The notes under the pieces were generated by a model that saw nothing but the letters and a program-made list of their open reading frames with translations, searched no databases and was not told the origin of the DNA. Positions 1 through 64,000 of a stretch of 64,000 nt of DNA are shown here, piece after piece. The translations under genes and the position numbers were made by a program. The DNA lies in contig NZ_AP023355.1 of NCBI RefSeq assembly GCF_016865425.1, positions 5,392,198 through 5,456,197 on the forward strand. Direction: 5' to 3'. The number at the start of each line of letters is the position of its first letter. Positions within the stretch are counted from its first letter, which is position 1. Origin of the DNA: Actinocatenispora thailandica (GTDB lineage Bacteria; Actinomycetota; Actinomycetes; Mycobacteriales; Micromonosporaceae).

Positions 1-1
1 C

Positions 2-130
2 GCGGTGAACGACTTCTACTGGGAGCTGTTCGGCACCAGCCGCACCACGCCGTACCCGGCCGGCCGGATCGACCCGTTGGTCACGGGCCTGCCGCCGCTC
101 CCGGCGCCGCGCCCCGCCGCAGCACCGTGA
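2..130 (+). CDS. 3' end of an unidentified gene (partial)
   Basis: Only the last 42 codons are in the window; the frame enters at the left edge and ends at a TGA at 128-130. The visible C-terminus reads AVNDFYWELFGTS and then becomes rich in proline and alanine. I do not recognise the family. A strong inverted repeat begins 4 bases after the stop, which supports a true gene end here. Confidence 0.5.
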   Translation, partial: AVNDFYWELFGTSRTTPYPAGRIDPLVTGLPPLPAPRPAAAP

Positions 131-133
131 GCC

Positions 134-177
134 GCCCGACCGGCCCGCGAGGATCACCCCGGGCGGGCCGGTCGGGC
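134..177. terminator. Bidirectional hairpin terminator candidate
   Basis: Perfect 15-bp inverted repeat (GCCCGACCGGCCCGC at 134-148 and its reverse complement at 163-177) with a 14-base loop. It lies in the 55-base gap between two convergent genes. There is no T-tract, which is common in high-GC actinomycetes. Function is inferred from position and symmetry. Confidence 0.7.
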
Positions 178-185
178 CGACGGGC

Positions 186-1406
186 TCAGTCCTCGACGGC
201 CTGGTACAGGGTGGTCCAGAAGTCGTGGAACGCCCACGCGGAGTTGGGGTTGGAGGTACCGACCTGGGTGAGCAGGATCCCGACCAGGTCGTTCGCCGGA
301 TCGGCGTAGGTCGAGGTGCCGGCCCCACCGTCCCAGCCGAACTGCCCGACCGGCGCGTAGTCGCCCCGGTAGGTGCGGACCGCCATCCCGAAGCCCCAGC
401 CGCCGTGCTGCCCCTGGCCGAACGAGATGTGCACGTTGTCGCGGGCCAGCTTGGTCCGGGCCGCGTTCTGCTCGGGCGTGAGCCGGTTGGTGGTCATCAG
501 CTCGACCGCGGGCCGCGACAGGATCCGCTCGCCGCGGTGCATCCCGCCGTCGAGCAGCATCCGGAAGTAGGCGTAGTAGTCGTCCACAGTGGACACCAGG
601 CCGCCACCGCCGCCCTGGAACGCCGGCAGCGCGCTGTGCCGCCCGCCCTCGGCCTCGTCCCAGACGTGGAACTCACCGGACTGCGGGTCCGGCGCGTACA
701 GCGGCCCGAACCGGTCCATCTTGTCGGCCGGCACCCAGAACCCGGTGTCCCGCATGCCCAGCGGGTCGAAGATCCGCTCCCGCAGGAACGCGTCGTAGGT
801 CTGGCCGGTGACCCGCGCGACGAGCACCCCGAGCAGGTCGCTGGCGATCTGGTACTGCCACTGCGCACCGGGCTGGTGCATCAACGGCAGCGTGCCCAGC
901 CGGCGCAGCCACTCGTCCGGCTCCGGCTGCGGCTCGGGCATGTTGGGGGTCAGCCCCAGCTCGAACACCTTGTTCATGATCGGCGTACCGAGCGAGGTCA
1001 TGTCCATGCCGAGCCCGAACGTGGAGGTCAGCACGTCTCGTACGGTGATCGGCCGGTGCGCCGGCACCGTCTCGTCCAGCGGTCCGTCGAGACGCTTCAG
1101 CACCTGCCGGTCGGCCAGCTCCGGCAGCCACTCGTCCACCGGGTCGTCCAGCCGCAACCGGCACTCGTCCAGCAGCACCATGCCGGCCGCGATCGACACC
1201 GGCTTGGAGGTGGACGCCATCCGGAAGATCGTGTCGCGCCGCATCGCGGCGCCGCCGTCCTTTCGCATCGTGCCCAGCACCTCGACGTGCGTCTGGTCAC
1301 CCTGGCCGACGAGCGCGACCAACCCCGGAATCCGGCCGGACTCGACATGCCGGACCAGCACCTCGCGCAGCCTGCGCAACCCGGCCTCGGACAGACTCTT
1401 TCCCAT
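186..1406 (-). CDS. Serine hydrolase, class C beta-lactamase/esterase family
   Basis: This 406-residue protein belongs to the penicillin-binding/class C beta-lactamase-like hydrolases. The SxxK motif is STSK at residues 65-68 (FRMASTSKPV). A Tyr in WQYQIASDLLG is in the place of the second motif, and GWDGGAGTS near the C-terminus takes the place of the KTG/HxG motif. No signal peptide is visible, so a cytoplasmic esterase or amidase is more likely than a secreted beta-lactamase. The ATG at 1406 is preceded by GGGAGAG at a good distance. Upstream are a good -35/-10 pair and a 20-bp perfect palindrome, so the gene is probably repressed by a dyad-binding regulator, perhaps the divergent one at 1662. 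The substrate is unknown. Confidence 0.85.
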   Translation of the reverse strand: MGKSLSEAGLRRLREVLVRHVESGRIPGLVALVGQGDQTHVEVLGTMRKDGGAAMRRDTIFRMASTSKPVSIAAGMVLLDECRLRLDDPVDEWLPELADRQVLKRLDGPLDETVPAHRPITVRDVLTSTFGLGMDMTSLGTPIMNKVFELGLTPNMPEPQPEPDEWLRRLGTLPLMHQPGAQWQYQIASDLLGVLVARVTGQTYDAFLRERIFDPLGMRDTGFWVPADKMDRFGPLYAPDPQSGEFHVWDEAEGGRHSALPAFQGGGGGLVSTVDDYYAYFRMLLDGGMHRGERILSRPAVELMTTNRLTPEQNAARTKLARDNVHISFGQGQHGGWGFGMAVRTYRGDYAPVGQFGWDGGAGTSTYADPANDLVGILLTQVGTSNPNSAWAFHDFWTTLYQAVED

Positions 1407-1432
1407 GTCGCTCTCCCTGATGCCGCCAGCAA

Positions 1433-1452
1433 CGTTCAGGGATCCCTGAACG
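1433..1452. promoter_or_regulatory. 20-bp perfect palindrome, operator candidate
   Basis: CGTTCAGGGATCCCTGAACG is its own reverse complement. It lies between the -10 element (1459-1464) and the start codon (1406) of the serine hydrolase, at about +1 to +20 of the predicted transcript. That is a classic position for repressor binding. The divergent regulator gene at 1662 is the obvious candidate ligand; this is inference. Confidence 0.7.
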
Positions 1453-1458
1453 CCCGGA

Positions 1459-1487
1459 ACGCTACATTGCGTTTATGAATCCGTCAA
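1459..1487 (-). promoter_or_regulatory. Sigma-70-type promoter of the serine hydrolase
   Basis: On the minus strand TTGACG (1482-1487) is separated by 17 bases from TAGCGT (1459-1464), close to the actinobacterial housekeeping consensus TTGACN-N17-TANNNT. The surrounding 1440-1600 region is clearly more AT-rich than the genes. A start near 1452 would place the palindrome at the beginning of the transcript. Confidence 0.65.
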
Positions 1488-1661
1488 CGTAGCTTCGGTG
1501 TCGAAGTTCCTTGTCAATGCGTGCGATATTGAGAGTATTGCAATGGCTTTGGAGCTGAACGCAAAGATGATGCGTCGGTTGTGTTGCAATGAGAAGAGCG
1601 CTGGACACCGCACCGCGCAACCCGCGCGGCGTTCGGCCGGACGAGGAGGAGGCGAGCGTCG

Positions 1662-2381
1662 ATGCCCGGAGGCAGGCTCACCGACGAGGACCGTCGGCAG
1701 ATCGCGGCCGGCCTGGCCGAGGGGCTCGGCTACGCCGCGATCGGCCGCCGGCTGGGCCGGCCGGCCTCGACGATCATGCGCGAGGTCACCCGCAACGGCG
1801 GACCGGGCGGCTACCAGGCGGACCGCGCCCGGCAGGCGACCCGCCGGCGAGCACACCGGCAGAAACGCGCACCGGAGCGCGCGCCGGCGCCGGAGCAGAG
1901 CCATGACCGGGATCCGCGGCAGGTCGGGGCGCTGTCGGAGTCGTTGACCGCCCTGTTCGAGCGCCAGGGCCTGCCCCCGATGGCGGCCCGGGTCCTGGCC
2001 TGCCTCTACCTCACCGACTCCGGCGCGCTGACCGTCGCCGACCTGGTACGGCAGTTGCGGGTCAGCCCGGCGTCCATCTCGCACGCGGTCGGGTTCCTGG
2101 AACAGCAGGGACTGCTCGGCCGGCAACGGATCGCCGGCGCCCGCCGGGAGCGGTACGTCGTGGACGACGAGATCTGGGTCCGGTCCACGCTGGCCGCGGC
2201 ACGGATGAACGACGAGCTGGTGACCGCATGGCAGCACGGGGCCGACGTACTCGGCAGCGAGACACCAGCGGGCGCCCGCTTCGCCGCCTCGGCCGAGTTC
2301 CTGTCCCTGGTCAGCGACGCTCTCCGGCGGAGCATCGAACAGTGGCAGGAGCACCGGGACGATCGCACCGACCGACCCTGA
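1662..2381 (+). CDS. Chimeric regulator: IS30-type HTH plus MarR/GbsR-like winged helix
   Basis: This 239-residue protein has two DNA-binding modules. Residues 1-60 (LTDEDRRQIAAGLAEGLGYA then IGRRLGRPASTIMREVTRNG) match the N-terminal helix-turn-helix of IS30-family transposases. No DDE catalytic domain follows. After a basic, proline-rich linker, residues about 85-150 (ARVLACLYLTDSGALTVADL, LRVSPASISHAVGFLEQQGL) form a MarR/GbsR-like winged helix, and the C-terminus is helical, perhaps for dimerisation. The ATG at 1662 follows a GAGGAGG-rich stretch. It is divergent from the serine hydrolase, with the 20-bp palindrome between them, so control of that gene is likely. An effector cannot be read from the sequence. 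Confidence 0.75.
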   Translation: MPGGRLTDEDRRQIAAGLAEGLGYAAIGRRLGRPASTIMREVTRNGGPGGYQADRARQATRRRAHRQKRAPERAPAPEQSHDRDPRQVGALSESLTALFERQGLPPMAARVLACLYLTDSGALTVADLVRQLRVSPASISHAVGFLEQQGLLGRQRIAGARRERYVVDDEIWVRSTLAAARMNDELVTAWQHGADVLGSETPAGARFAASAEFLSLVSDALRRSIEQWQEHRDDRTDRP

Positions 2382-2421
2382 CCTGGATCGCACCGCCGCG
2401 CCGCCGCAGTGGGCCGATGCC

Positions 2422-2440
2422 GGCCGGCCCCGGACCGGCC
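2422..2440. terminator. Possible hairpin between convergent genes
   Basis: GGCCGG (2422-2427) pairs with CCGGCC (2435-2440) inside a GC-rich 103-base gap between the convergent regulator and NRPS genes. The stem is short and such sequences are common at this GC content, so this is weak. Confidence 0.3.
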
Positions 2441-2484
2441 GGGACAGGCGGGGACGAGGCCGGCCGAGGCAGGCGGGCGTGGGG

Positions 2485-5400
2485 TCAGCGGGGGCCGGGG
2501 CCGGGGCGGCGGGACGCGTTGCGGCGGCGCAGCGCCGAGCGTTGCCGGGCGCGGGTCAGCGCCGAGTCGTCCGCCGAGCCGTCCAGGTGCTCGGCCAGCG
2601 CGCGAATGTTGGGGAACCGGAACAGGTCGACCACCGGTACCGGCCGGCCGATCCGAGCAGCGATCCGGCTGCCGGCCTCCACCATCGACAGCGACGTCGC
2701 ACCGAGTTCGAAGAAGTTGTCGGTGGCGCCCACCTCGGCCCGGTCCAGCAGCGCCCGCCACACCTCGGCGACCAACCGTTCGGTGTCCGTCACCGGCGCC
2801 ACCGCCCCGGTCGTCCCGGCCGGCGTTACCGCCCCGGTCGTCCCGGCGGGCATCACCGCCCCGGTCGTCCCCGTCTGCGACACCGCCCCGGCCGTCCGGG
2901 TCGGCACCTCCGGAGCGTCGCCGGCGCCCGAGGTGTCGAACCGCGGCCCCACCTCGCCGGTGACCGCATCCGGCGCGGCGGCCAGGGCACCGATCAGCGC
3001 CACCAGGCCGTCGAGCAGCGCGTGCATCCGCTCCGGCCGGTACAGGTCGGTGTTGTAGGCGGCCTCCAGCACGAACCGTCCGTCGCGCTCGGTCAGGTAC
3101 AGGGTGAGGTCGAACGGCGAACCCGGCACCGGCAGCCGCACCGGCGCGACCTCCAGCCCGGCCAGCTCCAGCCGCGGCTCGGCGAAGTTGAACACGTTGA
3201 ACAGCACCTGCACCAGCGGCGCCCGGGACGGATCGCGCGCCACCCCGAGCGCGGCGACGATCTCCTCCAGCGGGGCACCCGGGTGGGCCTCGGCGGCGAG
3301 CACCTCGCCCAGGCAGTACCGGATGTCGTCGGCGAAGCTGCCGCCGGTGGCGCTGCGCAGCCGCAGCGGCACGATGTCGACGAAGAAGCCGACCAGGTCG
3401 GTGAACGCGGTGCGGCGACGGTCGGCGACGACGGCACCGACCACATGGTCGGTGCGGCCGGTCAGCCGGCCCAGCGCCACCCCGATCGCGGCGAGGACCA
3501 CGACCGACGGGGTGGCGCCGTACCGCGCGGCGACGGCCCGTACGTTCGCGTCCGTCGCGGCCGGCAGCGGCGCCGCGAGCACCGCACCGGCGTAGGTCTG
3601 CACCGGCGGGCGGGGCCGGTCGCGGGGCAGGTCGAGCACGGTCGGCGCGTCCGCCAGGTGCTCGGTCCACCAGGCCAGGTCGGCGGTGCCCCGCGCGGAG
3701 TCCCGGTCGGCCCGCCAGGCGGCGTAGTCGGCGTAGCTGGCCGGCAGCGGCTCGGCGTCGATGCCCGAGTATCCGGCGGCAAGCTCCCGGTACAGCACCG
3801 ACTGGGACCAGCCGTCGGCGACGGCGTGGTGCAGCACCAGGCACAGCACGTGCTCGGTCGGGCCCAGCCGGAGCAGTTCGGCGCGCCACGCCGGGCCCGC
3901 CGCGAGGTCGACGACCGTACCGGCGCGCTCGCGCAGCGCGGCGGGCAGCTCGTCCTCGGTGAGATCGGTGACCGGCAGCGGAACCTCGCCGCTAGGGTCG
4001 CAGACCGGCCGCGGAACACCGTCGTGCTGCTCGATGCGCCAGCGCAGCACCTCGTGCCGGTCGGAAAGCCGGCGCAGCGCGCGGCGCAGCGCCGGGACGT
4101 CCAGCGGGCCGCGGAGGCGTTCGGCGAACGCGATGTTGTAGGCGGCGGAGTCGGGGGCGAGCTGGTCAACGAACCACAGCCGCCGCTGCGAGGGCGACAG
4201 CGTCGGCGGGTTGCCGCTGGTCGGCTCCGGGCCGGTCAGCGGCCCGGCGGCGGCGAGGCGGGCGGCGATGCCGGCCGGGGTGCGGCCGGTGAACACGTCC
4301 TCGACGGTGACGTCACGGGCGAACTGCTCGCGCAGCTCGGCGACCAGCCGCATCGCGGCGAGCGAGTGCCCACCGGCGGCGAAGAAGTCGTCGTCCGGGC
4401 CGGGACTGCCGCCCAGCACCCGGGACCAGGCGGCGGCGACCGGGTCGGCCGGCACGGCCACCGATCCGATCGGCGCCAAGGCTCGCAGCGCGTCCCGGTC
4501 CACCTTGCCGACCACGGTGAACGGCAGCGCCTCGAGCCGCACGTACCGCCGCGGCACCATCGTGTCGGTCAGCCGCCGGGCGGCGTGCGCGACGAGCGCG
4601 TCGTCGGCCGGCGCGGTCGCCGGGGCGAGGAACCCGACCAGTTCCGGGCCGATCGGGCCGGGCAGTGCCAGCACCGCGGCCTGGGTGACGTCCGGGTGCG
4701 CCTGCAGCACCGCCTCGATCTCGCCGGTCTCGACCCGCTGACCGCGGATCTTCACCTGACCGTCCCGGCGGCCGAGGAACTCCAGTTGGCCGTCCGGCCG
4801 CCGCCGGGCCAGGTCGCCGGTGCGGTACAGCCGAGCGCCGGGTCGGCCGGACAGCGCGTCCGGGACGAACCGTTCGGCGGTCAGCCGGGGCGCGTCGAGG
4901 TAGCCGTACGCCACTCCCGGGCCGCCGATCAGCAGCTCACCGGCCTCGCCGTCGGGCACCGGCCGCAACTGCTCGTCGACCAGGTACGCGGCGTGCGTGC
5001 CCACCGGCGTCCCGATCGGCGGCTCCCCGTCCGGCGCCCCGTGCAGGTCGGCGGCCAGCACGAACACCGTCGTCTCGGTCGGGCCGTACACGTTGAACAG
5101 GCGACGCTCCCGCCAGCGCCGCACCAGCGTCGGCGGCAGCGCCTCGCCACCGACCACGATGGTGCGCAGCGTCGGCAGCGCCACCGGGTCGAGCAGCGCC
5201 AGTACCGGCGGGGTCGCCACGCACCAGGTGACCTCGTGCGCGGCGGCGAAGGCGACCAGCCGGGCCGGGTCGATCCGGTCCCGGTGGCCGACCAGCGCGA
5301 CGGTGGCGCCGGTGGTCAGCGTCAGGAACAGGTCCATCACCGAGGCGTCCCAGCTCAACGAGGTGAGCCCGAGCAGCCGGTCGGCGGCGGTCGCCCCGGT

Positions 5401-5924
5401 CATCGCCCGGCAGGCGTCGACGAACTCCAGCACGCTGCGCTGGCTGACCAGGACGCCCTTCGGGGTGCCGGTCGAGCCGGACGTGTAGGTGAGGTACCCG
5501 AGTCGGTCCCGGCCGGGCGGGCCGGCCGGCACCTCCGCCAGCGGCAGGGGCACCGCGGGGACCTCCACCAGCGGCACGTCGACCGGGCCCAGCGCCTCCC
5601 GGCCGGCGGCATCGACCACGATCGCGTCCACCCGCGACTCGGTCACCAGGTGCCGCAACCGGTCCCGCGGGTGCGCCGGGTCCAGCGGGAGGTAGCCAGC
5701 GCCGGAGCCCAACACCCGAGCACCGCGACGACCATCTCGACGCCGCGCTCGGTGCACACCCCGACCAGCCCGGTACCACCGGCCGGCAGCGTCGCCGCGA
5801 GGGCACCGGCCCGGCCGAGCAGCGACGCGTAGCTCTCGGCGCGCTCCCACTGCCGTACCGCGGTCGCGTCGGGTGTCGCCCGCGCCTGCGCCAGGACCAG
5901 CGCGAACAGGCTCTCGTCAGCCAT
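2485..5924 (-). CDS. NRPS, A-T-C-T (apparent frameshift in A domain)
   Basis: Last gene of the leftward operon. Residues 1-500 are an adenylation domain (YTSGSTGTPKG, YGPTETT, YRTGD, GKVDRDAL), about 518 is a carrier Ser (GGHSL), 590-1010 a condensation domain with an intact HHAVADG (near 700), and about 1077 a second carrier Ser (LGATSLS). A domain-less C-T therefore ends the protein, so its carrier must be loaded in trans or accept a non-amino-acid partner. By GrsA alignment the A-domain pocket reads DAMVVGVVFK, which suits a hydrophobic residue but matches no code I know. The start ATG (5924) overlaps the upstream stop by 8 bases. The frame breaks at 5715-5717 after MVVAVLG; one extra G restores [20 protein letters not shown], the normal A2 motif and spacing, giving about 1146 residues. 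A sequencing error is more likely than a dead gene. Confidence 0.85.
2801..2908. repeat. Four tandem 27-bp repeats in an NRPS linker
   Basis: Four 27-bp units (2801-2827, 2828-2854, 2855-2881, 2882-2908) encode the repeated linker TTGAVxPAG between the C domain and the last carrier domain of the NRPS. The first three units share ACCGCCCCGGTCGTCCC; the fourth has diverged. It looks like linker growth by slippage. Confidence 0.8.
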
Positions 5925-8900
5925 CCATCGCCTCCGCGTCGGTGATCTGCAGCCGCAGCTCGCTGAAGTACCGGCGGCCGGCGGCGTCGGGCACCCAGCA
6001 CTCGTCGGGGGTGGGCAGCATCTCGGTGACCGACACCGGTACGTCCCGGCCGGCCCGGGTGCGCGCCCCGCGCGCCGCGTTGCACAGCGCCACCGCGAAC
6101 TGCGGGCTGGTCAGGTCGACGAAGAACGGCTTGATCTCGGTGTCGATCTTGACATAGACGCGCTCCGGCAGCCCCAGCTCGGCCCGCCACCGGCGTACCG
6201 CGAGGTAGCGAGCGGCGTCGCCGCGGGCGGCGGCGAGCCCGCTGCGGTCCACCGTGGTACGCCAGGTCTCCCGGCTGACCACCAGCCGGTCGATGGACAG
6301 CCGGGCGGTGTGCGCGGCCGGTGCCAGCAGCTTGAACCCGTCCACCGCATGCATCGCCAGCAGCGCCGAGAACAGCTCCAGCAGCGGCCGTCGCCGGCCG
6401 GCCGGGTCGGTCGCGACCAGCCCGCCGTCCTGCTCGGTGACCAGCACGCCGCTGGCCGGTAGGTGCCCCGGTGTGGCGGCGACGGGGCCGGGCGCGACAC
6501 CCAGGTGCGCGTCGTCGGCGTCGGCGAGGCTGTGCGCGACCCGGCCGGTGTGCCGCGGCCAGTCCGGCGGGTACAGCAGCCGCACCCGGCCCGGCCCCAG
6601 GTCGGCGGCGAGCGCGGCGCGCAGCCGGTCGGCGTCCGGATGCCATTCGGTGAACACCGCGCAGTCGAAGGTGGGCCAGGCGACGTGCATCTCGCCCAGC
6701 ACCACCTGGTAGTCGCCGCGCCGCAACGCGGCCACGTCGGTCGCGCAGAGCTGCAGGTCCGGGCTGTGCACGAAGCCGGCCGACCAGCCGGGCCGCTCGG
6801 CCGGGAACGCCGCGGCGACCGCGGGCGCCAGTTCCGCCGCGCTGCGCCGGACCGGGCCGTCGCCGGTGTCGCCGAACAGGCCGGCCCAGCGCGCCGCGAA
6901 CTGCGCCGCGACCGCGTCGACCGGCCGGTCCCCGCCGCCCCACAGCGGGCCCTGCGCCAGGTACCACAGGTCGGACAGCCGCACCGGACCCGGCTCGGCG
7001 GCCAGTTCCCGGTACAGCTCGTGCAGCGCGTCGCCGTACGCGTCGGCGAGCGCCACGGTCAGCCAGCGCGCCGCCCGCAGCAGGATGTCCAGCGGCCCGG
7101 CCAGCTCGTCGAGCAGCGGGCGGCCGAACACCACGTCGAGGTCACGGTCGGTGTCCTCGTAGCACAGCGCCCGGCCGGCGTAGGTCTGCCCGGCCCGCCG
7201 CTGCGCCGGCTGGCCGGTCACCGCCTCGAACGTCTCGGCCAGCCCGCCGAGCGCGGCGCGCAGCGCCTCCGGGTCGCCGGCCGCGGCAGCCACCGCGTCC
7301 CGGGCCGCGTCCAGCCGGTCCAGGCCGCGCCGCGCGCTGCCGCGCTCCGGTTCGGTGCCGATCGCGGCGATCCGCTCCCGCAGCACCGCCTCGGCGTCCG
7401 GGTGCAGCGGCAGGTCGGCGCCCCAGCGCAGCAACCCCTGCCGGACCAGGCCGTCGAGCAGCAGGTACCCGTCGTCGGCGCGGCGCAGGCCCAGCTCCGG
7501 CGCGGTCGACAGCTCGGCGACCACCTCGACGGCCGGCCTGCCGTCCGCCGCCGACAGCGCCGCCGCGGCCGCCGCGGACAGCGACACCGGCGGTTGCGCC
7601 GGCCGGTACGCCAGCCTGCCGTCCCGGTGGATCTCCGGCGAGACCACCACCGGCAGCCAGCGCCGGATCGCCGGATCGTCGGCGAGCCGCTGCGCGTACG
7701 CGTCGAGTGCCCAGGTCTCGTAGTGCACCCGGCGGCGCCGGGTCAGCCCGCTGCCGGGCCGGACCGTGGCCACCTCGGCCAGCTCCGGATCGACGGTGAC
7801 CCAACAGGTCGGGCCGAAGAAGCCGATCGTGTCGTTCTTCCCGCAGTACCGCTGCCAGTAGCGGATCAGCGCGGTCTCCCGCTCCCGCCGCTTGGACGGG
7901 CGGCCGGTGCCGCGGCCGGGCAGCAGGTGGTCCAGGCCGGTCAGCGCGTTGAGGTTCTGCCAGCCGACCGCCTCGCGCAGCAGCGGATCCGCGGCCAGCT
8001 CGGCCGCCACCGCCGAACCCCGCGCCACCGCAGCCTGGTACGCGGCAACGAAACGGTCGTCGTGGACCGCCCGCTGCGGGTCGACCGGTACCAGCGCGTC
8101 GGCGGTCGCGGCGAGTTCCGGCGCGGCGAACCGGTCCAGCCCGGCGGCCGGGAACCCGGTGCCGCGCAGCAGCGCGTCCCGCCACACCGACCAGCCGGTG
8201 TCCCCCAACGGCGCCCGGTGGTCCGCCGACCGGGTCGCACCGGATCCGGCAGCGGACGCCGGTGCGCCGGGCGGCCGGCCGGCCGGCGAGCGGCCGGCGT
8301 GCAGGTCGTCCCGGATCAGCGTGGCCAGCTCGGCGAGCGCATCGTGCGGGAAGAAGTGGCCGCCGGGCAGCTGGTGCCCGCGAACCTCGGTGTCGGTGTG
8401 TCGCTGCCAGCCGGCCAGCCGCGCCGGCGGTACCGCCTGGTCGGACGCGCCGGCGAAGGTGGTCACCGGGACCGGCAGCGGCCCCCGCGGCTGGTACCGG
8501 TACGCCTCCAGCCAGGCCAGGTCGGCCCGCAGCACCGGCAGCAGCAGGTCGAGCAGGTCCGGCGCGTCGAGCAGTTCGGTGGGCATCCCGCCGGCCGCGA
8601 CCACCCGGGCCACCAGCCGGTCGCGGGCAGCGCCGCGATGTTGTCCAGCGGCCCGTCACCGGCCTCGTCGGGTGGCCGGCCGGCGGCCACGAACAGCCGC
8701 TCCGGCAGCCGGTCACCGCGCTCGGCCAGCACCCGGGCCACCTCGTAGCCGAGCCGGGCGCCCAGCGAGTGCCCGTACAGCGCGAACCGCGGGCCGGCGT
8801 CGGCCACGATCGCGTCGGCGATCGCGACCGGATCCAGTGTCAGCGGCTCGCCGTACCGGCCCTCCCGGCCGGGCAGCTTCACCGGGACGATCTCCACCTC

Positions 8901-9053
8901 GGCACCGAACGCGGCCGGCCAGTGCCGGAACGCGCTGGCGCCGGCGCCGGCGTAGGGCAGGCAGTACAGCTGCCAGGTGGCGTCGGGGCGCCGCGCCGGC
9001 CGCGGGAACCAGCGGTCCACCGCGGTGCGGGCGGCGTCGTCGATCCCGGTCAT
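5917..9053 (-). CDS. Type II thioesterase fused to LanB-like (lantibiotic dehydratase N) domain
   Basis: About 1045 residues in two parts. Residues 1-260 are a type II-like thioesterase of the alpha/beta hydrolase fold: LYCLPYAGAGAS, nucleophile Ser near 94 in YGHSLGARLGYE, catalytic His near 233 in GGHFFPHD. After a Gly/Pro/Ala linker, residues 300-1045 resemble the N-terminal tRNA-dependent aminoacylation domain of lantibiotic dehydratases (CGKNDTIGFFGP near 406, then KIDTEIKPFFVDLTSPQFAV and the terminal YFSELRLQI). The elimination (SpaB_C) domain is absent, as in peptide aminoacyl-tRNA ligases. No lanthipeptide precursor or cyclase is nearby. The ATG at 9053 overlaps the PKS stop (ATGA). 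The frame breaks inside the thioesterase at 8625-8627; adding one C to that run gives NIAALPRDRLVARVVAAGG and rejoins Ser and His in one chain. Confidence 0.8.
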
Positions 9054-12000
9054 CGCGGCCGGGCCAGCCGCGGGATCGCCGCCGCGGGCGCCTCGGTGGC
9101 GGCGTCCCGGCGCTGCTCGACCAGCTCCGCCATGCCGGCCACGGTGGTCGTCTCGAACAGGCTGCGCATCGGCAGCTTCACCCCGGTCGCGGTGCGCACC
9201 TTCCCGATCAGCTGCACCGCGACCAGCGAGTTGCCGCCCAGGTCGAAGAAGTCGTCGTCCCGGCCGACCGCCGGCACGCCGAGCACCTCGGCCCAGATCG
9301 CCGCCAGCTGCGCCTCCAGCTCGGTACCGGGTGCCGCCTCGTCGCCGAGCGCCCCGCCCGCGTCCGGATCGACCGGCCCGGTGAGCGTGTCGATGGTCGC
9401 GGCGGCCGCCGCGAGTTGCTCGTCCATCGGCCGCACCGACACCGCGACCTGCGGCCCCAGCCCACCGGACAGCAGCCGCCACAGCACCTCGGCGCCGTCC
9501 GCCGGCGCGATCCCGCCCGCCGCACCGCTGCCGCCCGCGGTACCGCCGGGCGGCGTGCTGCCGCGGTCCGCCGCCGCGGCACCTGGTGACAGCGCACCGG
9601 CCGGTGCCGGCGCGGCCCCGCCCGCCGGGGGTGCGCCGGACGCCGGGGTGGCCTGCACGGTGCTGGCCATCGCCGCCGGGTCGACCCGGCGCAGCATGAA
9701 GTCGGCGATGTCGACCAGCACCCGGCCGTCGTCGTCCAGCAGCCGGATGTCGGCGGTGGTGACCTCGTCGCCGGGCTGCCCGACCGCGTGCGCCCACAGC
9801 CGCGCCGGCAGCGGCGCGTGCACGGTGATCCGGCCGTACCCGAGCGGCAGGAACGAGCCGCCCTCGACGTCGAGCAGGCTGGTCGCCTCGTCCAGCAGCG
9901 CCGGGTGCAGCGGCCAGTCGGCGAGTTCGGCCGCGACCGCCGGCGGCGCGACCAGCCGGGCCAGCACCTCGCCGGCACCCCGGTGGACGGCGCGCAGGTT
10001 CTGCCAGCGGCCACCGAACTCGACCAGCCCGGACCGGGACCGGTGGCTCGTCACCTCGGTGCCGGCACCCAGCCGATCGCGCAGCTCGGCCACCGCGATC
10101 GGTTGCGGCGCAGCGGTGCGCACCCAGGCGGCGGTGCCGCGTACGTGCGGGCCCGCGCCGGTGGCGACCGTGACGTCGTACCCGTCGTCGCCGGGACGCA
10201 GCCGCACCTGCACGGTCGTCTCGGCACCGTCCGGCACCGCCAGCGGCGCGACGAACGCCACGTCGCGCAGCTCCACCACGGCGTCCGCGGCGGGCGCCGG
10301 CACCGCCGCGGCCAACGCCGCCCGGATCAGCTCCAGATGGCCGGTGCCGGGCAGCACCGGCACCCCGGCGATCCGGTGCTCACCCAGCACCCAGTCGCTG
10401 GCGGGCCCGAGCCGGCCGCGGACCACCGAACCCGGCCCGTCGTCGACCCGGTCGGTCAGCACCGGATGCCGCACCGCGCGCACCGCCCCGGCCGGTCCGG
10501 CAGCGGAGTCGGCGTCGGCCGGCGATCCCACCGCGAGCGCGCCGGCACCGGCAGCGGACGAGGCAGCCTCGGCGGTACCGCCGAGCGCGGCCGGGCGGGC
10601 GGTCTCGACTGCCATGCCGACCTCGCTCCAGGCACCCCAGTCGACGCTGAGCACCGGGCAGCCGAACCCGCCACCGTGGTGCGCCACCGCATCCAGGTAG
10701 GCGTTCGCCGCGGCGTAGTCGGCCTGACCGAGCCCGCCGACCACGCCGGTCACCGACCCGCACAGCACCACGAAAGCCAGGTCGAGGTCGCCGAACACCT
10801 CCGCCAGCGCGCGGGTGCCGGCGAGCTTGGGCGCCAGTACCGCCTCGACCGCCTCCCGGGTCTTCACCTCGATCAGGCCGCCGCCCGGGACACCGGCGGC
10901 GTGCACGATGCCATCCAGCCGGCCGTACTCGGCGAGGATGCGCTCGCGCACCACCCGCAGCGCGGTCGCGTCGGTGACGTCCGCGGCGACCGGCAACACC
11001 TGGCCGCCGGCCGCCTCGATGCGCCGGATCGCGGCCACCGTGCGGCCGATGCGATCGCCGCCGCCGGCCAGCGCCGCCCACTGGTCACGCGGCGGCAGCG
11101 GGGTGCGGGCCAGCAGGACGATCCTCGCCCGGCAGCGGCGGGCCAGGTCCTCGGCGACGGTGCCGCCGATCCCGCCGGTGCCACCGGTGATCAGGTACAC
11201 GCCGCCGTCGGGCAGCGAATCGGCCGCCGCCGGCAGCGGCACCGGCTCGAAGCCGGGCGCCCAGCGCCGGCCGCGGCGCAGCGCCACCGTCTGGCCGTAC
11301 TCGCCGGACGGTGGCACCCGCAGCTCGGCGGCGACCGCCGCCACGTCCGACGAACTGGCCGCGTCGACGTGCCGGACGGTGACCACGCCGGGCAGCTCGG
11401 TCGGCAGCGACCAGGCGGCCGCCGCGGCGCCGGCCGCGACCGGGTCGGTCACGTCGCCGCCCAGCACCGCCCGGGTACCGGCGGTGACCACGTCCAGGTG
11501 CACCGGGCCGGGCAGCGACGCCTCGGCCAGTGCCTGGCCGAGCGCGACGATGCTGTGCACCGCCTCGTCCACCCCGGAGTCCGGGCCCGAGTGCTGGTGC
11601 TGGGTCCCGGGAGCCGCCGACCGGACCGTCCAGGCGTGCACGACCCGCTGCGGGACTCCGGAACCCGCCGCCAGCTCGGCGAGCAGCGCCGCGTACCCGG
11701 CGCGGTCGGCCGGGGCGAGCGCGGGCGCCCGTACCGTGTCGGGGCCGAGTGCGGTGGCGAGCGCGTCGCCGTACTCGCCGTCGGCCAGCAGCAGGCAGCG
11801 CGGGGCCGCCGGCACGTCGACGGCCGGCGGCAGCTGCCGCCAGACCGGCACGCTGCACCACTGCGCCATGCCGCGGTCCACCGGCGCCGGGGCGGGCGCC
11901 GGTGCGGCCGACGGCGCCGGGTCGACCCAGTGGTAGCTGCGCTCGTACGGGTAGGTCGGCAGCGGGATCCGCCGCCCCGGCTGGCCGAACCCGGCCAGGT

Positions 12001-14506
12001 CGACGCCGGCCGCCCAGAGCCGACCGGCCGCCGCGTACAGGGGGGCGAGATCGCCCTGCCGGCCGTCCGGGCCCGGCAGGCTCGGCACCGGCAGCCGCTC
12101 GTCCCGTGGGATCTGCATCCGGGCCAGCCCGACCAGCTGGTTGCCCGGCCCGCACTCGACCGCGAGCCAGTCGCCGTCGGCGCGCAGCCGCGCCACGCAG
12201 TCACCGAACCGGACCGGCTCGCGCAGGTGCGCCGCCCAGTACGCCGGGTCGGTGGCCTGCTCGGCGGTGATCCAGTCGCCGGTGCGGTTGGACAGGTATC
12301 GGCGCTGCGGCGCGTGCCGCGGCACCGCGGCGACCAGCTCGGCGAACTCGGCGAGCACCGGGTCCATCGACGCGGAGTGGAACGCGTGCGAGGTGCGCAA
12401 CCGCCGACGGCCGACCCCGCGCCCGGTCAGCTCCTCCGCGTAGCGGTCGATCAGGTCCGCCGGCCCGGACACCACGCAGGTGCGCGGCCCGTTCACCGCC
12501 GCGACGTCCAGCCCGGCCGGCAGCGACTTGGCGACCTCGTCGGCGGCCAGCTGCACGGCGAGCATCGAGCCCGGCGCCGCCGACTGCATCAGCCGACCCC
12601 GGGCCGCCACCAGTCGCAGCGCGTCGGCCGGCGCGAACACGCCGGCCAGGGTGGCCGCCACGTACTCGCCGATGGAGTGGCCGATCATCGCCGCCGGCGC
12701 CACACCCCAGGACTCCCAGAGCCGGGCCAGCGCGTACTCGACGGTGAACAGCGCCGGCTGGGCATGCCGGGTCTGCTGCAGCGTCTCGCCGTCGGCGGCA
12801 AGCGGGTCGGCGCCCAGCACCGCGGCGCACTCGGCCACCGCGGCGGCGAACACCGGCTCCGCGGCCCGCAGCTGCGCTGCCATTCCCGCGTACTGCGCGC
12901 CCTGGCCGGAGAACAGGAACGCCACCTGCGGCGCGGACCTGCCGACCCGGTCGGTGTGCCGTTTGCGGTCGGCCAGCGCCCGCACCGCGCCGGCGGTGTC
13001 CTCGGCCACCACCACGGTGCGGTGCGGATGCGCCTCGCGCCCGACCCGCAGCGTGTACGCGACGTCGGCCAGCGGCGTGTCCGGTGCCTCGGTGAGCCGG
13101 GCGGCGAGCTGGTCGACCACGGTGGCCAGCGCGGTCTCGGACCGGGCCGACAGCTGGATCAGCTCGACCGGCCGCGCCGGAGCGGCCGCCGGCGCCGCCG
13201 CCGGCGCCTCCTCCAGCACCACGTGCGCGTTGGTACCGCCGATGCCGAACGAGCTGACCCCGGCCCGGCGCGGCCCGTCGTCGGCCGGCCAGCCGGACAG
13301 CATCGCGTTGACGTAGAACGGGCTGGTGGTGAAGTCGATCGCCGGATTCGGCGACTCGTAGTTGATGCTCGCCGGGATCAGCTTGTGCTGCAACGCCAGT
13401 ACCGTCTTGATCACCCCGGCGACACCGGCCCCCTGGGACAGGTGGCCGATGTTCGACTTCACCGAGCCCAGCGCGCACCAGCCGGCGTCGTCGGCCTGCG
13501 CGCCGTACGCCGCGGACAGCGCGGCCACCTCGATCGGGTCACCGAGTGCGGTGGCGGTACCGTGTGCCTCCACATAGGACACCGTGCGCGGGTCGATGTC
13601 GGCCATCGCCAGCGCCTGCGCCACCACGTCGGTCTGGCCCTCGACGCTGGGCGCCGAGAAACCGACCTTGGCCGCACCGTCGTTGTTGATCGCGTTGCCG
13701 AGGATCACCGCCCGCACGTCGTCGCCGTCGGCCAGCGCGTCGGACAGCCGCTTGAGCACGATCACGCCGCCGCCGCTGCCCCACAGGGTGCCGGCGCCGC
13801 GGGCGTCGAACGGCCGGCAGTGCCCGTCCGGCGCGGTGATCCCGCCGTCCTGCGCGATGTAGCCGCCACCGTGCGGCAGCTCGATGCACACCCCGCCGGC
13901 CAGCGCCATGTCGCACTCGCCGTTGCGCAGCGCCTCGCAGGCGAGGTGGATCGCCACCATCGAGGTGGAACAGGCGGTGTGCAGGGTGAAGCTCGGCCCG
14001 CGCAGGTTCAGCTTGTACGACACCAGCGTCGCGACGTAGTCCGGGTTGTTGCCGATGTTGACCGCGAGGTTGCCGGCGGCGTCGGCCAGCCGCGGGTTCG
14101 CCCGCACGTTCTTCCACAGATAGTCGGTGGCACCGGTACCGGCGTAGACGCCGACCAGCCCCGGGTAGCGGGCCGGATCGTAGCCGGCGTCCTGCAACGC
14201 GGTGTGCGACAGCTCCAGGAACAGCCGGTGCTGCGGGTCGGCGACGTCGGCCTCCCGACGGCTCATCCCGAACAGCCCCGGATCGAAGTACTCGATGTCG
14301 TCGATCACCGGTGCGGCGGCGACGAAGTCGGGATGGTCGACCATCTCGGCCGGCAGCCCCAGCTTCAGCTGCTCGTCCCGGTTGGAGAACCGGATCGACT
14401 CGACGCCGTCGACCAGGTTCGACCAGAACTGGCCGGCGTCCCGGGCGCCCGGCACCCGGCAGGCCAACCCCACCAGTGCGATGCGCTCGACGTTGTCCTC
14501 GGTCAT
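9050..14506 (-). CDS. Type I PKS module KS-AT-KR-DH-ACP
   Basis: 1818 residues. The KS (1-430) has Cys in HTACSTSMVAIH, His in EAHGTATALGDP and His in KSNIGHLSQGAG, so it should extend. The AT has GHSIGEY near 609 and HAFH near 707, the malonyl-CoA signature. The KR has GGTGGIGG near 1109 and Ser/Tyr/Asn in CGSVTGVVGG and QADYAAANAYL. A DH follows the KR: HRIAGVPVLPG near 1379 fits HxxxGxxxxP, and LHPALLDEATS supplies the Asp although the usual Gln is missing. The ACP Ser is in LGGNSLVAVQ near 1760. A Gly/Pro/Ala-rich linker lies before the ACP. Expected chemistry is one malonyl extension, ketoreduction and dehydration to an enoyl unit. Both ends overlap neighbouring genes by 4 bases (ATGA), so translation is coupled. 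Confidence 0.92.
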   Translation of the reverse strand: MTEDNVERIALVGLACRVPGARDAGQFWSNLVDGVESIRFSNRDEQLKLGLPAEMVDHPDFVAAAPVIDDIEYFDPGLFGMSRREADVADPQHRLFLELSHTALQDAGYDPARYPGLVGVYAGTGATDYLWKNVRANPRLADAAGNLAVNIGNNPDYVATLVSYKLNLRGPSFTLHTACSTSMVAIHLACEALRNGECDMALAGGVCIELPHGGGYIAQDGGITAPDGHCRPFDARGAGTLWGSGGGVIVLKRLSDALADGDDVRAVILGNAINNDGAAKVGFSAPSVEGQTDVVAQALAMADIDPRTVSYVEAHGTATALGDPIEVAALSAAYGAQADDAGWCALGSVKSNIGHLSQGAGVAGVIKTVLALQHKLIPASINYESPNPAIDFTTSPFYVNAMLSGWPADDGPRRAGVSSFGIGGTNAHVVLEEAPAAAPAAAPARPVELIQLSARSETALATVVDQLAARLTEAPDTPLADVAYTLRVGREAHPHRTVVVAEDTAGAVRALADRKRHTDRVGRSAPQVAFLFSGQGAQYAGMAAQLRAAEPVFAAAVAECAAVLGADPLAADGETLQQTRHAQPALFTVEYALARLWESWGVAPAAMIGHSIGEYVAATLAGVFAPADALRLVAARGRLMQSAAPGSMLAVQLAADEVAKSLPAGLDVAAVNGPRTCVVSGPADLIDRYAEELTGRGVGRRRLRTSHAFHSASMDPVLAEFAELVAAVPRHAPQRRYLSNRTGDWITAEQATDPAYWAAHLREPVRFGDCVARLRADGDWLAVECGPGNQLVGLARMQIPRDERLPVPSLPGPDGRQGDLAPLYAAAGRLWAAGVDLAGFGQPGRRIPLPTYPYERSYHWVDPAPSAAPAPAPAPVDRGMAQWCSVPVWRQLPPAVDVPAAPRCLLLADGEYGDALATALGPDTVRAPALAPADRAGYAALLAELAAGSGVPQRVVHAWTVRSAAPGTQHQHSGPDSGVDEAVHSIVALGQALAEASLPGPVHLDVVTAGTRAVLGGDVTDPVAAGAAAAAWSLPTELPGVVTVRHVDAASSSDVAAVAAELRVPPSGEYGQTVALRRGRRWAPGFEPVPLPAAADSLPDGGVYLITGGTGGIGGTVAEDLARRCRARIVLLARTPLPPRDQWAALAGGGDRIGRTVAAIRRIEAAGGQVLPVAADVTDATALRVVRERILAEYGRLDGIVHAAGVPGGGLIEVKTREAVEAVLAPKLAGTRALAEVFGDLDLAFVVLCGSVTGVVGGLGQADYAAANAYLDAVAHHGGGFGCPVLSVDWGAWSEVGMAVETARPAALGGTAEAASSAAGAGALAVGSPADADSAAGPAGAVRAVRHPVLTDRVDDGPGSVVRGRLGPASDWVLGEHRIAGVPVLPGTGHLELIRAALAAAVPAPAADAVVELRDVAFVAPLAVPDGAETTVQVRLRPGDDGYDVTVATGAGPHVRGTAAWVRTAAPQPIAVAELRDRLGAGTEVTSHRSRSGLVEFGGRWQNLRAVHRGAGEVLARLVAPPAVAAELADWPLHPALLDEATSLLDVEGGSFLPLGYGRITVHAPLPARLWAHAVGQPGDEVTTADIRLLDDDGRVLVDIADFMLRRVDPAAMASTVQATPASGAPPAGGAAPAPAGALSPGAAAADRGSTPPGGTAGGSGAAGGIAPADGAEVLWRLLSGGLGPQVAVSVRPMDEQLAAAAATIDTLTGPVDPDAGGALGDEAAPGTELEAQLAAIWAEVLGVPAVGRDDDFFDLGGNSLVAVQLIGKVRTATGVKLPMRSLFETTTVAGMAELVEQRRDAATEAPAAAIPRLARPR

Positions 14507-15969
14507 CGTCGACCTCCGGTCTCGGCTCGATCCCCGTTGCCGTTCGATCCCTGTGCTGCCCGGTCCCGTTGCCGGGCCGACCCGCGGGTCGCTTCCGGAC
14601 CGGCTGCCCGGTCGGCGCGGTCCGGTCGCCCGGCCGGCTCGATCCAGTGCCGTTGGCGGCGGAACCGGTGGGCCGGCAACGGGGTGCGGCGCGGCCCGTC
14701 GGCCGGAGCCGGCTCCCCCAGTACGACGTGCGCGGTGGTGCCGCCCAGCCCGATCGCGCTGACCCCGGCGTACCGGGGGCCGGGCGTCGGCCATCGGCGG
14801 GTCGTGGTGGCGATCTCGAACCGGCCGGCGGCGAGGTCGACGTCCGGGTGCGGCGCCTCGACGTGCAGGCTCGCCGGGACGACCCCGTCGCGCACCGTCA
14901 GCGCCGCCTTGATCAGCCCGGCGACCCCGGCCGCCGCGTCCAGGTTGCCGATGCTCGGCTTCACCGAGCCGAGCAGGCAGCCGTCGGCCGCCCCGGCGAA
15001 CACCGAGCCGAGCGCGCGTACCTCGATCGCGTCGCCCAGCGGGGTGCCGCTGCCGTGCGCCTCCAGGTAGCCGATGTCGGCCGGCGTCAGCTCCGCGGTG
15101 GCCAGCGCCTCCGCGACCGCGTCGGCGAGGCCGGCCACTCCCGGTACCGCGAAGCCACCGCGCCGGGCGCCGTCGTTGGTGACCGCCCAGCCGCGCAGCA
15201 CCGCGTACACCCGGTCGTCGGTGACGTCCTCGCATCGCTTCAGCACCACCCCGGCGGCGCCGCTGCCGTACCGGGTGCCCTGCGCCTTGGCGTCGAACGC
15301 GCGGATCACGCCGTCCGGCGACAATCCCGCCCGGGCCAGATAGCCCGACGGTGTCGTCGCCGCCACCGAGGAGCCGCCCGCGATCGCCAGATCGCAGCGG
15401 TAGTCGAGCAGGCTCTGCGCCGCCAGGCAGACCGCGACCAGCGACGACGCGCACGCCGCCTGGGTCGCCACCGCCGGCCCGGTCAGCCCGAGCTTGTACG
15501 CGGTGCGCAGCGGCAGGTAGTCGGGCGCGTGACCGGGCGGCATCGGCTCGTCCGCGGCGCCGAGCCGGTCCGGCCGGTACAGGTGGCGCAGGAAGTACCG
15601 GTTGACCGAGGTGCCGGTGAACACGCCGACCGGCGCGTCGAGCCGGCCCGGCTGTTCTCCGGCGTCCTGCAACGCGTGCCAGGCGACCTCCAGGAACAGC
15701 CGGTGCTGCGGGTCGATCTCGGCCGCCTCGGCCGGGGTGTAGCCGAAGAACTCGGCGTCGAAGTCCTCGATGCCGGGCAGGTAGCCGCCGGCCCGCACGT
15801 ACCGCGGGTCGGCCAGCAGCTCGTCGCCGACCCCGGCGGCGCGCAGCTCGACGTCGGAGTACCGGTGGATCGCGTCGACGCCGGCCCGCAGGTTGTCCCA
15901 GTAGCCGGCGACGTCGGCGGCGCCGGGCAGCCGGGCCGCCATCCCGACGATCGCGATCTCGTCGCTCAT
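14503..15969 (-). CDS. Stand-alone ketosynthase lacking AT; second active-site His replaced by Asn
   Basis: 488 residues, a complete type I KS with no other catalytic domain. The nucleophile Cys is present (QAACASSLVAV, near 171) and the first His (EAHGSGTPLGD), but the usual KSNxGH motif reads KPSIGN, with the Asn codon at 14944-14946. KSs that lose this His cannot decarboxylate the extender and act as non-elongating transfer domains in trans-AT systems. The tail PLPAHRFRRQRHWIEP is the linker normally found after an AT, so the AT may have been lost by deletion. The gene lies between the NRPS with an A-T end and the full PKS module, which suits a gate passing an aminoacyl chain to the PKS. 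Both ends overlap neighbours (ATGA). Confidence 0.88.
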   Translation of the reverse strand: MSDEIAIVGMAARLPGAADVAGYWDNLRAGVDAIHRYSDVELRAAGVGDELLADPRYVRAGGYLPGIEDFDAEFFGYTPAEAAEIDPQHRLFLEVAWHALQDAGEQPGRLDAPVGVFTGTSVNRYFLRHLYRPDRLGAADEPMPPGHAPDYLPLRTAYKLGLTGPAVATQAACASSLVAVCLAAQSLLDYRCDLAIAGGSSVAATTPSGYLARAGLSPDGVIRAFDAKAQGTRYGSGAAGVVLKRCEDVTDDRVYAVLRGWAVTNDGARRGGFAVPGVAGLADAVAEALATAELTPADIGYLEAHGSGTPLGDAIEVRALGSVFAGAADGCLLGSVKPSIGNLDAAAGVAGLIKAALTVRDGVVPASLHVEAPHPDVDLAAGRFEIATTTRRWPTPGPRYAGVSAIGLGGTTAHVVLGEPAPADGPRRTPLPAHRFRRQRHWIEPAGRPDRADRAAGPEATRGSARQRDRAAQGSNGNGDRAETGGRR

Positions 15970-18830
15970 CGGGCACCCCGCCGGGCCGCCCGGCGCGCCA
16001 TCCGCGCCGCCAGCCGCTCCCCGCCGGCGCCCGCCGCCATCTCGGCGCGCCGCGCCCCACCACCGTCCATTGTGGACACGTTGGTCGCGGCGGCGATCCG
16101 GCGCGCCAGCGCGCTGACCGTCGGGTACTCGAACAGTTCCGGCAGCGGCAGCCGCACCCCGAGGTCACGTTCCAGCCGCCGCTGCACGCCGGCCAGCGCC
16201 AGCGAGTGGCCACCCAGGTCGAAGAAGTTGCGGTCCACGTCGACGAGCGGCACGCCCAGCTCCGCGCTCCAGGCCGCGGCCACGGTACGCACCAGCGGAT
16301 CGTCCGGCAGTGCCCCGGCGGCGGGCGCCGGCGGGGCGGGCAGCGCGGCGACGTCCACCTTGCCGGTCGGCGTGGTCGGCAGCGCGTCGAGCACCACCAC
16401 CGCCCGGGGCACCAGATAGTGCGGCAGCCGCTCGGACAGCTGCGCCAGCAGCCGGTCCGCGGTCAGCCCGGCCGACCCGGACACGTAGCAGACCAGTTCC
16501 CGCTCGGCCGGCACCGTGCCGGCCGGCCGGTCCCGGGCCACCGCGACGGCCTGGCGCACACCGGGCAGCTCGGCCAGCACCGCTTCGATCTCGCCGAGTT
16601 CCACCCGGTACCCGCGGATCTTCACCTGCCGGTCGACCCGGCCCAGGTGCACCAGCCGGCCGTCGGACAGTCGCCGGGCCAGATCACCGGTGCGGTAGGT
16701 CCGGGCGTCTCCGGCGGTCGGGAACGGCCGGCCGACGTACCCGATGGCGAGGTGCCGGCTGCGCACCACGACCTCGCCGAACAGTGCCGCCGGCGCACCG
16801 GAGGGGGTGCACAGCGTCACCTCGATGCCCGGCAGCGGGTGGCCGACCGGCACCAGCCCGCCGGCCGGCGGCGCGGTCAGGTGGTCCTGCGCGATGAAGC
16901 TGATCTCGGTGGCGCCGTAACCGTTGACGAACACGCCGTCCGGCGCGAAGTGCCGCCAGTAGGCGACCGCGTCGGCGGCGTGCACCGCCTCGCCGCCGAG
17001 CAGCACCACCCGGATCGCCGGCAGCCGACCGCCGTCCAGCGCCGCGACCAGATGCCGGTACACCGTCGGGGTCGAGTGGTAGACGCTGACCTGGCGCTCC
17101 TGCAACGCGTCGACCAGATGCGCCAGCCCGTGGGTACGGATGTCCACCGGCACCGCCGCCGCCCCGGACAGCAGCGCCGAGAACAGGTCGGTGATCGCCA
17201 TGTCGAAGCTGAACGAGCTGAGCACCGCGACCCGGTCGTCCGGGTCGATGCGCGCGTTGTCGATGTGGTTGCCGGCCGCGAACAACACGTTGCGGTGGCT
17301 CTGCACCACGCCCTTGGGCAGCCCCGTCGACCCGGACGTGTACAGCACGTACGCCTCGGCGTCCGGGTCGGTGTCGGGCACCGGCAGCGGCGCCGCGGGC
17401 AACCCGGACACGTCCAGCACCCGGACGGCGGGTGGCAGCGTGCCGCGCGCCGTTCGCCCGCTCGCCGCCTCGGCGGTCAGCTCCGCGGCGAGGCGACGGG
17501 TACTGGCATCGACCAGCACGGTGTGCACACCGCTGTCGCGCAGCAGGTGCGCCAGCCGCGCCGGCGGGTACGACGGGTCGGCCGGCACGTAGGCGGCGCC
17601 GGCGGCGAGCGTACCGAGGATCGCCGCGACCGTGCTGGCGCCGTGGCCGAGCAGCACCGCGACCCGGCCACCGGCCGGCACGCCGGGGCCGGCGGCTGCC
17701 CGGTCACCGGCCGTCCCGCCGGCGGCGATCGCCCGCGCGACGCCACCGGCCGCCGCGGCCAGCGCGGCGTAGCCGAGGGTGCCGTCGTCGGCCAGCACCG
17801 CGGGCCGATCGGGCTGCGTGGCGGCCAACTCGGCGAACCGGCCGAGCACCGTGCCGGTGCGCTGCGCGGGGCGCCACCCGACCGAGGGGCGGTGCCGGTC
17901 ACCGAGTTCGGGCGGCCGGCGGCGCTCGATGGTCATCCGGTCCGGCAACTCGCCGGCGGTCAGGGTGGCGGCCAGGTCGGCGGCCAGGCACCCGGCGAGG
18001 GCGTCGTCGACCACCTGCCGGTCGTGGCCCAGCCAGACCCGGTTCCCGGTCACCACCACGACCAGGTCGCACGGGTACCACCCGGCGGCCAGGACCAGCT
18101 CGGCCACCTCGTCGGTGCACCCCGGCACCATCGCATCGCCGGTCACCAGCCAGACCGACGCCGCCGCCGGCGCCTCCTGGTACGGCACGCCCGCCGCCGG
18201 CGTTTCCTGATACGGCACGCCCGCCGCCGGGCTGGCCCCGGTCGTACCGGCGTCGACCGGATCGACGGCCGCGGCGCCGACGGGATCGGCCGCACCGGCC
18301 GCGTCGTCACCGCTCAGGATCAGCCGCGGGCCGGACTCGCCGGCGACCGCGCGAGCGATCGGGAACCCGACGGTACCGGTGTAGCGGGTCAGCACCGCCC
18401 GCAGCGCGCGCTGCACCTGGTGTGCCGAGCCGGCGTGATCGGCGGCTACCGCGCACCAGCCGTCCACGCCGTGCCGTGACTCGACCACCCGCCCCGGCGC
18501 CAGTTCCGGCGCCACCCAGTCGTGCCGCACCGCCGGTGCCAGCGCAGCGGTCCTGGACCGGATCGCTGGCCTGGCCGGCCGGCCGAGGAGGTCCGTCCAG
18601 GCCCCGGCGAGCGACCGGTGGTCGAACCCGCCGTCGGCGTCGACCTCGAGCCGCGCCGCGCCGGGACCGGCCTGCCGCCCGGGAGGCGCTTCGCTCCAGG
18701 AAACCCGCCACCCCGGATGCGCCTCGTGCCAGGCCGGCAACCGCGGTGTCACCTCCGCCGGATCGACGATCGCGGTGCGCCGCAGCGCATCCGGCGGTAC
18801 CGACGGGTAGCGGGAGCCGAGCGTGGTCAC
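15966..18830 (-). CDS. NRPS: degenerate condensation-like region, A, T
   Basis: 954 residues from a GTG (18830) that overlaps the upstream stop as GTGA. Residues 1-300 have no HHxxxDG; short stretches (ADHAGSAHQVQRALRAVL; WYPCDLVVVVTGNRVWLGHD) resemble halves of a condensation domain, so I read it as a degenerate, truncated C domain. Residues 325-800 are an adenylation domain (YTSGSTGLPKG near 498, YGATE, YRTGDLARR, TGKVDVAAL), and a carrier Ser is in LGGHSLALAG near 875. The pocket reads DMTHLGGFIK by GrsA alignment, an unusual code I cannot assign; Asp235 argues for an alpha-amino acid rather than beta-alanine. Placement after panD and before the lone KS suggests it loads the starter or the unit handed to the PKS. 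Confidence 0.85.
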   Translation of the reverse strand: MTTLGSRYPSVPPDALRRTAIVDPAEVTPRLPAWHEAHPGWRVSWSEAPPGRQAGPGAARLEVDADGGFDHRSLAGAWTDLLGRPARPAIRSRTAALAPAVRHDWVAPELAPGRVVESRHGVDGWCAVAADHAGSAHQVQRALRAVLTRYTGTVGFPIARAVAGESGPRLILSGDDAAGAADPVGAAAVDPVDAGTTGASPAAGVPYQETPAAGVPYQEAPAAASVWLVTGDAMVPGCTDEVAELVLAAGWYPCDLVVVVTGNRVWLGHDRQVVDDALAGCLAADLAATLTAGELPDRMTIERRRPPELGDRHRPSVGWRPAQRTGTVLGRFAELAATQPDRPAVLADDGTLGYAALAAAAGGVARAIAAGGTAGDRAAAGPGVPAGGRVAVLLGHGASTVAAILGTLAAGAAYVPADPSYPPARLAHLLRDSGVHTVLVDASTRRLAAELTAEAASGRTARGTLPPAVRVLDVSGLPAAPLPVPDTDPDAEAYVLYTSGSTGLPKGVVQSHRNVLFAAGNHIDNARIDPDDRVAVLSSFSFDMAITDLFSALLSGAAAVPVDIRTHGLAHLVDALQERQVSVYHSTPTVYRHLVAALDGGRLPAIRVVLLGGEAVHAADAVAYWRHFAPDGVFVNGYGATEISFIAQDHLTAPPAGGLVPVGHPLPGIEVTLCTPSGAPAALFGEVVVRSRHLAIGYVGRPFPTAGDARTYRTGDLARRLSDGRLVHLGRVDRQVKIRGYRVELGEIEAVLAELPGVRQAVAVARDRPAGTVPAERELVCYVSGSAGLTADRLLAQLSERLPHYLVPRAVVVLDALPTTPTGKVDVAALPAPPAPAAGALPDDPLVRTVAAAWSAELGVPLVDVDRNFFDLGGHSLALAGVQRRLERDLGVRLPLPELFEYPTVSALARRIAAATNVSTMDGGGARRAEMAAGAGGERLAARMARRAARRGAR
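18171..18230. repeat. Two tandem 30-bp repeats in an NRPS linker
   Basis: Two copies (18171-18200, 18201-18230) share TACGGCACGCCCGCCGCCGG and encode AAGVPYQExP twice, in the N-terminal degenerate C-like region of the NRPS. It is a spacer that has grown by duplication, in line with that region being under weak constraint. Confidence 0.75.
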
Positions 18831-20176
18831 GAGGTGCCCAGCAGGACCTTGGCGATGTCGGCCACGCTGCGCACCGGCACGGTGTCGGTGGCGGCCAGCG
18901 GTGGATAGTCGTCGACGGTGTAGCTGCCGGAGGCGTGCACCACGATGTCCGTGCCGTCCGGCACCAACCCTCGCTGCACCGCGTTCAGCACCCCGGTCAG
19001 CGCCATCACCAGGGAGAACTCCCGCAGCCGTCGCGGATCGGCCGGCAGCGGCCGGTCGGTGGCCGACAGCAGCTCGCGGATCTGCGGGTAGCGCTGCAGG
19101 CACTCGTGGAGCGAGACCACGATGCCATCGCCGCCGTACCGGGCGATCAGCTCGTTCATCGCCGGCGAGGTGGCCGGCGCGTGCGAGTAGAACGTCGGGT
19201 CCAGCACCTCGTCCGGATCGTAGGTGGTGTAAGGGAAGTGCGGGTCGGCGTCCTGCCGGTACAACCCGCCGGCCGCCTGGTACGCCGGGAGCAGGGCACG
19301 GTCGAACCCGCCCCGGCGCAGGCTGAGCACCATGTCCGGGGTGTCCAGATGCTGCACCAGCAGGAATCCGGGGCGCTGCGCCGGCTCGGCCACCCCGCGC
19401 TCCTCCAGCACGTCGCGGCCCAGGTTGTAGCCGAGCAGCCCGAACGCGCTGGACACCGCGTGCGCGTGCCAGCGCGGTGCGGCACCGACGGTGGGCGCCA
19501 CGTCGTGCTCGAAGAAGGCCCGTGCCGCGTCGGCGACCAGGTAGTTGCGCAGTTCCAGGGAGAACCACAGGTGCGCGCCGAGCTTCCCCGCGTACTGGTC
19601 GGCGAACTCCCGCGCCAGTGCCTTGACTCCTTCGGAGCGCTCCCCGTCGTACAGGAAGATCGGGTTGCGCCGCGGGTCCAGCGCGGCGTCGCCGGTGGAC
19701 AGGCCGCCGCGCAGCTTCGGCTGGCAGCTGGCCGGCGCCACGATCGCGATCCGCAGCTGGTCGGCGGTGACCAGGCCGCAGCGGATCGCCCGCTGCACCG
19801 CGTCGCGCAGCGCGGTGCCCTTGTTCGCCGAGGTCGGCGTGAAGATCAGCACCGGCTCGCCGGTCTGCCGGATGAACTCCACCGCACGCGCCACGATCAG
19901 CAGCGAGGCGAACGTCTTGGTGGTCCGGGTGCCGGGGGCCCGGGTGAGGTCCAGCAGCTGCAACCGACCGGAGTCGTGCTCGCCGAGCTGCCACCAGCGG
20001 GCTTCGGCCACCGAGAAGAACTCGCGCAGCCGGTCGTCGAGTTCCGGGAACCGGAAGCCCGGCGAGAACGCGACCGGGTCGGCGACCGGTGACGGGTCGT
20101 GCACCCGGGCGGCCACCACCTCCGGCAGCCGGTCGTAGTAGTCGAGGATCAGGTTCGCGGTCGGCGGGTGCGACAT
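18827..20176 (-). CDS. Threonine synthase-fold (PLP fold-type II-like) protein of unknown function
   Basis: 449 residues. The order of motifs recalls threonine synthase and other fold-type II PLP enzymes: a Lys in RTTKTFASLL (compare SFKDR), a phosphate-binding-like TPTSANKGTALRDA, and IVAPASCQPKLRGG. The overall sequence is not a standard threonine synthase. I recall a family annotated as DUF6002 found next to panD and NRPS genes, but cannot confirm membership here. It lies 63 bases after panD and overlaps the following NRPS start (GTGA), so it is part of the biosynthetic operon. A role in making or rearranging an amino acid building block is plausible. No membrane segment or signal peptide is visible. 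Confidence 0.6.
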   Translation of the reverse strand: MSHPPTANLILDYYDRLPEVVAARVHDPSPVADPVAFSPGFRFPELDDRLREFFSVAEARWWQLGEHDSGRLQLLDLTRAPGTRTTKTFASLLIVARAVEFIRQTGEPVLIFTPTSANKGTALRDAVQRAIRCGLVTADQLRIAIVAPASCQPKLRGGLSTGDAALDPRRNPIFLYDGERSEGVKALAREFADQYAGKLGAHLWFSLELRNYLVADAARAFFEHDVAPTVGAAPRWHAHAVSSAFGLLGYNLGRDVLEERGVAEPAQRPGFLLVQHLDTPDMVLSLRRGGFDRALLPAYQAAGGLYRQDADPHFPYTTYDPDEVLDPTFYSHAPATSPAMNELIARYGGDGIVVSLHECLQRYPQIRELLSATDRPLPADPRRLREFSLVMALTGVLNAVQRGLVPDGTDIVVHASGSYTVDDYPPLAATDTVPVRSVADIAKVLLGTS

Positions 20177-20239
20177 CGTTGGCGTCTCCCGTGGATGCGG
20201 GCCGAAGGACGGACGGCGGGGCGGAGCCGAACCGGCGGC

Positions 20240-20599
20240 TCAGCCGCCCACGGCCGGGTCGACGATCCGGTTGGCGGCGTCCACGTGCACGATGCGCGGC
20301 TCGACCTTCTCGCCGTCGGCGACGATGCCGTAGGCGATGATGATGATCAGGTCGCCGGGCTGGATCAGCCGGGCGGCGGCGCCGTTCATGCCGATCTCGC
20401 CGGAACCCGCGGCGCCCTCGATCACGTACGTTTCCAGCCGCGCACCGTTGTTGATGTCCACCACGTGCACCAGCTCGTTGGGCGCCAGGTCGGCCGCCGC
20501 CATCAGGTCGGCGTCCACCGTGATCGAGCCGACGTAGTGCAGGTCGGCCCGGGTGACGGTGGCTCGATGGATCTTGGCTCGCAGCATCGTCCGGAACAT
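20240..20599 (-). CDS. panD: Aspartate 1-decarboxylase (makes beta-alanine)
   Basis: 119 residues, full length for PanD, a cytoplasmic tetrameric pyruvoyl enzyme that converts L-aspartate to beta-alanine. The self-cleavage site is intact at Gly24-Ser25 ([14 protein letters not shown]), as are [10 protein letters not shown] and the [16 protein letters not shown] region. I chose the ATG at 20599 because [15 protein letters not shown] matches the family start and a GGGGAG lies 12 bases upstream. It is the first gene of the leftward operon rather than being with panB/panC, so it is probably a dedicated copy supplying beta-alanine to the pathway. No A domain here has an obvious beta-alanine code, so its use in the product is open. 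Confidence 0.92.
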
Positions 20600-20907
20600 G
20601 CGCCAGTTCACTCCCCGTGGAAAGGCAACGGCGCAGCGCAGACCGGCATCCGTTTCGCCGGAATGATGCGGCACCCGTCGGTCGGACCGAGTCGCTCCAT
20701 ATCGGCCACCGTGGATCTCGCGGTGACCTGCGGCGATCGTAGGTACGGTCTCGGGCACCTGCAACCCCTGTCGATCCATACGGTGGAAACGCCTGGGACA
20801 TAACGGATTTCCGCCATTTTGGCCTTGCGCCGGTCGGCTATCGTCTGCATGCCCGGTAGCGGTCCGGTTGAGCTGACGCGCTGGACGACACGACCTCAGG
20901 AGCTGAC
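20600..20907. promoter_or_regulatory. Divergent control region of the NRPS-PKS cluster
   Basis: This 308-base gap separates the two operons of the cluster and holds no convincing gene. Leftward: TTGCAG (20759-20764) and TACGAT (20736-20741) are 17 bases apart on the minus strand, giving a leader of about 130 bases before panD. Rightward: TATCGT in GGCTATCGTCTG could be a -10, without a good -35. AGGAG at 20898-20902 is the ribosome binding site of the MbtH gene. I see no clear operator palindrome. Confidence 0.6.
20736..20764 (-). promoter_or_regulatory. Promoter candidate for the panD-led operon
   Basis: TTGCAG-N17-TACGAT on the minus strand, matching the TTGNNN-17-TANNNT pattern. It is the best match in the divergent region and would drive all seven leftward genes. 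Confidence 0.5.
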
Positions 20908-21114
20908 ATGGCCGACGAGCTGCACAGCGTGGTGCACAACGACGAAGGTCAGTACTCGACCTGGCCGGCCGATCGCGAGCTGCCGGCCGGCTGGCACCGG
21001 TCCGGCTTCACCGGGCCGCGGAACGACTGCCTGGATCACGTCGAGAAGGTCTGGACCGACCTGCGGCCGGCCAGCCTGCGGGCGGCGACCGAGCAGGCCG
21101 GCAACCGTGACTGA
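20908..21114 (+). CDS. MbtH-like protein, NRPS adenylation chaperone
   Basis: 68 residues with the family signature: [20 protein letters not shown], a [18 protein letters not shown] tail and three conserved Trp. MbtH proteins bind the N-terminal part of A domains and are needed for folding or activity of many actinobacterial NRPSs. AGGAG lies 5 bases before the ATG. It heads the rightward operon and its stop overlaps the NRPS start by 8 bases, so its cognate partner is probably the following NRPS, though it may serve all A domains in the cluster. Confidence 0.95.
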
Positions 21115-24100
21115 TCCGTTCGTCGCGGCGGCGTCGTACGCGCAGGAGCGGGTCTGGCTGGCCAACCAGCTCGACCCCGAATCGCCCGTCTACCACGTCA
21201 TCGCGCCGCTGCCGCTGCCCGCCGACGCCGACCACGCCGCCGTGCACACCGCGCTGCGCGGCCTGGTCGACCGGCACGAGCCGCTGCGCACCGCGCTGCG
21301 GCTGACCACCGACGGGCTGGTGCAGGAGATCGCGCCGACGGTGCCGGTCGACTGCCCGACGATGACCATCGGCCCCGACGAGGACACGTTCACCGAGACG
21401 GTGCGCGCCCTGGTCGCCCGGCCGATGCCGATCGACACCGCGCCGCTGTGGCACGCCACCGTGCTCGACCGCGGTACCCGGGCCGGCTGCTGCTGCTGAT
21501 CGTGCATCACGCAGTGTTCGACGCCGGCTCGCTTGCGGTGCTGCGCGACGACCTCACCGAGCTGCTCGCCGCGGCCACCGCCCACCGGCCGGCGGCGCTG
21601 CCCGAGCTGGCCATCCAGTACGCGGACTGGGCGGCGTGGCAGCGCGACCAGCTCACCGGCGGCTCGAAGTCCGTCGGTTACTGGCTCGACCGGCTCGCCG
21701 GTCTGCCCACCGTGCACGAGCTGCCCACCGACCGGCCCCGTCCGCAGCACGCGTCGTTCGCCGGTGCCGAACACCGGTTCGAGCTGGCGGAGAGCGTCAC
21801 CGGCCGGCTCGCCGACACCGCCCGGGCACTGTCCGCGACCGAGGCGATGGTGCTGCTGGCCGGGTACCTCGCGCTGCTGACCCGGCTGTCCGGCAGCACC
21901 GACATCGTCGTCGGGCTGCCCGTCGACGGCCGCGACCGACCCGAACTCGCCCCGCTGATCGGAATGTTCGTCAACCCGGTGGTGATCCGGGTCGACACCG
22001 GCGGCGACCCCAGCTTCGCCGACCTCGTCGGCCGGGTCCGCGAGGCGGTGCTCGGCGCCCACGAACACGCCGACGTTCCGGTCCAGCTGCTGGTCGACCG
22101 GCTCGGCCTGGACCGCGACCCGGCGGTGCGCCCGCTCTACCAGCTGTCGTTCAACCACCTGCCGCACTCCGGCCTGGACGCCAGCTACGGCACCGCCCGC
22201 GACGACCTGCTGCTCGAACTCGCCACCTCCACCGGCCGGATCGAGTACCGCACCGACCTGTTCGACGCCGCCACCGTCACCGCGTTCGCCGACCGCTACC
22301 AGCGGCTGCTCGCCGCCGGGCTGGCCGCGCCGCAGCAGCGCATCGGCGCGTTGCCGCTGCTCACCGACCGGGAGTTCGCCGAAGCCACCGCCCGCCCCGA
22401 GCCGGTGGCCCACCCCGACGGCACCCTCGACGAGCTGATCGGCGCGCAGGTGCGGCGCACCCCCGACGCGACCGCGGTGGCCGCCGAGACCGGCGAGCTG
22501 AGCTACCACCGGTTGTGGCGGCGGGCCGGCGCGCTCGCCGCCGAACTCGCCGAGGCCGGCGTCGGGCCGGGCACCCCGGTCGCGGTCTGCGCCGACCGCG
22601 GACCGAACCTGCTCACCGCGCTGCTCGCGGTGCTGCGCGCCGGCGGGCACTACCTGCCGGTCGACCCCGGATACCCGGCCGACCGGATCCGGTTCATGCT
22701 CGACGACGCCGCGGCGCCGGTGCTGCTCGCCGACCGAGCCCGGCTCGGCCAGCTGCCGGCCACCGGCGCCCGGATCCGCTGCCTGGACGACCCGATCGAG
22801 CCGACCGACGCCGCCCCGGACGCCGCGTCCCACCAGCACCCGCGCGGCGGAGCGCACCGCGACCCGGGCGCCGCCGCGTACCTGATCTACACGTCCGGCT
22901 CGACCGGCCGCCCCAAGGGCGTGCTGACCAGCCACCGCGCCATCGTCAACCGGCTCTGCTGGATGCAGCGCCGGTTCCGGCTGGGCGCCGACGACGCCGT
23001 GCTGCAGAAGACGCCGATCAGCTTCGACGTGTCGGTGTGGGAGCTGTTCTGGCCGCTGCTGGCCGGCGCGACCGTGGTCTTCGCCCGGCCCGACGGACAC
23101 CGCGACCCGGCGTACCTGGCCGAGCTGGTCGACCGGGCCGGCGTGACCACCGCACACTTCGTCCCGTCGATGCTCGGGCCGTTCCTGGACGCGCTGCCGG
23201 CCGGCGCCGGCCGCACCCTGCGCCGCATCGTCACCAGCGGCGAGGAGCTGCCGGTGGCGCTGGCGCGGCGCTGCGTGGGCGCCCTGCCCGCCGAGCTGCA
23301 CAACCTTTACGGACCGACCGAGGCCGCGGTCGACGTCACCGCCTGGCACTGCGCGCCCGACGCGCTGGCCGACCCCGACCTGACCACGGTGCCGCTGGGC
23401 ACGCCGATCGACAACGTCGCCGTCCACGTGCTCGACGACCGGCTCCGGCCGGTACCGCCGGGCACCATCGGCGAGATCTGCCTCGGCGGCGCCGCACCCG
23501 CTCTCGGCTACCTGCACCGCCCGGCGGCGACCGCGGCCAGCTTCGTGCCCGACCCGTACGGGCCGCCCGGCGCCCGGCTGTACCGCACCGGCGATCTCGG
23601 CCGCTGGCGGCCGGACGGCAGCGTGCTGGAGTTCCGCGGCCGGCGGGACGGGCAGGTCAAGATCCGCGGCCAGCGCGTCGAACTCGGCGAGGTCGAGGCC
23701 GCGCTGCGGGCCGCACCCGGGGTCCGGGCCGCCGCCGCCGACCTGCGCCCGGACGCCACCGGCGAGCCGGTCCTGGTCGGCTGGGTGGTCGGCACCCCGC
23801 CGGACCGCGCCGCGCTGCGCGCGACGCTGCCGGACGCCGCGGTGCCGTCGGTGCTGAGCACCGTGGACCGGCTGCCGGTCTCGCCCAGCGGCAAGCTCGA
23901 CCGGTCCGCGCTGCCCACCCCCACCGGCCCGTCGGGCACCGGCGAGGTGCGCTACCGCAACACCGACGAGGAGGCGGTCGCCGGCATCTGGGCGCAGGTG
24001 CTCGGGGTTGCCACGATCGGCCCGGACGACGACTTCTTCGCGCTCGGCGGCCACTCGCTGCGCGCCGCCGCGATCCTGGCCCGGATCCGCGCCGTGCTGG

Positions 24101-27100
24101 GCGTCGAGGTGACGCTCGGCGCCATGTTCGCCGCACCGACCGTCGCCGGGCTGGCCCGCGCGGTGGCCGCCGCCCGCGCCGGCGCGGGCGCGATCGCGGT
24201 GCCGCACACCGGCGAGATCGGCGAGCTGCCGCTGTCCGCCGGGCAGCAGCGGCTGTGGTTCCTGCACCAGCTCGATCCGGCCGATCCCGCCTACAACGTG
24301 CCGATCGTGCGCCGGCTGCACGGCCGGCTCGACGTCGAGGCGCTGCGCCGCGCGCTGGACACCGTGGTGGCCCGGCACGCGCCGCTGCGCACCCGCTTCC
24401 TGGACCGCGACGGGCAGGGCCGGCAACACGTTGCGCCGGCCGCGCCGGTCGACTGGGAATACGTGGACTTGCGGGACCGGCCCGATCCGGCCGAGGCGGC
24501 GGCGACCGCGGTCGCCGACCGGCTGCGCCGGCCGTTCGACCTGACCGCCGGCCCGCCGCTGCGGCCCAGCCTGCTCACCGTCGCCGACGACGAGTACCTG
24601 CTGTGCCTGGTGCTGCACCACATCGTCGCCGACGGCTGGTCGATGACCGTACTGCTGGACGAACTGGCCGCCGCCTACTCCGGCCGCCCGCTGCCGGCGC
24701 TGCCGCACCACTACGGCGACCACGTCGGGTGGCAGCAGGAGGTGCTGACCGGCCCGGACGCCGAGGCGTCGCTGGCGCACTGGCGCGACTCGCTGGCCGA
24801 CCCGCCGACCCTGGAGCTGCCGACCGACCGGCCCCGCCCGCCGGTCCGCGGCTCGGCCGGCGGGCGGGTGGTCCGCGACCTCGACCCGCAGCTGACCGAG
24901 CGGCTCGCCGAGCTGGCCGCCGCCGAGCAGAGCACGATGTTCATGCTGCTGCTCGCCGCCTACCAGGTGCTGCTCGGCCGGCACGCCGGCCAGGACGACG
25001 TGCTGGTCGGGGCGCCGATCGCGGGCCGGGACCGGATCGAGTTCGAGCCGCTGATCGGTTACTTCACCAACACCCTGGTGCTGCGCGGCGACCTGCGCGG
25101 CGATCCGGCCTTCGTCGACGTGCTGCGCCGCACCCGGAGCAGCACGCTGGCCGCCTACCAGCACCAGCACGTGCCGTTCGAGACGCTGACCGCCGAGCTG
25201 AAGCTGCCCCGCGACACCAGCCGCACGCCGGTGTTCCAGGCGGTGTTCACCTTCCAGAACCAGGGCACCTCGCGGGCCGAGTTCGCCGGGCTGACCACCA
25301 CCTCGTACGACGAGGGCGACCATCCGGCCACCTGCGACCTGACCCTGGAGGCGTGGCGGGAGGCCGGGGGCGGGCTGCACACCCGGTTCACCTACGCCGC
25401 GGAGCTGTTCGACGAGGCGACCATAGAGCGGCTGGCCGCCCGGTTCGAGGTGCTGTTGCGCGCCGTGGCCGCCGACCCGGCGGCCAACCTGTCCACTGTG
25501 GACCTGCTGGCGGCCGGGGAGCTCGACCGGCTGCGCGACGCCGAGCAGGGCCCGGCCCTGCCACCGTACGAGCTGGTGCCGGCGCGGGTGGCCCGGATCG
25601 ACCCGGGCCGGACCGCGATCCGGCACGCCGGCCGCGACGTGCGCTACGCCGAGCTGTTCGAGCACGCCGACCGGCTCGGGGCCCGGCTCGTCGACGCCGG
25701 GGTGACACCCGGTTCCGTGGTCGGCGTGCACCTGCCGCCCGGCCCGGACGCGATCGCCGGCATGCTCGCCTGCTGGCGGGCCGGCGCCGGCTACCTGCCG
25801 CTGGACCCGCGCTACCCCGCCGCCCGACTGGCGTACATGGTCGCCGACAGCGGTGTGCGGCAGGTGATCGGCGCCGGCGGCGGCTGGCCCGGCGTCACCT
25901 CGATCCGGCCCGACGAAGCCGGTGCCGGCACGCTGCCGGCCGCCGGCCGGCCGGACGACCTCGCCTACGTCTGCTACACCTCCGGCTCCACCGGCGACCC
26001 GAAGGCGGTCGGCGTGCCGCACCGGGCCCTGGCCGCCCGCGTCGCCTGGATGACCGAGCACTACCGGATCACCGGCGACGACCGCATCGTCCAGTTCGCC
26101 TCGACCAGCTTCGACACCCACGCCGAGGAACTGTGGCCGGGCCTGGCCAGCGGCGCCACCGCGCTGGTACCGGACGGCCCCGCCGCCGAACTGCCCGACT
26201 ACCTGCGCACCGGCGACGGAGCCGGCGCGACCGTGCTCGACCTGCCCACCTCGTACTGGCACGAGCTGGTCGGCACCGACCTGGTCCTGGACTGGCCGGC
26301 CGGGCTGCGGCTGCTGATCCTCGGCGGCGACCAGGTCGGCACCGAGGCGCTGGCCGCCTGGCGGCGCCGGGTGGGTGACCGCGTCCGGGTGCTCAACACG
26401 TACGGGCCGACCGAGGCGACGATCATCGCCACGGCCGCCGACCTGACCGGCGCCGAGCTGTCGCACCGGCTGCCGATCGGCCGGCCGGTCGGCGACACCC
26501 GGGTCAGCGTGCGGGACGGGGGCGGCCGGCGGGTGCCGATCGGTGTAGCCGGCGAGCTGTACCTCGGCGGCGCCGGGCTCGCCCGCGGCTACCTCGGCCG
26601 CCCGGCCGCCACCGCCGCGGCCTTCGTGCCAGCGCCGGGCGGGGGCCGCTGGTACCGCACCGGCGACCGGGTGCGCTGGCGCGCCGACGGCCAGCTGGAG
26701 TTCCTCGGCCGGTTCGACGAGCAGGTCAAGGTGCGCGGCCACCGGGTCGAGCCGGGCGAGGTCGAGGCGGCGCTGGCCTCCCGGCCGGGCGTCGCGCAGG
26801 CCGCGGTGCTGGTCCACCGCGACCCGAGCGACCAGCCCTGTCTGGTCGGCTACGTCGTCGGTGACGCCGACGCCGCGGCGCTGCGGGCCGAGCTGGCCAC
26901 CGTGCTGCCGGCCCACCTGCTGCCCGCCGCGATCGTCCCGCTGGATCGTTTTCCGTTGACCGCCAACGGAAAGCTCGACCGCGCCGCGCTGCCGGCACCG
27001 GACGCGCCGGCCGCCGGCGACGCGACACCGCCGGACGGCGACGCCGAGGAGCTGGTCGCCCAGGTCTGGGCCGAGACGCTCGGCCGCGGCCCGCTCGCCG

Positions 27101-27309
27101 CCACCGACGACTTCTTCGACCTCGGCGGCCACTCGCTGCTCGCCACCCGCGCGGTGGCCCGGCTCAGCGCCGCGGTCGACCTGCCGATCCCGATCCGGAC
27201 CCTGTTCGGGCATCCGACGGTGCGCGGCTTCGCCGCCGAGCTGGAACGGCTGCTGCTGGACGACATCGACGAGTCGACCGACGCCGAACTCGCCGACGAG
27301 CCACGATGA
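21107..27309 (+). CDS. NRPS, C-A(Ser)-T-C-A(basic)-T (apparent frameshift in first C domain)
   Basis: About 2067 residues from a GTG at 21107 overlapping mbtH. Domains: C1 1-430 (HHAVFDAG near 133, with Ala before the Gly), A1 with [11 protein letters not shown] near 593, carrier Ser near 983 (GGHSLRAA), C2 with HHIVADG near 1171, A2 with [11 protein letters not shown] near 1623, carrier Ser near 2008 (GGHSLLAT). The A1 pocket reads DVWHVSLVDK, a serine code. A2 reads DTEDIGTIIK; Glu239 and Asp278 imply a basic side chain, and it resembles the beta-lysine code I recall from streptothricin synthesis (DTEDVGTMVK). The frame breaks at 21480-21482 just before HHxxxD; one extra G in CCCGGG gives [20 protein letters not shown] and a normal C domain, so a homopolymer error is likely. 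Confidence 0.88.
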
Positions 27310-27373
27310 CCGCGAGCGGGAGGCGCCGGGCATCGCGACGACCGGGTCGACCGACGTTCCGGGAGGTGCGCCG

Positions 27374-32818
<5,445 letters not shown>

Positions 32819-33449
32819 GCGGCTCGCAACGCCGCAGGGACGCTCGCCACGCCGGAGGGGCGCTCGGAACGCCGCGTGAGCCGCTCGGGATGCCGCAGGG
32901 GCGCGCGGAACGCCGCAGGGACGCGCGGAACGCCGCGTGAGCCGCTCGGGATGCCGTGTGAGCTGCCGGGTTGGTGCCGCCGCCGGGTAGCACGTGGCAC
33001 CGCTCGCGGCGCGCATCCGGGCTGAACCGGATGCCGCGCGACCGCCGCGAAAGGCCCGAGACGGTGCGCCGGCCAAACCTCTCGTCGCGTGTCGGTGAAG
33101 CGCTCGACCAGAACGGCTTCCGGCCCGCGATCCCGCGATGGGTTTGCGGTGATGCCCTACCGTGTCGGCGTCCTCACCTGTTGACGAACATGGCGAATCG
33201 AGCCGCCGCGGTCCCGCGACGTCCGGGAACGCATGGGAGGGCTCGGCTTCCGGGGAAGACCCCGACGGCACGGCACCTGGTGTGAACGAGATCCCCACCC
33301 GCCGGCAGCGGGTGGCAGATCGCCGCGACGCGACGCACGCCCGGTGCCGCCGGTGCCGTGTGGGCGCGACGGATCGGGACCAACGGACCACGCGACGAAC
33401 GACGCGGTCCGACACGTGTGCTCGAACAGAGGCGATCGGAGGCTGCCCT
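32819..33449. other. 631-base gene-poor gap after the NRPS operon
   Basis: The left quarter is the 20-21-bp tandem repeat described separately. The rest is of more average composition and has no ORF with convincing coding character; open frames here lack start signals and family resemblance. A lone TTGACG at about 33185 has no matching -10, and TACCGT near 33159 has no matching -35. GGAGG at 33438-33442 is the ribosome binding site of the ATP-grasp gene. Confidence 0.5.
32821..32963. repeat. Seven tandem copies of a 20-21-bp element
   Basis: Units run 32821-32840, 32841-32860, 32861-32881, 32882-32901, 32902-32921, 32922-32942 and 32943-32963. The core is CGCTCGGAACGCCGC followed by either AGGGG/AGGGA or GTGAGC. 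The array begins 2 bases after the stop of the NRPS-MFS gene. It could end transcription, bind a protein or be an inert array; no open frame seems to use it. Confidence 0.8.
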
Positions 33450-34760
33450 GTGGAGGGTTTCTCGTCCTCGCGGACGCGAGGTGTGGTGTTGGTGTCCAGT
33501 CATGGACCGGGGATCTCGATGCTGCCGGAGGCGGTACGAGACGCCGGGTTCCGGCCGATGGCGGTGCTGGGCCGGGCCGCGGCGAACGACGTGCTGACCC
33601 GGCTGCGGCCGCAGCTCGACGGCCTGTGCCAGGTCGACGATCCGACCGACCCGCGGGCGCTCGCCGATGCCGCCATCATGATGTGTGGCGGCACCCCGGC
33701 CGCGATCCTGTCGGTACACGACGGCACGATCGTCCCTGCTGCCGCCGCTGCTGCGCTGGTCGGGTTGCCGGCCGCGCCCGCCGCGGCGCTGTCCCGGGCC
33801 CGGCACAAGTACGCGGCGCGCCGCGCGCTGGCCGCCGCCGGGCTGGCCGGTCCCCGGTTCGCGTTGCTGGATTCGGCCGAGGCGGCGGCGTCGGTGGCCG
33901 AACAGGTCGGGTTGCCCGCGGTGGTGAAGCCGGTCAACGGCAGCGGCAGCAACCTGGTGCGCCGGGTGTCCGACGTCGCCGGCCTGGCCACCGCGTACCG
34001 GGACCTTGCCGCGGCGGCGCCCGGCGCGTTGGGCGGCATGTACGACCGGATGCTGGTCGACCCGGACACCGAGACACCGCTGGACCCGACGCGGGTGTTC
34101 CTGGCCGAGTCGATGCTGACCGGCCGGGAGTACAGCGTCGAGCTGGTGGTGCGCGACGGCGAGCCGGAGCCGGTGCTGGTGCTGGACAAGTTCCTGGTCG
34201 ACAGGGACCACTTCGAGTGCGGTTTCTGCTGGCCGCCGCTGGAGCTGGCCGCCGAGCGGGTCGCCGGGCTGGCCGCCACGGCGGTCGCCGCGGCGCGCGC
34301 GCTCGGCCTCGATCGCACCCTGGCGCACGTCGAGCTGTACGACGATCCGCGGCTCGGCCCGACCGTGGTCGAGGTCAACGCCGGCCGCGGCGGCGGCCAG
34401 CTGATCGGGCCGCTGACCGCGGTGGCCACCGGTGTCGACCCGCGCGCCGAGCTGATCGCGCTCGCCACCGGCGCTCCACGGCCCGAACGGGGAACGCCGA
34501 AGCTGCCGCCGCCGCTGGCCACCCTCACCGTGTTCGGCCACGAATCGGGCCGGCTGGTGGCGATCGAGGGGCTGGACGAGGCCCGCGACCATCCGGACGT
34601 GATCAGCACGGTGGTCGCCACCGCGATCGGCGAACGGCTCGACCACAGCTACGAGACGTTCCCGATCAACTTCCTGGTCGCCGGGCTCGAGACCCGCGAC
34701 GAACTCTCCCAGACCTACCAGGAACTCGCCGACACCGTGCACCTCGTCGTCGAGCCGTAG
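33450..34760 (+). CDS. ATP-grasp ligase (carboxylate-amine ligase type)
   Basis: 436 residues. ATP-grasp features are clear: a preATP-like N-terminal Rossmann half (GVVLVSSHGPGI), nucleotide-binding VVKPVNGSGSNLV, a MLTGREYSVELVV strand, and metal/phosphate-binding VVEVNAGRGGGQLIG. Enzymes of this type join a carboxylate, activated as acyl phosphate, to an amine. I chose the GTG at 33450 because GGAGG lies 7 bases upstream; an in-frame extension to 33162 has no coding character. It follows the NRPS-MFS gene in the same direction after a repeat array, so it may add or form an amide on the product or a building block. A housekeeping carboxylase role is less likely given the context. Confidence 0.82.
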   Translation: MEGFSSSRTRGVVLVSSHGPGISMLPEAVRDAGFRPMAVLGRAAANDVLTRLRPQLDGLCQVDDPTDPRALADAAIMMCGGTPAAILSVHDGTIVPAAAAAALVGLPAAPAAALSRARHKYAARRALAAAGLAGPRFALLDSAEAAASVAEQVGLPAVVKPVNGSGSNLVRRVSDVAGLATAYRDLAAAAPGALGGMYDRMLVDPDTETPLDPTRVFLAESMLTGREYSVELVVRDGEPEPVLVLDKFLVDRDHFECGFCWPPLELAAERVAGLAATAVAAARALGLDRTLAHVELYDDPRLGPTVVEVNAGRGGGQLIGPLTAVATGVDPRAELIALATGAPRPERGTPKLPPPLATLTVFGHESGRLVAIEGLDEARDHPDVISTVVATAIGERLDHSYETFPINFLVAGLETRDELSQTYQELADTVHLVVEP

Positions 34761-34771
34761 CCGCGGCGTGT

Positions 34772-34796
34772 CCCGGTCCGCGTCTCGCGGGCCGGG
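34772..34796 (+). terminator. Hairpin terminator candidate after the ATP-grasp gene
   Basis: CCCGGTCCGCG (34772-34782) and CGCGGGCCGGG (34786-34796) pair at 10 of 11 positions around a 3-base loop, 11 bases after the stop. There is no T-tract. Confidence 0.55.
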
Positions 34797-34802
34797 CTCA
34801 CC

Positions 34803-34854
34803 GCCGGCGCGCGGATCGGGTGCCGGACGCGCCGGCGCGCGGATCGGGTGCCGG
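34803..34854. repeat. Two direct 24-bp repeats, GGATCGGG-containing
   Basis: Two identical 24-bp copies at 34803-34826 and 34831-34854, beginning GCCGGCGCGCGGATCGGG, 4 bases apart. They lie between the convergent ATP-grasp and oxidoreductase genes. A related GGATCGGG-containing array lies at 37463-37538 on the other side of the oxidoreductase/aminotransferase pair. Confidence 0.8.
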
Positions 34855-34949
34855 GCTGCAGCGCGGCCCCCGACCGTGCACCGCCGCGAAACATGTGGGT
34901 CGGAACCGCACGACGTGCCCCCTTACCGACACCATCCGGCGACCGGGGC

Positions 34950-36014
34950 TCACTCGTTGCGCGGTGGTTGGGTGCGGAGGGCGGTGCGCAGTGCGGTGAG
35001 GGCGGCATACGCGGCGTCGAGGTCGGTGGCGGCGAATCCGGCGGCGAGGTCGGGCGCGTACCGGGTCAGCGCGCGGACGACGCGGTCCGCGTACACCACC
35101 TGGGTGCCGTCGAGCCAGACGCCGTCGCGGCGGCTCCAGTCCTGGTTGAGGGCGACGGCGCGGTCCCGGTCCAGGCCGGGCGGGAGATCGAGGGTGACGC
35201 TGCCGCGGCCCAGCCGTACCGGGTAGCCGCCGGGCAGTCCCAGCGGGCCGGGCACGCTCGCCGCCGCCTCGCCGACACCGAGCAGACCCAGCAGTACCCG
35301 GGCGGAGGCGAGACCGGTGACCTGGTTGAGCATCTCCCGGGGGGTGCCACGCTGTCCGGCGAGCCGGGCCAACACGTCCGGGATCTCTTCGGTACCAACG
35401 AATGCCCGCGCCTCGGCGGCCGGGTCGTCGGGCGCGTGCAGGTGCCAGTGGTGCCCGACCACGCGCAGCGGCGCACCGGCCGGCAGGGTCGCGGCGAGCG
35501 ACGCGGCGAGGATGCCGACGTTGCCGACCCCGCACAGCGGCGCGGTGCCGCGTGCCGCGAGCAGCGGGTTGACCGCATCGGGCAGGCTCGCGTTGACCAG
35601 CCAGCCGCCGCGCTCGGCGAGCACCTCGGCGACCCGCCCGGCGACGGCCGCCTGGAACGGCAGGGTGAGGGCGAAGCCGGCGTCCGCCAGCAGATCCGTC
35701 CAGGCTGACCGGGCCCGCTGCGGCTCCCACGGGGACTGCGGCGAGGTGATCGAGGCGACCCCGACCGGCCGGTACCGGGTGACCAGCCGATCCAGCGCCG
35801 CCCGGTCGGTGGCGTCTGCGACCTCCACCTGCACGGTCACCGGGCGACCCGCGAGCCGGGCCCGGGTGGCGGTCAGGTAGCCCAGCCGGGCGGCCCGACC
35901 GGCGTCGCGGCCGACCAGCACCAACCGCAGCGGTTCCGGTGCCAGCACGGCGATCGAGCCGCACACCGAACCGGCCAACGATCCGGTACCGAGGATCAGC
36001 AGCGTGTCGGTCAT
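34950..36014 (-). CDS. Rossmann-fold NAD(P)-dependent oxidoreductase, saccharopine dehydrogenase-like
   Basis: 354 residues. The N-terminus TLLILGTGSLAGSVCGSIAV is a dinucleotide-binding GxGxxG fold. The rest (LVLVGRDAGRAARLGYL, SITSPQSPWEP, GVGNVGILAASLAATLP, VVGHHWHLHAPD) is not a family I can name with certainty; saccharopine dehydrogenase-like or amino-acid dehydrogenase-like is the best description. The ATG at 36014 overlaps the aminotransferase stop (ATGA), so the two enzymes are made together and probably act in succession, for example oxidation or reduction of a keto or semialdehyde intermediate. Nearness to the NRPS cluster suggests building-block synthesis, unproven. Confidence 0.65.
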   Translation of the reverse strand: MTDTLLILGTGSLAGSVCGSIAVLAPEPLRLVLVGRDAGRAARLGYLTATRARLAGRPVTVQVEVADATDRAALDRLVTRYRPVGVASITSPQSPWEPQRARSAWTDLLADAGFALTLPFQAAVAGRVAEVLAERGGWLVNASLPDAVNPLLAARGTAPLCGVGNVGILAASLAATLPAGAPLRVVGHHWHLHAPDDPAAEARAFVGTEEIPDVLARLAGQRGTPREMLNQVTGLASARVLLGLLGVGEAAASVPGPLGLPGGYPVRLGRGSVTLDLPPGLDRDRAVALNQDWSRRDGVWLDGTQVVYADRVVRALTRYAPDLAAGFAATDLDAAYAALTALRTALRTQPPRNE

Positions 36015-37348
36015 CCGGTCACGTACTCGTCGGCGACCGTCAGCGCCTCGTCCACCGCCGCGAGCCCCTCCGCCAACTGGGCCTCGTCGATGATCAGCGG
36101 CGGCGCCAGCTGGACCCGGTTGAAGTGCGTGAACGGCCACACGCCGCGCCGCTTGCAGGCCGCGAGCACCCGCGTCATCGGTTCCGCAGCCGGGCCGGAT
36201 GCGTTGTAGGGCACCAGCATTCGACGGCTGTCGCGGTCCGTGACCAGCTCGATCGCCCAGAACAGCCCGCGACCGCGCACCTCGCCGACCGACGGGTGCC
36301 GCTCGGCGATCTTCGCCAGGGCCGGCGCCAGCACGGTCTCACCCAGCCGGCGGGCGCGCGCCGGAATGTCGTCGTCCTCGAACACCCGGACCGACTCGGC
36401 CGCCACCGCGCACGCCAACGGATGCCCGGAGTACGTCAGGCCGCCGGGATAGGCGCGATCGGCGAAGCTGGCCGCGATCGCCGGGGACAGCAGCACCCCG
36501 CCGAGCGGTACGTACCCGGAGTTGACGCCCTTGGCGAAGGTCAGCAGGTCGGGCACCACATTCCAGGCGTCGACCGCGAACCACTCGCCGACCCGGCCGA
36601 ACCCGACCATGACCTCGTCGGCGATCAGCAGGATCCCGTAGCGGTCGCAGAGTTCCCGGACGCCGGCGAGGTAGCCGTCCGGCGGCACCAGCACCCCGTT
36701 GGTGCCCACCACCGGCTCCAGCAGGATCGCGGCGACCTGGTCCGGACCCTCGAAGCAGATCACCTGCTCCAGGTGCTCCAACGCCCGGTCGCGTTCCTGC
36801 GCGGCGGTCGTGGCGTGGAACGCGGAGCGGTAGAGGTACGGCCCGAAGAAGTGCACCACGCCGGGGATGCCGGGCTCGCTGGCCCACCGCCGCGGCTCGC
36901 CGGTCGCGGTCACCGCGCCGGCCGTCGACCCGTGGTACGAGCGGTACGCGGCGAGGATCTTGTGCCGCCCGCTGTGCAACCGGGCCAGTCGGATCGCGTT
37001 CTCCACCGCCTCGGCACCGCCGGTGGTGAAGAAGACGGTGTCCAACCCGCCCGGCGCGTGCGCGGCGATCAGCCGGGCCGCCTCGGCCTTGACGTCGGTG
37101 GCGTGGTTGGGCGACACCGTGCACAGCCGGTCGACCTGCCGGTGCAGCGCGGCCACCAGCCGCGGGTGCTGCATGCCGAGGTTGGCGTGCACCAGCTGCG
37201 AGGCGAAGTCCAGGTAGCTGCTGCCGGTGTCGTCGGTGAAGCGGGCGCCGGCGCCGCCGGTCACCACGACCGGCTCGATGCGCGCCTGCGCGGCCCACGG
37301 ATAGAACACGTGCCGGCGGTCGATCTCGCGGCTGGTCCGGTCCACCAT
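36011..37348 (-). CDS. Class III PLP aminotransferase
   Basis: 445 residues, the usual length for omega-amino acid:pyruvate or acetylornithine-type aminotransferases. Seen: FFTTGGAEAVENAIRLAR, SYHGSTAGAVTATG, ILLIADEVMVGFGRVG with the PLP-binding Asp, and the Schiff-base Lys in TFAKGVNSGYVPLG. These enzymes move terminal amino groups, such as from beta-alanine, taurine or diamines. The ATG at 37348 follows GGGGAGG. It is translationally coupled to the oxidoreductase. With panD in the nearby cluster, beta-alanine to malonate semialdehyde is one attractive role; forming a diamino acid for the acidic-pocket A domain is another. Both are inference. Confidence 0.85.
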   Translation of the reverse strand: MVDRTSREIDRRHVFYPWAAQARIEPVVVTGGAGARFTDDTGSSYLDFASQLVHANLGMQHPRLVAALHRQVDRLCTVSPNHATDVKAEAARLIAAHAPGGLDTVFFTTGGAEAVENAIRLARLHSGRHKILAAYRSYHGSTAGAVTATGEPRRWASEPGIPGVVHFFGPYLYRSAFHATTAAQERDRALEHLEQVICFEGPDQVAAILLEPVVGTNGVLVPPDGYLAGVRELCDRYGILLIADEVMVGFGRVGEWFAVDAWNVVPDLLTFAKGVNSGYVPLGGVLLSPAIAASFADRAYPGGLTYSGHPLACAVAAESVRVFEDDDIPARARRLGETVLAPALAKIAERHPSVGEVRGRGLFWAIELVTDRDSRRMLVPYNASGPAAEPMTRVLAACKRRGVWPFTHFNRVQLAPPLIIDEAQLAEGLAAVDEALTVADEYVTG

Positions 37349-37462
37349 GCGCCCTCCCCGAATGCTCGATGGTGTCCCCACCGTAGCGGCGCACCGCGGC
37401 CGGGGGCTGCCCCGTGCGCCCTCGGCGACCCGGATCGGCCAACCGGGCCGGGTACCGCGGCC

Positions 37463-37538
37463 CGGCGGCGCCGGATCGGGCTCGCGGCGCGGCGGCGCCG
37501 GATCGGGCTCCGCGGCGCGGCGGCGCCGGATCGGGCTC
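37463..37538. repeat. Three tandem 21-bp repeats, GGATCGGG-containing
   Basis: CGGCGGCGCCGGATCGGGCT plus C occurs at 37463-37483, 37490-37510 and 37518-37538, with a decayed fourth copy after it. The array lies between the aminotransferase start and the stop codon of the next serine hydrolase; the third copy runs into that stop. Confidence 0.8.
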
Positions 37539-38673
37539 AGCGGCGCGTCGGCGCCGGGATGCCGGCCATCGCCAACCGGTACAGAGCGGGCAGCGCATCG
37601 TCGAGCGGGTGCCGCAGCGGCCGGCCGGCCGCGTCTATCCGGTTGGGGCGCATCAGGTTGACCGCGATCGAGAACTGCCGACCGCGGTCGGCTCGGGTCA
37701 GCGACATCGCACCGCCACCCCAGACCGTGCCGTCGTGGCCCCAGAACGTGCCGTGGCCAGGCAGCTCGACGCGGTGCAGGCCCAGCCCGTACTCGATCGT
37801 CCTGCCCTCGAAGGAGATCACCGGGCCGGTGCGCTGCATCTGCGCCAGCGACGAGGGCCGGACGATCTCCCCGGCGAGCAGCAGCCCGAAGAACCGGTTG
37901 AGGTCGCCGACCGTCGAGATCAGCGACGCGGCCGGGCCGACCCAGGACATGTCGAACACGCTGTAGTCGCGGGGCGGGTCGATCATGCCGAACCAGGCTT
38001 CGTAGTGCTTCGAGTGCGGCCCGTCGATGCCGGTACCGGTGGGCAGCGTGGTGTCGCGCAGGCCGGCACGGCCGATGACCTGATCGGTGAGGTAGCGCTC
38101 GGCGCTGGTGCCGGTGACGTGCGCCAGCAGCTGGCCGAGCAGCAGGTAGTTGGTGTTGGAGTAGACGCCGGGCGCGTCACCCGGAGCGCCGGCGGGCGGC
38201 GCTGCGACACCCAGCCCGATCAGCTCCACCGGGTCGAATCGGGTGAACCGGTGGTCGTCCAGGCTGGCTGGGGTCGTCCGGGCGACGGCCGGGAAGTCCC
38301 GCAGCGACGGGTATGCGTACGGCAGGTAGTCGGCCAGCCCGCTGGTGTGGCCGAGCAGCATCCGGACCGTGATTGCCTCGCCGCGCGCATCGGGCACGAG
38401 CCGAGGCAGGTAGTGGCCGATCGGCGTATCGAGGCCGATCCGGCCCTGCTCGACCTGTTGGAGCACGGCGGCGGCGGTGAACGCCTTGGTGATGCTGCCG
38501 ACCCGGTGCCGCAGCTCGGGGCCGGCCGGGCGGCCGGTGTCGAGGTCGGCGACGCCGGCGGCGCCGCGCCACACCTCGGCGCCGTCGCGGACCTCGGCGA
38601 AGATGCCGGGCATCCCGGCGCGGTGCACGTCGTCCAGGGCGGCCTGCAACGCGGCGGCCGGCGGTTCACTCAT
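37537..38673 (-). CDS. Serine hydrolase, class C beta-lactamase/D-Ala-D-Ala carboxypeptidase-like
   Basis: 378 residues with all three motifs: SxxK as SITK at 60-63 (HRVGSITKAFTAAAV), YxN in VYSNTNYLLLG, and HxG in FWGHDGTVWGGG. No signal peptide is seen, so the site of action is probably cytoplasmic. The ATG at 38673 follows an AAAGGGAG. It is divergent from the TetR-family gene at 38745, with a short palindrome between them, so it is the likely target of that repressor. It may be an esterase acting on a small molecule. It is not a close copy of the serine hydrolase at 186-1406 despite shared family. Confidence 0.88.
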   Translation of the reverse strand: MSEPPAAALQAALDDVHRAGMPGIFAEVRDGAEVWRGAAGVADLDTGRPAGPELRHRVGSITKAFTAAAVLQQVEQGRIGLDTPIGHYLPRLVPDARGEAITVRMLLGHTSGLADYLPYAYPSLRDFPAVARTTPASLDDHRFTRFDPVELIGLGVAAPPAGAPGDAPGVYSNTNYLLLGQLLAHVTGTSAERYLTDQVIGRAGLRDTTLPTGTGIDGPHSKHYEAWFGMIDPPRDYSVFDMSWVGPAASLISTVGDLNRFFGLLLAGEIVRPSSLAQMQRTGPVISFEGRTIEYGLGLHRVELPGHGTFWGHDGTVWGGGAMSLTRADRGRQFSIAVNLMRPNRIDAAGRPLRHPLDDALPALYRLAMAGIPAPTRR

Positions 38674-38705
38674 GATGCTCCCTTTAATTTCGCTACCTTT
38701 GGTTT

Positions 38706-38722
38706 CGATACTCAAGGTATCG
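38706..38722. promoter_or_regulatory. TetR operator candidate
   Basis: CGATAC-TCAAG-GTATCG, a perfect 6-bp inverted repeat with 5-bp centre, in the 71-base gap between the divergent serine hydrolase and TetR genes. Its position upstream of both starts suits autoregulation and control of the hydrolase. Confidence 0.6.
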
Positions 38723-38732
38723 CAACTCGCGG

Positions 38733-38738
38733 TACCGT
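38733..38738 (+). promoter_or_regulatory. -10 element for a leaderless TetR transcript
   Basis: TACCGT (TANNNT) ends 6 bases before the ATG at 38745, and no ribosome binding site is present. This spacing is typical of leaderless transcripts in actinobacteria. A -35 is not obvious. Confidence 0.5.
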
Positions 38739-38744
38739 GCACAC

Positions 38745-39314
38745 ATGACGCCGACCACAGCGCACCGCGCGCCCGGACGTCCCCGCGCCGGCCTCAACGC
38801 GGCCGTGTTCGCCGCGACGCTGCGCACCGTGCACGAGCTGGGCTACGCGCGGGCCACCGTCGACCGGATCGCCACTGCGGCCGGCATCGCCAAGACCACC
38901 GTCTACCGCCGCTGGCCGACCAAGGGCGCGCTGATCATCGACTGCCTACTCGACGCGTTCGGTCCGGCACCGCTGGACGCCACCGACCGCGGCGCACTGA
39001 TCGAAACCGCCATCCGGTGGATCGCTGGCAAGATCGGCGAGCCGGGCATCGGCGACGCGTTCGCCGGCGTGTTCAGCGACGCGGTCAGCGATCCGGCGCT
39101 GCGCGAGATGCTCGCCGCGCGGTTCCAGGACCCGTACCGGCTGGCGTTGCAGAAAGCGCTCGGCGAGCCCGAGCAGCGCGTGCTGTTCCTCATCGACACC
39201 GTCGTCGGTACCCTGCTGCACCGGCTGGGCATGACAGGTGCACCGATGTCCGACGCCGACGTCGATGCCCTGGTCGTCATGGTCCGGCGCGACTTCAGCG
39301 AACCGAGCCGGTGA
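38745..39314 (+). CDS. TetR/AcrR-family transcriptional regulator
   Basis: 189 residues. The N-terminal helix-turn-helix is clear: LGYARATVDRIATAAGIAKT followed by TVYRRWPTKGALI. The C-terminal two-thirds is a helical ligand-binding/dimer domain (AGKIGEPGIGDAFAGVFSDA; VLFLIDTVVGTLLHRL) of a group often annotated TetR_C with no known ligand. Probably leaderless. It likely represses the divergent serine hydrolase and itself through the CGATAC palindrome at 38706-38722. Confidence 0.9.
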   Translation: MTPTTAHRAPGRPRAGLNAAVFAATLRTVHELGYARATVDRIATAAGIAKTTVYRRWPTKGALIIDCLLDAFGPAPLDATDRGALIETAIRWIAGKIGEPGIGDAFAGVFSDAVSDPALREMLAARFQDPYRLALQKALGEPEQRVLFLIDTVVGTLLHRLGMTGAPMSDADVDALVVMVRRDFSEPSR

Positions 39315-39378
39315 CCTGCGCGCGGCACCACCGGCACCGAACGGTGCCGCCACGCCGCGGCGGAGTGCCCGGCGCCGG

Positions 39379-40302
39379 TCAGCGGCGCAGCAGCAGGTCG
39401 CCGCAGAAGGCGCGGATCGCCCGGTTCACCAGCTCCGGCCGCTCCCAAGGCAGGAAGTGCCCGGCGCCCCGGACCCAGAACGGGCCGACCGCTTCGGGGA
39501 ACGCGATCGCGCAGCGCTGCTCGGCGTGCTCGCCCTTGGTCACCTGGTCGGTACCGATCAGCACCAGCGCCTGCTGTCGTACCGGCCGGTCGATCAGCTC
39601 CGGCGCCGAGACCGGCCGGGTACCCATGACGACCTCGTAGTCGGCGAACGCGGCGCGCAGCCGCGCGGCATCCGAGTACGGCTCGGTCAGGAACGCCAGG
39701 TCGGCCTCGTCGAACGCGTCCGGCGGGCACCACAATCGATGCCCGAAGAACTCGCCGACGTAGCGGCGGCGCCGCTCCGGCGTGTTCAGCTCGGCGACGA
39801 GTTCGTCGGCGTGCCGGCCCTGCCGGCGCTGGTAGTCGTACACGGCCGGCTTGGCCGGGCTCGGCGGGATGCCCGCCGCGGCGAACGCCTCCGGCAGGTC
39901 GGGCATCGAGTCGTCCAGGATCACCAGCCGGTCCACCCGATCCGGGTACCGATTGGCCAGGTCGATGCCGACCATGGCGCCCAGGTCGTGCCCGGCGACG
40001 ACCGCCCGGTTCCAGCCGAGCCGGTCGAACAGGTCGGTCAGGTCGGTGTCGAAGGCGGCGAAGTCGTAGCACCCGTCCGGTGCGAAGTCGGAGTCGCCGT
40101 AGCCGCGCAGGTCCGGCGCCACCACGTCGAAGCCGGCCGCCGCCAGCGGGAGCAGGTTGTGCGACCAGATCCGGCTGGTGCAGGGAAATCCGTGCACCAG
40201 CAGCAGCGGTACGCCACCGTCGCCGCGGCGCCGCACGGCGAGCCGGTGCCCGTCGCGTACCTCGATCCGGACCGGCTCGACGATCTCGGTGGGAACGACC
40301 AT
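39379..40302 (-). CDS. Alpha/beta hydrolase (epoxide hydrolase/haloacetate dehalogenase-like)
   Basis: 307 residues. LLLVHGFPCTSRIW is the oxyanion-hole HGxP region; DLRGYGDSD is family-typical; the nucleophile elbow AVVAGHDLGAMVGI has Asp rather than Ser, as in haloacetate dehalogenases and epoxide hydrolases; the catalytic His is in VRGAGHFLPWERPEL. The enzyme would hydrolyse an ester-like or C-halogen/epoxide bond through an Asp-linked intermediate. The ATG at 40302 was chosen by family start; the ribosome binding site is weak. It lies 38 bases after the MFS gene in the same direction and may be cotranscribed with it. Confidence 0.85.
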   Translation of the reverse strand: MVVPTEIVEPVRIEVRDGHRLAVRRRGDGGVPLLLVHGFPCTSRIWSHNLLPLAAAGFDVVAPDLRGYGDSDFAPDGCYDFAAFDTDLTDLFDRLGWNRAVVAGHDLGAMVGIDLANRYPDRVDRLVILDDSMPDLPEAFAAAGIPPSPAKPAVYDYQRRQGRHADELVAELNTPERRRRYVGEFFGHRLWCPPDAFDEADLAFLTEPYSDAARLRAAFADYEVVMGTRPVSAPELIDRPVRQQALVLIGTDQVTKGEHAEQRCAIAFPEAVGPFWVRGAGHFLPWERPELVNRAIRAFCGDLLLRR

Positions 40303-40340
40303 CCCACTGGTGTACCCGATCGACCGGTGCGATGGGCGGG

Positions 40341-41591
40341 TCACCCCAGGTCGGTGAGCGAGCGGAGCCGGCGGATCGGGCTGGCGAGCAGCCACAGGAC
40401 CGACAGCGCGCCGAGCGCGCCGGCTCCGGCCAGCACCGGGGCGAGGCCGAGATGCGCCGCGGCGACGCCGCCGACCAGGGCGCCGACCGGCCGGATGCCG
40501 TAGTTCACGGTGGAGTACGCGCCGGAGACCCGGGCCCGCATGTCGTCGCGGGTGACGGTGGCGCGCAACGCGTTGTTGTGCACGTCGAACAGCATCACAC
40601 CGAAGCTCGACACCGCCTCGACGCCGGCCAGCACCAACAGTCCTGGTGTCCCGGGGCCGGCCAGCACCAGCCCGGCGAACGGCAGGCAGTAGAGCACCGC
40701 GCCCAGCGCGATCGTGCGGCCGGTACCGAGGATCACGGCGATCCGGCCCGACGCCATCGCGCCGATCAGGCCGCCGACGGCACCGACGGCGAGCGCGGCG
40801 CCGATCCGGCCGGCGCCCAGCTGCAGCCCGCGCGTCGCGTACAGCACCAGCAGCGCCTGCACCACGAACGCGGCGAAGTTCATCGTGGTCGAGCAGCCCA
40901 GGCTGGCCCGCAGGTGCGGATGCCGCCGCAGGTACCGGACGCCGGCGCGAAGCCGCCGCAGGTACGGCTCGGGGCCGGTGTCGTCCGTGCCGGCCGCGGC
41001 GACGTCGACGGTACGGATCGCGGCGGCCGACACCAGGAACGTGACCGCGTCCGCGAGCATCGCGAACGGCGCGGTCAGCAGCTGGATCAGGGCGCCGCCG
41101 AGGGCCGGGCCGGCGATGTTCGCGGCCGAACCCGTGGTGGACAGCAGCGAGTTCGCCGTCACGTACCGGGTGCGCGGCACCACCCGGACGAAGAACCGCG
41201 GGTACGAGGTGCCGTACAGCACGGCGCCGGCGCCGAGCACCAGCCCCACCCCGTACAGCAGGGGCATCGACAGCACCCCGGACACCGCCGCGACCGGGAC
41301 CGCCGCGACGGTCAGGCACTGCATCAGGTTCGCCACGATCAGCGGGCGGCGCACCCGGCGCAGCCGGTCCACCCCGGTACCGACCAGCAGCGACAGCAGC
41401 TGCGGCGCCCACAGCACCGCGGTGAGCACCCCGAGCTGGCCGGCGCCGGCGTGCAGCGTGGTGGCGGCGAGGTAGGGCATCGCCAGCGCGGAGATCTGGT
41501 CGCCGAACATCGACGTGGCGTGGCCGAACCAGTAGCGCAGGAACCGCCCGTTGCGCCGGAGCGGCAGCGCCTCGGCCGTCGACGTACTCAC
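40341..41591 (-). CDS. MFS transporter
   Basis: 416 residues with about 12 hydrophobic segments and the MFS-type cytoplasmic loop (GTGVDRLRRVRRPLIVANL), of the group with the macrolide/enterobactin exporter layout (SMFGDQISALAMPYLAATT at the N-terminus). The GTG start at 41591 has GGAGA about 9 bases upstream. It is 61 bases downstream of the ArsR-family gene in the same direction, so it is probably induced by whatever releases that repressor, and may export a small toxic compound. Substrate unknown. Confidence 0.87.
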   Translation of the reverse strand: MSTSTAEALPLRRNGRFLRYWFGHATSMFGDQISALAMPYLAATTLHAGAGQLGVLTAVLWAPQLLSLLVGTGVDRLRRVRRPLIVANLMQCLTVAAVPVAAVSGVLSMPLLYGVGLVLGAGAVLYGTSYPRFFVRVVPRTRYVTANSLLSTTGSAANIAGPALGGALIQLLTAPFAMLADAVTFLVSAAAIRTVDVAAAGTDDTGPEPYLRRLRAGVRYLRRHPHLRASLGCSTTMNFAAFVVQALLVLYATRGLQLGAGRIGAALAVGAVGGLIGAMASGRIAVILGTGRTIALGAVLYCLPFAGLVLAGPGTPGLLVLAGVEAVSSFGVMLFDVHNNALRATVTRDDMRARVSGAYSTVNYGIRPVGALVGGVAAAHLGLAPVLAGAGALGALSVLWLLASPIRRLRSLTDLG

Positions 41592-41652
41592 GCCGGGCGT
41601 TCTCCGGGTCGGCGGCACGCCCCGCAACCGTCCCCGGTACCGCGGGGCGCGA

Positions 41653-42228
41653 TCACCGGTCGGCGCCCGGTTCGGCGGACGGCAGCAGGTGGAGCAGCAG
41701 CCGGGTCCGGCGCGCGTCCGGCGGCGCGTCGGCGGGGTCGCGCCGGGCCAGCGGCAGCAGCAGCTGTTCGATCGCGTCGTCGAGCGCGCGCAGTTCCTCG
41801 GCGGTGGCCAGCAGCCCGGTGTTGCGGCGGGTGGCCACCGACAACCAGTCGGCGTCCAGGTGCGGGCGCACCTCCGCGGTCCAGCGTCCGACCAGGTCGC
41901 CCTCGTCGGCCTGCAGCGCGTCGCGCAGCCGGTTCGCCGCCTCCGGGTCGGCCGGATCGGTCTGGAACCGGAAGCCGCGGCCGGCCGCACGCCACCAGCG
42001 GCTGCGGCCACCGCCGTCGTGCGGTGCGTCCTCGACCAGGCCGTGCTCGGCGAGGTGCCGCAGGTGCCAGCTGGTCACCGAGGGGCTGGCGCCGACCAGC
42101 GGTGCCAGCCGGGTCGCGGTGGACGGGCCGTGCTCGCGCAGGGTGCGCAGGATCGCCAGCCGCACCGGGTGCGCCAGCGCCCGCATGCCACGGGCGTCGA
42201 GTTCGACGTCGCCCAACCGGTTCGCCAT
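41653..42228 (-). CDS. ArsR-family transcriptional regulator
   Basis: 191 residues. The winged helix is typical: ARGMRALAHPVRLAILRTLR, then ASPSVTSWHLRHLAEHGLVE. The longer C-terminal half is helical with no metal-binding CxCxxC, so it is a non-metal-sensing member, as often seen before MFS genes. AAAGGAG precedes the ATG. A long inverted repeat, 42237-42270, lies directly upstream and touches the ribosome binding site, so the protein likely represses its own operon, including the MFS gene and perhaps the divergent gene at 42444. Confidence 0.88.
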   Translation of the reverse strand: MANRLGDVELDARGMRALAHPVRLAILRTLREHGPSTATRLAPLVGASPSVTSWHLRHLAEHGLVEDAPHDGGGRSRWWRAAGRGFRFQTDPADPEAANRLRDALQADEGDLVGRWTAEVRPHLDADWLSVATRRNTGLLATAEELRALDDAIEQLLLPLARRDPADAPPDARRTRLLLHLLPSAEPGADR

Positions 42229-42236
42229 GCTGCTCC

Positions 42237-42270
42237 TTTGAGAGAACTGTATCGATAGTGTTCTCTCAAA
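42237..42270. promoter_or_regulatory. Operator candidate with perfect 11-bp arms
   Basis: TTTGAGAGAAC (42237-42247) and its exact reverse complement GTTCTCTCAAA (42260-42270) enclose TGTATCGATAGT, itself nearly palindromic around TATCGATA. It abuts the AAAGGAG of the ArsR gene. This AT-rich dyad stands out strongly from the GC-rich background. Confidence 0.8.
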
Positions 42271-42443
42271 GCTGCCCTGTCAACCGCACCGGCACGCGGA
42301 GTACGGCTGGCCCGAGCCGGTGGATCGACCCGATGCGGTGACAGCGCCGTACCGGCGTCACAAATCCCGCCGCCGCGCTGTCCCCTGGTCAGGAGCCGTC
42401 GCGTGAGACCGGCGGCGTAGCGCAAGCGCAGAGAGGAAGCATC

Positions 42444-43190
42444 GTGAAGGTCGTTGTGATCGGTGGTACCGGGTTGATCGGCTCGAAGGTGGTCAGCAGG
42501 CTCGGCGAGCAGGGCCACGAGGCAGTCGCTGCCGCGCCGAACACGGGCGTGAACACGCTGACCGGCGAGGGCCTCGCCGAAGCGCTGGACGGTGCCGACG
42601 TCGTCGTGGACGTGTCGAACTCGCCTTCGTTCGACGACGATCCGGCAATGAGGTTCTTCCGGACCGCCACCACGAACCTGCTGCAGCAGGCGGAGAAGGC
42701 GAACGTCAAGCACTACGTCGCGCTGTCGGTGGTGGGTACCGACCAGTTGCTGGACTCCGGCTACTTCCGGGCGAAGCAGGCGCAGGAGGACATGATCGCC
42801 GGCTCCGGCCTGCCGTACTCGATCGTGCACGCCACCCAGTTCTTCGAGTTCATTCGCGGCATCGCGGACTTCAGTACCGTCGACGGCGAGGTGCACCTGC
42901 CGCCGGTGCTGTTCCGGCCGATGGCGGCCGAGGACGTCGCCGCCGGCGTCGCCCGCGTCGCCACCGGCGCGCCGCTGAACGCGATCCGCGAGGTCGCCGG
43001 ACCGGAGCAGTCCCGGCTGGACGAGATGGTGCGCACCGCGCTCGCCGGCATCGGCGACCCGCGCCCGGTCGTCACCGACCCCCAGGCGCCGTACTTCGGT
43101 GTCCAGGTCGGCGAGGAGACGCTGGTGCCGGGAACCGACGCCGAGCTGGGCACCCTCACCTACGCCGAGTGGGCCGCACAGCAGCGGTAG
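42444..43190 (+). CDS. NmrA-like/atypical SDR NAD(P)-binding protein
   Basis: 248 residues. KVVVIGGTGLIGSKVVSRLG is the nucleotide-binding motif of NmrA-like atypical short-chain dehydrogenases; no YxxxK catalytic pair is evident (GYFRAKQAQED is in the corresponding area). The family includes redox-sensing regulators and NAD(P)H-quinone reductases. The GTG start (42444) follows GAGAGGAAG. It is divergent from the ArsR gene and may share its operator region. No cofactor preference can be read with confidence. Confidence 0.82.
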   Translation: MKVVVIGGTGLIGSKVVSRLGEQGHEAVAAAPNTGVNTLTGEGLAEALDGADVVVDVSNSPSFDDDPAMRFFRTATTNLLQQAEKANVKHYVALSVVGTDQLLDSGYFRAKQAQEDMIAGSGLPYSIVHATQFFEFIRGIADFSTVDGEVHLPPVLFRPMAAEDVAAGVARVATGAPLNAIREVAGPEQSRLDEMVRTALAGIGDPRPVVTDPQAPYFGVQVGEETLVPGTDAELGTLTYAEWAAQQR

Positions 43191-43217
43191 GCCGGCAGCC
43201 CGGCGACGGACTGCGGC

Positions 43218-43643
43218 TCAGCGCGACGCATCGGGCCGCCGGGGTCGGCGCAGCGCCCGCCACAGCCGGCGGGTGCCGGATCGTCGGCCCCAGGCGATCA
43301 CCGCCGAGGTCACCAGCAGGACCAGCGCCGGCACCGGGCTGCCACCGGTACCGAGTTGGGCGGCCACCGCGCCCACCGCGAGCCCGGTGAACGCCAGCCC
43401 GGCCAGCCCGGCCAACCGCGGTACGAACAGCGCGGCGGCACCGAGCAACTCCAACCCGGCGAGCAGGTACCGGAACCAGCTGCCCAGCCCGATCGCCTGG
43501 AACGTGGCCATCACCTGCTCGCTGGCGGTGAGCTTCTGCACGGCGGCACCGGCGAAACCGAGCGCGGTCACCGCCTGCAGCACCCACAGCATGCGGTTGC
43601 CGGTGCGAGGCACCTCGGCCCGCGGTGCGGTCGTCCGATCCAT
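43218..43643 (-). CDS. DoxX-like membrane protein
   Basis: 141 residues with four hydrophobic segments (MLWVLQAVTALGFAGAAVQK; FRYLLAGLELLGAAALFVP; AGLAFTGLAVGAVAAQL; ALVLLVTSAVIAWG), the DoxX/DoxX-like layout. Function of this group in actinomycetes is poorly known; some are tied to redox stress. The start ATG shares one base with the stop of the upstream gene (TGATG), so translation is coupled. Confidence 0.8.
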   Translation of the reverse strand: MDRTTAPRAEVPRTGNRMLWVLQAVTALGFAGAAVQKLTASEQVMATFQAIGLGSWFRYLLAGLELLGAAALFVPRLAGLAGLAFTGLAVGAVAAQLGTGGSPVPALVLLVTSAVIAWGRRSGTRRLWRALRRPRRPDASR

Positions 43644-44422
43644 CACTGTCGTCCCTTCTGGTCGGGGTCGAGAACGGCGACTTCGGTAATGCGGCGCGCC
43701 GGAGCCGCGGCCCGCAGCCCGGGCAGGAAGGACGCCAGCCGGGGCGACCGGCGGCCGGCCCGGGCGAGGTAGCCGACGTTCCAGCCGCCGATCGCGACCA
43801 GGGTGACGACCGGCAGCGCGGCGGTGAGTCCGACCGCGACGTCCAGCGGCAGCAGGTACGCGACGGCGAGCCGCAGCGCGGCGTCGGCGACCAGGCCGGC
43901 GCCCCAGCCGATCGCGCTGCCGCGGAGGGCCCGCCGCACCGACGGCTCGGCCCGGTACGCCGCCGCCAGCGCCCCGGCCCGGCCGGGCCGCCAGGTCTGC
44001 GCGGCGGACAGCGTCAGCGGGCGGCCGGCGGCGACGCTGGCCAGGAACACCATCCCGACCGCGCCGGTGGCGGCGGAGTCCTTCCACAGCAGGAATCGGG
44101 CGTCCCCGCCGACGAACGCGAGCGCGAGGCCGACGCCGAACACGGCCAGGGTGAGCGCACCGAACCAGGTGACCCGGCGGGCCAGGACGGCGACCACGAG
44201 CACTCGCAGCCCGGCCGCGAGGGTGCCGGCCAGCAGCGCCGTCCAGTCGGACAGGCCGAGCCAGCGCAGCAGGTAGTACCCGCCGACCGGGAGGGCGAGG
44301 TCGGCGACCGGGCCGAGCCAGCGCATCCGCCGAGGAGCGCGACCGGCTGCGCCGTGGCCGGTTGTGCCCGTGCCGGCGTGCCGGGGTGACCGCGCCTCGT
44401 CGGCGATCCGCTCGGTTTCCAT
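43643..44422 (-). CDS. Polytopic membrane protein, VC0807-like
   Basis: 259 residues with about six hydrophobic segments, among them LGPVADLALPVGGYYLLRWL, LRVLVVAVLARRVTWFGALT and VAVGLTAALPVVTLVAIGG, and basic N- and C-terminal tails. It resembles the VC0807 family of uncharacterised membrane proteins. It is divergent from the TetR gene at 44461 across a 38-base gap and cotranscribed with the DoxX-like gene, so the pair is likely TetR-controlled. Confidence 0.7.
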   Translation of the reverse strand: METERIADEARSPRHAGTGTTGHGAAGRAPRRMRWLGPVADLALPVGGYYLLRWLGLSDWTALLAGTLAAGLRVLVVAVLARRVTWFGALTLAVFGVGLALAFVGGDARFLLWKDSAATGAVGMVFLASVAAGRPLTLSAAQTWRPGRAGALAAAYRAEPSVRRALRGSAIGWGAGLVADAALRLAVAYLLPLDVAVGLTAALPVVTLVAIGGWNVGYLARAGRRSPRLASFLPGLRAAAPARRITEVAVLDPDQKGRQ

Positions 44423-44460
44423 ATCGCTGTTATATACCGACGTTATGGTACGGTCAACCG
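44423..44460. promoter_or_regulatory. 38-base divergent promoter/operator, leaderless TetR gene
   Basis: An AT-rich gap between two divergent genes. TATGGT (44444-44449) fits a -10 and ends 11 bases before the GTG at 44461, which has no ribosome binding site, so the TetR mRNA is probably nearly or fully leaderless. TACC...GGTA arms flank GACGTTAT and could be a weak operator. Confidence 0.45.
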
Positions 44461-45078
44461 GTGAGTCCCCGATCCGCTGATCCCGCCGTCCGCGCCGCGC
44501 TGCTCGACGCTGCGGCCCGGATCCTCGCCACCGACGGGCCGGGCGCGCTGAGCACCCGGCGGCTCGCCGCCGAGGTCGGCGCCTCGACGATGGCCGTCTA
44601 CACCCATTTCGGCAGCATGGACCAGGTGCGGCAGGCGGTCCGGCGGGACGGGTTCGCCCGGCTCGGCGCCGACCTCGACGCGCTCGGCCGCACCGACGAC
44701 CCGCTCGCCGACCTCACCGCCGGGGCACTGACCTACCTCGACTTCGGCCTGGCCCGACCCGAGCTGTACCGGGCGATGTTCGTCGACCGCCCGCCCGCAG
44801 GGACCGAGGACCCGGGAAACGACCTGTTCCAGCGGCTGCTCGGCACCGTTCGCCGGTGCATCGACGCCGGCCGGTTCGAGGCCGCCGCCGACCCGCTACC
44901 GGTCGGCTGGGCCGCCGAGCTGTGGACCATGCAGCACGGCATGGTGGTGCTCGCCCTCGGCGAGGTGGTGCCCGCGGCGCAGATCCGCTTCCTGCTCACC
45001 GACATGACCTACCGGCTCGCCGTCGGTTTCGGTGACTCCCCCGCCGCCGCCCGCCGCTCGACCGGTATCGACGGCTGA
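44461..45078 (+). CDS. TetR-family transcriptional regulator
   Basis: 205 residues. The N-terminal HTH reads LSTRRLAAEVGASTMAVYTH followed by FGSMDQVRQAV; the C-terminal WHG-like domain (LTYLDFGLARPELYRAMFVD; ELWTMQHGMVVLALGEV) is common in this TetR group. I chose the GTG at 44461 because upstream in-frame sequence covers the divergent promoter. It probably represses the VC0807-like/DoxX-like pair. Confidence 0.88.
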   Translation: MSPRSADPAVRAALLDAAARILATDGPGALSTRRLAAEVGASTMAVYTHFGSMDQVRQAVRRDGFARLGADLDALGRTDDPLADLTAGALTYLDFGLARPELYRAMFVDRPPAGTEDPGNDLFQRLLGTVRRCIDAGRFEAAADPLPVGWAAELWTMQHGMVVLALGEVVPAAQIRFLLTDMTYRLAVGFGDSPAAARRSTGIDG

Positions 45079-45129
45079 CCCGCCGGAGCCGCGCCCCAGC
45101 CGACCCCGGACCGGCGCCGCGCCGTGCCG

Positions 45130-47076
45130 CTAGGTCGATTCCGTGCGCAGCAGCGGGATCAGGCCGCCGGCGAGGACCATCCGGACCTGGCGCGGGGACA
45201 GCCGGTGCCGGGCCGGGATGTCGCGGCCGGTCTCGACGTCGCGCACCGTCACCGTGTCACCCGCGGTCAACGCGTCACGCAACCCGGCCAACCGCAGGGT
45301 GGTACCGACCCGGATCCCGTCGGCGTCGGCCGGGTCGGCGAACTCCAGCGCCAGTACCCCGAAGTTGGCCAGGTTCTGCGCGTGGATCCGGGCGTACGAG
45401 CGCGCCAGCACCACCCGCATCCCCAGGTACCGGGGCGTGATCGCGGCGTGCTCGCGGGACGAGCCCTGCCCGTAGTTCGCGCCGGCCACCACGAGGTGCG
45501 TCCCGGTGTCGCGGGCCCGGCTCGGGTAGTCCGGGTCGATCCGGGTGAACGTGAAGTCGGCCAGCTTCGGGATGTTCGACCGGTAGGGCAGCGCCGCGGC
45601 ACCGGCCGGCGACACCTCGTCGGTGGACACGTCGTCGCCGAGCACCAGCAGCACCGGCGCCTCGACGGTGTCCGGCAACGGATCCAGCTCGGGCAGCTCG
45701 GAGATGTTCGGCCCGCGGGTCGGCTCGATCCGCACCGCCTCCCGCTGCGGTGGCGGCACCACCATCTCGGTGTCGATGCGGTGCTCGGCCGGCGGGGTCA
45801 GCTCCGGGTACTCCAGGCCGAGCCGGTCGGCGAGCTCCCGCGCGTCGGTGATGGTCCCGGTCAGCGCGGACGCCGCGGCGGTCTCCGGGGAGCACAGCCA
45901 CACCCGGTCGTCGGCGGTACCGGAGCGGCCCGGGAAGTTGCGCGGGAAGGTACGCAGCGAGTTGGTGCCGGCCGCCGGTGCCTGCCCCATCCCGATGCAG
46001 CCGAGGCATCCGGTCTGGTGCAGCCGCGCGCCGGCCTGGATCAACCGGCTGACCACGCCCATCCGGGTCAGGTCGACGAGGATCTCCCGCGAGGTCGGGT
46101 TGACGTCGAACGAGACGGTGTCGGCGATGCGCCGGCCGGCCACGATCGCGGCGGCGACCGCGTAGTCGCGCAGCCCGGGGTTGGCCGACGAGCCCAGCAC
46201 CACCTGCCCGACCGGGGTACCGGCGGCCTCCCGGACCGGCACCACGTCACCCGGCGAGGACGGCCGGGCCACCAGCGGCTCCACGGTGGACAGATCGATC
46301 CGCTCGTCGAGGTCGTACCGGGCGCCGGGGTCGGCCGCGATGGGCGTGAAGTCGCCCGCCCGGTCCTCGCCGCGCAGGAAGTCGCGGACCGCGTCGTCGG
46401 CCGGGAACACCGTGGTGGTGGCGCCCAGTTCGGCGCCCATGTTCGCCAGCACGTGCCGGTCCATCGCGGTCAGCCCGGCGAGCCCCGGCCCGTGGTATTC
46501 GATGATCCGGTGCACCCCGCCGGCCACCCCGTGCCGCCGCAGCAGTTCCAGGATCACGTCCTTGGCCGACACCCACGGCGGCAGCTCACCGGTCAGCTCG
46601 ACGCCCCAGATCTCCGGCATCCGCAGGTACAGCGGCTCCCCGGCGATCGCCCGCGCGACGTCCAGGCCGCCGACGCCGATCGCGAGCATGCCGAGCGAAC
46701 CGGCCGCGCAGGTGTGCGAGTCGGAGCCGGCGAGCGTCTGGCCGGGGACCCCGAAGCGCTGCATGTGCGTCGGGTGCGAGACCCCGTTGCCGGGCCGGGA
46801 GTACCAGAGGCCGAACCGTTGCGCCGCGGTCCGCAGGAACTCGTGGTCCTCGGCGTTGCGCTCGTCGGCCTGCAGCAGGTTGTGGTCCACGTACTGCACG
46901 CTGCGCTTCGTCCGGGCCCGGTCCAGGCCGAGCGCGGTCAGCTCCTGCATCACCAGGGTGCCGGTGGCGTCCTGGGTCAGCGTCTGGTCCACCCGGATGC
47001 CGATCTCGGCACCCGGGGTCGCCTCGCCCTCGACCAGATGTTCGGCGATCAGCTTCTCGGCCACCGTACCGGTCAT
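45130..47076 (-). CDS. Aconitase-family hydratase with Cys-to-Ser change in the SCTN position
   Basis: 648 residues, a short aconitase/homoaconitase-like protein with both the large Fe-S half and the C-terminal swivel domain (DVSTDEVSPAGAAALPYRSN; GANYGQGSSREHAAITPRYL). Substrate residues such as AGSDSHTCAAGSLGML are present. Two cluster Cys lie in GCLGCIGMGQ, but the usual GSCTN motif reads LGSSANPG, so the third Cys ligand is replaced by Ser or supplied elsewhere. That could mean a different substrate, a labile cluster or a subfamily trait. It would act in the cytoplasm on citrate-, isopropylmalate- or homocitrate-like acids. GAGG lies upstream of the ATG at 47076. Monocistronic by context. 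Confidence 0.82.
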   Translation of the reverse strand: MTGTVAEKLIAEHLVEGEATPGAEIGIRVDQTLTQDATGTLVMQELTALGLDRARTKRSVQYVDHNLLQADERNAEDHEFLRTAAQRFGLWYSRPGNGVSHPTHMQRFGVPGQTLAGSDSHTCAAGSLGMLAIGVGGLDVARAIAGEPLYLRMPEIWGVELTGELPPWVSAKDVILELLRRHGVAGGVHRIIEYHGPGLAGLTAMDRHVLANMGAELGATTTVFPADDAVRDFLRGEDRAGDFTPIAADPGARYDLDERIDLSTVEPLVARPSSPGDVVPVREAAGTPVGQVVLGSSANPGLRDYAVAAAIVAGRRIADTVSFDVNPTSREILVDLTRMGVVSRLIQAGARLHQTGCLGCIGMGQAPAAGTNSLRTFPRNFPGRSGTADDRVWLCSPETAAASALTGTITDARELADRLGLEYPELTPPAEHRIDTEMVVPPPQREAVRIEPTRGPNISELPELDPLPDTVEAPVLLVLGDDVSTDEVSPAGAAALPYRSNIPKLADFTFTRIDPDYPSRARDTGTHLVVAGANYGQGSSREHAAITPRYLGMRVVLARSYARIHAQNLANFGVLALEFADPADADGIRVGTTLRLAGLRDALTAGDTVTVRDVETGRDIPARHRLSPRQVRMVLAGGLIPLLRTEST

Positions 47077-47373
47077 GCCGCCTCACCCCCAGCCGTCCGG
47101 ACAGCACCGGTCGGCTACCCGGTCCCGGCCGGCCGAAACCCGCTGCCGCGTTTGCACGCCCTCGCCGCGGATGACCGGTTCGACCGGCGCCGGCGGTACC
47201 GGACCGGTGCTCGCCACGGCTGGCCGGTAGGTGGGTGGGGCGGGGCGGTTCGGGCGGGCCGGGGCGCCCGAGCGGCGGAGGGTACGGGCTGACCGGTGGA
47301 TGCCTGCGAGGCGGACGGGTGCCGATACTCGGGGCGGGTTCGCGCCGAGGGCACCACGACGAGAAGAGGCATC

Positions 47374-48183
47374 GTGGCGGAGCACACCGGCCCGGCCACG
47401 CTGCCGGTCCTGATGTACCACTCGGTGTCGACCGTGCCCGCCGGACCTCTCGCCGAGCTGGCCGTCTCCCAGCGGCGGCTGCGCGAGCAGCTCGCCGCGC
47501 TGGTGACGGCCGGGTACCGGCTGGTCGGCCTCAGCGACGCCCTCGACCTGGTGTCCGGCGGGTTCACCGACCCGGTGGTGGCGGTGACCTTCGACGACGG
47601 GTACGCGGACTTCCTCGACGCGCTGCCGATCCTGCGGGCGGTCGGCGCCGGCGCGACGCTGTACCCGGTGGTCGGGCAGCTCGGCGGTGAACCGGACTGG
47701 CTCGGCGAGCAGGCCGGTCTGTTCGGGCGGCTGCTGGACTGGCCGGAGCTGGACGAGGTCGCCGCGGCCGGCATCGAGATCGGCTGCCACGGCCTGACCC
47801 ACCGTCCGCTGGACGTGTTGCCGCGTGGCCAGGTCGACGAGGAGCTGCGGGCCGCCCGGGAGCGGCTGACCGAGCGGTACGGCCGGCGGCTCCGGTCGTT
47901 CTGCTACCCGCACGGCTACCAGGACACCGCGGTGCGCGCCGCGGTGGCCCGGCACGGGTACGACAACGCCTGCGTCGTCGGCCGCCGGCTGTACACCGTC
48001 GGCGCCGACCGGTTCGCGGTGCCGCGGCTGATGCCCGCCCCGGACCAGTCCGGGGCGCAGGTGGTGGACCTGGTCGCGACCGGCGGCCCGGTCTGGTCGG
48101 CGCGGTTGCGGACGATGGCGCAGCCGGGCTGGCGGCTGGTGCGACGGCAGGTGTTCCGGGCCTCCGGTCGGATGCTGACATGA
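47374..48183 (+). CDS. Polysaccharide deacetylase (NodB homology, CE4)
   Basis: 269 residues. TFDDGYADF carries the first CE4 motif with the catalytic base and metal-binding Asp; GCHGLTHRPL is the HxxxH-type metal-binding motif; CYPHGYQD is the third. It probably removes acetyl groups from a surface or secreted polysaccharide. No clear signal peptide is seen, so it may act inside or be exported by other means. I chose GTG at 47374, preceded by AGAGG, over an upstream ATG at 47296. It heads the polysaccharide operon and its stop overlaps the next ATG. Confidence 0.88.
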   Translation: MAEHTGPATLPVLMYHSVSTVPAGPLAELAVSQRRLREQLAALVTAGYRLVGLSDALDLVSGGFTDPVVAVTFDDGYADFLDALPILRAVGAGATLYPVVGQLGGEPDWLGEQAGLFGRLLDWPELDEVAAAGIEIGCHGLTHRPLDVLPRGQVDEELRAARERLTERYGRRLRSFCYPHGYQDTAVRAAVARHGYDNACVVGRRLYTVGADRFAVPRLMPAPDQSGAQVVDLVATGGPVWSARLRTMAQPGWRLVRRQVFRASGRMLT

Positions 48184-49193
48184 CCGGCCATCCCGGTGCA
48201 CGCCGCGGCGGTACCCGGCGGTTGCGTGCGACGCTCGCCGCGCTGCTGGTGGCAGCCGTGTTGTCCGCCTGCAGTGCCGGCGGGTCCGGCGGCGGCAACG
48301 CCGATCCTGCGCCGCGCGGCGGGCGCGCACCGTCCGCGGCGCACCGATCACCGTCGGCGTCGCCGAGCCCGTCGATGCCGCCGCGGGTGATGTTCGGCGC
48401 GTACCTGGACCTGTCCGGGCACACGCACGCGCAGGCCGAGGCGTTGCGCCGCCGCCAGCTGGGCCGCCCGTACCGGATCGACCAGCAGTTCTTCGCCTGG
48501 AAGGACTCGCTGCTGGTCGGCTCGCCGGCGCCGCAGCCGGGGCAGCTGCTGATGGTGTCGTGGCGCGGCACGCACTACCGGGAGATCCTCGACGGCTCCG
48601 ACGACGCCTGGATCGCCGCCCAGGCCGACCGGCTCCGGCAGTACGGCAGGACCGTGCTGCTGCGCTGGGGGTGGGAGATGAACGGCGACTGGTTCGCCTG
48701 GGGCGGCGCCGCCAACGGCAACGACCCGGCCGCCTACGTCGCCGCCTGGCGGCACCTGCACGCGATCTTCGACCGGCAGGGCGCGACGAACGTGCGCTGG
48801 GTGTGGGGGCCCAACCGCAACTCCAACCCGGACACCAGCTGGAACGACGTGCGCCACTACTACCCCGGCGACCGGTACGTGGACTGGATCGCGGTGTCCG
48901 GCTACAGCTACGGCACCAAGTCGCCGGACCAGCTGTTCGACCGGGTGTACGGGCTGGGGACGAGCAAGCCGTTCATGCTCGCCGAGACCGGCGTGCACGC
49001 CGATTCCCGCTACGCCGCGCGCTGGGTCGCGCAACTGCGCCGGTGGGTCGTCCGGCACCCCCGGACCAGGGCGGTGATCTGGTTCGACACCGACACCTCG
49101 CAGGCCACCGCGGCCAACTGGCGCATCGACTCCAGCCCCCGACTGCTCGGCGCGGTGCGGGCGATGGCCGGCGACCCGCGGTTCCGGGGATGA
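48180..49193 (+). CDS. GH26-like glycoside hydrolase lipoprotein
   Basis: 337 residues. The N-terminus has basic residues, a hydrophobic core and a lipobox ending LSAC, so it should be lipid-anchored outside the membrane. A Ser/Pro-rich spacer follows. The catalytic domain resembles GH26 beta-mannanase-type enzymes: acid/base Glu in LRWGWEMNGDWFAWGG, nucleophile Glu in PFMLAETGVH, with VRWVWGPNRN and DWIAVSGYSYG between. It probably trims or remodels the exported polysaccharide. Translationally coupled at both ends (ATGA). Confidence 0.88.
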   Translation: MTGHPGARRGGTRRLRATLAALLVAAVLSACSAGGSGGGNADPAPRGGRAPSAAHRSPSASPSPSMPPRVMFGAYLDLSGHTHAQAEALRRRQLGRPYRIDQQFFAWKDSLLVGSPAPQPGQLLMVSWRGTHYREILDGSDDAWIAAQADRLRQYGRTVLLRWGWEMNGDWFAWGGAANGNDPAAYVAAWRHLHAIFDRQGATNVRWVWGPNRNSNPDTSWNDVRHYYPGDRYVDWIAVSGYSYGTKSPDQLFDRVYGLGTSKPFMLAETGVHADSRYAARWVAQLRRWVVRHPRTRAVIWFDTDTSQATAANWRIDSSPRLLGAVRAMAGDPRFRG

Positions 49194-50434
49194 GCGGGCA
49201 CGCCACCGGCGCCGGGCGCCGGGTGCCCTACCGGGACCGGGCTTGGACGGCGGTACGGATGGTGCGGCTGCTCGGCCCGCTGCACGGGCTGTGTCCGGCC
49301 GAGCTGCGTACCGCGCTGATCCGCCGGCAGGCGGCGGATCCGGGCTGGCCTCCGCTGTCCCGGTTGGTGGACGGTCGACGCTGGGTACCGCGCACCGGGC
49401 CGGACGTCGCCGCGCAGGTCGCCGCGCTCGTCTCGACCCCGGGCCCGGCCGGCGACCCGGCGGGGCAGGCGCTCGCCGTGGTACTGGCGGCGGACGTGCG
49501 GGAGACGCCGCTGCGGCTCGCGGTGTGCGGCGGCTACCTGGCCGCCGCCGTCAACCACTGCGTCGCGGACGCGCGTGGCTTCAACGCGCTGCTGGGCGCA
49601 CTCGCCGCCGACGCGACCGGCGACGCGACCGGCGACGACGACCCGGACCCGTCGGCCGCGCCGATCGGTGCGCCGCTGGCGCGCGCCGTGCTGGGCCACT
49701 TCGGCCGCCATCCGCGGTCGGTGCCGGCGGCGCTGCGCCTGGCGCGGCCACCGGTGCCGGAGCTGCGGCTGCCGGCCGGCTGGCGGCCGGAACCGACGCA
49801 CCGGTCGGTACGGTCCGCGCGGCTGCTGCCGGCGCTGCGGGAGTGGCGCGCGACGACCGCGCCGGCGGTGAGCACCGCGTCGGCGCTGTTCGCCGCGGTC
49901 CTACGGGCGTTCGCCGCGGCCGGGCTGCCGGCCCGCGGACCCGGTGTGACGGTCCTGGTGGACGCCCGCCGCTACCTGCCCGCGAGCCGGCCGGTGGCCG
50001 GCAACTTCGCGTTCGGCCAGTACCTCCGGCCCGAGCCGCTGGACGATCCGGTCGCCATCGACGGCGCGGTACGGGCCGAGCTCGCCGCCGGCCGTGCCCT
50101 GTCGATGATGGTCGCCCGGACCGCGCACGTCATGCTGGCGCCGCACTCGGCGCGGGGCGCGCACCGGTGGGCCGGCGCGCCGACCATGACTCTGACCCAT
50201 TTCGGCCGGTGCGAGCCGCTGGCGCCGCTGCCCTGGGCGGCGGCACCGCCGGACCGGCGCAACGTGACGGTCCTGTCCCCGGCCGGGCCGGACGCCATCA
50301 CGGTCTCGGTGGCCGAACTGTCCGGGGTGCTGCACCTGGACGCGTCGTTCCACGCCACCAGCTTCGCCGCCGGGCAGGTCCGGCGCGCGCTGGACCTGGT
50401 CTGCGAGCGGCCGGCGGATCTGCTGTCGGGCTGA
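49190..50434 (+). CDS. Condensation-domain-like acyltransferase
   Basis: 414 residues with the layout of an NRPS condensation/WES/PapA-type acyltransferase: the catalytic HxxxD is in AVNHCVADARGFNALL, and VTVLVDARRYLP plus NFAFGQYL correspond to the conserved DFGWG-like region. It stands alone in a polysaccharide operon, so it probably transfers an acyl group to the sugar polymer or a lipid precursor rather than making a peptide bond. The ATG at 49190 overlaps the previous stop (ATGA). The acyl donor is unknown. Confidence 0.72.
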   Translation: MSGHATGAGRRVPYRDRAWTAVRMVRLLGPLHGLCPAELRTALIRRQAADPGWPPLSRLVDGRRWVPRTGPDVAAQVAALVSTPGPAGDPAGQALAVVLAADVRETPLRLAVCGGYLAAAVNHCVADARGFNALLGALAADATGDATGDDDPDPSAAPIGAPLARAVLGHFGRHPRSVPAALRLARPPVPELRLPAGWRPEPTHRSVRSARLLPALREWRATTAPAVSTASALFAAVLRAFAAAGLPARGPGVTVLVDARRYLPASRPVAGNFAFGQYLRPEPLDDPVAIDGAVRAELAAGRALSMMVARTAHVMLAPHSARGAHRWAGAPTMTLTHFGRCEPLAPLPWAAAPPDRRNVTVLSPAGPDAITVSVAELSGVLHLDASFHATSFAAGQVRRALDLVCERPADLLSG

Positions 50435-50821
50435 GCGGCGGCGGGTGCCGCGCGACCGCGACCGGCGCCACCGTCGCCCGGCCGCGGCCCGGCACCCGGC
50501 ACCCGGCACCCGGCACCCGGCACGATTGTCGGACTCCGACCGGTACCGGCCACCGAAACGACCGCCGCACCGTCCGGCGGCGCCCCGCCGCGGCCCTACC
50601 GACCGGTACCGGCGGCCACGCGGTGCCGGTCACGCTCCGTCGGTCCAGGACCGGCCGACGGTCGGTGCCCTCGGCTGACGGGACGCCGCGCAACGGTGGC
50701 CATTTGGTGGATTCTCGCAGGTCAGGCCGGGGATAGCTTCTGGGTGTCGGAACGGCTGCGCTACGTCGATACCCGTCGCGGCAGTGCATCGGGGGCTGCG
50801 CGGCGCCGGCACGGGGGAACC
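50435..50821. other. 387-base gap within the polysaccharide operon
   Basis: No gene is seen. It contains the five-copy 7-bp repeat at 50488-50522 and, further right, TAGCTT in GGGGATAGCTTCTGG as a possible -10 for the glycosyltransferase genes, without a good -35. A GGGGGAA lies just before the ATG at 50822. Confidence 0.5.
50488..50522. repeat. Five perfect 7-bp tandem repeats
   Basis: CCCGGCA is repeated five times without error. It lies in an intergenic region, so slippage here would not break a gene but could change spacing or RNA structure. Confidence 0.85.
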
Positions 50822-51691
50822 ATGGCACTGCCTTCTGCCGTCAGCCGCGACCAGCCATCACCGGGCGGGGCGCCGCGGGTGAGCGTCGTGATCCCGGCGC
50901 TCAACGAGTCGAGGAACCTGCCGTACGTGTTCGGGCGGCTGCCCCCGGACCTGTCCGAGGTGGTTCTGGTCGACGGCGGCTCGGTGGACGACACCGTCGC
51001 GGTCGCGCGGGCGCTGCGGCCGGACGTGCGGGTCGTGCGGCAGACCCGTACCGGTAAGGGGAACGCGCTGGCGTGCGGGTTCGCGGTCTGCACCGGCGAC
51101 GTGGTGGTGATGATCGACGCGGACGGTTCCACCGATCCGGCGGAGATCCCGGCGTTCGTGGCCGCGTTGCGGGCCGGCGCCGACTACGCCAAGGGTTCCC
51201 GGTTCCGTACCGGCGGCGGCAGCGCGGACATCACCCCGGTGCGGCGGCTCGGGAACGCGATCCTCAACGGCATCGTCAACCGCCTGTTCGGTACCCGGTT
51301 CACCGACCTGTGCTACGGCTACAACGCGTTCTGGCGGGACGTGATCCCGACCCTGGAACTGCCCGACCCCCGGCTCCCGGCGGCGGAGACCGGGGAACGG
51401 GAACGCATCTGGGGCGACGGGTTCGAGATCGAGACGCTGCTCAACATCCGCGCCGCCCGCACCGGGCTGGCCATCCGGGAGGTGTCCAGCGTGGAGGCCC
51501 GCCGGCTGCACGGCGAGAGCAACCTGCACGTGTTCGGGGACGGCCGGCGCATCCTCGGCACCATCGCCACCGAGTACCGCCGGGCGCGGCGCGCGGCCCG
51601 CCCGCGGCATCGGGCCATGACCCCGTTGAGCGTCGCCGCCAGGCTGGCTTCGATGGCCCCGGCCGACGAGCACGATCCGGGCGAGCGCTGA
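50822..51691 (+). CDS. Glycosyltransferase family 2 (polyprenol-phosphate type)
   Basis: 289 residues. GT-A fold: VSVVIPALNESRNLPYVFGR at the N-terminus, VVLVDGGSVDDT, and DVVVMIDADGSTDP with the DxD-like metal-binding residues. Similarity is to dolichol/undecaprenol-phosphate mannosyl- or glucosyltransferases; no C-terminal membrane segment is present. It probably attaches a sugar to a lipid carrier as first step of polymer assembly. GGGGGAA lies before the ATG. The next gene starts 1 base after its stop. Confidence 0.88.
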   Translation: MALPSAVSRDQPSPGGAPRVSVVIPALNESRNLPYVFGRLPPDLSEVVLVDGGSVDDTVAVARALRPDVRVVRQTRTGKGNALACGFAVCTGDVVVMIDADGSTDPAEIPAFVAALRAGADYAKGSRFRTGGGSADITPVRRLGNAILNGIVNRLFGTRFTDLCYGYNAFWRDVIPTLELPDPRLPAAETGERERIWGDGFEIETLLNIRAARTGLAIREVSSVEARRLHGESNLHVFGDGRRILGTIATEYRRARRAARPRHRAMTPLSVAARLASMAPADEHDPGER

Positions 51692-51692
51692 G

Positions 51693-52649
51693 ATGTCCAC
51701 CGCGGTCAGCGACGTGGGCGTCGTGGTGCCCTGCCACCACGAGCGGCAGTGGCCGCTGCTGCGCCGGTCGATCGACTCGGTACTCGCGCAGCGGCCCGCC
51801 GCCGCCCGGGTGATCGTGGCCGTCGACCACAACGAACCGCTGCGGACCCGGATCCGGGAGGCGTTTCCGCAGGTCACCACGGTCGCCAACGGGTACCCGG
51901 GGCGCGGCGTGTCGGGCAACCGGAACAGCGGAGCCCGGCTGCTGGACACCCCGGTGATCGCGTTGCTGGACGGCGACGCGTCGGCCGAGTCGGGCTGGCT
52001 CGCCGCGCTGACCGCGCCGTTCGCCGACCCGTCGGTGTGCGGGGTCGGCGGCGCGATCACCCCGGTCTGGACCGGCCGGCGGCCCCGGTGGGTACCGGAG
52101 GAGTTCCTGTGGGCGTGGGGCGGTGCCTACGCCGGCCTGCCGACCACCGCCGGCCCGGTGCGCAACGTCTGGTCGGCCAGCATGGCGGTACGCACCGAGG
52201 CGTTCCGCGCGGTCGGCGGGTTCCGGGTCGACTTCGGCAAGGTCGGGGACCTGTCCCGGCCGGAGGACACCGACCTGTGTCTGCGGATGAGCCGCGTCGC
52301 CGGCGGGATCTGGTGGTACGCGCCGGATGCGCGGGTGCGGCACCCGGTCGACGCCGACAAGGCGCTGCTGCGCTACTTCCTCGGCCGCTGCTACCAGGAG
52401 GGTCGCGGGAAGATCGCGCTGGCCCGGCTGAACCGCGGACCGGCCAGCCTGTCCAGCGAACGCGGGTACCTGCTCGGCACGGTGCCGCGGGCGGTACTGC
52501 GCGGTGCGACCGCGCCGCTGCGCGGTGACTCCGCCGCGCTGCTGCCGACGGCGGCGATGCTCGCCGGGGTCGGCGCGGCCGGCTGCGGCGCGCTGGTCGA
52601 GCTGACCGGCGGCCGGCGGTCCGGATCGACCCGCCGGTGGCGGCGATGA
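51693..52649 (+). CDS. Glycosyltransferase family 2
   Basis: 318 residues. VGVVVPCHHERQWPLLRRSI starts the GT-A fold; ALLDGDASAESGWL holds the DxD-like motif; SRPEDTDLCLRMSRVAGG is the ED acceptor-site motif common in GT2. The C-terminal 60 residues contain Ala/Leu-rich stretches but no definite membrane anchor. It transfers a sugar in the polymer pathway; donor unknown. Start ATG is 1 base after the previous stop. Confidence 0.88.
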   Translation: MSTAVSDVGVVVPCHHERQWPLLRRSIDSVLAQRPAAARVIVAVDHNEPLRTRIREAFPQVTTVANGYPGRGVSGNRNSGARLLDTPVIALLDGDASAESGWLAALTAPFADPSVCGVGGAITPVWTGRRPRWVPEEFLWAWGGAYAGLPTTAGPVRNVWSASMAVRTEAFRAVGGFRVDFGKVGDLSRPEDTDLCLRMSRVAGGIWWYAPDARVRHPVDADKALLRYFLGRCYQEGRGKIALARLNRGPASLSSERGYLLGTVPRAVLRGATAPLRGDSAALLPTAAMLAGVGAAGCGALVELTGGRRSGSTRRWRR

Positions 52650-53977
52650 CCGCGCCGGTACGGATCCCGGCCGTGGTCCGGGACGTGGAGCTGACCGGCG
52701 GACTGCCCGCCCTGCCGCCCTGTGACGACGCTGGACGCCGCGCCGACCGGGCCTTCCTGCTGCTGCGGCTGCACACCGAACCGCTGGCGCTGGTACCGGT
52801 CGAGGTTCCGGACGGCGGGCTGTCCGCGGGCCGGCTCGCGGCGGCGCTGGTCGCCAGCCTGGGTTCCGGTCCGGTCGCCGACGCCGTCGCTGCCACCGCG
52901 GCGCCACCCGGTCACTCCGTCGCCGACCAACCGGCCCCGGCCTCCCGTCCGTCCACCATGGACGGTTCGGAGTACCTGCGCCGCCGGGCCGAGGTGCTGC
53001 GCGACGCTCCGGAGACCACCGTGGTCATCTGCACCCGGGAACGCGCCGAGCTGCTCGCCGGGTGCCTGGATGCCGTTGCCGCCCAACACCATCCGCGGTT
53101 CCGGGTGCTGGTGGTGGACAACGCGCCGCGCACCGAGGCCACCCGCCGCTGCGTCGCGGCTGCCGCCGCCCGCTACCCGGTGCGGCTGGACTACCTGCGG
53201 GCGCCGCGCGCCGGGCTGTCCCACGCCCGCAACGCGGCGCTGGCGGCGACCCGCGGCCGCACCATCGCGTTCCTGGACGACGACGCCCAACCCGACCGGT
53301 ACTGGCTGGCCGAGGTCGCGCGCGCGTTCGCCGACCACCCGGCGGCCGACGCGGTCACCGGCCCGGTGGTCCCGCTGGTACTCGACACCCGGGCGCAGGT
53401 GTGGTTCGAGCAGTTCGGCGGGCTGAGCAAGGGTCGCGGCTTCCGCACCTGGGTGTTCGGGCCGGGCGGCACCGACCGGCAGCATCCGCTCTACCCGCTG
53501 CCGGCGGTCGGCAGCGGCGTCAACATGACGCTGCGGCCGAGCGCGATCGAGCGGATCGGCCGGTTCGACCCGGCGCTCGGCGCCGGCACCCCGGCGCGCG
53601 GCGGCGAGGACACCCTCGCGTTCATGTCGCTGCTCGCCGCCGGTGGCACCGTCGTGTACCAGCCGGGCGCGCTGGTCCGGCACCGGCACCGGGACGACCT
53701 CGCCGGGCTGCGCAGCCAGCTGATCGGCTACGGCGCCGGGCTGACCGCCGCCTACACCGCGCTGGTACGCCGGCGCCCGGCGACGCTGCTCACCCTGGCC
53801 CGGCTGGCGCCGCGGGCGCTGCACGACCTGTTCGCCGCCGACAGTCCCCGGACCGCCACCATCGGCCCGGACTTCCCGCGCGAGCTGCTCACCGCCAACC
53901 GGCACGGCATGCTGCGCGGCCCCCTCTGGTACCTGCGTGGCCGCCGGGCCGACGCGCGGGCAGGTGAGCACCCGTGA
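52646..53977 (+). CDS. Glycosyltransferase family 2 with N-terminal extension
   Basis: 443 residues. The first 115 residues (DVELTGGLPALPPCDDAGRR...) are an extension without a known fold; then TTVVICTRERAELLAGCLDA begins the GT-A domain, with IAFLDDDAQPDRYW carrying the DxD and RGGEDTLAFMSLLAAGG the ED motif. The ATG at 52646 overlaps the previous stop (ATGA); an ATG 9 bases earlier is possible. Third GT2 in a row, so at least three distinct linkages or sugars are likely. Confidence 0.86.
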   Translation: MTAPVRIPAVVRDVELTGGLPALPPCDDAGRRADRAFLLLRLHTEPLALVPVEVPDGGLSAGRLAAALVASLGSGPVADAVAATAAPPGHSVADQPAPASRPSTMDGSEYLRRRAEVLRDAPETTVVICTRERAELLAGCLDAVAAQHHPRFRVLVVDNAPRTEATRRCVAAAAARYPVRLDYLRAPRAGLSHARNAALAATRGRTIAFLDDDAQPDRYWLAEVARAFADHPAADAVTGPVVPLVLDTRAQVWFEQFGGLSKGRGFRTWVFGPGGTDRQHPLYPLPAVGSGVNMTLRPSAIERIGRFDPALGAGTPARGGEDTLAFMSLLAAGGTVVYQPGALVRHRHRDDLAGLRSQLIGYGAGLTAAYTALVRRRPATLLTLARLAPRALHDLFAADSPRTATIGPDFPRELLTANRHGMLRGPLWYLRGRRADARAGEHP

Positions 53978-55821
53978 CGCTGACCGCCGACCGGCCTCGG
54001 CACGCGGTGGCACCCGCCGTCCCGCGGGCGCCGGGCATCGGCCGCGCCCCGGAGACGCTGACGCTCTGCGCGGTCGGTGTCGCGCTGGTCGCGGTCTCGT
54101 ACGCGCAGGGCTGGGCCGGCGGCGACGGCACCCTGGCGTACTGGTGCGGGCAGCTCCTGGTGTTCGCGCCGGTCGCGGTGCGGCTGCTGGCGGCCCGCAC
54201 GATCCGTACCGCCGAGGCCGGCACGCTGGTGCTGGGCCTGGCGGTCCTGCAGTACCTGCTGAAGTGGATGTACAGCCCGGACCGGTTCCGGTTCACCGAC
54301 GAGTTGCAGCACTGGGCCGGCACCACCGACCTGCTGCACACCGGAGCGCTGTACCGCACCAACGAGGCGCTGCCGATCGCCGCGCACTACCCAGGCATCG
54401 CGGAGGTCGGCGCCGCGGTCGCCGGCCTGACCGGGCTGCCGGTCACCGTCGCCGGACTGCTGGTCGCCGGCGTCTGCCACCTGGCGTTCGTCGCGGCGCT
54501 GTTCGTGCTCGCGCGACGCACCGGCGCCGGGCCACGCACCGCGGCGGTGGCCTGCGTGCTGTACGCGACCGGCCTGCACTACCTGTTCTTCGACTCGATG
54601 TACCTCTACCAGACGGTCGCGTTGCCGTTCCTGCCGCTGGCGCTGTGGGCCGGCCGCCGCTGGCGGCTGCGCTCGACCGGCACCCTGCCGTACGCCGGGA
54701 TCGGGCTGGCCGCGCTCGCCACCATGACGGTCACCCACCACCTCACCGGGTACTTCGCCGTGGCCGTCCTCGCCCTGCTGGGCACCCTGGAGGCGTTCCT
54801 GGGCCGGCGTGGCACGGCCGGCCGCCCCCGCCGGTACGAGACGTTGCTGCTCGCCGCGGCCGGGGCGGTGCTGGTGGGAGGGTGGACACTGGGCCCGGCG
54901 CGGTCGGTGTTCGGCTACCTCGGCCCGCAGCTGAGCCAGCTGGGCGCCGCGGCGGGCGGGCTGCTGTCCGGCCGGTCGACCGGCTCGACCGGTACCGATC
55001 CGGTGTCGGCGGCGGTTCAGGCGGCGGGGCTGTTGGCGCTGCTCGCCGTGCTGGTGGTGGCGCTGCGCGCGACGGTACGCGCCCGCTGCCGCGATCCGTG
55101 GCGGTGGGGGCTGCTGGTGGGTGGCGGTGCGTTCTTCGCCGTCGCGGCGATCCGGTTCGTCGGCGGGCAGGGGCCGGAGATCGCCGGCCGCGCCGCCACG
55201 TTCACCTTCCTGCCGCTGTCGCTGCTGGCCGCGGGCGTGCTGGTCGGCGCCACCGCGCGCCGGACCACCGGGCTCGGCGGCGAGGTACCGGCGGCACGCC
55301 ACCGGTCGCGGGTCGCTGCCGGTACCGCGTTGACCCTGCTGTTGCTGGTCGGGGCGCGGCTGGGTGGCTGGCCGCCGGCGTTCGAGCGGGTACCGGGCGG
55401 GTTCCGGATCGACGGGTTCGAGAGCGGCGTGGACACGCGGTCGGTCGCGGCGGCGCGGTGGCTCGGCCGGCAGTACCCGCCCGGTACCCGGATCGGGTGC
55501 GACCTGACCGGCTGCACGCTCGCCGCCGCGTACGGGCGGCTCGACCCGGTCGGCTACCTCGCCCCGGTGTACACCGCACCGCGCTGGACGCCGGGTACCG
55601 AGGCGCAGCTGGACCGGGAGGCGGTGTCGTTGCTGTGGGTCGATCGCCGGCTCGGTACCGAGACGCCACCGACCGGCAGCCTGTTCCCGACCGACCCGCG
55701 TGCCGGGCGGCGGGACCGGCCGCTGCCATCCGCCGCGGTCGGCAAGTTCGACCGGCTGCCGGGCGCCGACCGGCGCTACGACGACGGCGCGGTCCGGATC
55801 TACACGGCGGGGCAGCAATGA
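53974..55821 (+). CDS. Polytopic membrane protein, GT-C-like glycosyltransferase or polymerase
   Basis: 615 residues, GTG start overlapping the previous stop (GTGA). About 11-12 hydrophobic segments run through residues 25-465, then a soluble C-terminal domain of about 140 residues. An early loop with DRFRFTDELQHWAG has an acidic pair in the place where GT-C enzymes carry catalytic Asp/Glu. This layout fits a lipid-linked sugar transferase or polysaccharide polymerase (Wzy-like). No close family is recognised. Confidence 0.65.
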   Translation: MTLTADRPRHAVAPAVPRAPGIGRAPETLTLCAVGVALVAVSYAQGWAGGDGTLAYWCGQLLVFAPVAVRLLAARTIRTAEAGTLVLGLAVLQYLLKWMYSPDRFRFTDELQHWAGTTDLLHTGALYRTNEALPIAAHYPGIAEVGAAVAGLTGLPVTVAGLLVAGVCHLAFVAALFVLARRTGAGPRTAAVACVLYATGLHYLFFDSMYLYQTVALPFLPLALWAGRRWRLRSTGTLPYAGIGLAALATMTVTHHLTGYFAVAVLALLGTLEAFLGRRGTAGRPRRYETLLLAAAGAVLVGGWTLGPARSVFGYLGPQLSQLGAAAGGLLSGRSTGSTGTDPVSAAVQAAGLLALLAVLVVALRATVRARCRDPWRWGLLVGGGAFFAVAAIRFVGGQGPEIAGRAATFTFLPLSLLAAGVLVGATARRTTGLGGEVPAARHRSRVAAGTALTLLLLVGARLGGWPPAFERVPGGFRIDGFESGVDTRSVAAARWLGRQYPPGTRIGCDLTGCTLAAAYGRLDPVGYLAPVYTAPRWTPGTEAQLDREAVSLLWVDRRLGTETPPTGSLFPTDPRAGRRDRPLPSAAVGKFDRLPGADRRYDDGAVRIYTAGQQ

Positions 55822-56786
55822 GCGGCGCGCATCGCCGAGCGGGTGCCCGACGGCGCTGGCCGACCGTCGCGGCCGGCGGACTGCGCTGGCCGACCCGCGG
55901 CCCGCGGCGCCCGGCCGGCACGTCCGGCGGTTCCCGGCAACCGAGCGCCGCGGCCGGCGGGGTGCGGTGGCCGGTCGGCGCGGTCCGCGGGGCGCGGTGG
56001 CCGGTCGGCGTGGCGCTCGCCGCGCTGCTGGCCGCCGGTGCGGTGCTGCTGCCGGTACCGGTGCTGCGGGTGCCGGCCGGCCTCGGGCTGGTGCTCGCCC
56101 TGCCCGGCCTCGGCGCCGTCGGCCCGCTCCGGCCCCGGCTGTCCACAATGGAACGTGTGGCGCTGGTGCCACTGCTGAGCATCGCGGTACCGGTGCTCGG
56201 CGGGATCGGATTCTACGCAGCTGGTGCCCGGTTGACCGCCCCGGTCTGGGCGGTCCTGACCACGGTGGTCACCCTCGCCGGCTGCGGTACGCACCTCGCG
56301 CTCGTGGCACGAGCGCCGCGGACCGTCGGCGCGCAGCGGCCGGCGGGACCGGTACCCGCGCGGCGGCGGCCGGGCGACGCGGACGGCGACGGGCCGCGGC
56401 CAGCGGCGCAGCGGGTGCTGCGGGCGGTCGTCCCGGCGGTACTGACCATCGCGCTGCTCGGCGGGGCCGGCGCGGTGGCGCTGCGGGCGGCACGGGCCGG
56501 GTCGGTGCAGCACTACACGGCGCTGTCGATCACCCCGGTCGGCTCCGCCGAGGCGCTCGACCGGTCGGTACGCATCACGGTGTCCTGCAACGAATCCGGG
56601 CCGACCGGCTACACGCTGCGGGTGACCGGGGCGGACGGATACGCCACCCGGCGCAGCGCGCGCCTCGCCCCCGGCGACTCCCGCACCTGGCAGCTGTCCG
56701 TACCGGGCGCGGGCCGGATCACCGCACAGCTCTACACCGGCGACCGGCACACCCCGTACCGGTCGGTGTTCCTGGCCGGGGGGTGA
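55818..56786 (+). CDS. Membrane protein with external C-terminal domain, unknown function
   Basis: 322 residues. The first 60 residues are basic with repeated RWP motifs; four hydrophobic segments follow (VGVALAALLAAGAVLLPVPV through AVLTIALLGGAGAVALRAA); the last 90 residues (HYTALSITPVGS...) look like a beta-rich domain outside the membrane. It resembles DUF1616-type proteins found near polysaccharide genes. ATGA overlap with the previous gene. Role unknown, perhaps in assembly or anchoring. Confidence 0.6.
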   Translation: MSGAHRRAGARRRWPTVAAGGLRWPTRGPRRPAGTSGGSRQPSAAAGGVRWPVGAVRGARWPVGVALAALLAAGAVLLPVPVLRVPAGLGLVLALPGLGAVGPLRPRLSTMERVALVPLLSIAVPVLGGIGFYAAGARLTAPVWAVLTTVVTLAGCGTHLALVARAPRTVGAQRPAGPVPARRRPGDADGDGPRPAAQRVLRAVVPAVLTIALLGGAGAVALRAARAGSVQHYTALSITPVGSAEALDRSVRITVSCNESGPTGYTLRVTGADGYATRRSARLAPGDSRTWQLSVPGAGRITAQLYTGDRHTPYRSVFLAGG

Positions 56787-56793
56787 GGCGGCC

Positions 56794-58131
56794 GTGAGCC
56801 ACCAGCGCGGTACCCCGACGCTGCCCCGCCCGGCGGCGCGGCTGGCCCGCCTCGCCCGGCGCGACGGCGACCTGCTCACCAGCTCCGGCTCGCTGACCGC
56901 CTCCACCCTGATCACCTCCGGCACCGGCTTCCTGTACTGGTTGGTCGCCGCCCGGCTGTTCAGCCCGGCGGCGGTCGGTACCGCCTCGGCCGCGGTGTCC
57001 GCCATGACGCTGGTCGGCACGCTCGGCATGTTCGGCCTGGGCACCATGCTGATCGGCGAGCTGCCCCGGCTGCGCGGTGACCGGTGGCCGCTGCTGTCGG
57101 CCGCCGCCCTCGCCAGCGGTGCGATCGCCGCGGTCGGCGCGCTGATCTATCTCGGCCTCGCCTGGTTCGCCGTCCCCGGCCTGCGCACCGCACTGCCCGG
57201 GCCGGCGATGGTGCTGCTGGTCGCGGCCGGCATCGTGCTGACCGCGATGGCGCTGGTGGTCGACGACGGGCTGGTGGGGCTCGCCGCCGGCCCGTACCAG
57301 ACGCTGCGCAACCTGTACTTCGCGGTCGCCAAGCTGCTGCTGCTCGGCGCCGCCGCGCTGCTGACCGGCACCGGCACCGGCACCGGCACCCCGATCCTGG
57401 TCAGCTGGCTGGCCGGGCTGATGCTGTCGCTGCTGCTGCTCGCCCCGCTGCTGCGCCACCGCGGCCGGCTCGGCTCGCTGCGCCCGGCGCTGTCCATGCT
57501 GCGCGGCCGGACCGCCCGCACCCTCGACTACAACCTGCTCAACCTCTCCCTGTACCTGCCGCACATCACGTTGCCGCTGGTGGTCACCGCCGTGTTGGGG
57601 GTGCGGGTGACCGGCGCCTTCTACACTGCCTGGATGGTCTACACCGTCGCGGTGATGCTGCCCGGCAACCTCGCGACCGCACTGTTCGCGGTGGCGACCG
57701 GGCAGCGCGCGGTACTGCGGGCCAAGCTGCGCACCGCGCTCGCGGTCGCGATCGGCGTCGGTGTCCCGGCCACCGTGGTGGTGGCCGTCGCGGCCCGGCC
57801 GATCATGTCGCTGTTCGGCCCCGAGTACGCCGACGTCGCCACCGGCGCGCTGCGCGTGCTGGCCCTCAGCTACCTGCTCGCGGTGTTCCGCCAGCTCGTC
57901 GTCGGGGTGGTACGGGTGCTCGACAGGGTGCGGCTCGCCACCGTCGGCGCCGTGCTCGCCGGCTGCCTGGAGATCGCCGCCGCCGCGTACGGCGGGACCC
58001 ACGGCGGGCTGACCACGATGGTGCTGTGGTTGGTCGGTGTGTTCGCGCTGGAGGCGCTGGTCACCGCGCCGATCGTGCTGTGGGCGGCGACCGCCCGCGC
58101 CGGTGGCGGCCCCGGACGGGCGGACCGGTGA
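56794..58131 (+). CDS. Wzx/MATE-like polysaccharide flippase
   Basis: 445 residues with about 12-14 membrane segments in the MVF/MATE arrangement: TASTLITSGTGFLYWLVAAR, MTLVGTLGMFGLGTMLIGEL, VGVPATVVVAVAARPIMSLF. It should move lipid-linked oligosaccharide across the cytoplasmic membrane. A run of GTGTGTG Thr-Gly pairs, from an ACCGGC repeat near 57360-57390, lies in a loop. GTG start 7 bases after the previous stop. It is the last large gene of the operon. Confidence 0.85.
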   Translation: MSHQRGTPTLPRPAARLARLARRDGDLLTSSGSLTASTLITSGTGFLYWLVAARLFSPAAVGTASAAVSAMTLVGTLGMFGLGTMLIGELPRLRGDRWPLLSAAALASGAIAAVGALIYLGLAWFAVPGLRTALPGPAMVLLVAAGIVLTAMALVVDDGLVGLAAGPYQTLRNLYFAVAKLLLLGAAALLTGTGTGTGTPILVSWLAGLMLSLLLLAPLLRHRGRLGSLRPALSMLRGRTARTLDYNLLNLSLYLPHITLPLVVTAVLGVRVTGAFYTAWMVYTVAVMLPGNLATALFAVATGQRAVLRAKLRTALAVAIGVGVPATVVVAVAARPIMSLFGPEYADVATGALRVLALSYLLAVFRQLVVGVVRVLDRVRLATVGAVLAGCLEIAAAAYGGTHGGLTTMVLWLVGVFALEALVTAPIVLWAATARAGGGPGRADR

Positions 58132-58322
58132 ACGCTCCGCCACCCGGGACGGGCCGACCGGCCGGCGGCGACCGGCCGTGCGTGTGCGGCCACCCGCGCA
58201 GCGCGCACCAGCACTACCGGCACGGCAGCGACTGTGCCGTCTGCGGTCCCGACGTCTGCCCCCGCTACCGCCCGGTCCGCTGGTGGCGCCGCCCCGCGAA
58301 GCCCGCCGACCCGGCGCGGTAA
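58128..58322 (+). CDS. Small Cys-rich protein, probable metal-binding
   Basis: 64 residues from a GTG at 58128 that overlaps the flippase stop (GTGA). CVCGHPRSAHQHYRHG and SDCAVCGPDVCPRYR give two CxC/CxxC pairs with several His, a likely zinc knuckle. The tail is basic with two Trp. Small proteins of this type follow polysaccharide genes in other actinomycetes as far as I recall; function unknown. Confidence 0.65.
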   Translation: MNAPPPGTGRPAGGDRPCVCGHPRSAHQHYRHGSDCAVCGPDVCPRYRPVRWWRRPAKPADPAR

Positions 58323-58394
58323 CGCCCGGTTCGACCTGCGATGTCGCCCCGGGAACGGGCCGAGCAGAAAAACCCTGCGGAAAATCTGGCCGGG

Positions 58395-58421
58395 TGTCGA
58401 TCCGGCGCGGCACCGTTCGAC
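58395..58421 (+). promoter_or_regulatory. ECF42-type promoter
   Basis: TGTCGA (58395-58400) and CGAC (58418-58421) are 17 bases apart, about 50 bases before the YCII-domain gene. TGTCGA/CGA is the motif I recall for ECF42 sigma factors in front of their DGPF (YCII) partner genes. It suggests the sigma factor encoded at 58931 drives its own operon. Confidence 0.65.
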
Positions 58422-58474
58422 CTACGGATGAACGGGGCCGGACGGCGGCCTGGACGAAACACGGAGGCACCACC

Positions 58475-58894
58475 ATGAAGTACATGCTGATCATGCGGGC
58501 GGACGACACGGCGCTCGGGCAGATGGCCGGTACCGACTTCACCGAGATGCTGGCCACCATCGGCCGGTACAACGAGGAGATGATCCGCGCCGGGGTGCTG
58601 CTGGCCATGGAGGGGCTGGCCGACGCCGCGGAAGGGGTGGTCGTCGACTACTCGACCGAGCCGCCGCTGGTCACCGACGGGCCGTACGGGGAGACCAAGG
58701 AGCTGTTCGGCGGCTTCTACCTGCTCAACGTCGCGTCCAAGGAGGAAGCGGTCGAGTGGGCCAAGCGGTCCCCGGTCACCGGTCCCGGCTTCAAGACCGA
58801 GATCCGCCGGGTGCCGACCATCGACGAGTTCCCGCAGGACAACGAGTGGATCAAGCGGGAGCGGGCCTGGCGCGAGTCCACCGGCCAGCTCTGA
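58475..58894 (+). CDS. YCII/DGPF-domain protein
   Basis: 139 residues. MKYMLIMRADDTA at the N-terminus and the diagnostic DGPYGETKELFGGFYLLN identify a YCII-related DGPF protein, a ferredoxin-like fold that nearly always accompanies ECF42 sigma factors. GGAGG lies 8 bases before the ATG. The molecular role of these proteins is not settled. It is 36 bases upstream of the sigma gene and under the same TGTCGA promoter. Confidence 0.92.
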   Translation: MKYMLIMRADDTALGQMAGTDFTEMLATIGRYNEEMIRAGVLLAMEGLADAAEGVVVDYSTEPPLVTDGPYGETKELFGGFYLLNVASKEEAVEWAKRSPVTGPGFKTEIRRVPTIDEFPQDNEWIKRERAWRESTGQL

Positions 58895-58930
58895 GCGGCG
58901 GTCGGGTGCGGGCAGGCCGAGGGGGACACG

Positions 58931-60217
58931 ATGAGCGAGGCGAGCGGCCGGGAGGCGGTGGCCGCGGTGTGGCGGATCGAGTCCGCCCGCATCGTGGGCG
59001 CGCTCGCCCGCTACACCGGCGACTTCGCGCTGGCCGAGGACCTGGCGCAGGAGGCGCTGGCCGAGGCGCTGGTGACCTGGCCGCGCGACGGCGTGCCGCG
59101 GCATCCGGCGGGTTGGCTGCTCACGGTCGGGCGGCGGCGGGCGATCGACGCGTACCGCCGCCGCGCGGCCCTGGACGACCGGTACGCCGCCCTCGCCCGC
59201 GATCTGGGCGAGGGTGGCACCGCGTCCGGCCCGGTACCGGGCGATCCGGCCCGGGACGGTGACGACGTGCTGTGGGACCCGGACCGCATCGACGACGACA
59301 CCCTGGCGCTGATGTTCGTCGCCTGCCACCCGGTGCTGTCCCGGGAGGCCCGGGTGGCACTGACGCTGCGCGTGCTCGGCGGCCTGACCAGCGACGAGAT
59401 CGCGAAGGCGAGCCTGGTACCGACCGCGACCGTGCAGGCCCGGATCACCCGGGCGAAGAAGACGCTCGGCGCGGCCCGGGTGCCGTTCGCGGTCCCGCCG
59501 CCGGCCGAACGGGCCCAGCGGCTCGGCTCGGTGCTCAACGTCGTCTACCTGATCTTCACCGAGGGCTCGTCGGCCAGTTCGGGCAGCGAGGCGATCCGGT
59601 TCGACCTGGCCGGCGAGGCGCAGCGGCTGGCCCGCATCCTGTCCCGGCTGATGCCGGACGAACCGGAGGTGCACGGCCTGCTCGCGCTGCTGGAACTGAC
59701 CGCGGCACGGTTTCCGGCCCGTACCGGTCCGGACGGCCGGCCGGTGCTGCTCGAACAGCAGGACCGCCGCCGCTGGGACCGTGCCGCGATCCGCCGTGGC
59801 CGGGCGGCGCTGGCCCGCGCCGGGCGCGCCGGCCGCGGGCTCGGTGGGTACGGGTTGCAGGCCGCGATCGCCGAGTGCCATGCGGTCGCCGACTCGGTCG
59901 CCACCACGGACTGGCCGCGCATCGTCCTGCTCTACGAGGCGCTCGGCCGGCTGGCGCCCTCGCCGGTGGTCGAACTCAACCGCGCGGTCGCGGTGTGCAT
60001 GACCGACGGCCCGGCGGCAGCATTGTCCATTGTGGACGAATTGGCCGGCGCGGGCGCGCTCGCCGGCTCCCACCTGCTGCCCAGCGTCCGCGGCGAGCTG
60101 CTCGCCCGCCTCGGCCGTACCGACGAGGCCCGCGCCGCACTGCGGCTCGCCGTGCAGCGCTGCGACAACGACGCCGAACGCACCGTACTGTCCGGCAAGC
60201 TCGCCGCCCTCGACTGA
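58931..60217 (+). CDS. ECF42-group RNA polymerase sigma factor
   Basis: 428 residues, far longer than a plain ECF factor. Region 2 is ALARYTGDFALAEDLAQEAL; region 4 is ALTLRVLGGLTSDEIAKASL then TATVQARITRAKKTLG; the long C-terminal part (GSVLNVVYLIFTEG; RAVAVCMTDGPAAALSIVDE) is the DUF6596/TPR-like extension of the ECF42 group, which is needed for activity in studied members. There is no anti-sigma gene nearby, as usual for the group. Likely autoregulated from 58395-58421. The stimulus is unknown. Confidence 0.93.
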   Translation: MSEASGREAVAAVWRIESARIVGALARYTGDFALAEDLAQEALAEALVTWPRDGVPRHPAGWLLTVGRRRAIDAYRRRAALDDRYAALARDLGEGGTASGPVPGDPARDGDDVLWDPDRIDDDTLALMFVACHPVLSREARVALTLRVLGGLTSDEIAKASLVPTATVQARITRAKKTLGAARVPFAVPPPAERAQRLGSVLNVVYLIFTEGSSASSGSEAIRFDLAGEAQRLARILSRLMPDEPEVHGLLALLELTAARFPARTGPDGRPVLLEQQDRRRWDRAAIRRGRAALARAGRAGRGLGGYGLQAAIAECHAVADSVATTDWPRIVLLYEALGRLAPSPVVELNRAVAVCMTDGPAAALSIVDELAGAGALAGSHLLPSVRGELLARLGRTDEARAALRLAVQRCDNDAERTVLSGKLAALD

Positions 60218-60226
60218 ACCGCCGCA

Positions 60227-60242
60227 CTGCCGCGCGCGGCAG
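60227..60242 (+). terminator. 16-bp perfect palindrome after the sigma gene
   Basis: CTGCCGCGCGCGGCAG is fully self-complementary and starts 9 bases after the stop. It could fold as a short hairpin terminator, without a T-tract. Confidence 0.45.
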
Positions 60243-60383
60243 CACAGCCGAGCCCGGCCCGGCCTGCCGAGTGCCGCCCGGTCACGTCGAAGTCCCGCCT
60301 CCGTTGGCACGAAACGGAATCCGGAATTCGCGGCGCGCCGCATCCGGGGACCGAAGCCACCCGGGTGCGGCGCGCCGGCCGGC

Positions 60384-60887
60384 TCAGCGGCCGGTGGCGC
60401 CGTCCAGTTGCTCGCGGAGGATGTCGGCGTGACCGGCATGCCGCGCCGTCTCCTCGATCATGTGGGTGAGGATCCAGCGCAACGTCCGGTCCGGATGCTG
60501 GCCGTTACGTCGGGCGGAGCGCGCCGACAGATCCGGGCTGGCTGCGACGATCGCGTTCGAATGGGCGATCGCCCGCCGGTAACCGGCGGCCACCCGTTCC
60601 GGTGTGTCACCGGGTCCCAGCGCCATGCCCAGATCGGGATAGGCGATGTCCTCACCGGCATAGGACCAGGCGAACCAGCCGGTCTCGGCTCCGGCCAGGT
60701 GTCGCACCAGGCCGAGCACGCTGGTACCGGACGGCACTCCCGGCGCGGCGGCCTGCTCGGCGGTCAGCCCGTCCAGCTTCGCCAACACCGACGCCCGCAC
60801 GTAGTCGAGAAACGCGACGAGCGTGTCCCGCTCGCCGGACTCGACCGACGGCGGCCACTGATCACCCTGCACTGCGGAACCGGCCAT
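60384..60887 (-). CDS. DinB/DUF664-like protein
   Basis: 167 residues with the DinB/mycothiol-dependent four-helix layout: a His in LVRHLAGAETGWFAW and a C-terminal HMIEETARHAGHADILREQL that carries the other metal-binding His residues. Members bind a divalent metal and some use mycothiol, fitting an actinomycete. Start ATG at 60887 by family length; the ribosome binding site is not strong. Stands alone between two unrelated units. Confidence 0.85.
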   Translation of the reverse strand: MAGSAVQGDQWPPSVESGERDTLVAFLDYVRASVLAKLDGLTAEQAAAPGVPSGTSVLGLVRHLAGAETGWFAWSYAGEDIAYPDLGMALGPGDTPERVAAGYRRAIAHSNAIVAASPDLSARSARRNGQHPDRTLRWILTHMIEETARHAGHADILREQLDGATGR

Positions 60888-61033
60888 ACCACGGAACCCT
60901 ATCGGCCGCTCCGGCGTGCCCCACCCGCCATGTGAGCAAGCCGACGAGTGGGCACCGTGCCGTGCGGCCGCAGCGCACCGTCCGGAAGGCTCGCCTCGCG
61001 GCGCGGCGCGGGCGATCCGTCCCGGCCGGCGGG

Positions 61034-61693
61034 TCAGGTGACCAGGCCGTGCCGGTAGGCGTAGACGACGGCCTGGACCCGGTCGCGCAGGCCGAGCTTG
61101 GTCAGGATCCGGGAGACGAACGTCTTGACCGTCTCCTGGCTGATCCGCAGCGTCGCGGCGATCTCGGAGTTGGACAACCCGTCCGCGATCAGCCGCAGCA
61201 CCTCCAGCTCGCGCGGCGTCAGCGGCCGGTCCGGTGCGGCGCCATCCACCGGGCGGATCCGCGCCGCGTACCGGCCGACGAGCTGGCGGGTCACCTCCGG
61301 ATCCAGCAGCGCGGCCCCGCTCGCCACGGTACGGATGCCGTGCAGCAGCTGGGCCGGCGGCGCGTCCTTGAGCAGGAACCCGCTGGCCCCGGCCCGCAGC
61401 GCCTGGTAGACGTACTCGTCCAGGTTGAACGTGGTCACCACGAGCACCTTCACCGGCTGCTCGACACCGGCGCCTGCGAGCAGCCGGGTGGCCGCGATAC
61501 CGTCGAGCACCGGCATCCGGACGTCCATCACCACCACGTCGGGACGCAGCCGGCCGGCGAGCTCGACCGCGGCCCTGCCGTCGCCGCACTCGCCGACCAT
61601 GGCCAGGTCCGGCTGCGCGTCGATGATCGTCGCCAGCCCGGTGCGGATGAGCACCTGGTCGTCGCAGACCAGTACCCGGATCGGCGCGGTCAC
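61034..61693 (-). CDS. NarL/LuxR-family response regulator
   Basis: 219 residues. Receiver domain with acidic pair Asp11/Asp12 and phosphoacceptor Asp57 (DVVVMDVRMPVLDG), then a LuxR-type HTH (LTPRELEVLRLIADGLSNSE, SQETVKTFVSRILTKLGLRD). The GTG start overlaps the sensor kinase stop (GTGA), so the two form a cognate pair. Likely target: its own operon with the CPBP protease. Confidence 0.93.
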   Translation of the reverse strand: MTAPIRVLVCDDQVLIRTGLATIIDAQPDLAMVGECGDGRAAVELAGRLRPDVVVMDVRMPVLDGIAATRLLAGAGVEQPVKVLVVTTFNLDEYVYQALRAGASGFLLKDAPPAQLLHGIRTVASGAALLDPEVTRQLVGRYAARIRPVDGAAPDRPLTPRELEVLRLIADGLSNSEIAATLRISQETVKTFVSRILTKLGLRDRVQAVVYAYRHGLVT

Positions 61694-62949
61694 GACGCCT
61701 TCCCCACCGGGATCCGCGCCGACACCCGGAAACCGCCGTCCGACCGGGCGCCGGCGTCGAACTCGCCGCCGAGCACGTCCACCCGCTCGCGCAGACCGGC
61801 CAGCCCCCGACCACCGGCCGGGAACCCCGGCGTGGCACCGCCCGCCGGCAGTCGCGGCCCGTCGCTGCCTGCCGGCACCGTCGCCGTGCCGACCCGGACC
61901 CGCTCGGCGGCCGGGCGCGCGGTCGCCTCGTCCGCGGCCGGCGTTTCCGGCCCGTCCGTCGTGACCAGCACACCGATCTCCCGTTCGCCGTGGTGCACCC
62001 GCACCACGGTCCGCCGCCCGTGCGCGTACTTCAGGGCGTTGGTCAGCGCCTCCTGCACCACCCGGTACGCCACCAGGTCGGCGCTGCCGGTCGACTCGGC
62101 CGGCGTACCCACCTCGTCGAACGTCACCGGCTGACCCGCCTGGCGGGTCTGTTCGACCAGCGTACGCAGCCGCCCCACGGTCGGCGTGCGCGCCTCGACG
62201 TCGTGCTCCGGGTCGAGCAGATCCAGCAGGTGCCGCAGGTCGGTGATGGCCCGCCGGCCGGTGTCGGAGACCGCGCCGAGCGTCTCCTCCAGCCGTTCCG
62301 GCGCCGCGGTCAGATAGCGCGCCGCCTCGGCCTGCACCACCATCGCCGTCACGTGATGGGTGACCACGTCGTGCAGTTCCCGCGCGATCCGGATCCGTTC
62401 CGCGGTCCGGGTGTCCGCGGCGACGCGGTCGCGCCGCTCGGCCTCGGCCAGCCGGGCGGTCCGCCACCAGGCGCCGATCCCCCAGCACAACGCCAACGCC
62501 AGGTAGAAGGCGGCGAACTCGGTCACGGTCTCGCCGGTACCGACCCGGTCCAGCGCCACCGCGAGCGCCACGAAGCCCGCCGAACCGGCCAGCACCGTGG
62601 TACGCCGCAGGCGATCCAGCGCGGCACCGACCCCGATCAGCGCGAACGGCAGCGCGGTACCGGCCACCGTGTGGTACCCGCGCAGTTGGTCGAGCGCGAA
62701 CCCGACGGACACCAGCGCCAGGCTCGCCAGCGGCCAGCGGCGCCGGCTGATCAGCGGCAGGCACTGCAACGCGACCGCGAGCAGCGCCCACAGGTCGAAC
62801 CGGTGCGTCGGCACGCCGCCGAGCCGGGTGCCGTAGTGGTGGAACTCCGGGACCAGCGACGCGACGAACAGCGCGAGCGCGAGCGGCACGTACCAGACCG
62901 CGGCGCCGATGCGGCGCCACGGTCCGGGGATTCGCGGTAGAGCGATCAC
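61690..62949 (-). CDS. NarL-type sensor histidine kinase
   Basis: 419 residues. The N-terminal half has about six hydrophobic segments with no large external sensor. The HisKA_3 phosphoacceptor is in ARELHDVVTHHVTAMVVQAE, and the ATPase has the N-box VVQEALTNALKYA; an unusual Gly/Pro/Ala-rich insert (about 50 residues, starting TTDGPETPAADE) precedes the G-box GGRGLAGLRERVDVLGG. Membrane kinases of this sort often sense envelope stress or drugs. GTG start overlaps the CPBP gene stop (GTGA). Confidence 0.9.
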   Translation of the reverse strand: MIALPRIPGPWRRIGAAVWYVPLALALFVASLVPEFHHYGTRLGGVPTHRFDLWALLAVALQCLPLISRRRWPLASLALVSVGFALDQLRGYHTVAGTALPFALIGVGAALDRLRRTTVLAGSAGFVALAVALDRVGTGETVTEFAAFYLALALCWGIGAWWRTARLAEAERRDRVAADTRTAERIRIARELHDVVTHHVTAMVVQAEAARYLTAAPERLEETLGAVSDTGRRAITDLRHLLDLLDPEHDVEARTPTVGRLRTLVEQTRQAGQPVTFDEVGTPAESTGSADLVAYRVVQEALTNALKYAHGRRTVVRVHHGEREIGVLVTTDGPETPAADEATARPAAERVRVGTATVPAGSDGPRLPAGGATPGFPAGGRGLAGLRERVDVLGGEFDAGARSDGGFRVSARIPVGKAS

Positions 62950-63802
62950 TGCGAAAGTGTAGGAACGGCGTCGAGGGTCGCGAGCCGGGCCGCCCGCGCC
63001 TTCCGCGGCACCAGCTTCCCCCGCCGCCACGCGACGAGCAGGAACACGACCGCGGTGCCCACACAGCACAGGATCGAGTACAGGCTGCCCTCGGGGCCGA
63101 ACTCGCCGCCGGTGATCAGCGCCGGGCCGTGCATCGTGGCGTCCAGCAGCCCCTGGTTGCCGCCGTTGCCGGAGACCTCGGTACTGAAGATGGCGGCTTC
63201 GGCGTAGTTCCAGCCGAAGTGCAGCCCGATCGGTACCCACAGCTTGCGGGTTGCGACGTACGCGGCGGTCAGCATGCCGCCCGCCTCGACCACGATCGCC
63301 GCCGCCCCCACAGGCTCGCGTCCGGGTTCGCCAGGTGGTAGGCGCCGAACAGCAGGCCGGAGATCAGCATCGCGAGCCAGGTGCCGGTGCCCCGCTCCAG
63401 CGCTCGGAACAGCACGCCGCGAAACATCAGCTCCTCGGTCACCGCGGCCGCCGCCATGTAGCCGACCAGCCCGATCATCGCCTGGTGCAGCCCCACGCCG
63501 TGCGCCCGGTAGTAACCCAGGAACCAGATGTTCGCGATGACGCAGCCGAACACCACGACACCGATGGCCGTGCCGAGCAGCAGCCCCGGTACCAGGCCCC
63601 GGGCGCCGGCCTCGACCACCCGGCGACGTTCGGTCAGCCGGACCAGTCCCTTGTAGACGAACAGCGCGGCGACGGCGCTGCCGACACCGACGGCGAGCAT
63701 GAGCCACGGGTTCTTCTGTACCGCGGTGATCGCCTGGCCACCGGCGGCGGCCACCACCACCACGGCGACCAGCTGCAGGACGGTCCTGAAGAACAGTTTC
63801 AC
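62946..63802 (-). CDS. CPBP-family intramembrane metalloprotease (apparent frameshift)
   Basis: About 285 residues, multi-pass. Motif 1 is AVTEELMFRGVLFRAL with the EExxxR signature; motif 2 AYHLANPDAS; motif 3 LHFGWNYAEAAIF supplies the His/Asn ligands. The frame breaks at 63305-63309 in a C5 run (G5 on the coding strand) between motifs 2 and 3; adding one G gives SLWGAAAIVVEAGGMLTAAY, family-like. So a homopolymer error is likely, otherwise the active site would be split. GTG start at 63802 with AGGAG 6 bases upstream. First gene of the operon with the two-component system; perhaps processes an envelope signal. Confidence 0.85.
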
Positions 63803-64000
63803 GACGACTCCTCACCGGAACGCGCGGCCAATGCGCCGCAACCGCCCGGAACGCTACGGAGCGGACCGGTCGGAATCGTCACCATCGAGCGGACACTTCC
63901 AGGTAGCTCGCGCGGGGGACGCGACATCGGCTCGACCGGGCCGCCGGCGGTTGATCTGCCGGTCGCGGCACGGAGTCGAGACCAACCATGTCGGCAGGCC

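Follow-up and report, generated by a model that had tools for sequence, protein, structure and literature searches.

About two thousand NRPS/PKS clusters carry a gene for a so-called "lantibiotic dehydratase" (Yu and van der Donk 2024, ACS Cent Sci, PMC11212132; preprint PMC10769383), and the only one of these proteins with a demonstrated role in the literature searched is SnaE from the threopeptin pathway of Stackebrandtia nassauensis. As described in that report, SnaE is annotated as a lantibiotic dehydratase, is encoded in an NRPS-PKS cluster and is needed to add Thr to a ureido-linked bis-arginyl product, in the direction opposite to that of the assembly line. The free carboxylate is supplied by a C domain of the ureido-forming type, whose signature is EHHXXHDG. 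The report also mentions thioesterase-fused members of the group, as uncharacterized proteins. The existence of such members is therefore already known; we found no study of their function in the literature searched, which left most subscription journals outside.

The other described relatives are the PEARLs. ATP-using PEARLs can be told from the ATP-independent dehydratases by the residues of the ATP site (PMC11962472; also PMC12945691 and PMC11212132). According to PMC11962472, these residues are Asp558, Glu813 and Arg815 in BhaB7 and Glu542, Glu801 and Arg803 in TglB, and the residues at the tRNA end are Tyr205 and Arg208 (BhaB7), together with an N-terminal Arg (Arg34/Arg10).

The Actinocatenispora locus

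The window, i.e., the whole stretch of DNA that was analyzed, consists of 64,000 nucleotides from Actinocatenispora thailandica (GCF_016865425.1, NZ_AP023355.1, positions 5,392,198-5,456,197), and the coordinates below are those of the window. Residues of the LanB-like domain (R18, Y120, R123, E509, H511, E753 and R755) are counted from position 8217. The features that matter here are as follows.

2485..5924, minus strand: NRPS gene that follows the LanB-like domain downstream, with domains A-T-C-T and a break of the frame near 5710; its C domain has the non-ureido motif LHHAVADG
5917..8217, minus strand: LanB-like domain, predicted PEARL type, 766 amino acids plus stop (PF04738, E 3.8e-27)
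8218..8613, minus strand: C-terminal piece of the thioesterase (Asp and His, GGHFF) in frame B, then a linker to the LanB-like domain (PF00975, E 7.3e-7)
8600..8640, minus strand: break of the frame that separates the thioesterase pieces; congeners have unbroken copies
8616..9053, minus strand: N-terminal piece of the thioesterase with the GHSLG nucleophile, in frame A (PF00975, E 1.6e-15)
9050..14506, minus strand: PKS module KS-AT(HAFH)-KR-DH-ACP, the upstream neighbor of the thioesterase
14503..15969, minus strand: stand-alone ketosynthase KS1
15966..17850, minus strand: NRPS A-T domains, gene start provisional
18827..20176, minus strand: DUF6002 protein
20849..32818, plus strand: divergent NRPS genes with two C and two A domains, then C-A-T-TE, then an MFS domain; frame break near 21482

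The order on the minus strand is DUF6002, A-T, stand-alone KS, KS-AT-KR-DH-ACP, thioesterase-ligase and A-T-C-T, with the thioesterase-LanB gene set between a PKS gene and an NRPS gene. Starts and stops overlap on both of its flanks, at 9050-9053, where the ATG of the thioesterase overlaps the stop of the PKS gene, and at 5917-5924. These overlaps leave no space at either end for a RiPP precursor gene. The divergent NRPS set on the plus strand has its own terminal thioesterase, and the window holds no dedicated tRNA gene. LanC-like genes are located about 30 kb outside the window. A DUF6002 gene also adjoins the cluster in Nonomuraea (L060), Planobispora (L065), Saccharothrix (L064) and Catellatospora (L079); a literature search on DUF6002 found no paper.

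The original prediction, which was made from the DNA letters, placed a thioesterase fused to a LanB-like domain, 1045 residues in all, at 5917-9053. Both halves are present (PF00975 and PF04738), but they are not one ORF in the A. thailandica assembly. The 3137 nucleotides of the region are not divisible by three; 8616-9053 is in one frame, 5917-8613 is in another, and the change is located near 8625-8634. The fusion is in one frame in two congeners, A. comari (L033, the same genome as G001), which is 92% identical to the window in the LanB-like part, and a second Actinocatenispora (G003). Therefore, the fusion is real, and it is the window copy, or the window assembly, that is broken. The neighboring NRPS genes have two further breaks, one near 5710 and one near 21482, and G003 is intact at both. 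Three breaks in large genes over a span of 16 kb point to indels in the assembly; alternatively, the window genes may be undergoing real decay.

The GHSxG nucleophile and the catalytic His motif of the window thioesterase are both present, spread over the two frames, and judged by these motifs the enzyme is predicted to be competent. The PF00975 match of its C-terminal piece ends near 8308, and the nearest solved relative of this piece is RifR (3fla, E 6.6e-13).

Fold and diagnostic residues of the LanB-like domain

Several lines of evidence place the second half of the protein in the LanB superfamily, as originally predicted. PF04738 (Lant_dehydr_N) is the sole Pfam family of the window domain and of all 35 alignment members scanned. 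When the profile of these 35 members was compared with the PDB, the one significant sequence match was TbtB (6ec7, E 5.3e-11), the glutamylation domain of thiomuracin biosynthesis; five other matches had E values of 0.1 to 0.93. An AlphaFold2 model of the domain (mean pLDDT 90.5, pTM 0.90) was searched with Foldseek, and all 11 PDB matches with E<=0.001 were LanB-type entries, i.e., MibB, TbtB, MadB, NisB and GodF, the last of which we take to be LanB-type.

The elimination domain, PF14028, is absent from the protein, as it is from all 35 members, which bears out another part of the prediction. The window genome and those of three congeners were also searched by profile, and PF14028 was found in none of them. 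Of 250 genomes of the family to which the window belongs, 134 gave a match in the same search, as did seven of 14 genomes of another set; therefore, the absence of PF14028 from the window genome is meaningful. A PF04738 fold and the lack of PF14028 are two of the features expected of amide ligases of the PEARL/SnaE type.

To separate ligases from dehydratases, the 35 family members were compared with seven relatives encoded on Streptomyces plasmids (L110-L114), seven proteins of a Kitasatospora cluster (L115) and 20 dehydratases. The 35 members are a selection from more than 100 LanB copies and include some without a nearby thioesterase. The Kitasatospora cluster looks like a pearlin-type cluster, in which the scaffold peptide is not annotated. 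The dehydratases consist of 17 with a fused elimination domain and three split ones; the fused ones are L116 and 16 from the 17 loci that were used of the 30 returned by the family-genome search. A further fused dehydratase (L131) was left out of the 20 and read separately.

The Arg of a C-terminal E-x-R motif (753-755) separates the two groups. It is present in all 35 family members, all seven plasmid-borne proteins and all seven pearlin-like proteins, i.e., in 49 of 49 ligase-type sequences vs. none of the 20 dehydratases; the dehydratase L131 lacks it as well. The 20 dehydratases all retain the Glu of this motif and have Val, Ile or Thr, and once Asn, in place of the Arg. The acid of a G-E-x-H motif (509) gives nearly the same picture: 35/35 in the family, 7/7 on the plasmids and 6/7 among the pearlin-like proteins (48/49), and 0/20 in the dehydratases. 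The His of this motif (H511) is less telling, being present in that column in four of the 17 fused dehydratases. At the tRNA end, all 35 family members have R18, Y120 and R123. Tyr120 and Arg123 are common to the dehydratases where these are covered, the aligned stretch of most fused dehydratases falling short of the N-terminal columns R18, Y120 and R123; hence the tRNA-end residues do not discriminate, and neither does E753. Among the LanB copies of the 72 related loci described below, 105 are 2.1 kb or longer, and 104 of these match both motif patterns; the one exception is a frame-broken copy.

By position and pattern, and with no named PEARL sequence in the alignment, E509, E753 and R755 match Glu542, Glu801 and Arg803 of TglB and Asp558, Glu813 and Arg815 of BhaB7. 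Likewise, R18, Y120 and R123 match Arg34, Tyr205 and Arg208 of BhaB7 by position and pattern. These equivalences lean on the alignment with the putative pearlin-like cluster and on the published residue numbers. On this reading of the alignment, the window family has both the ATP-site and the tRNA-end residues expected of PEARL/SnaE-type ligases. In a tree of 53 rows the 42 NRPS- and plasmid-linked ligases form one group (100/90); the dehydratase L116 appears in the same tree as a long branch between ligase groups, and the backbone of the tree is therefore not trusted.

The original prediction had offered two activities, the tRNA-dependent addition of an amino acid and the dehydration of Ser. 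The first is the better of the two, and it has a precedent in SnaE (PMC11212132). The second is disfavored because the 20 dehydratases compared lack the ATP-site residues that the window family keeps and because PF14028 is missing. We consider it reasonably probable that the LanB-like half has the chemistry of a PEARL/SnaE-type ligase and that the thioesterase is functionally coupled to it.

Related loci and their surroundings

One scan of named genomes, which used short peptide patterns taken from the window protein and therefore gives a biased sample, returned 72 loci. The thioesterase and the ligase are in one open frame in 37 of these loci, so the fusion is not due to chance. The thioesterase is beside the ligase in a separate frame in 11 loci, including two (L093 and L098) in which the ligase is broken or partly matched, and one locus is partial. 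The remaining 23 have no thioesterase near the ligase that is detectable with the window thioesterase; therefore, the link between the two is not obligatory. The Ser and His motifs could be read in all 48 linked thioesterases, 45 by pattern and three by eye. A match to the ligase domain is present in 161 of the 354 genomes searched of the window's family, and fused one-frame copies occur in named Micromonospora strains.

The fused and adjacent pairs belong for the most part to a conserved NRPS-PKS cluster, in which the number of ligase copies varies from one to three. The gene surroundings were mapped in 21 loci. This cluster is present in 14 of them, two from Actinocatenispora and 12 from Micromonospora, an Actinophytocola MAG, Nonomuraea, Streptosporangium, Planobispora, Saccharothrix, Microtetraspora, Actinokineospora and Catellatospora; the other seven, from Actinomadura, Rhodococcus, Pseudopropionibacterium and MAGs, are in other contexts. 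Behind the ligase block, the 14 cluster loci have A-T-C-T (L005 stops within the A domain). The upstream neighbor is a stand-alone KS in the 12 loci from outside Actinocatenispora, with the thioesterase between the two in ten and undetected in L064 and L079, and it is a PKS in the two Actinocatenispora loci. Coupling to the PKS gene, which had been part of the original argument, thus holds for the window, where start and stop overlap, but it is not general among the 21 mapped loci and was rejected as a conserved feature. An aspartate decarboxylase (20243-20779) was also considered as a cluster member and rejected; among the loci searched, many of which stop short of the region, it was found only in L079.

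The Micromonospora loci usually have a second ligase directly behind the first, and two Streptosporangium loci (L062 and L070) have three ligase matches, incomplete in L070. In the tree, the first and the second Micromonospora copy are placed in separate branches, which would fit different amino acids or substrates.

The plasmid-borne ligases of Streptomyces have other neighbors. Those of L111 and L112 occur with an A domain, an acyl carrier protein, MbtH and a PLP enzyme, that of L113 with a methylaspartate mutase, an acyl carrier protein and an ATP-grasp protein, and that of L114 inside an NRPS set; L110 has an AMP-binding gene about 13 kb away and nothing else of this sort. These contexts point to a broad branch of the ligase family that is tied to carrier proteins.

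The SnaE-type ureido signature was searched for in the window and in C domains of the relatives. EHHXXHDG is absent from the window in all six frames, including its four C domains, one of which, at 21.4 kb, is split by a frame break and reads VHHAVFDA by eye. It is also absent from the 50 readable motifs among 62 C-domain hits in the relatives (12 were not readable), within fetched loci beyond which the clusters may extend. For the C domains that could be read, a SnaE-style reversal of the chain via a ureido bond was rejected on these grounds.

Possible coupling of chain release and extension

The original prediction had the protein acting on a carrier-bound chain, which is doubtful because PEARLs activate a free carboxylate. 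The ligase requires a free carboxylate, no ureido route was found among the C domains read, and a thioesterase with competent motifs is part of the same protein; release followed by extension is therefore the simplest reading. As a tentative proposal, we therefore suggest a hydrolyze-then-extend off-loading unit, in which the thioesterase would cut the finished chain and the fused PEARL, joined in relatives by one or two tandem PEARLs, would re-activate its carboxylate with ATP and add ribosomal amino acids from aminoacyl-tRNA. Most likely, the fused thioesterase would free the chain from a PKS or NRPS carrier (ACP/PCP) and so provide the carboxylate that the ligase needs. The ligase domain would then phosphorylate this free carboxylate with ATP, and the amine of an aminoacyl-tRNA would attack the activated carboxylate; later removal of the tRNA would leave the product with one more amide-linked amino acid. 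The tandem ligases of the relatives (one to three copies) may add one residue each. The use of ATP and tRNA, the residue that is added and the sequence in which release and extension take place are all inferred. Points against a ligase coupled to the thioesterase include the broken window copy, the one pearlin-like protein of seven without the acid at 509, the usual proofreading role of type II thioesterases and the 23 of 72 loci in which no thioesterase was detected near the ligase.

Three other explanations have to be weighed against it. Type II thioesterases usually proofread, and the thioesterase might simply clear misloaded carriers, unrelated to a SnaE-like ligase that extends some other carboxylate of the product, in a side chain or at the start end. 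This explanation, which we regard as rather unlikely, would be in line with RifR as the nearest solved relative of the thioesterase piece, with the 23 of 72 loci that have no detected nearby thioesterase, and with the description of SnaE as working on a terminal carboxylate remote from the carrier (PMC11212132). However, no ureido-type C domain is present among the readable ones, and mere editing hardly explains why the thioesterase is covalently fused to the ligase rather than to the synthase.

Release and amide formation could also take place in one step, if the amine of the aminoacyl-tRNA attacked the carrier thioester or the acyl-enzyme of the thioesterase directly. The fusion to a thioesterase with competent motifs would agree with such a direct capture, as would the carrier proteins and A domains beside the related ligases on the Streptomyces plasmids, but such a reaction would have no need of the ATP-site residues, which all 35 members keep, and we judge this route to be improbable. 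Least credible, to the point of being highly improbable, is a LanB-type reaction in which a Ser or Thr of the assembly-line product would be glutamylated and dehydrated. The fold is that of the glutamylation domains, and one of these, TbtB (6ec7), was the only significant sequence match in the PDB; nevertheless, the genome search found no PF14028, and the discriminating ATP-site residues, present in 35/35 members, are absent in 20/20 dehydratases compared.

The window protein and its relatives represent a compact and conserved family with which the ureido C domain, the logic behind SnaE, was not found. The family makes a general question accessible to experiment, namely how a carboxylate passes from an assembly line to a ligase that depends on tRNA. 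Should release and extension be coupled, one to three amino acids would be missing from the products predicted for clusters of this family. If the hydrolyze-then-extend proposal is true, the translation pool would determine the C-terminus of a nonribosomal product, in a cluster type common to several actinomycete families.

In conclusion, the window domain can be compared with three known systems. It has the fold and the tRNA-site residues of the class I dehydratases and glutamylation domains NisB, MibB and TbtB, but the 20 dehydratases compared have neither the Arg of E-x-R nor the acid of G-E-x-H, and dehydratases work with an elimination domain. With the RiPP PEARLs (TglB, BhaB and AmmB) it shares, by position and pattern, the ATP-site and tRNA-site residues; those enzymes extend a ribosomal scaffold peptide, whereas no scaffold gene was seen in the window and the genes around the domain are NRPS/PKS genes. 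SnaE differs from the window protein in that it stands alone, with a separate thioesterase, SnaD, and in that a ureido-forming C domain prepares its substrate, whereas no such domain was found with the window family. The SnaE cluster has no precursor peptide, and none was seen beside the window protein. SnaE resembles the window protein in having PF04738, in being encoded in an NRPS-PKS cluster with no elimination domain and, as we predict for the window protein, in its PEARL-like amide formation.

Ketosynthase, decarboxylase and DUF6002 genes

Four minus-strand genes of the window are covered here.

14503-15969, minus strand: stand-alone ketosynthase (KS1) with a SIGN motif
18827-20176, minus strand: DUF6002 protein
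20243-20779, minus strand: aspartate 1-decarboxylase (PF02261), within the cluster
34953-36140, minus strand: protein without a Pfam match

The usual ketosynthase motif at the SIGN position is NIGH, and so, one catalytic histidine is replaced by asparagine in KS1. Eight of the 51 related KS1 copies also have asparagine at this position. The presence of the aspartate 1-decarboxylase inside the cluster suggests that beta-alanine is a building block; among the related loci searched, a match to this enzyme was seen only in the Catellatospora locus (L079). Relatives of the DUF6002 protein and of the protein without a Pfam match adjoin each other in the Nonomuraea, Planobispora, Saccharothrix and Catellatospora loci. 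No mention of DUF6002 was found in the literature searched.

Frame breaks in the cluster

Comparison with a congener (G003) indicates that the NRPS genes of the window have two further frame breaks, at 5709-5712 and 21481-21484, and that the congener genes are unbroken at both matching sites. Counting the thioesterase break near 8.63 kb, three frame breaks are present in one cluster.

LanC-like genes and plasmid LanB-like proteins

LanC-like matches are present about 30 kb before the window (G000:C1:5361085-5362157). Despite these matches, a genome search did not find the class I elimination domain in the window genome.

LanB-like proteins are also encoded on plasmids.

L111 (Streptomyces plasmid), 11453-19562, and L112 (Streptomyces plasmid), 6193-14250: in each, two LanB-like proteins form a compact unit with an A domain, a PLP-dependent enzyme, an acyl carrier protein and MbtH
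L113 (Streptomyces sp. NBC_01216 plasmid), 10161-19842: ligase-type LanB adjoining a methylaspartate mutase, an acyl carrier protein, an AMP-binding protein, an ATP-grasp protein and a GTP cyclohydrolase II
L115 (Kitasatospora sp. NBC_00039 plasmid), 7410-25165: a row of seven LanB-like proteins, interrupted by one hypothetical gene

The LanB-like proteins of the L111 and L112 units carry the ligase-type residues. Four of the seven L115 proteins are annotated as hypothetical, TldD-type proteases accompany them, and the L115 region looks like a large pearlin-type cluster.
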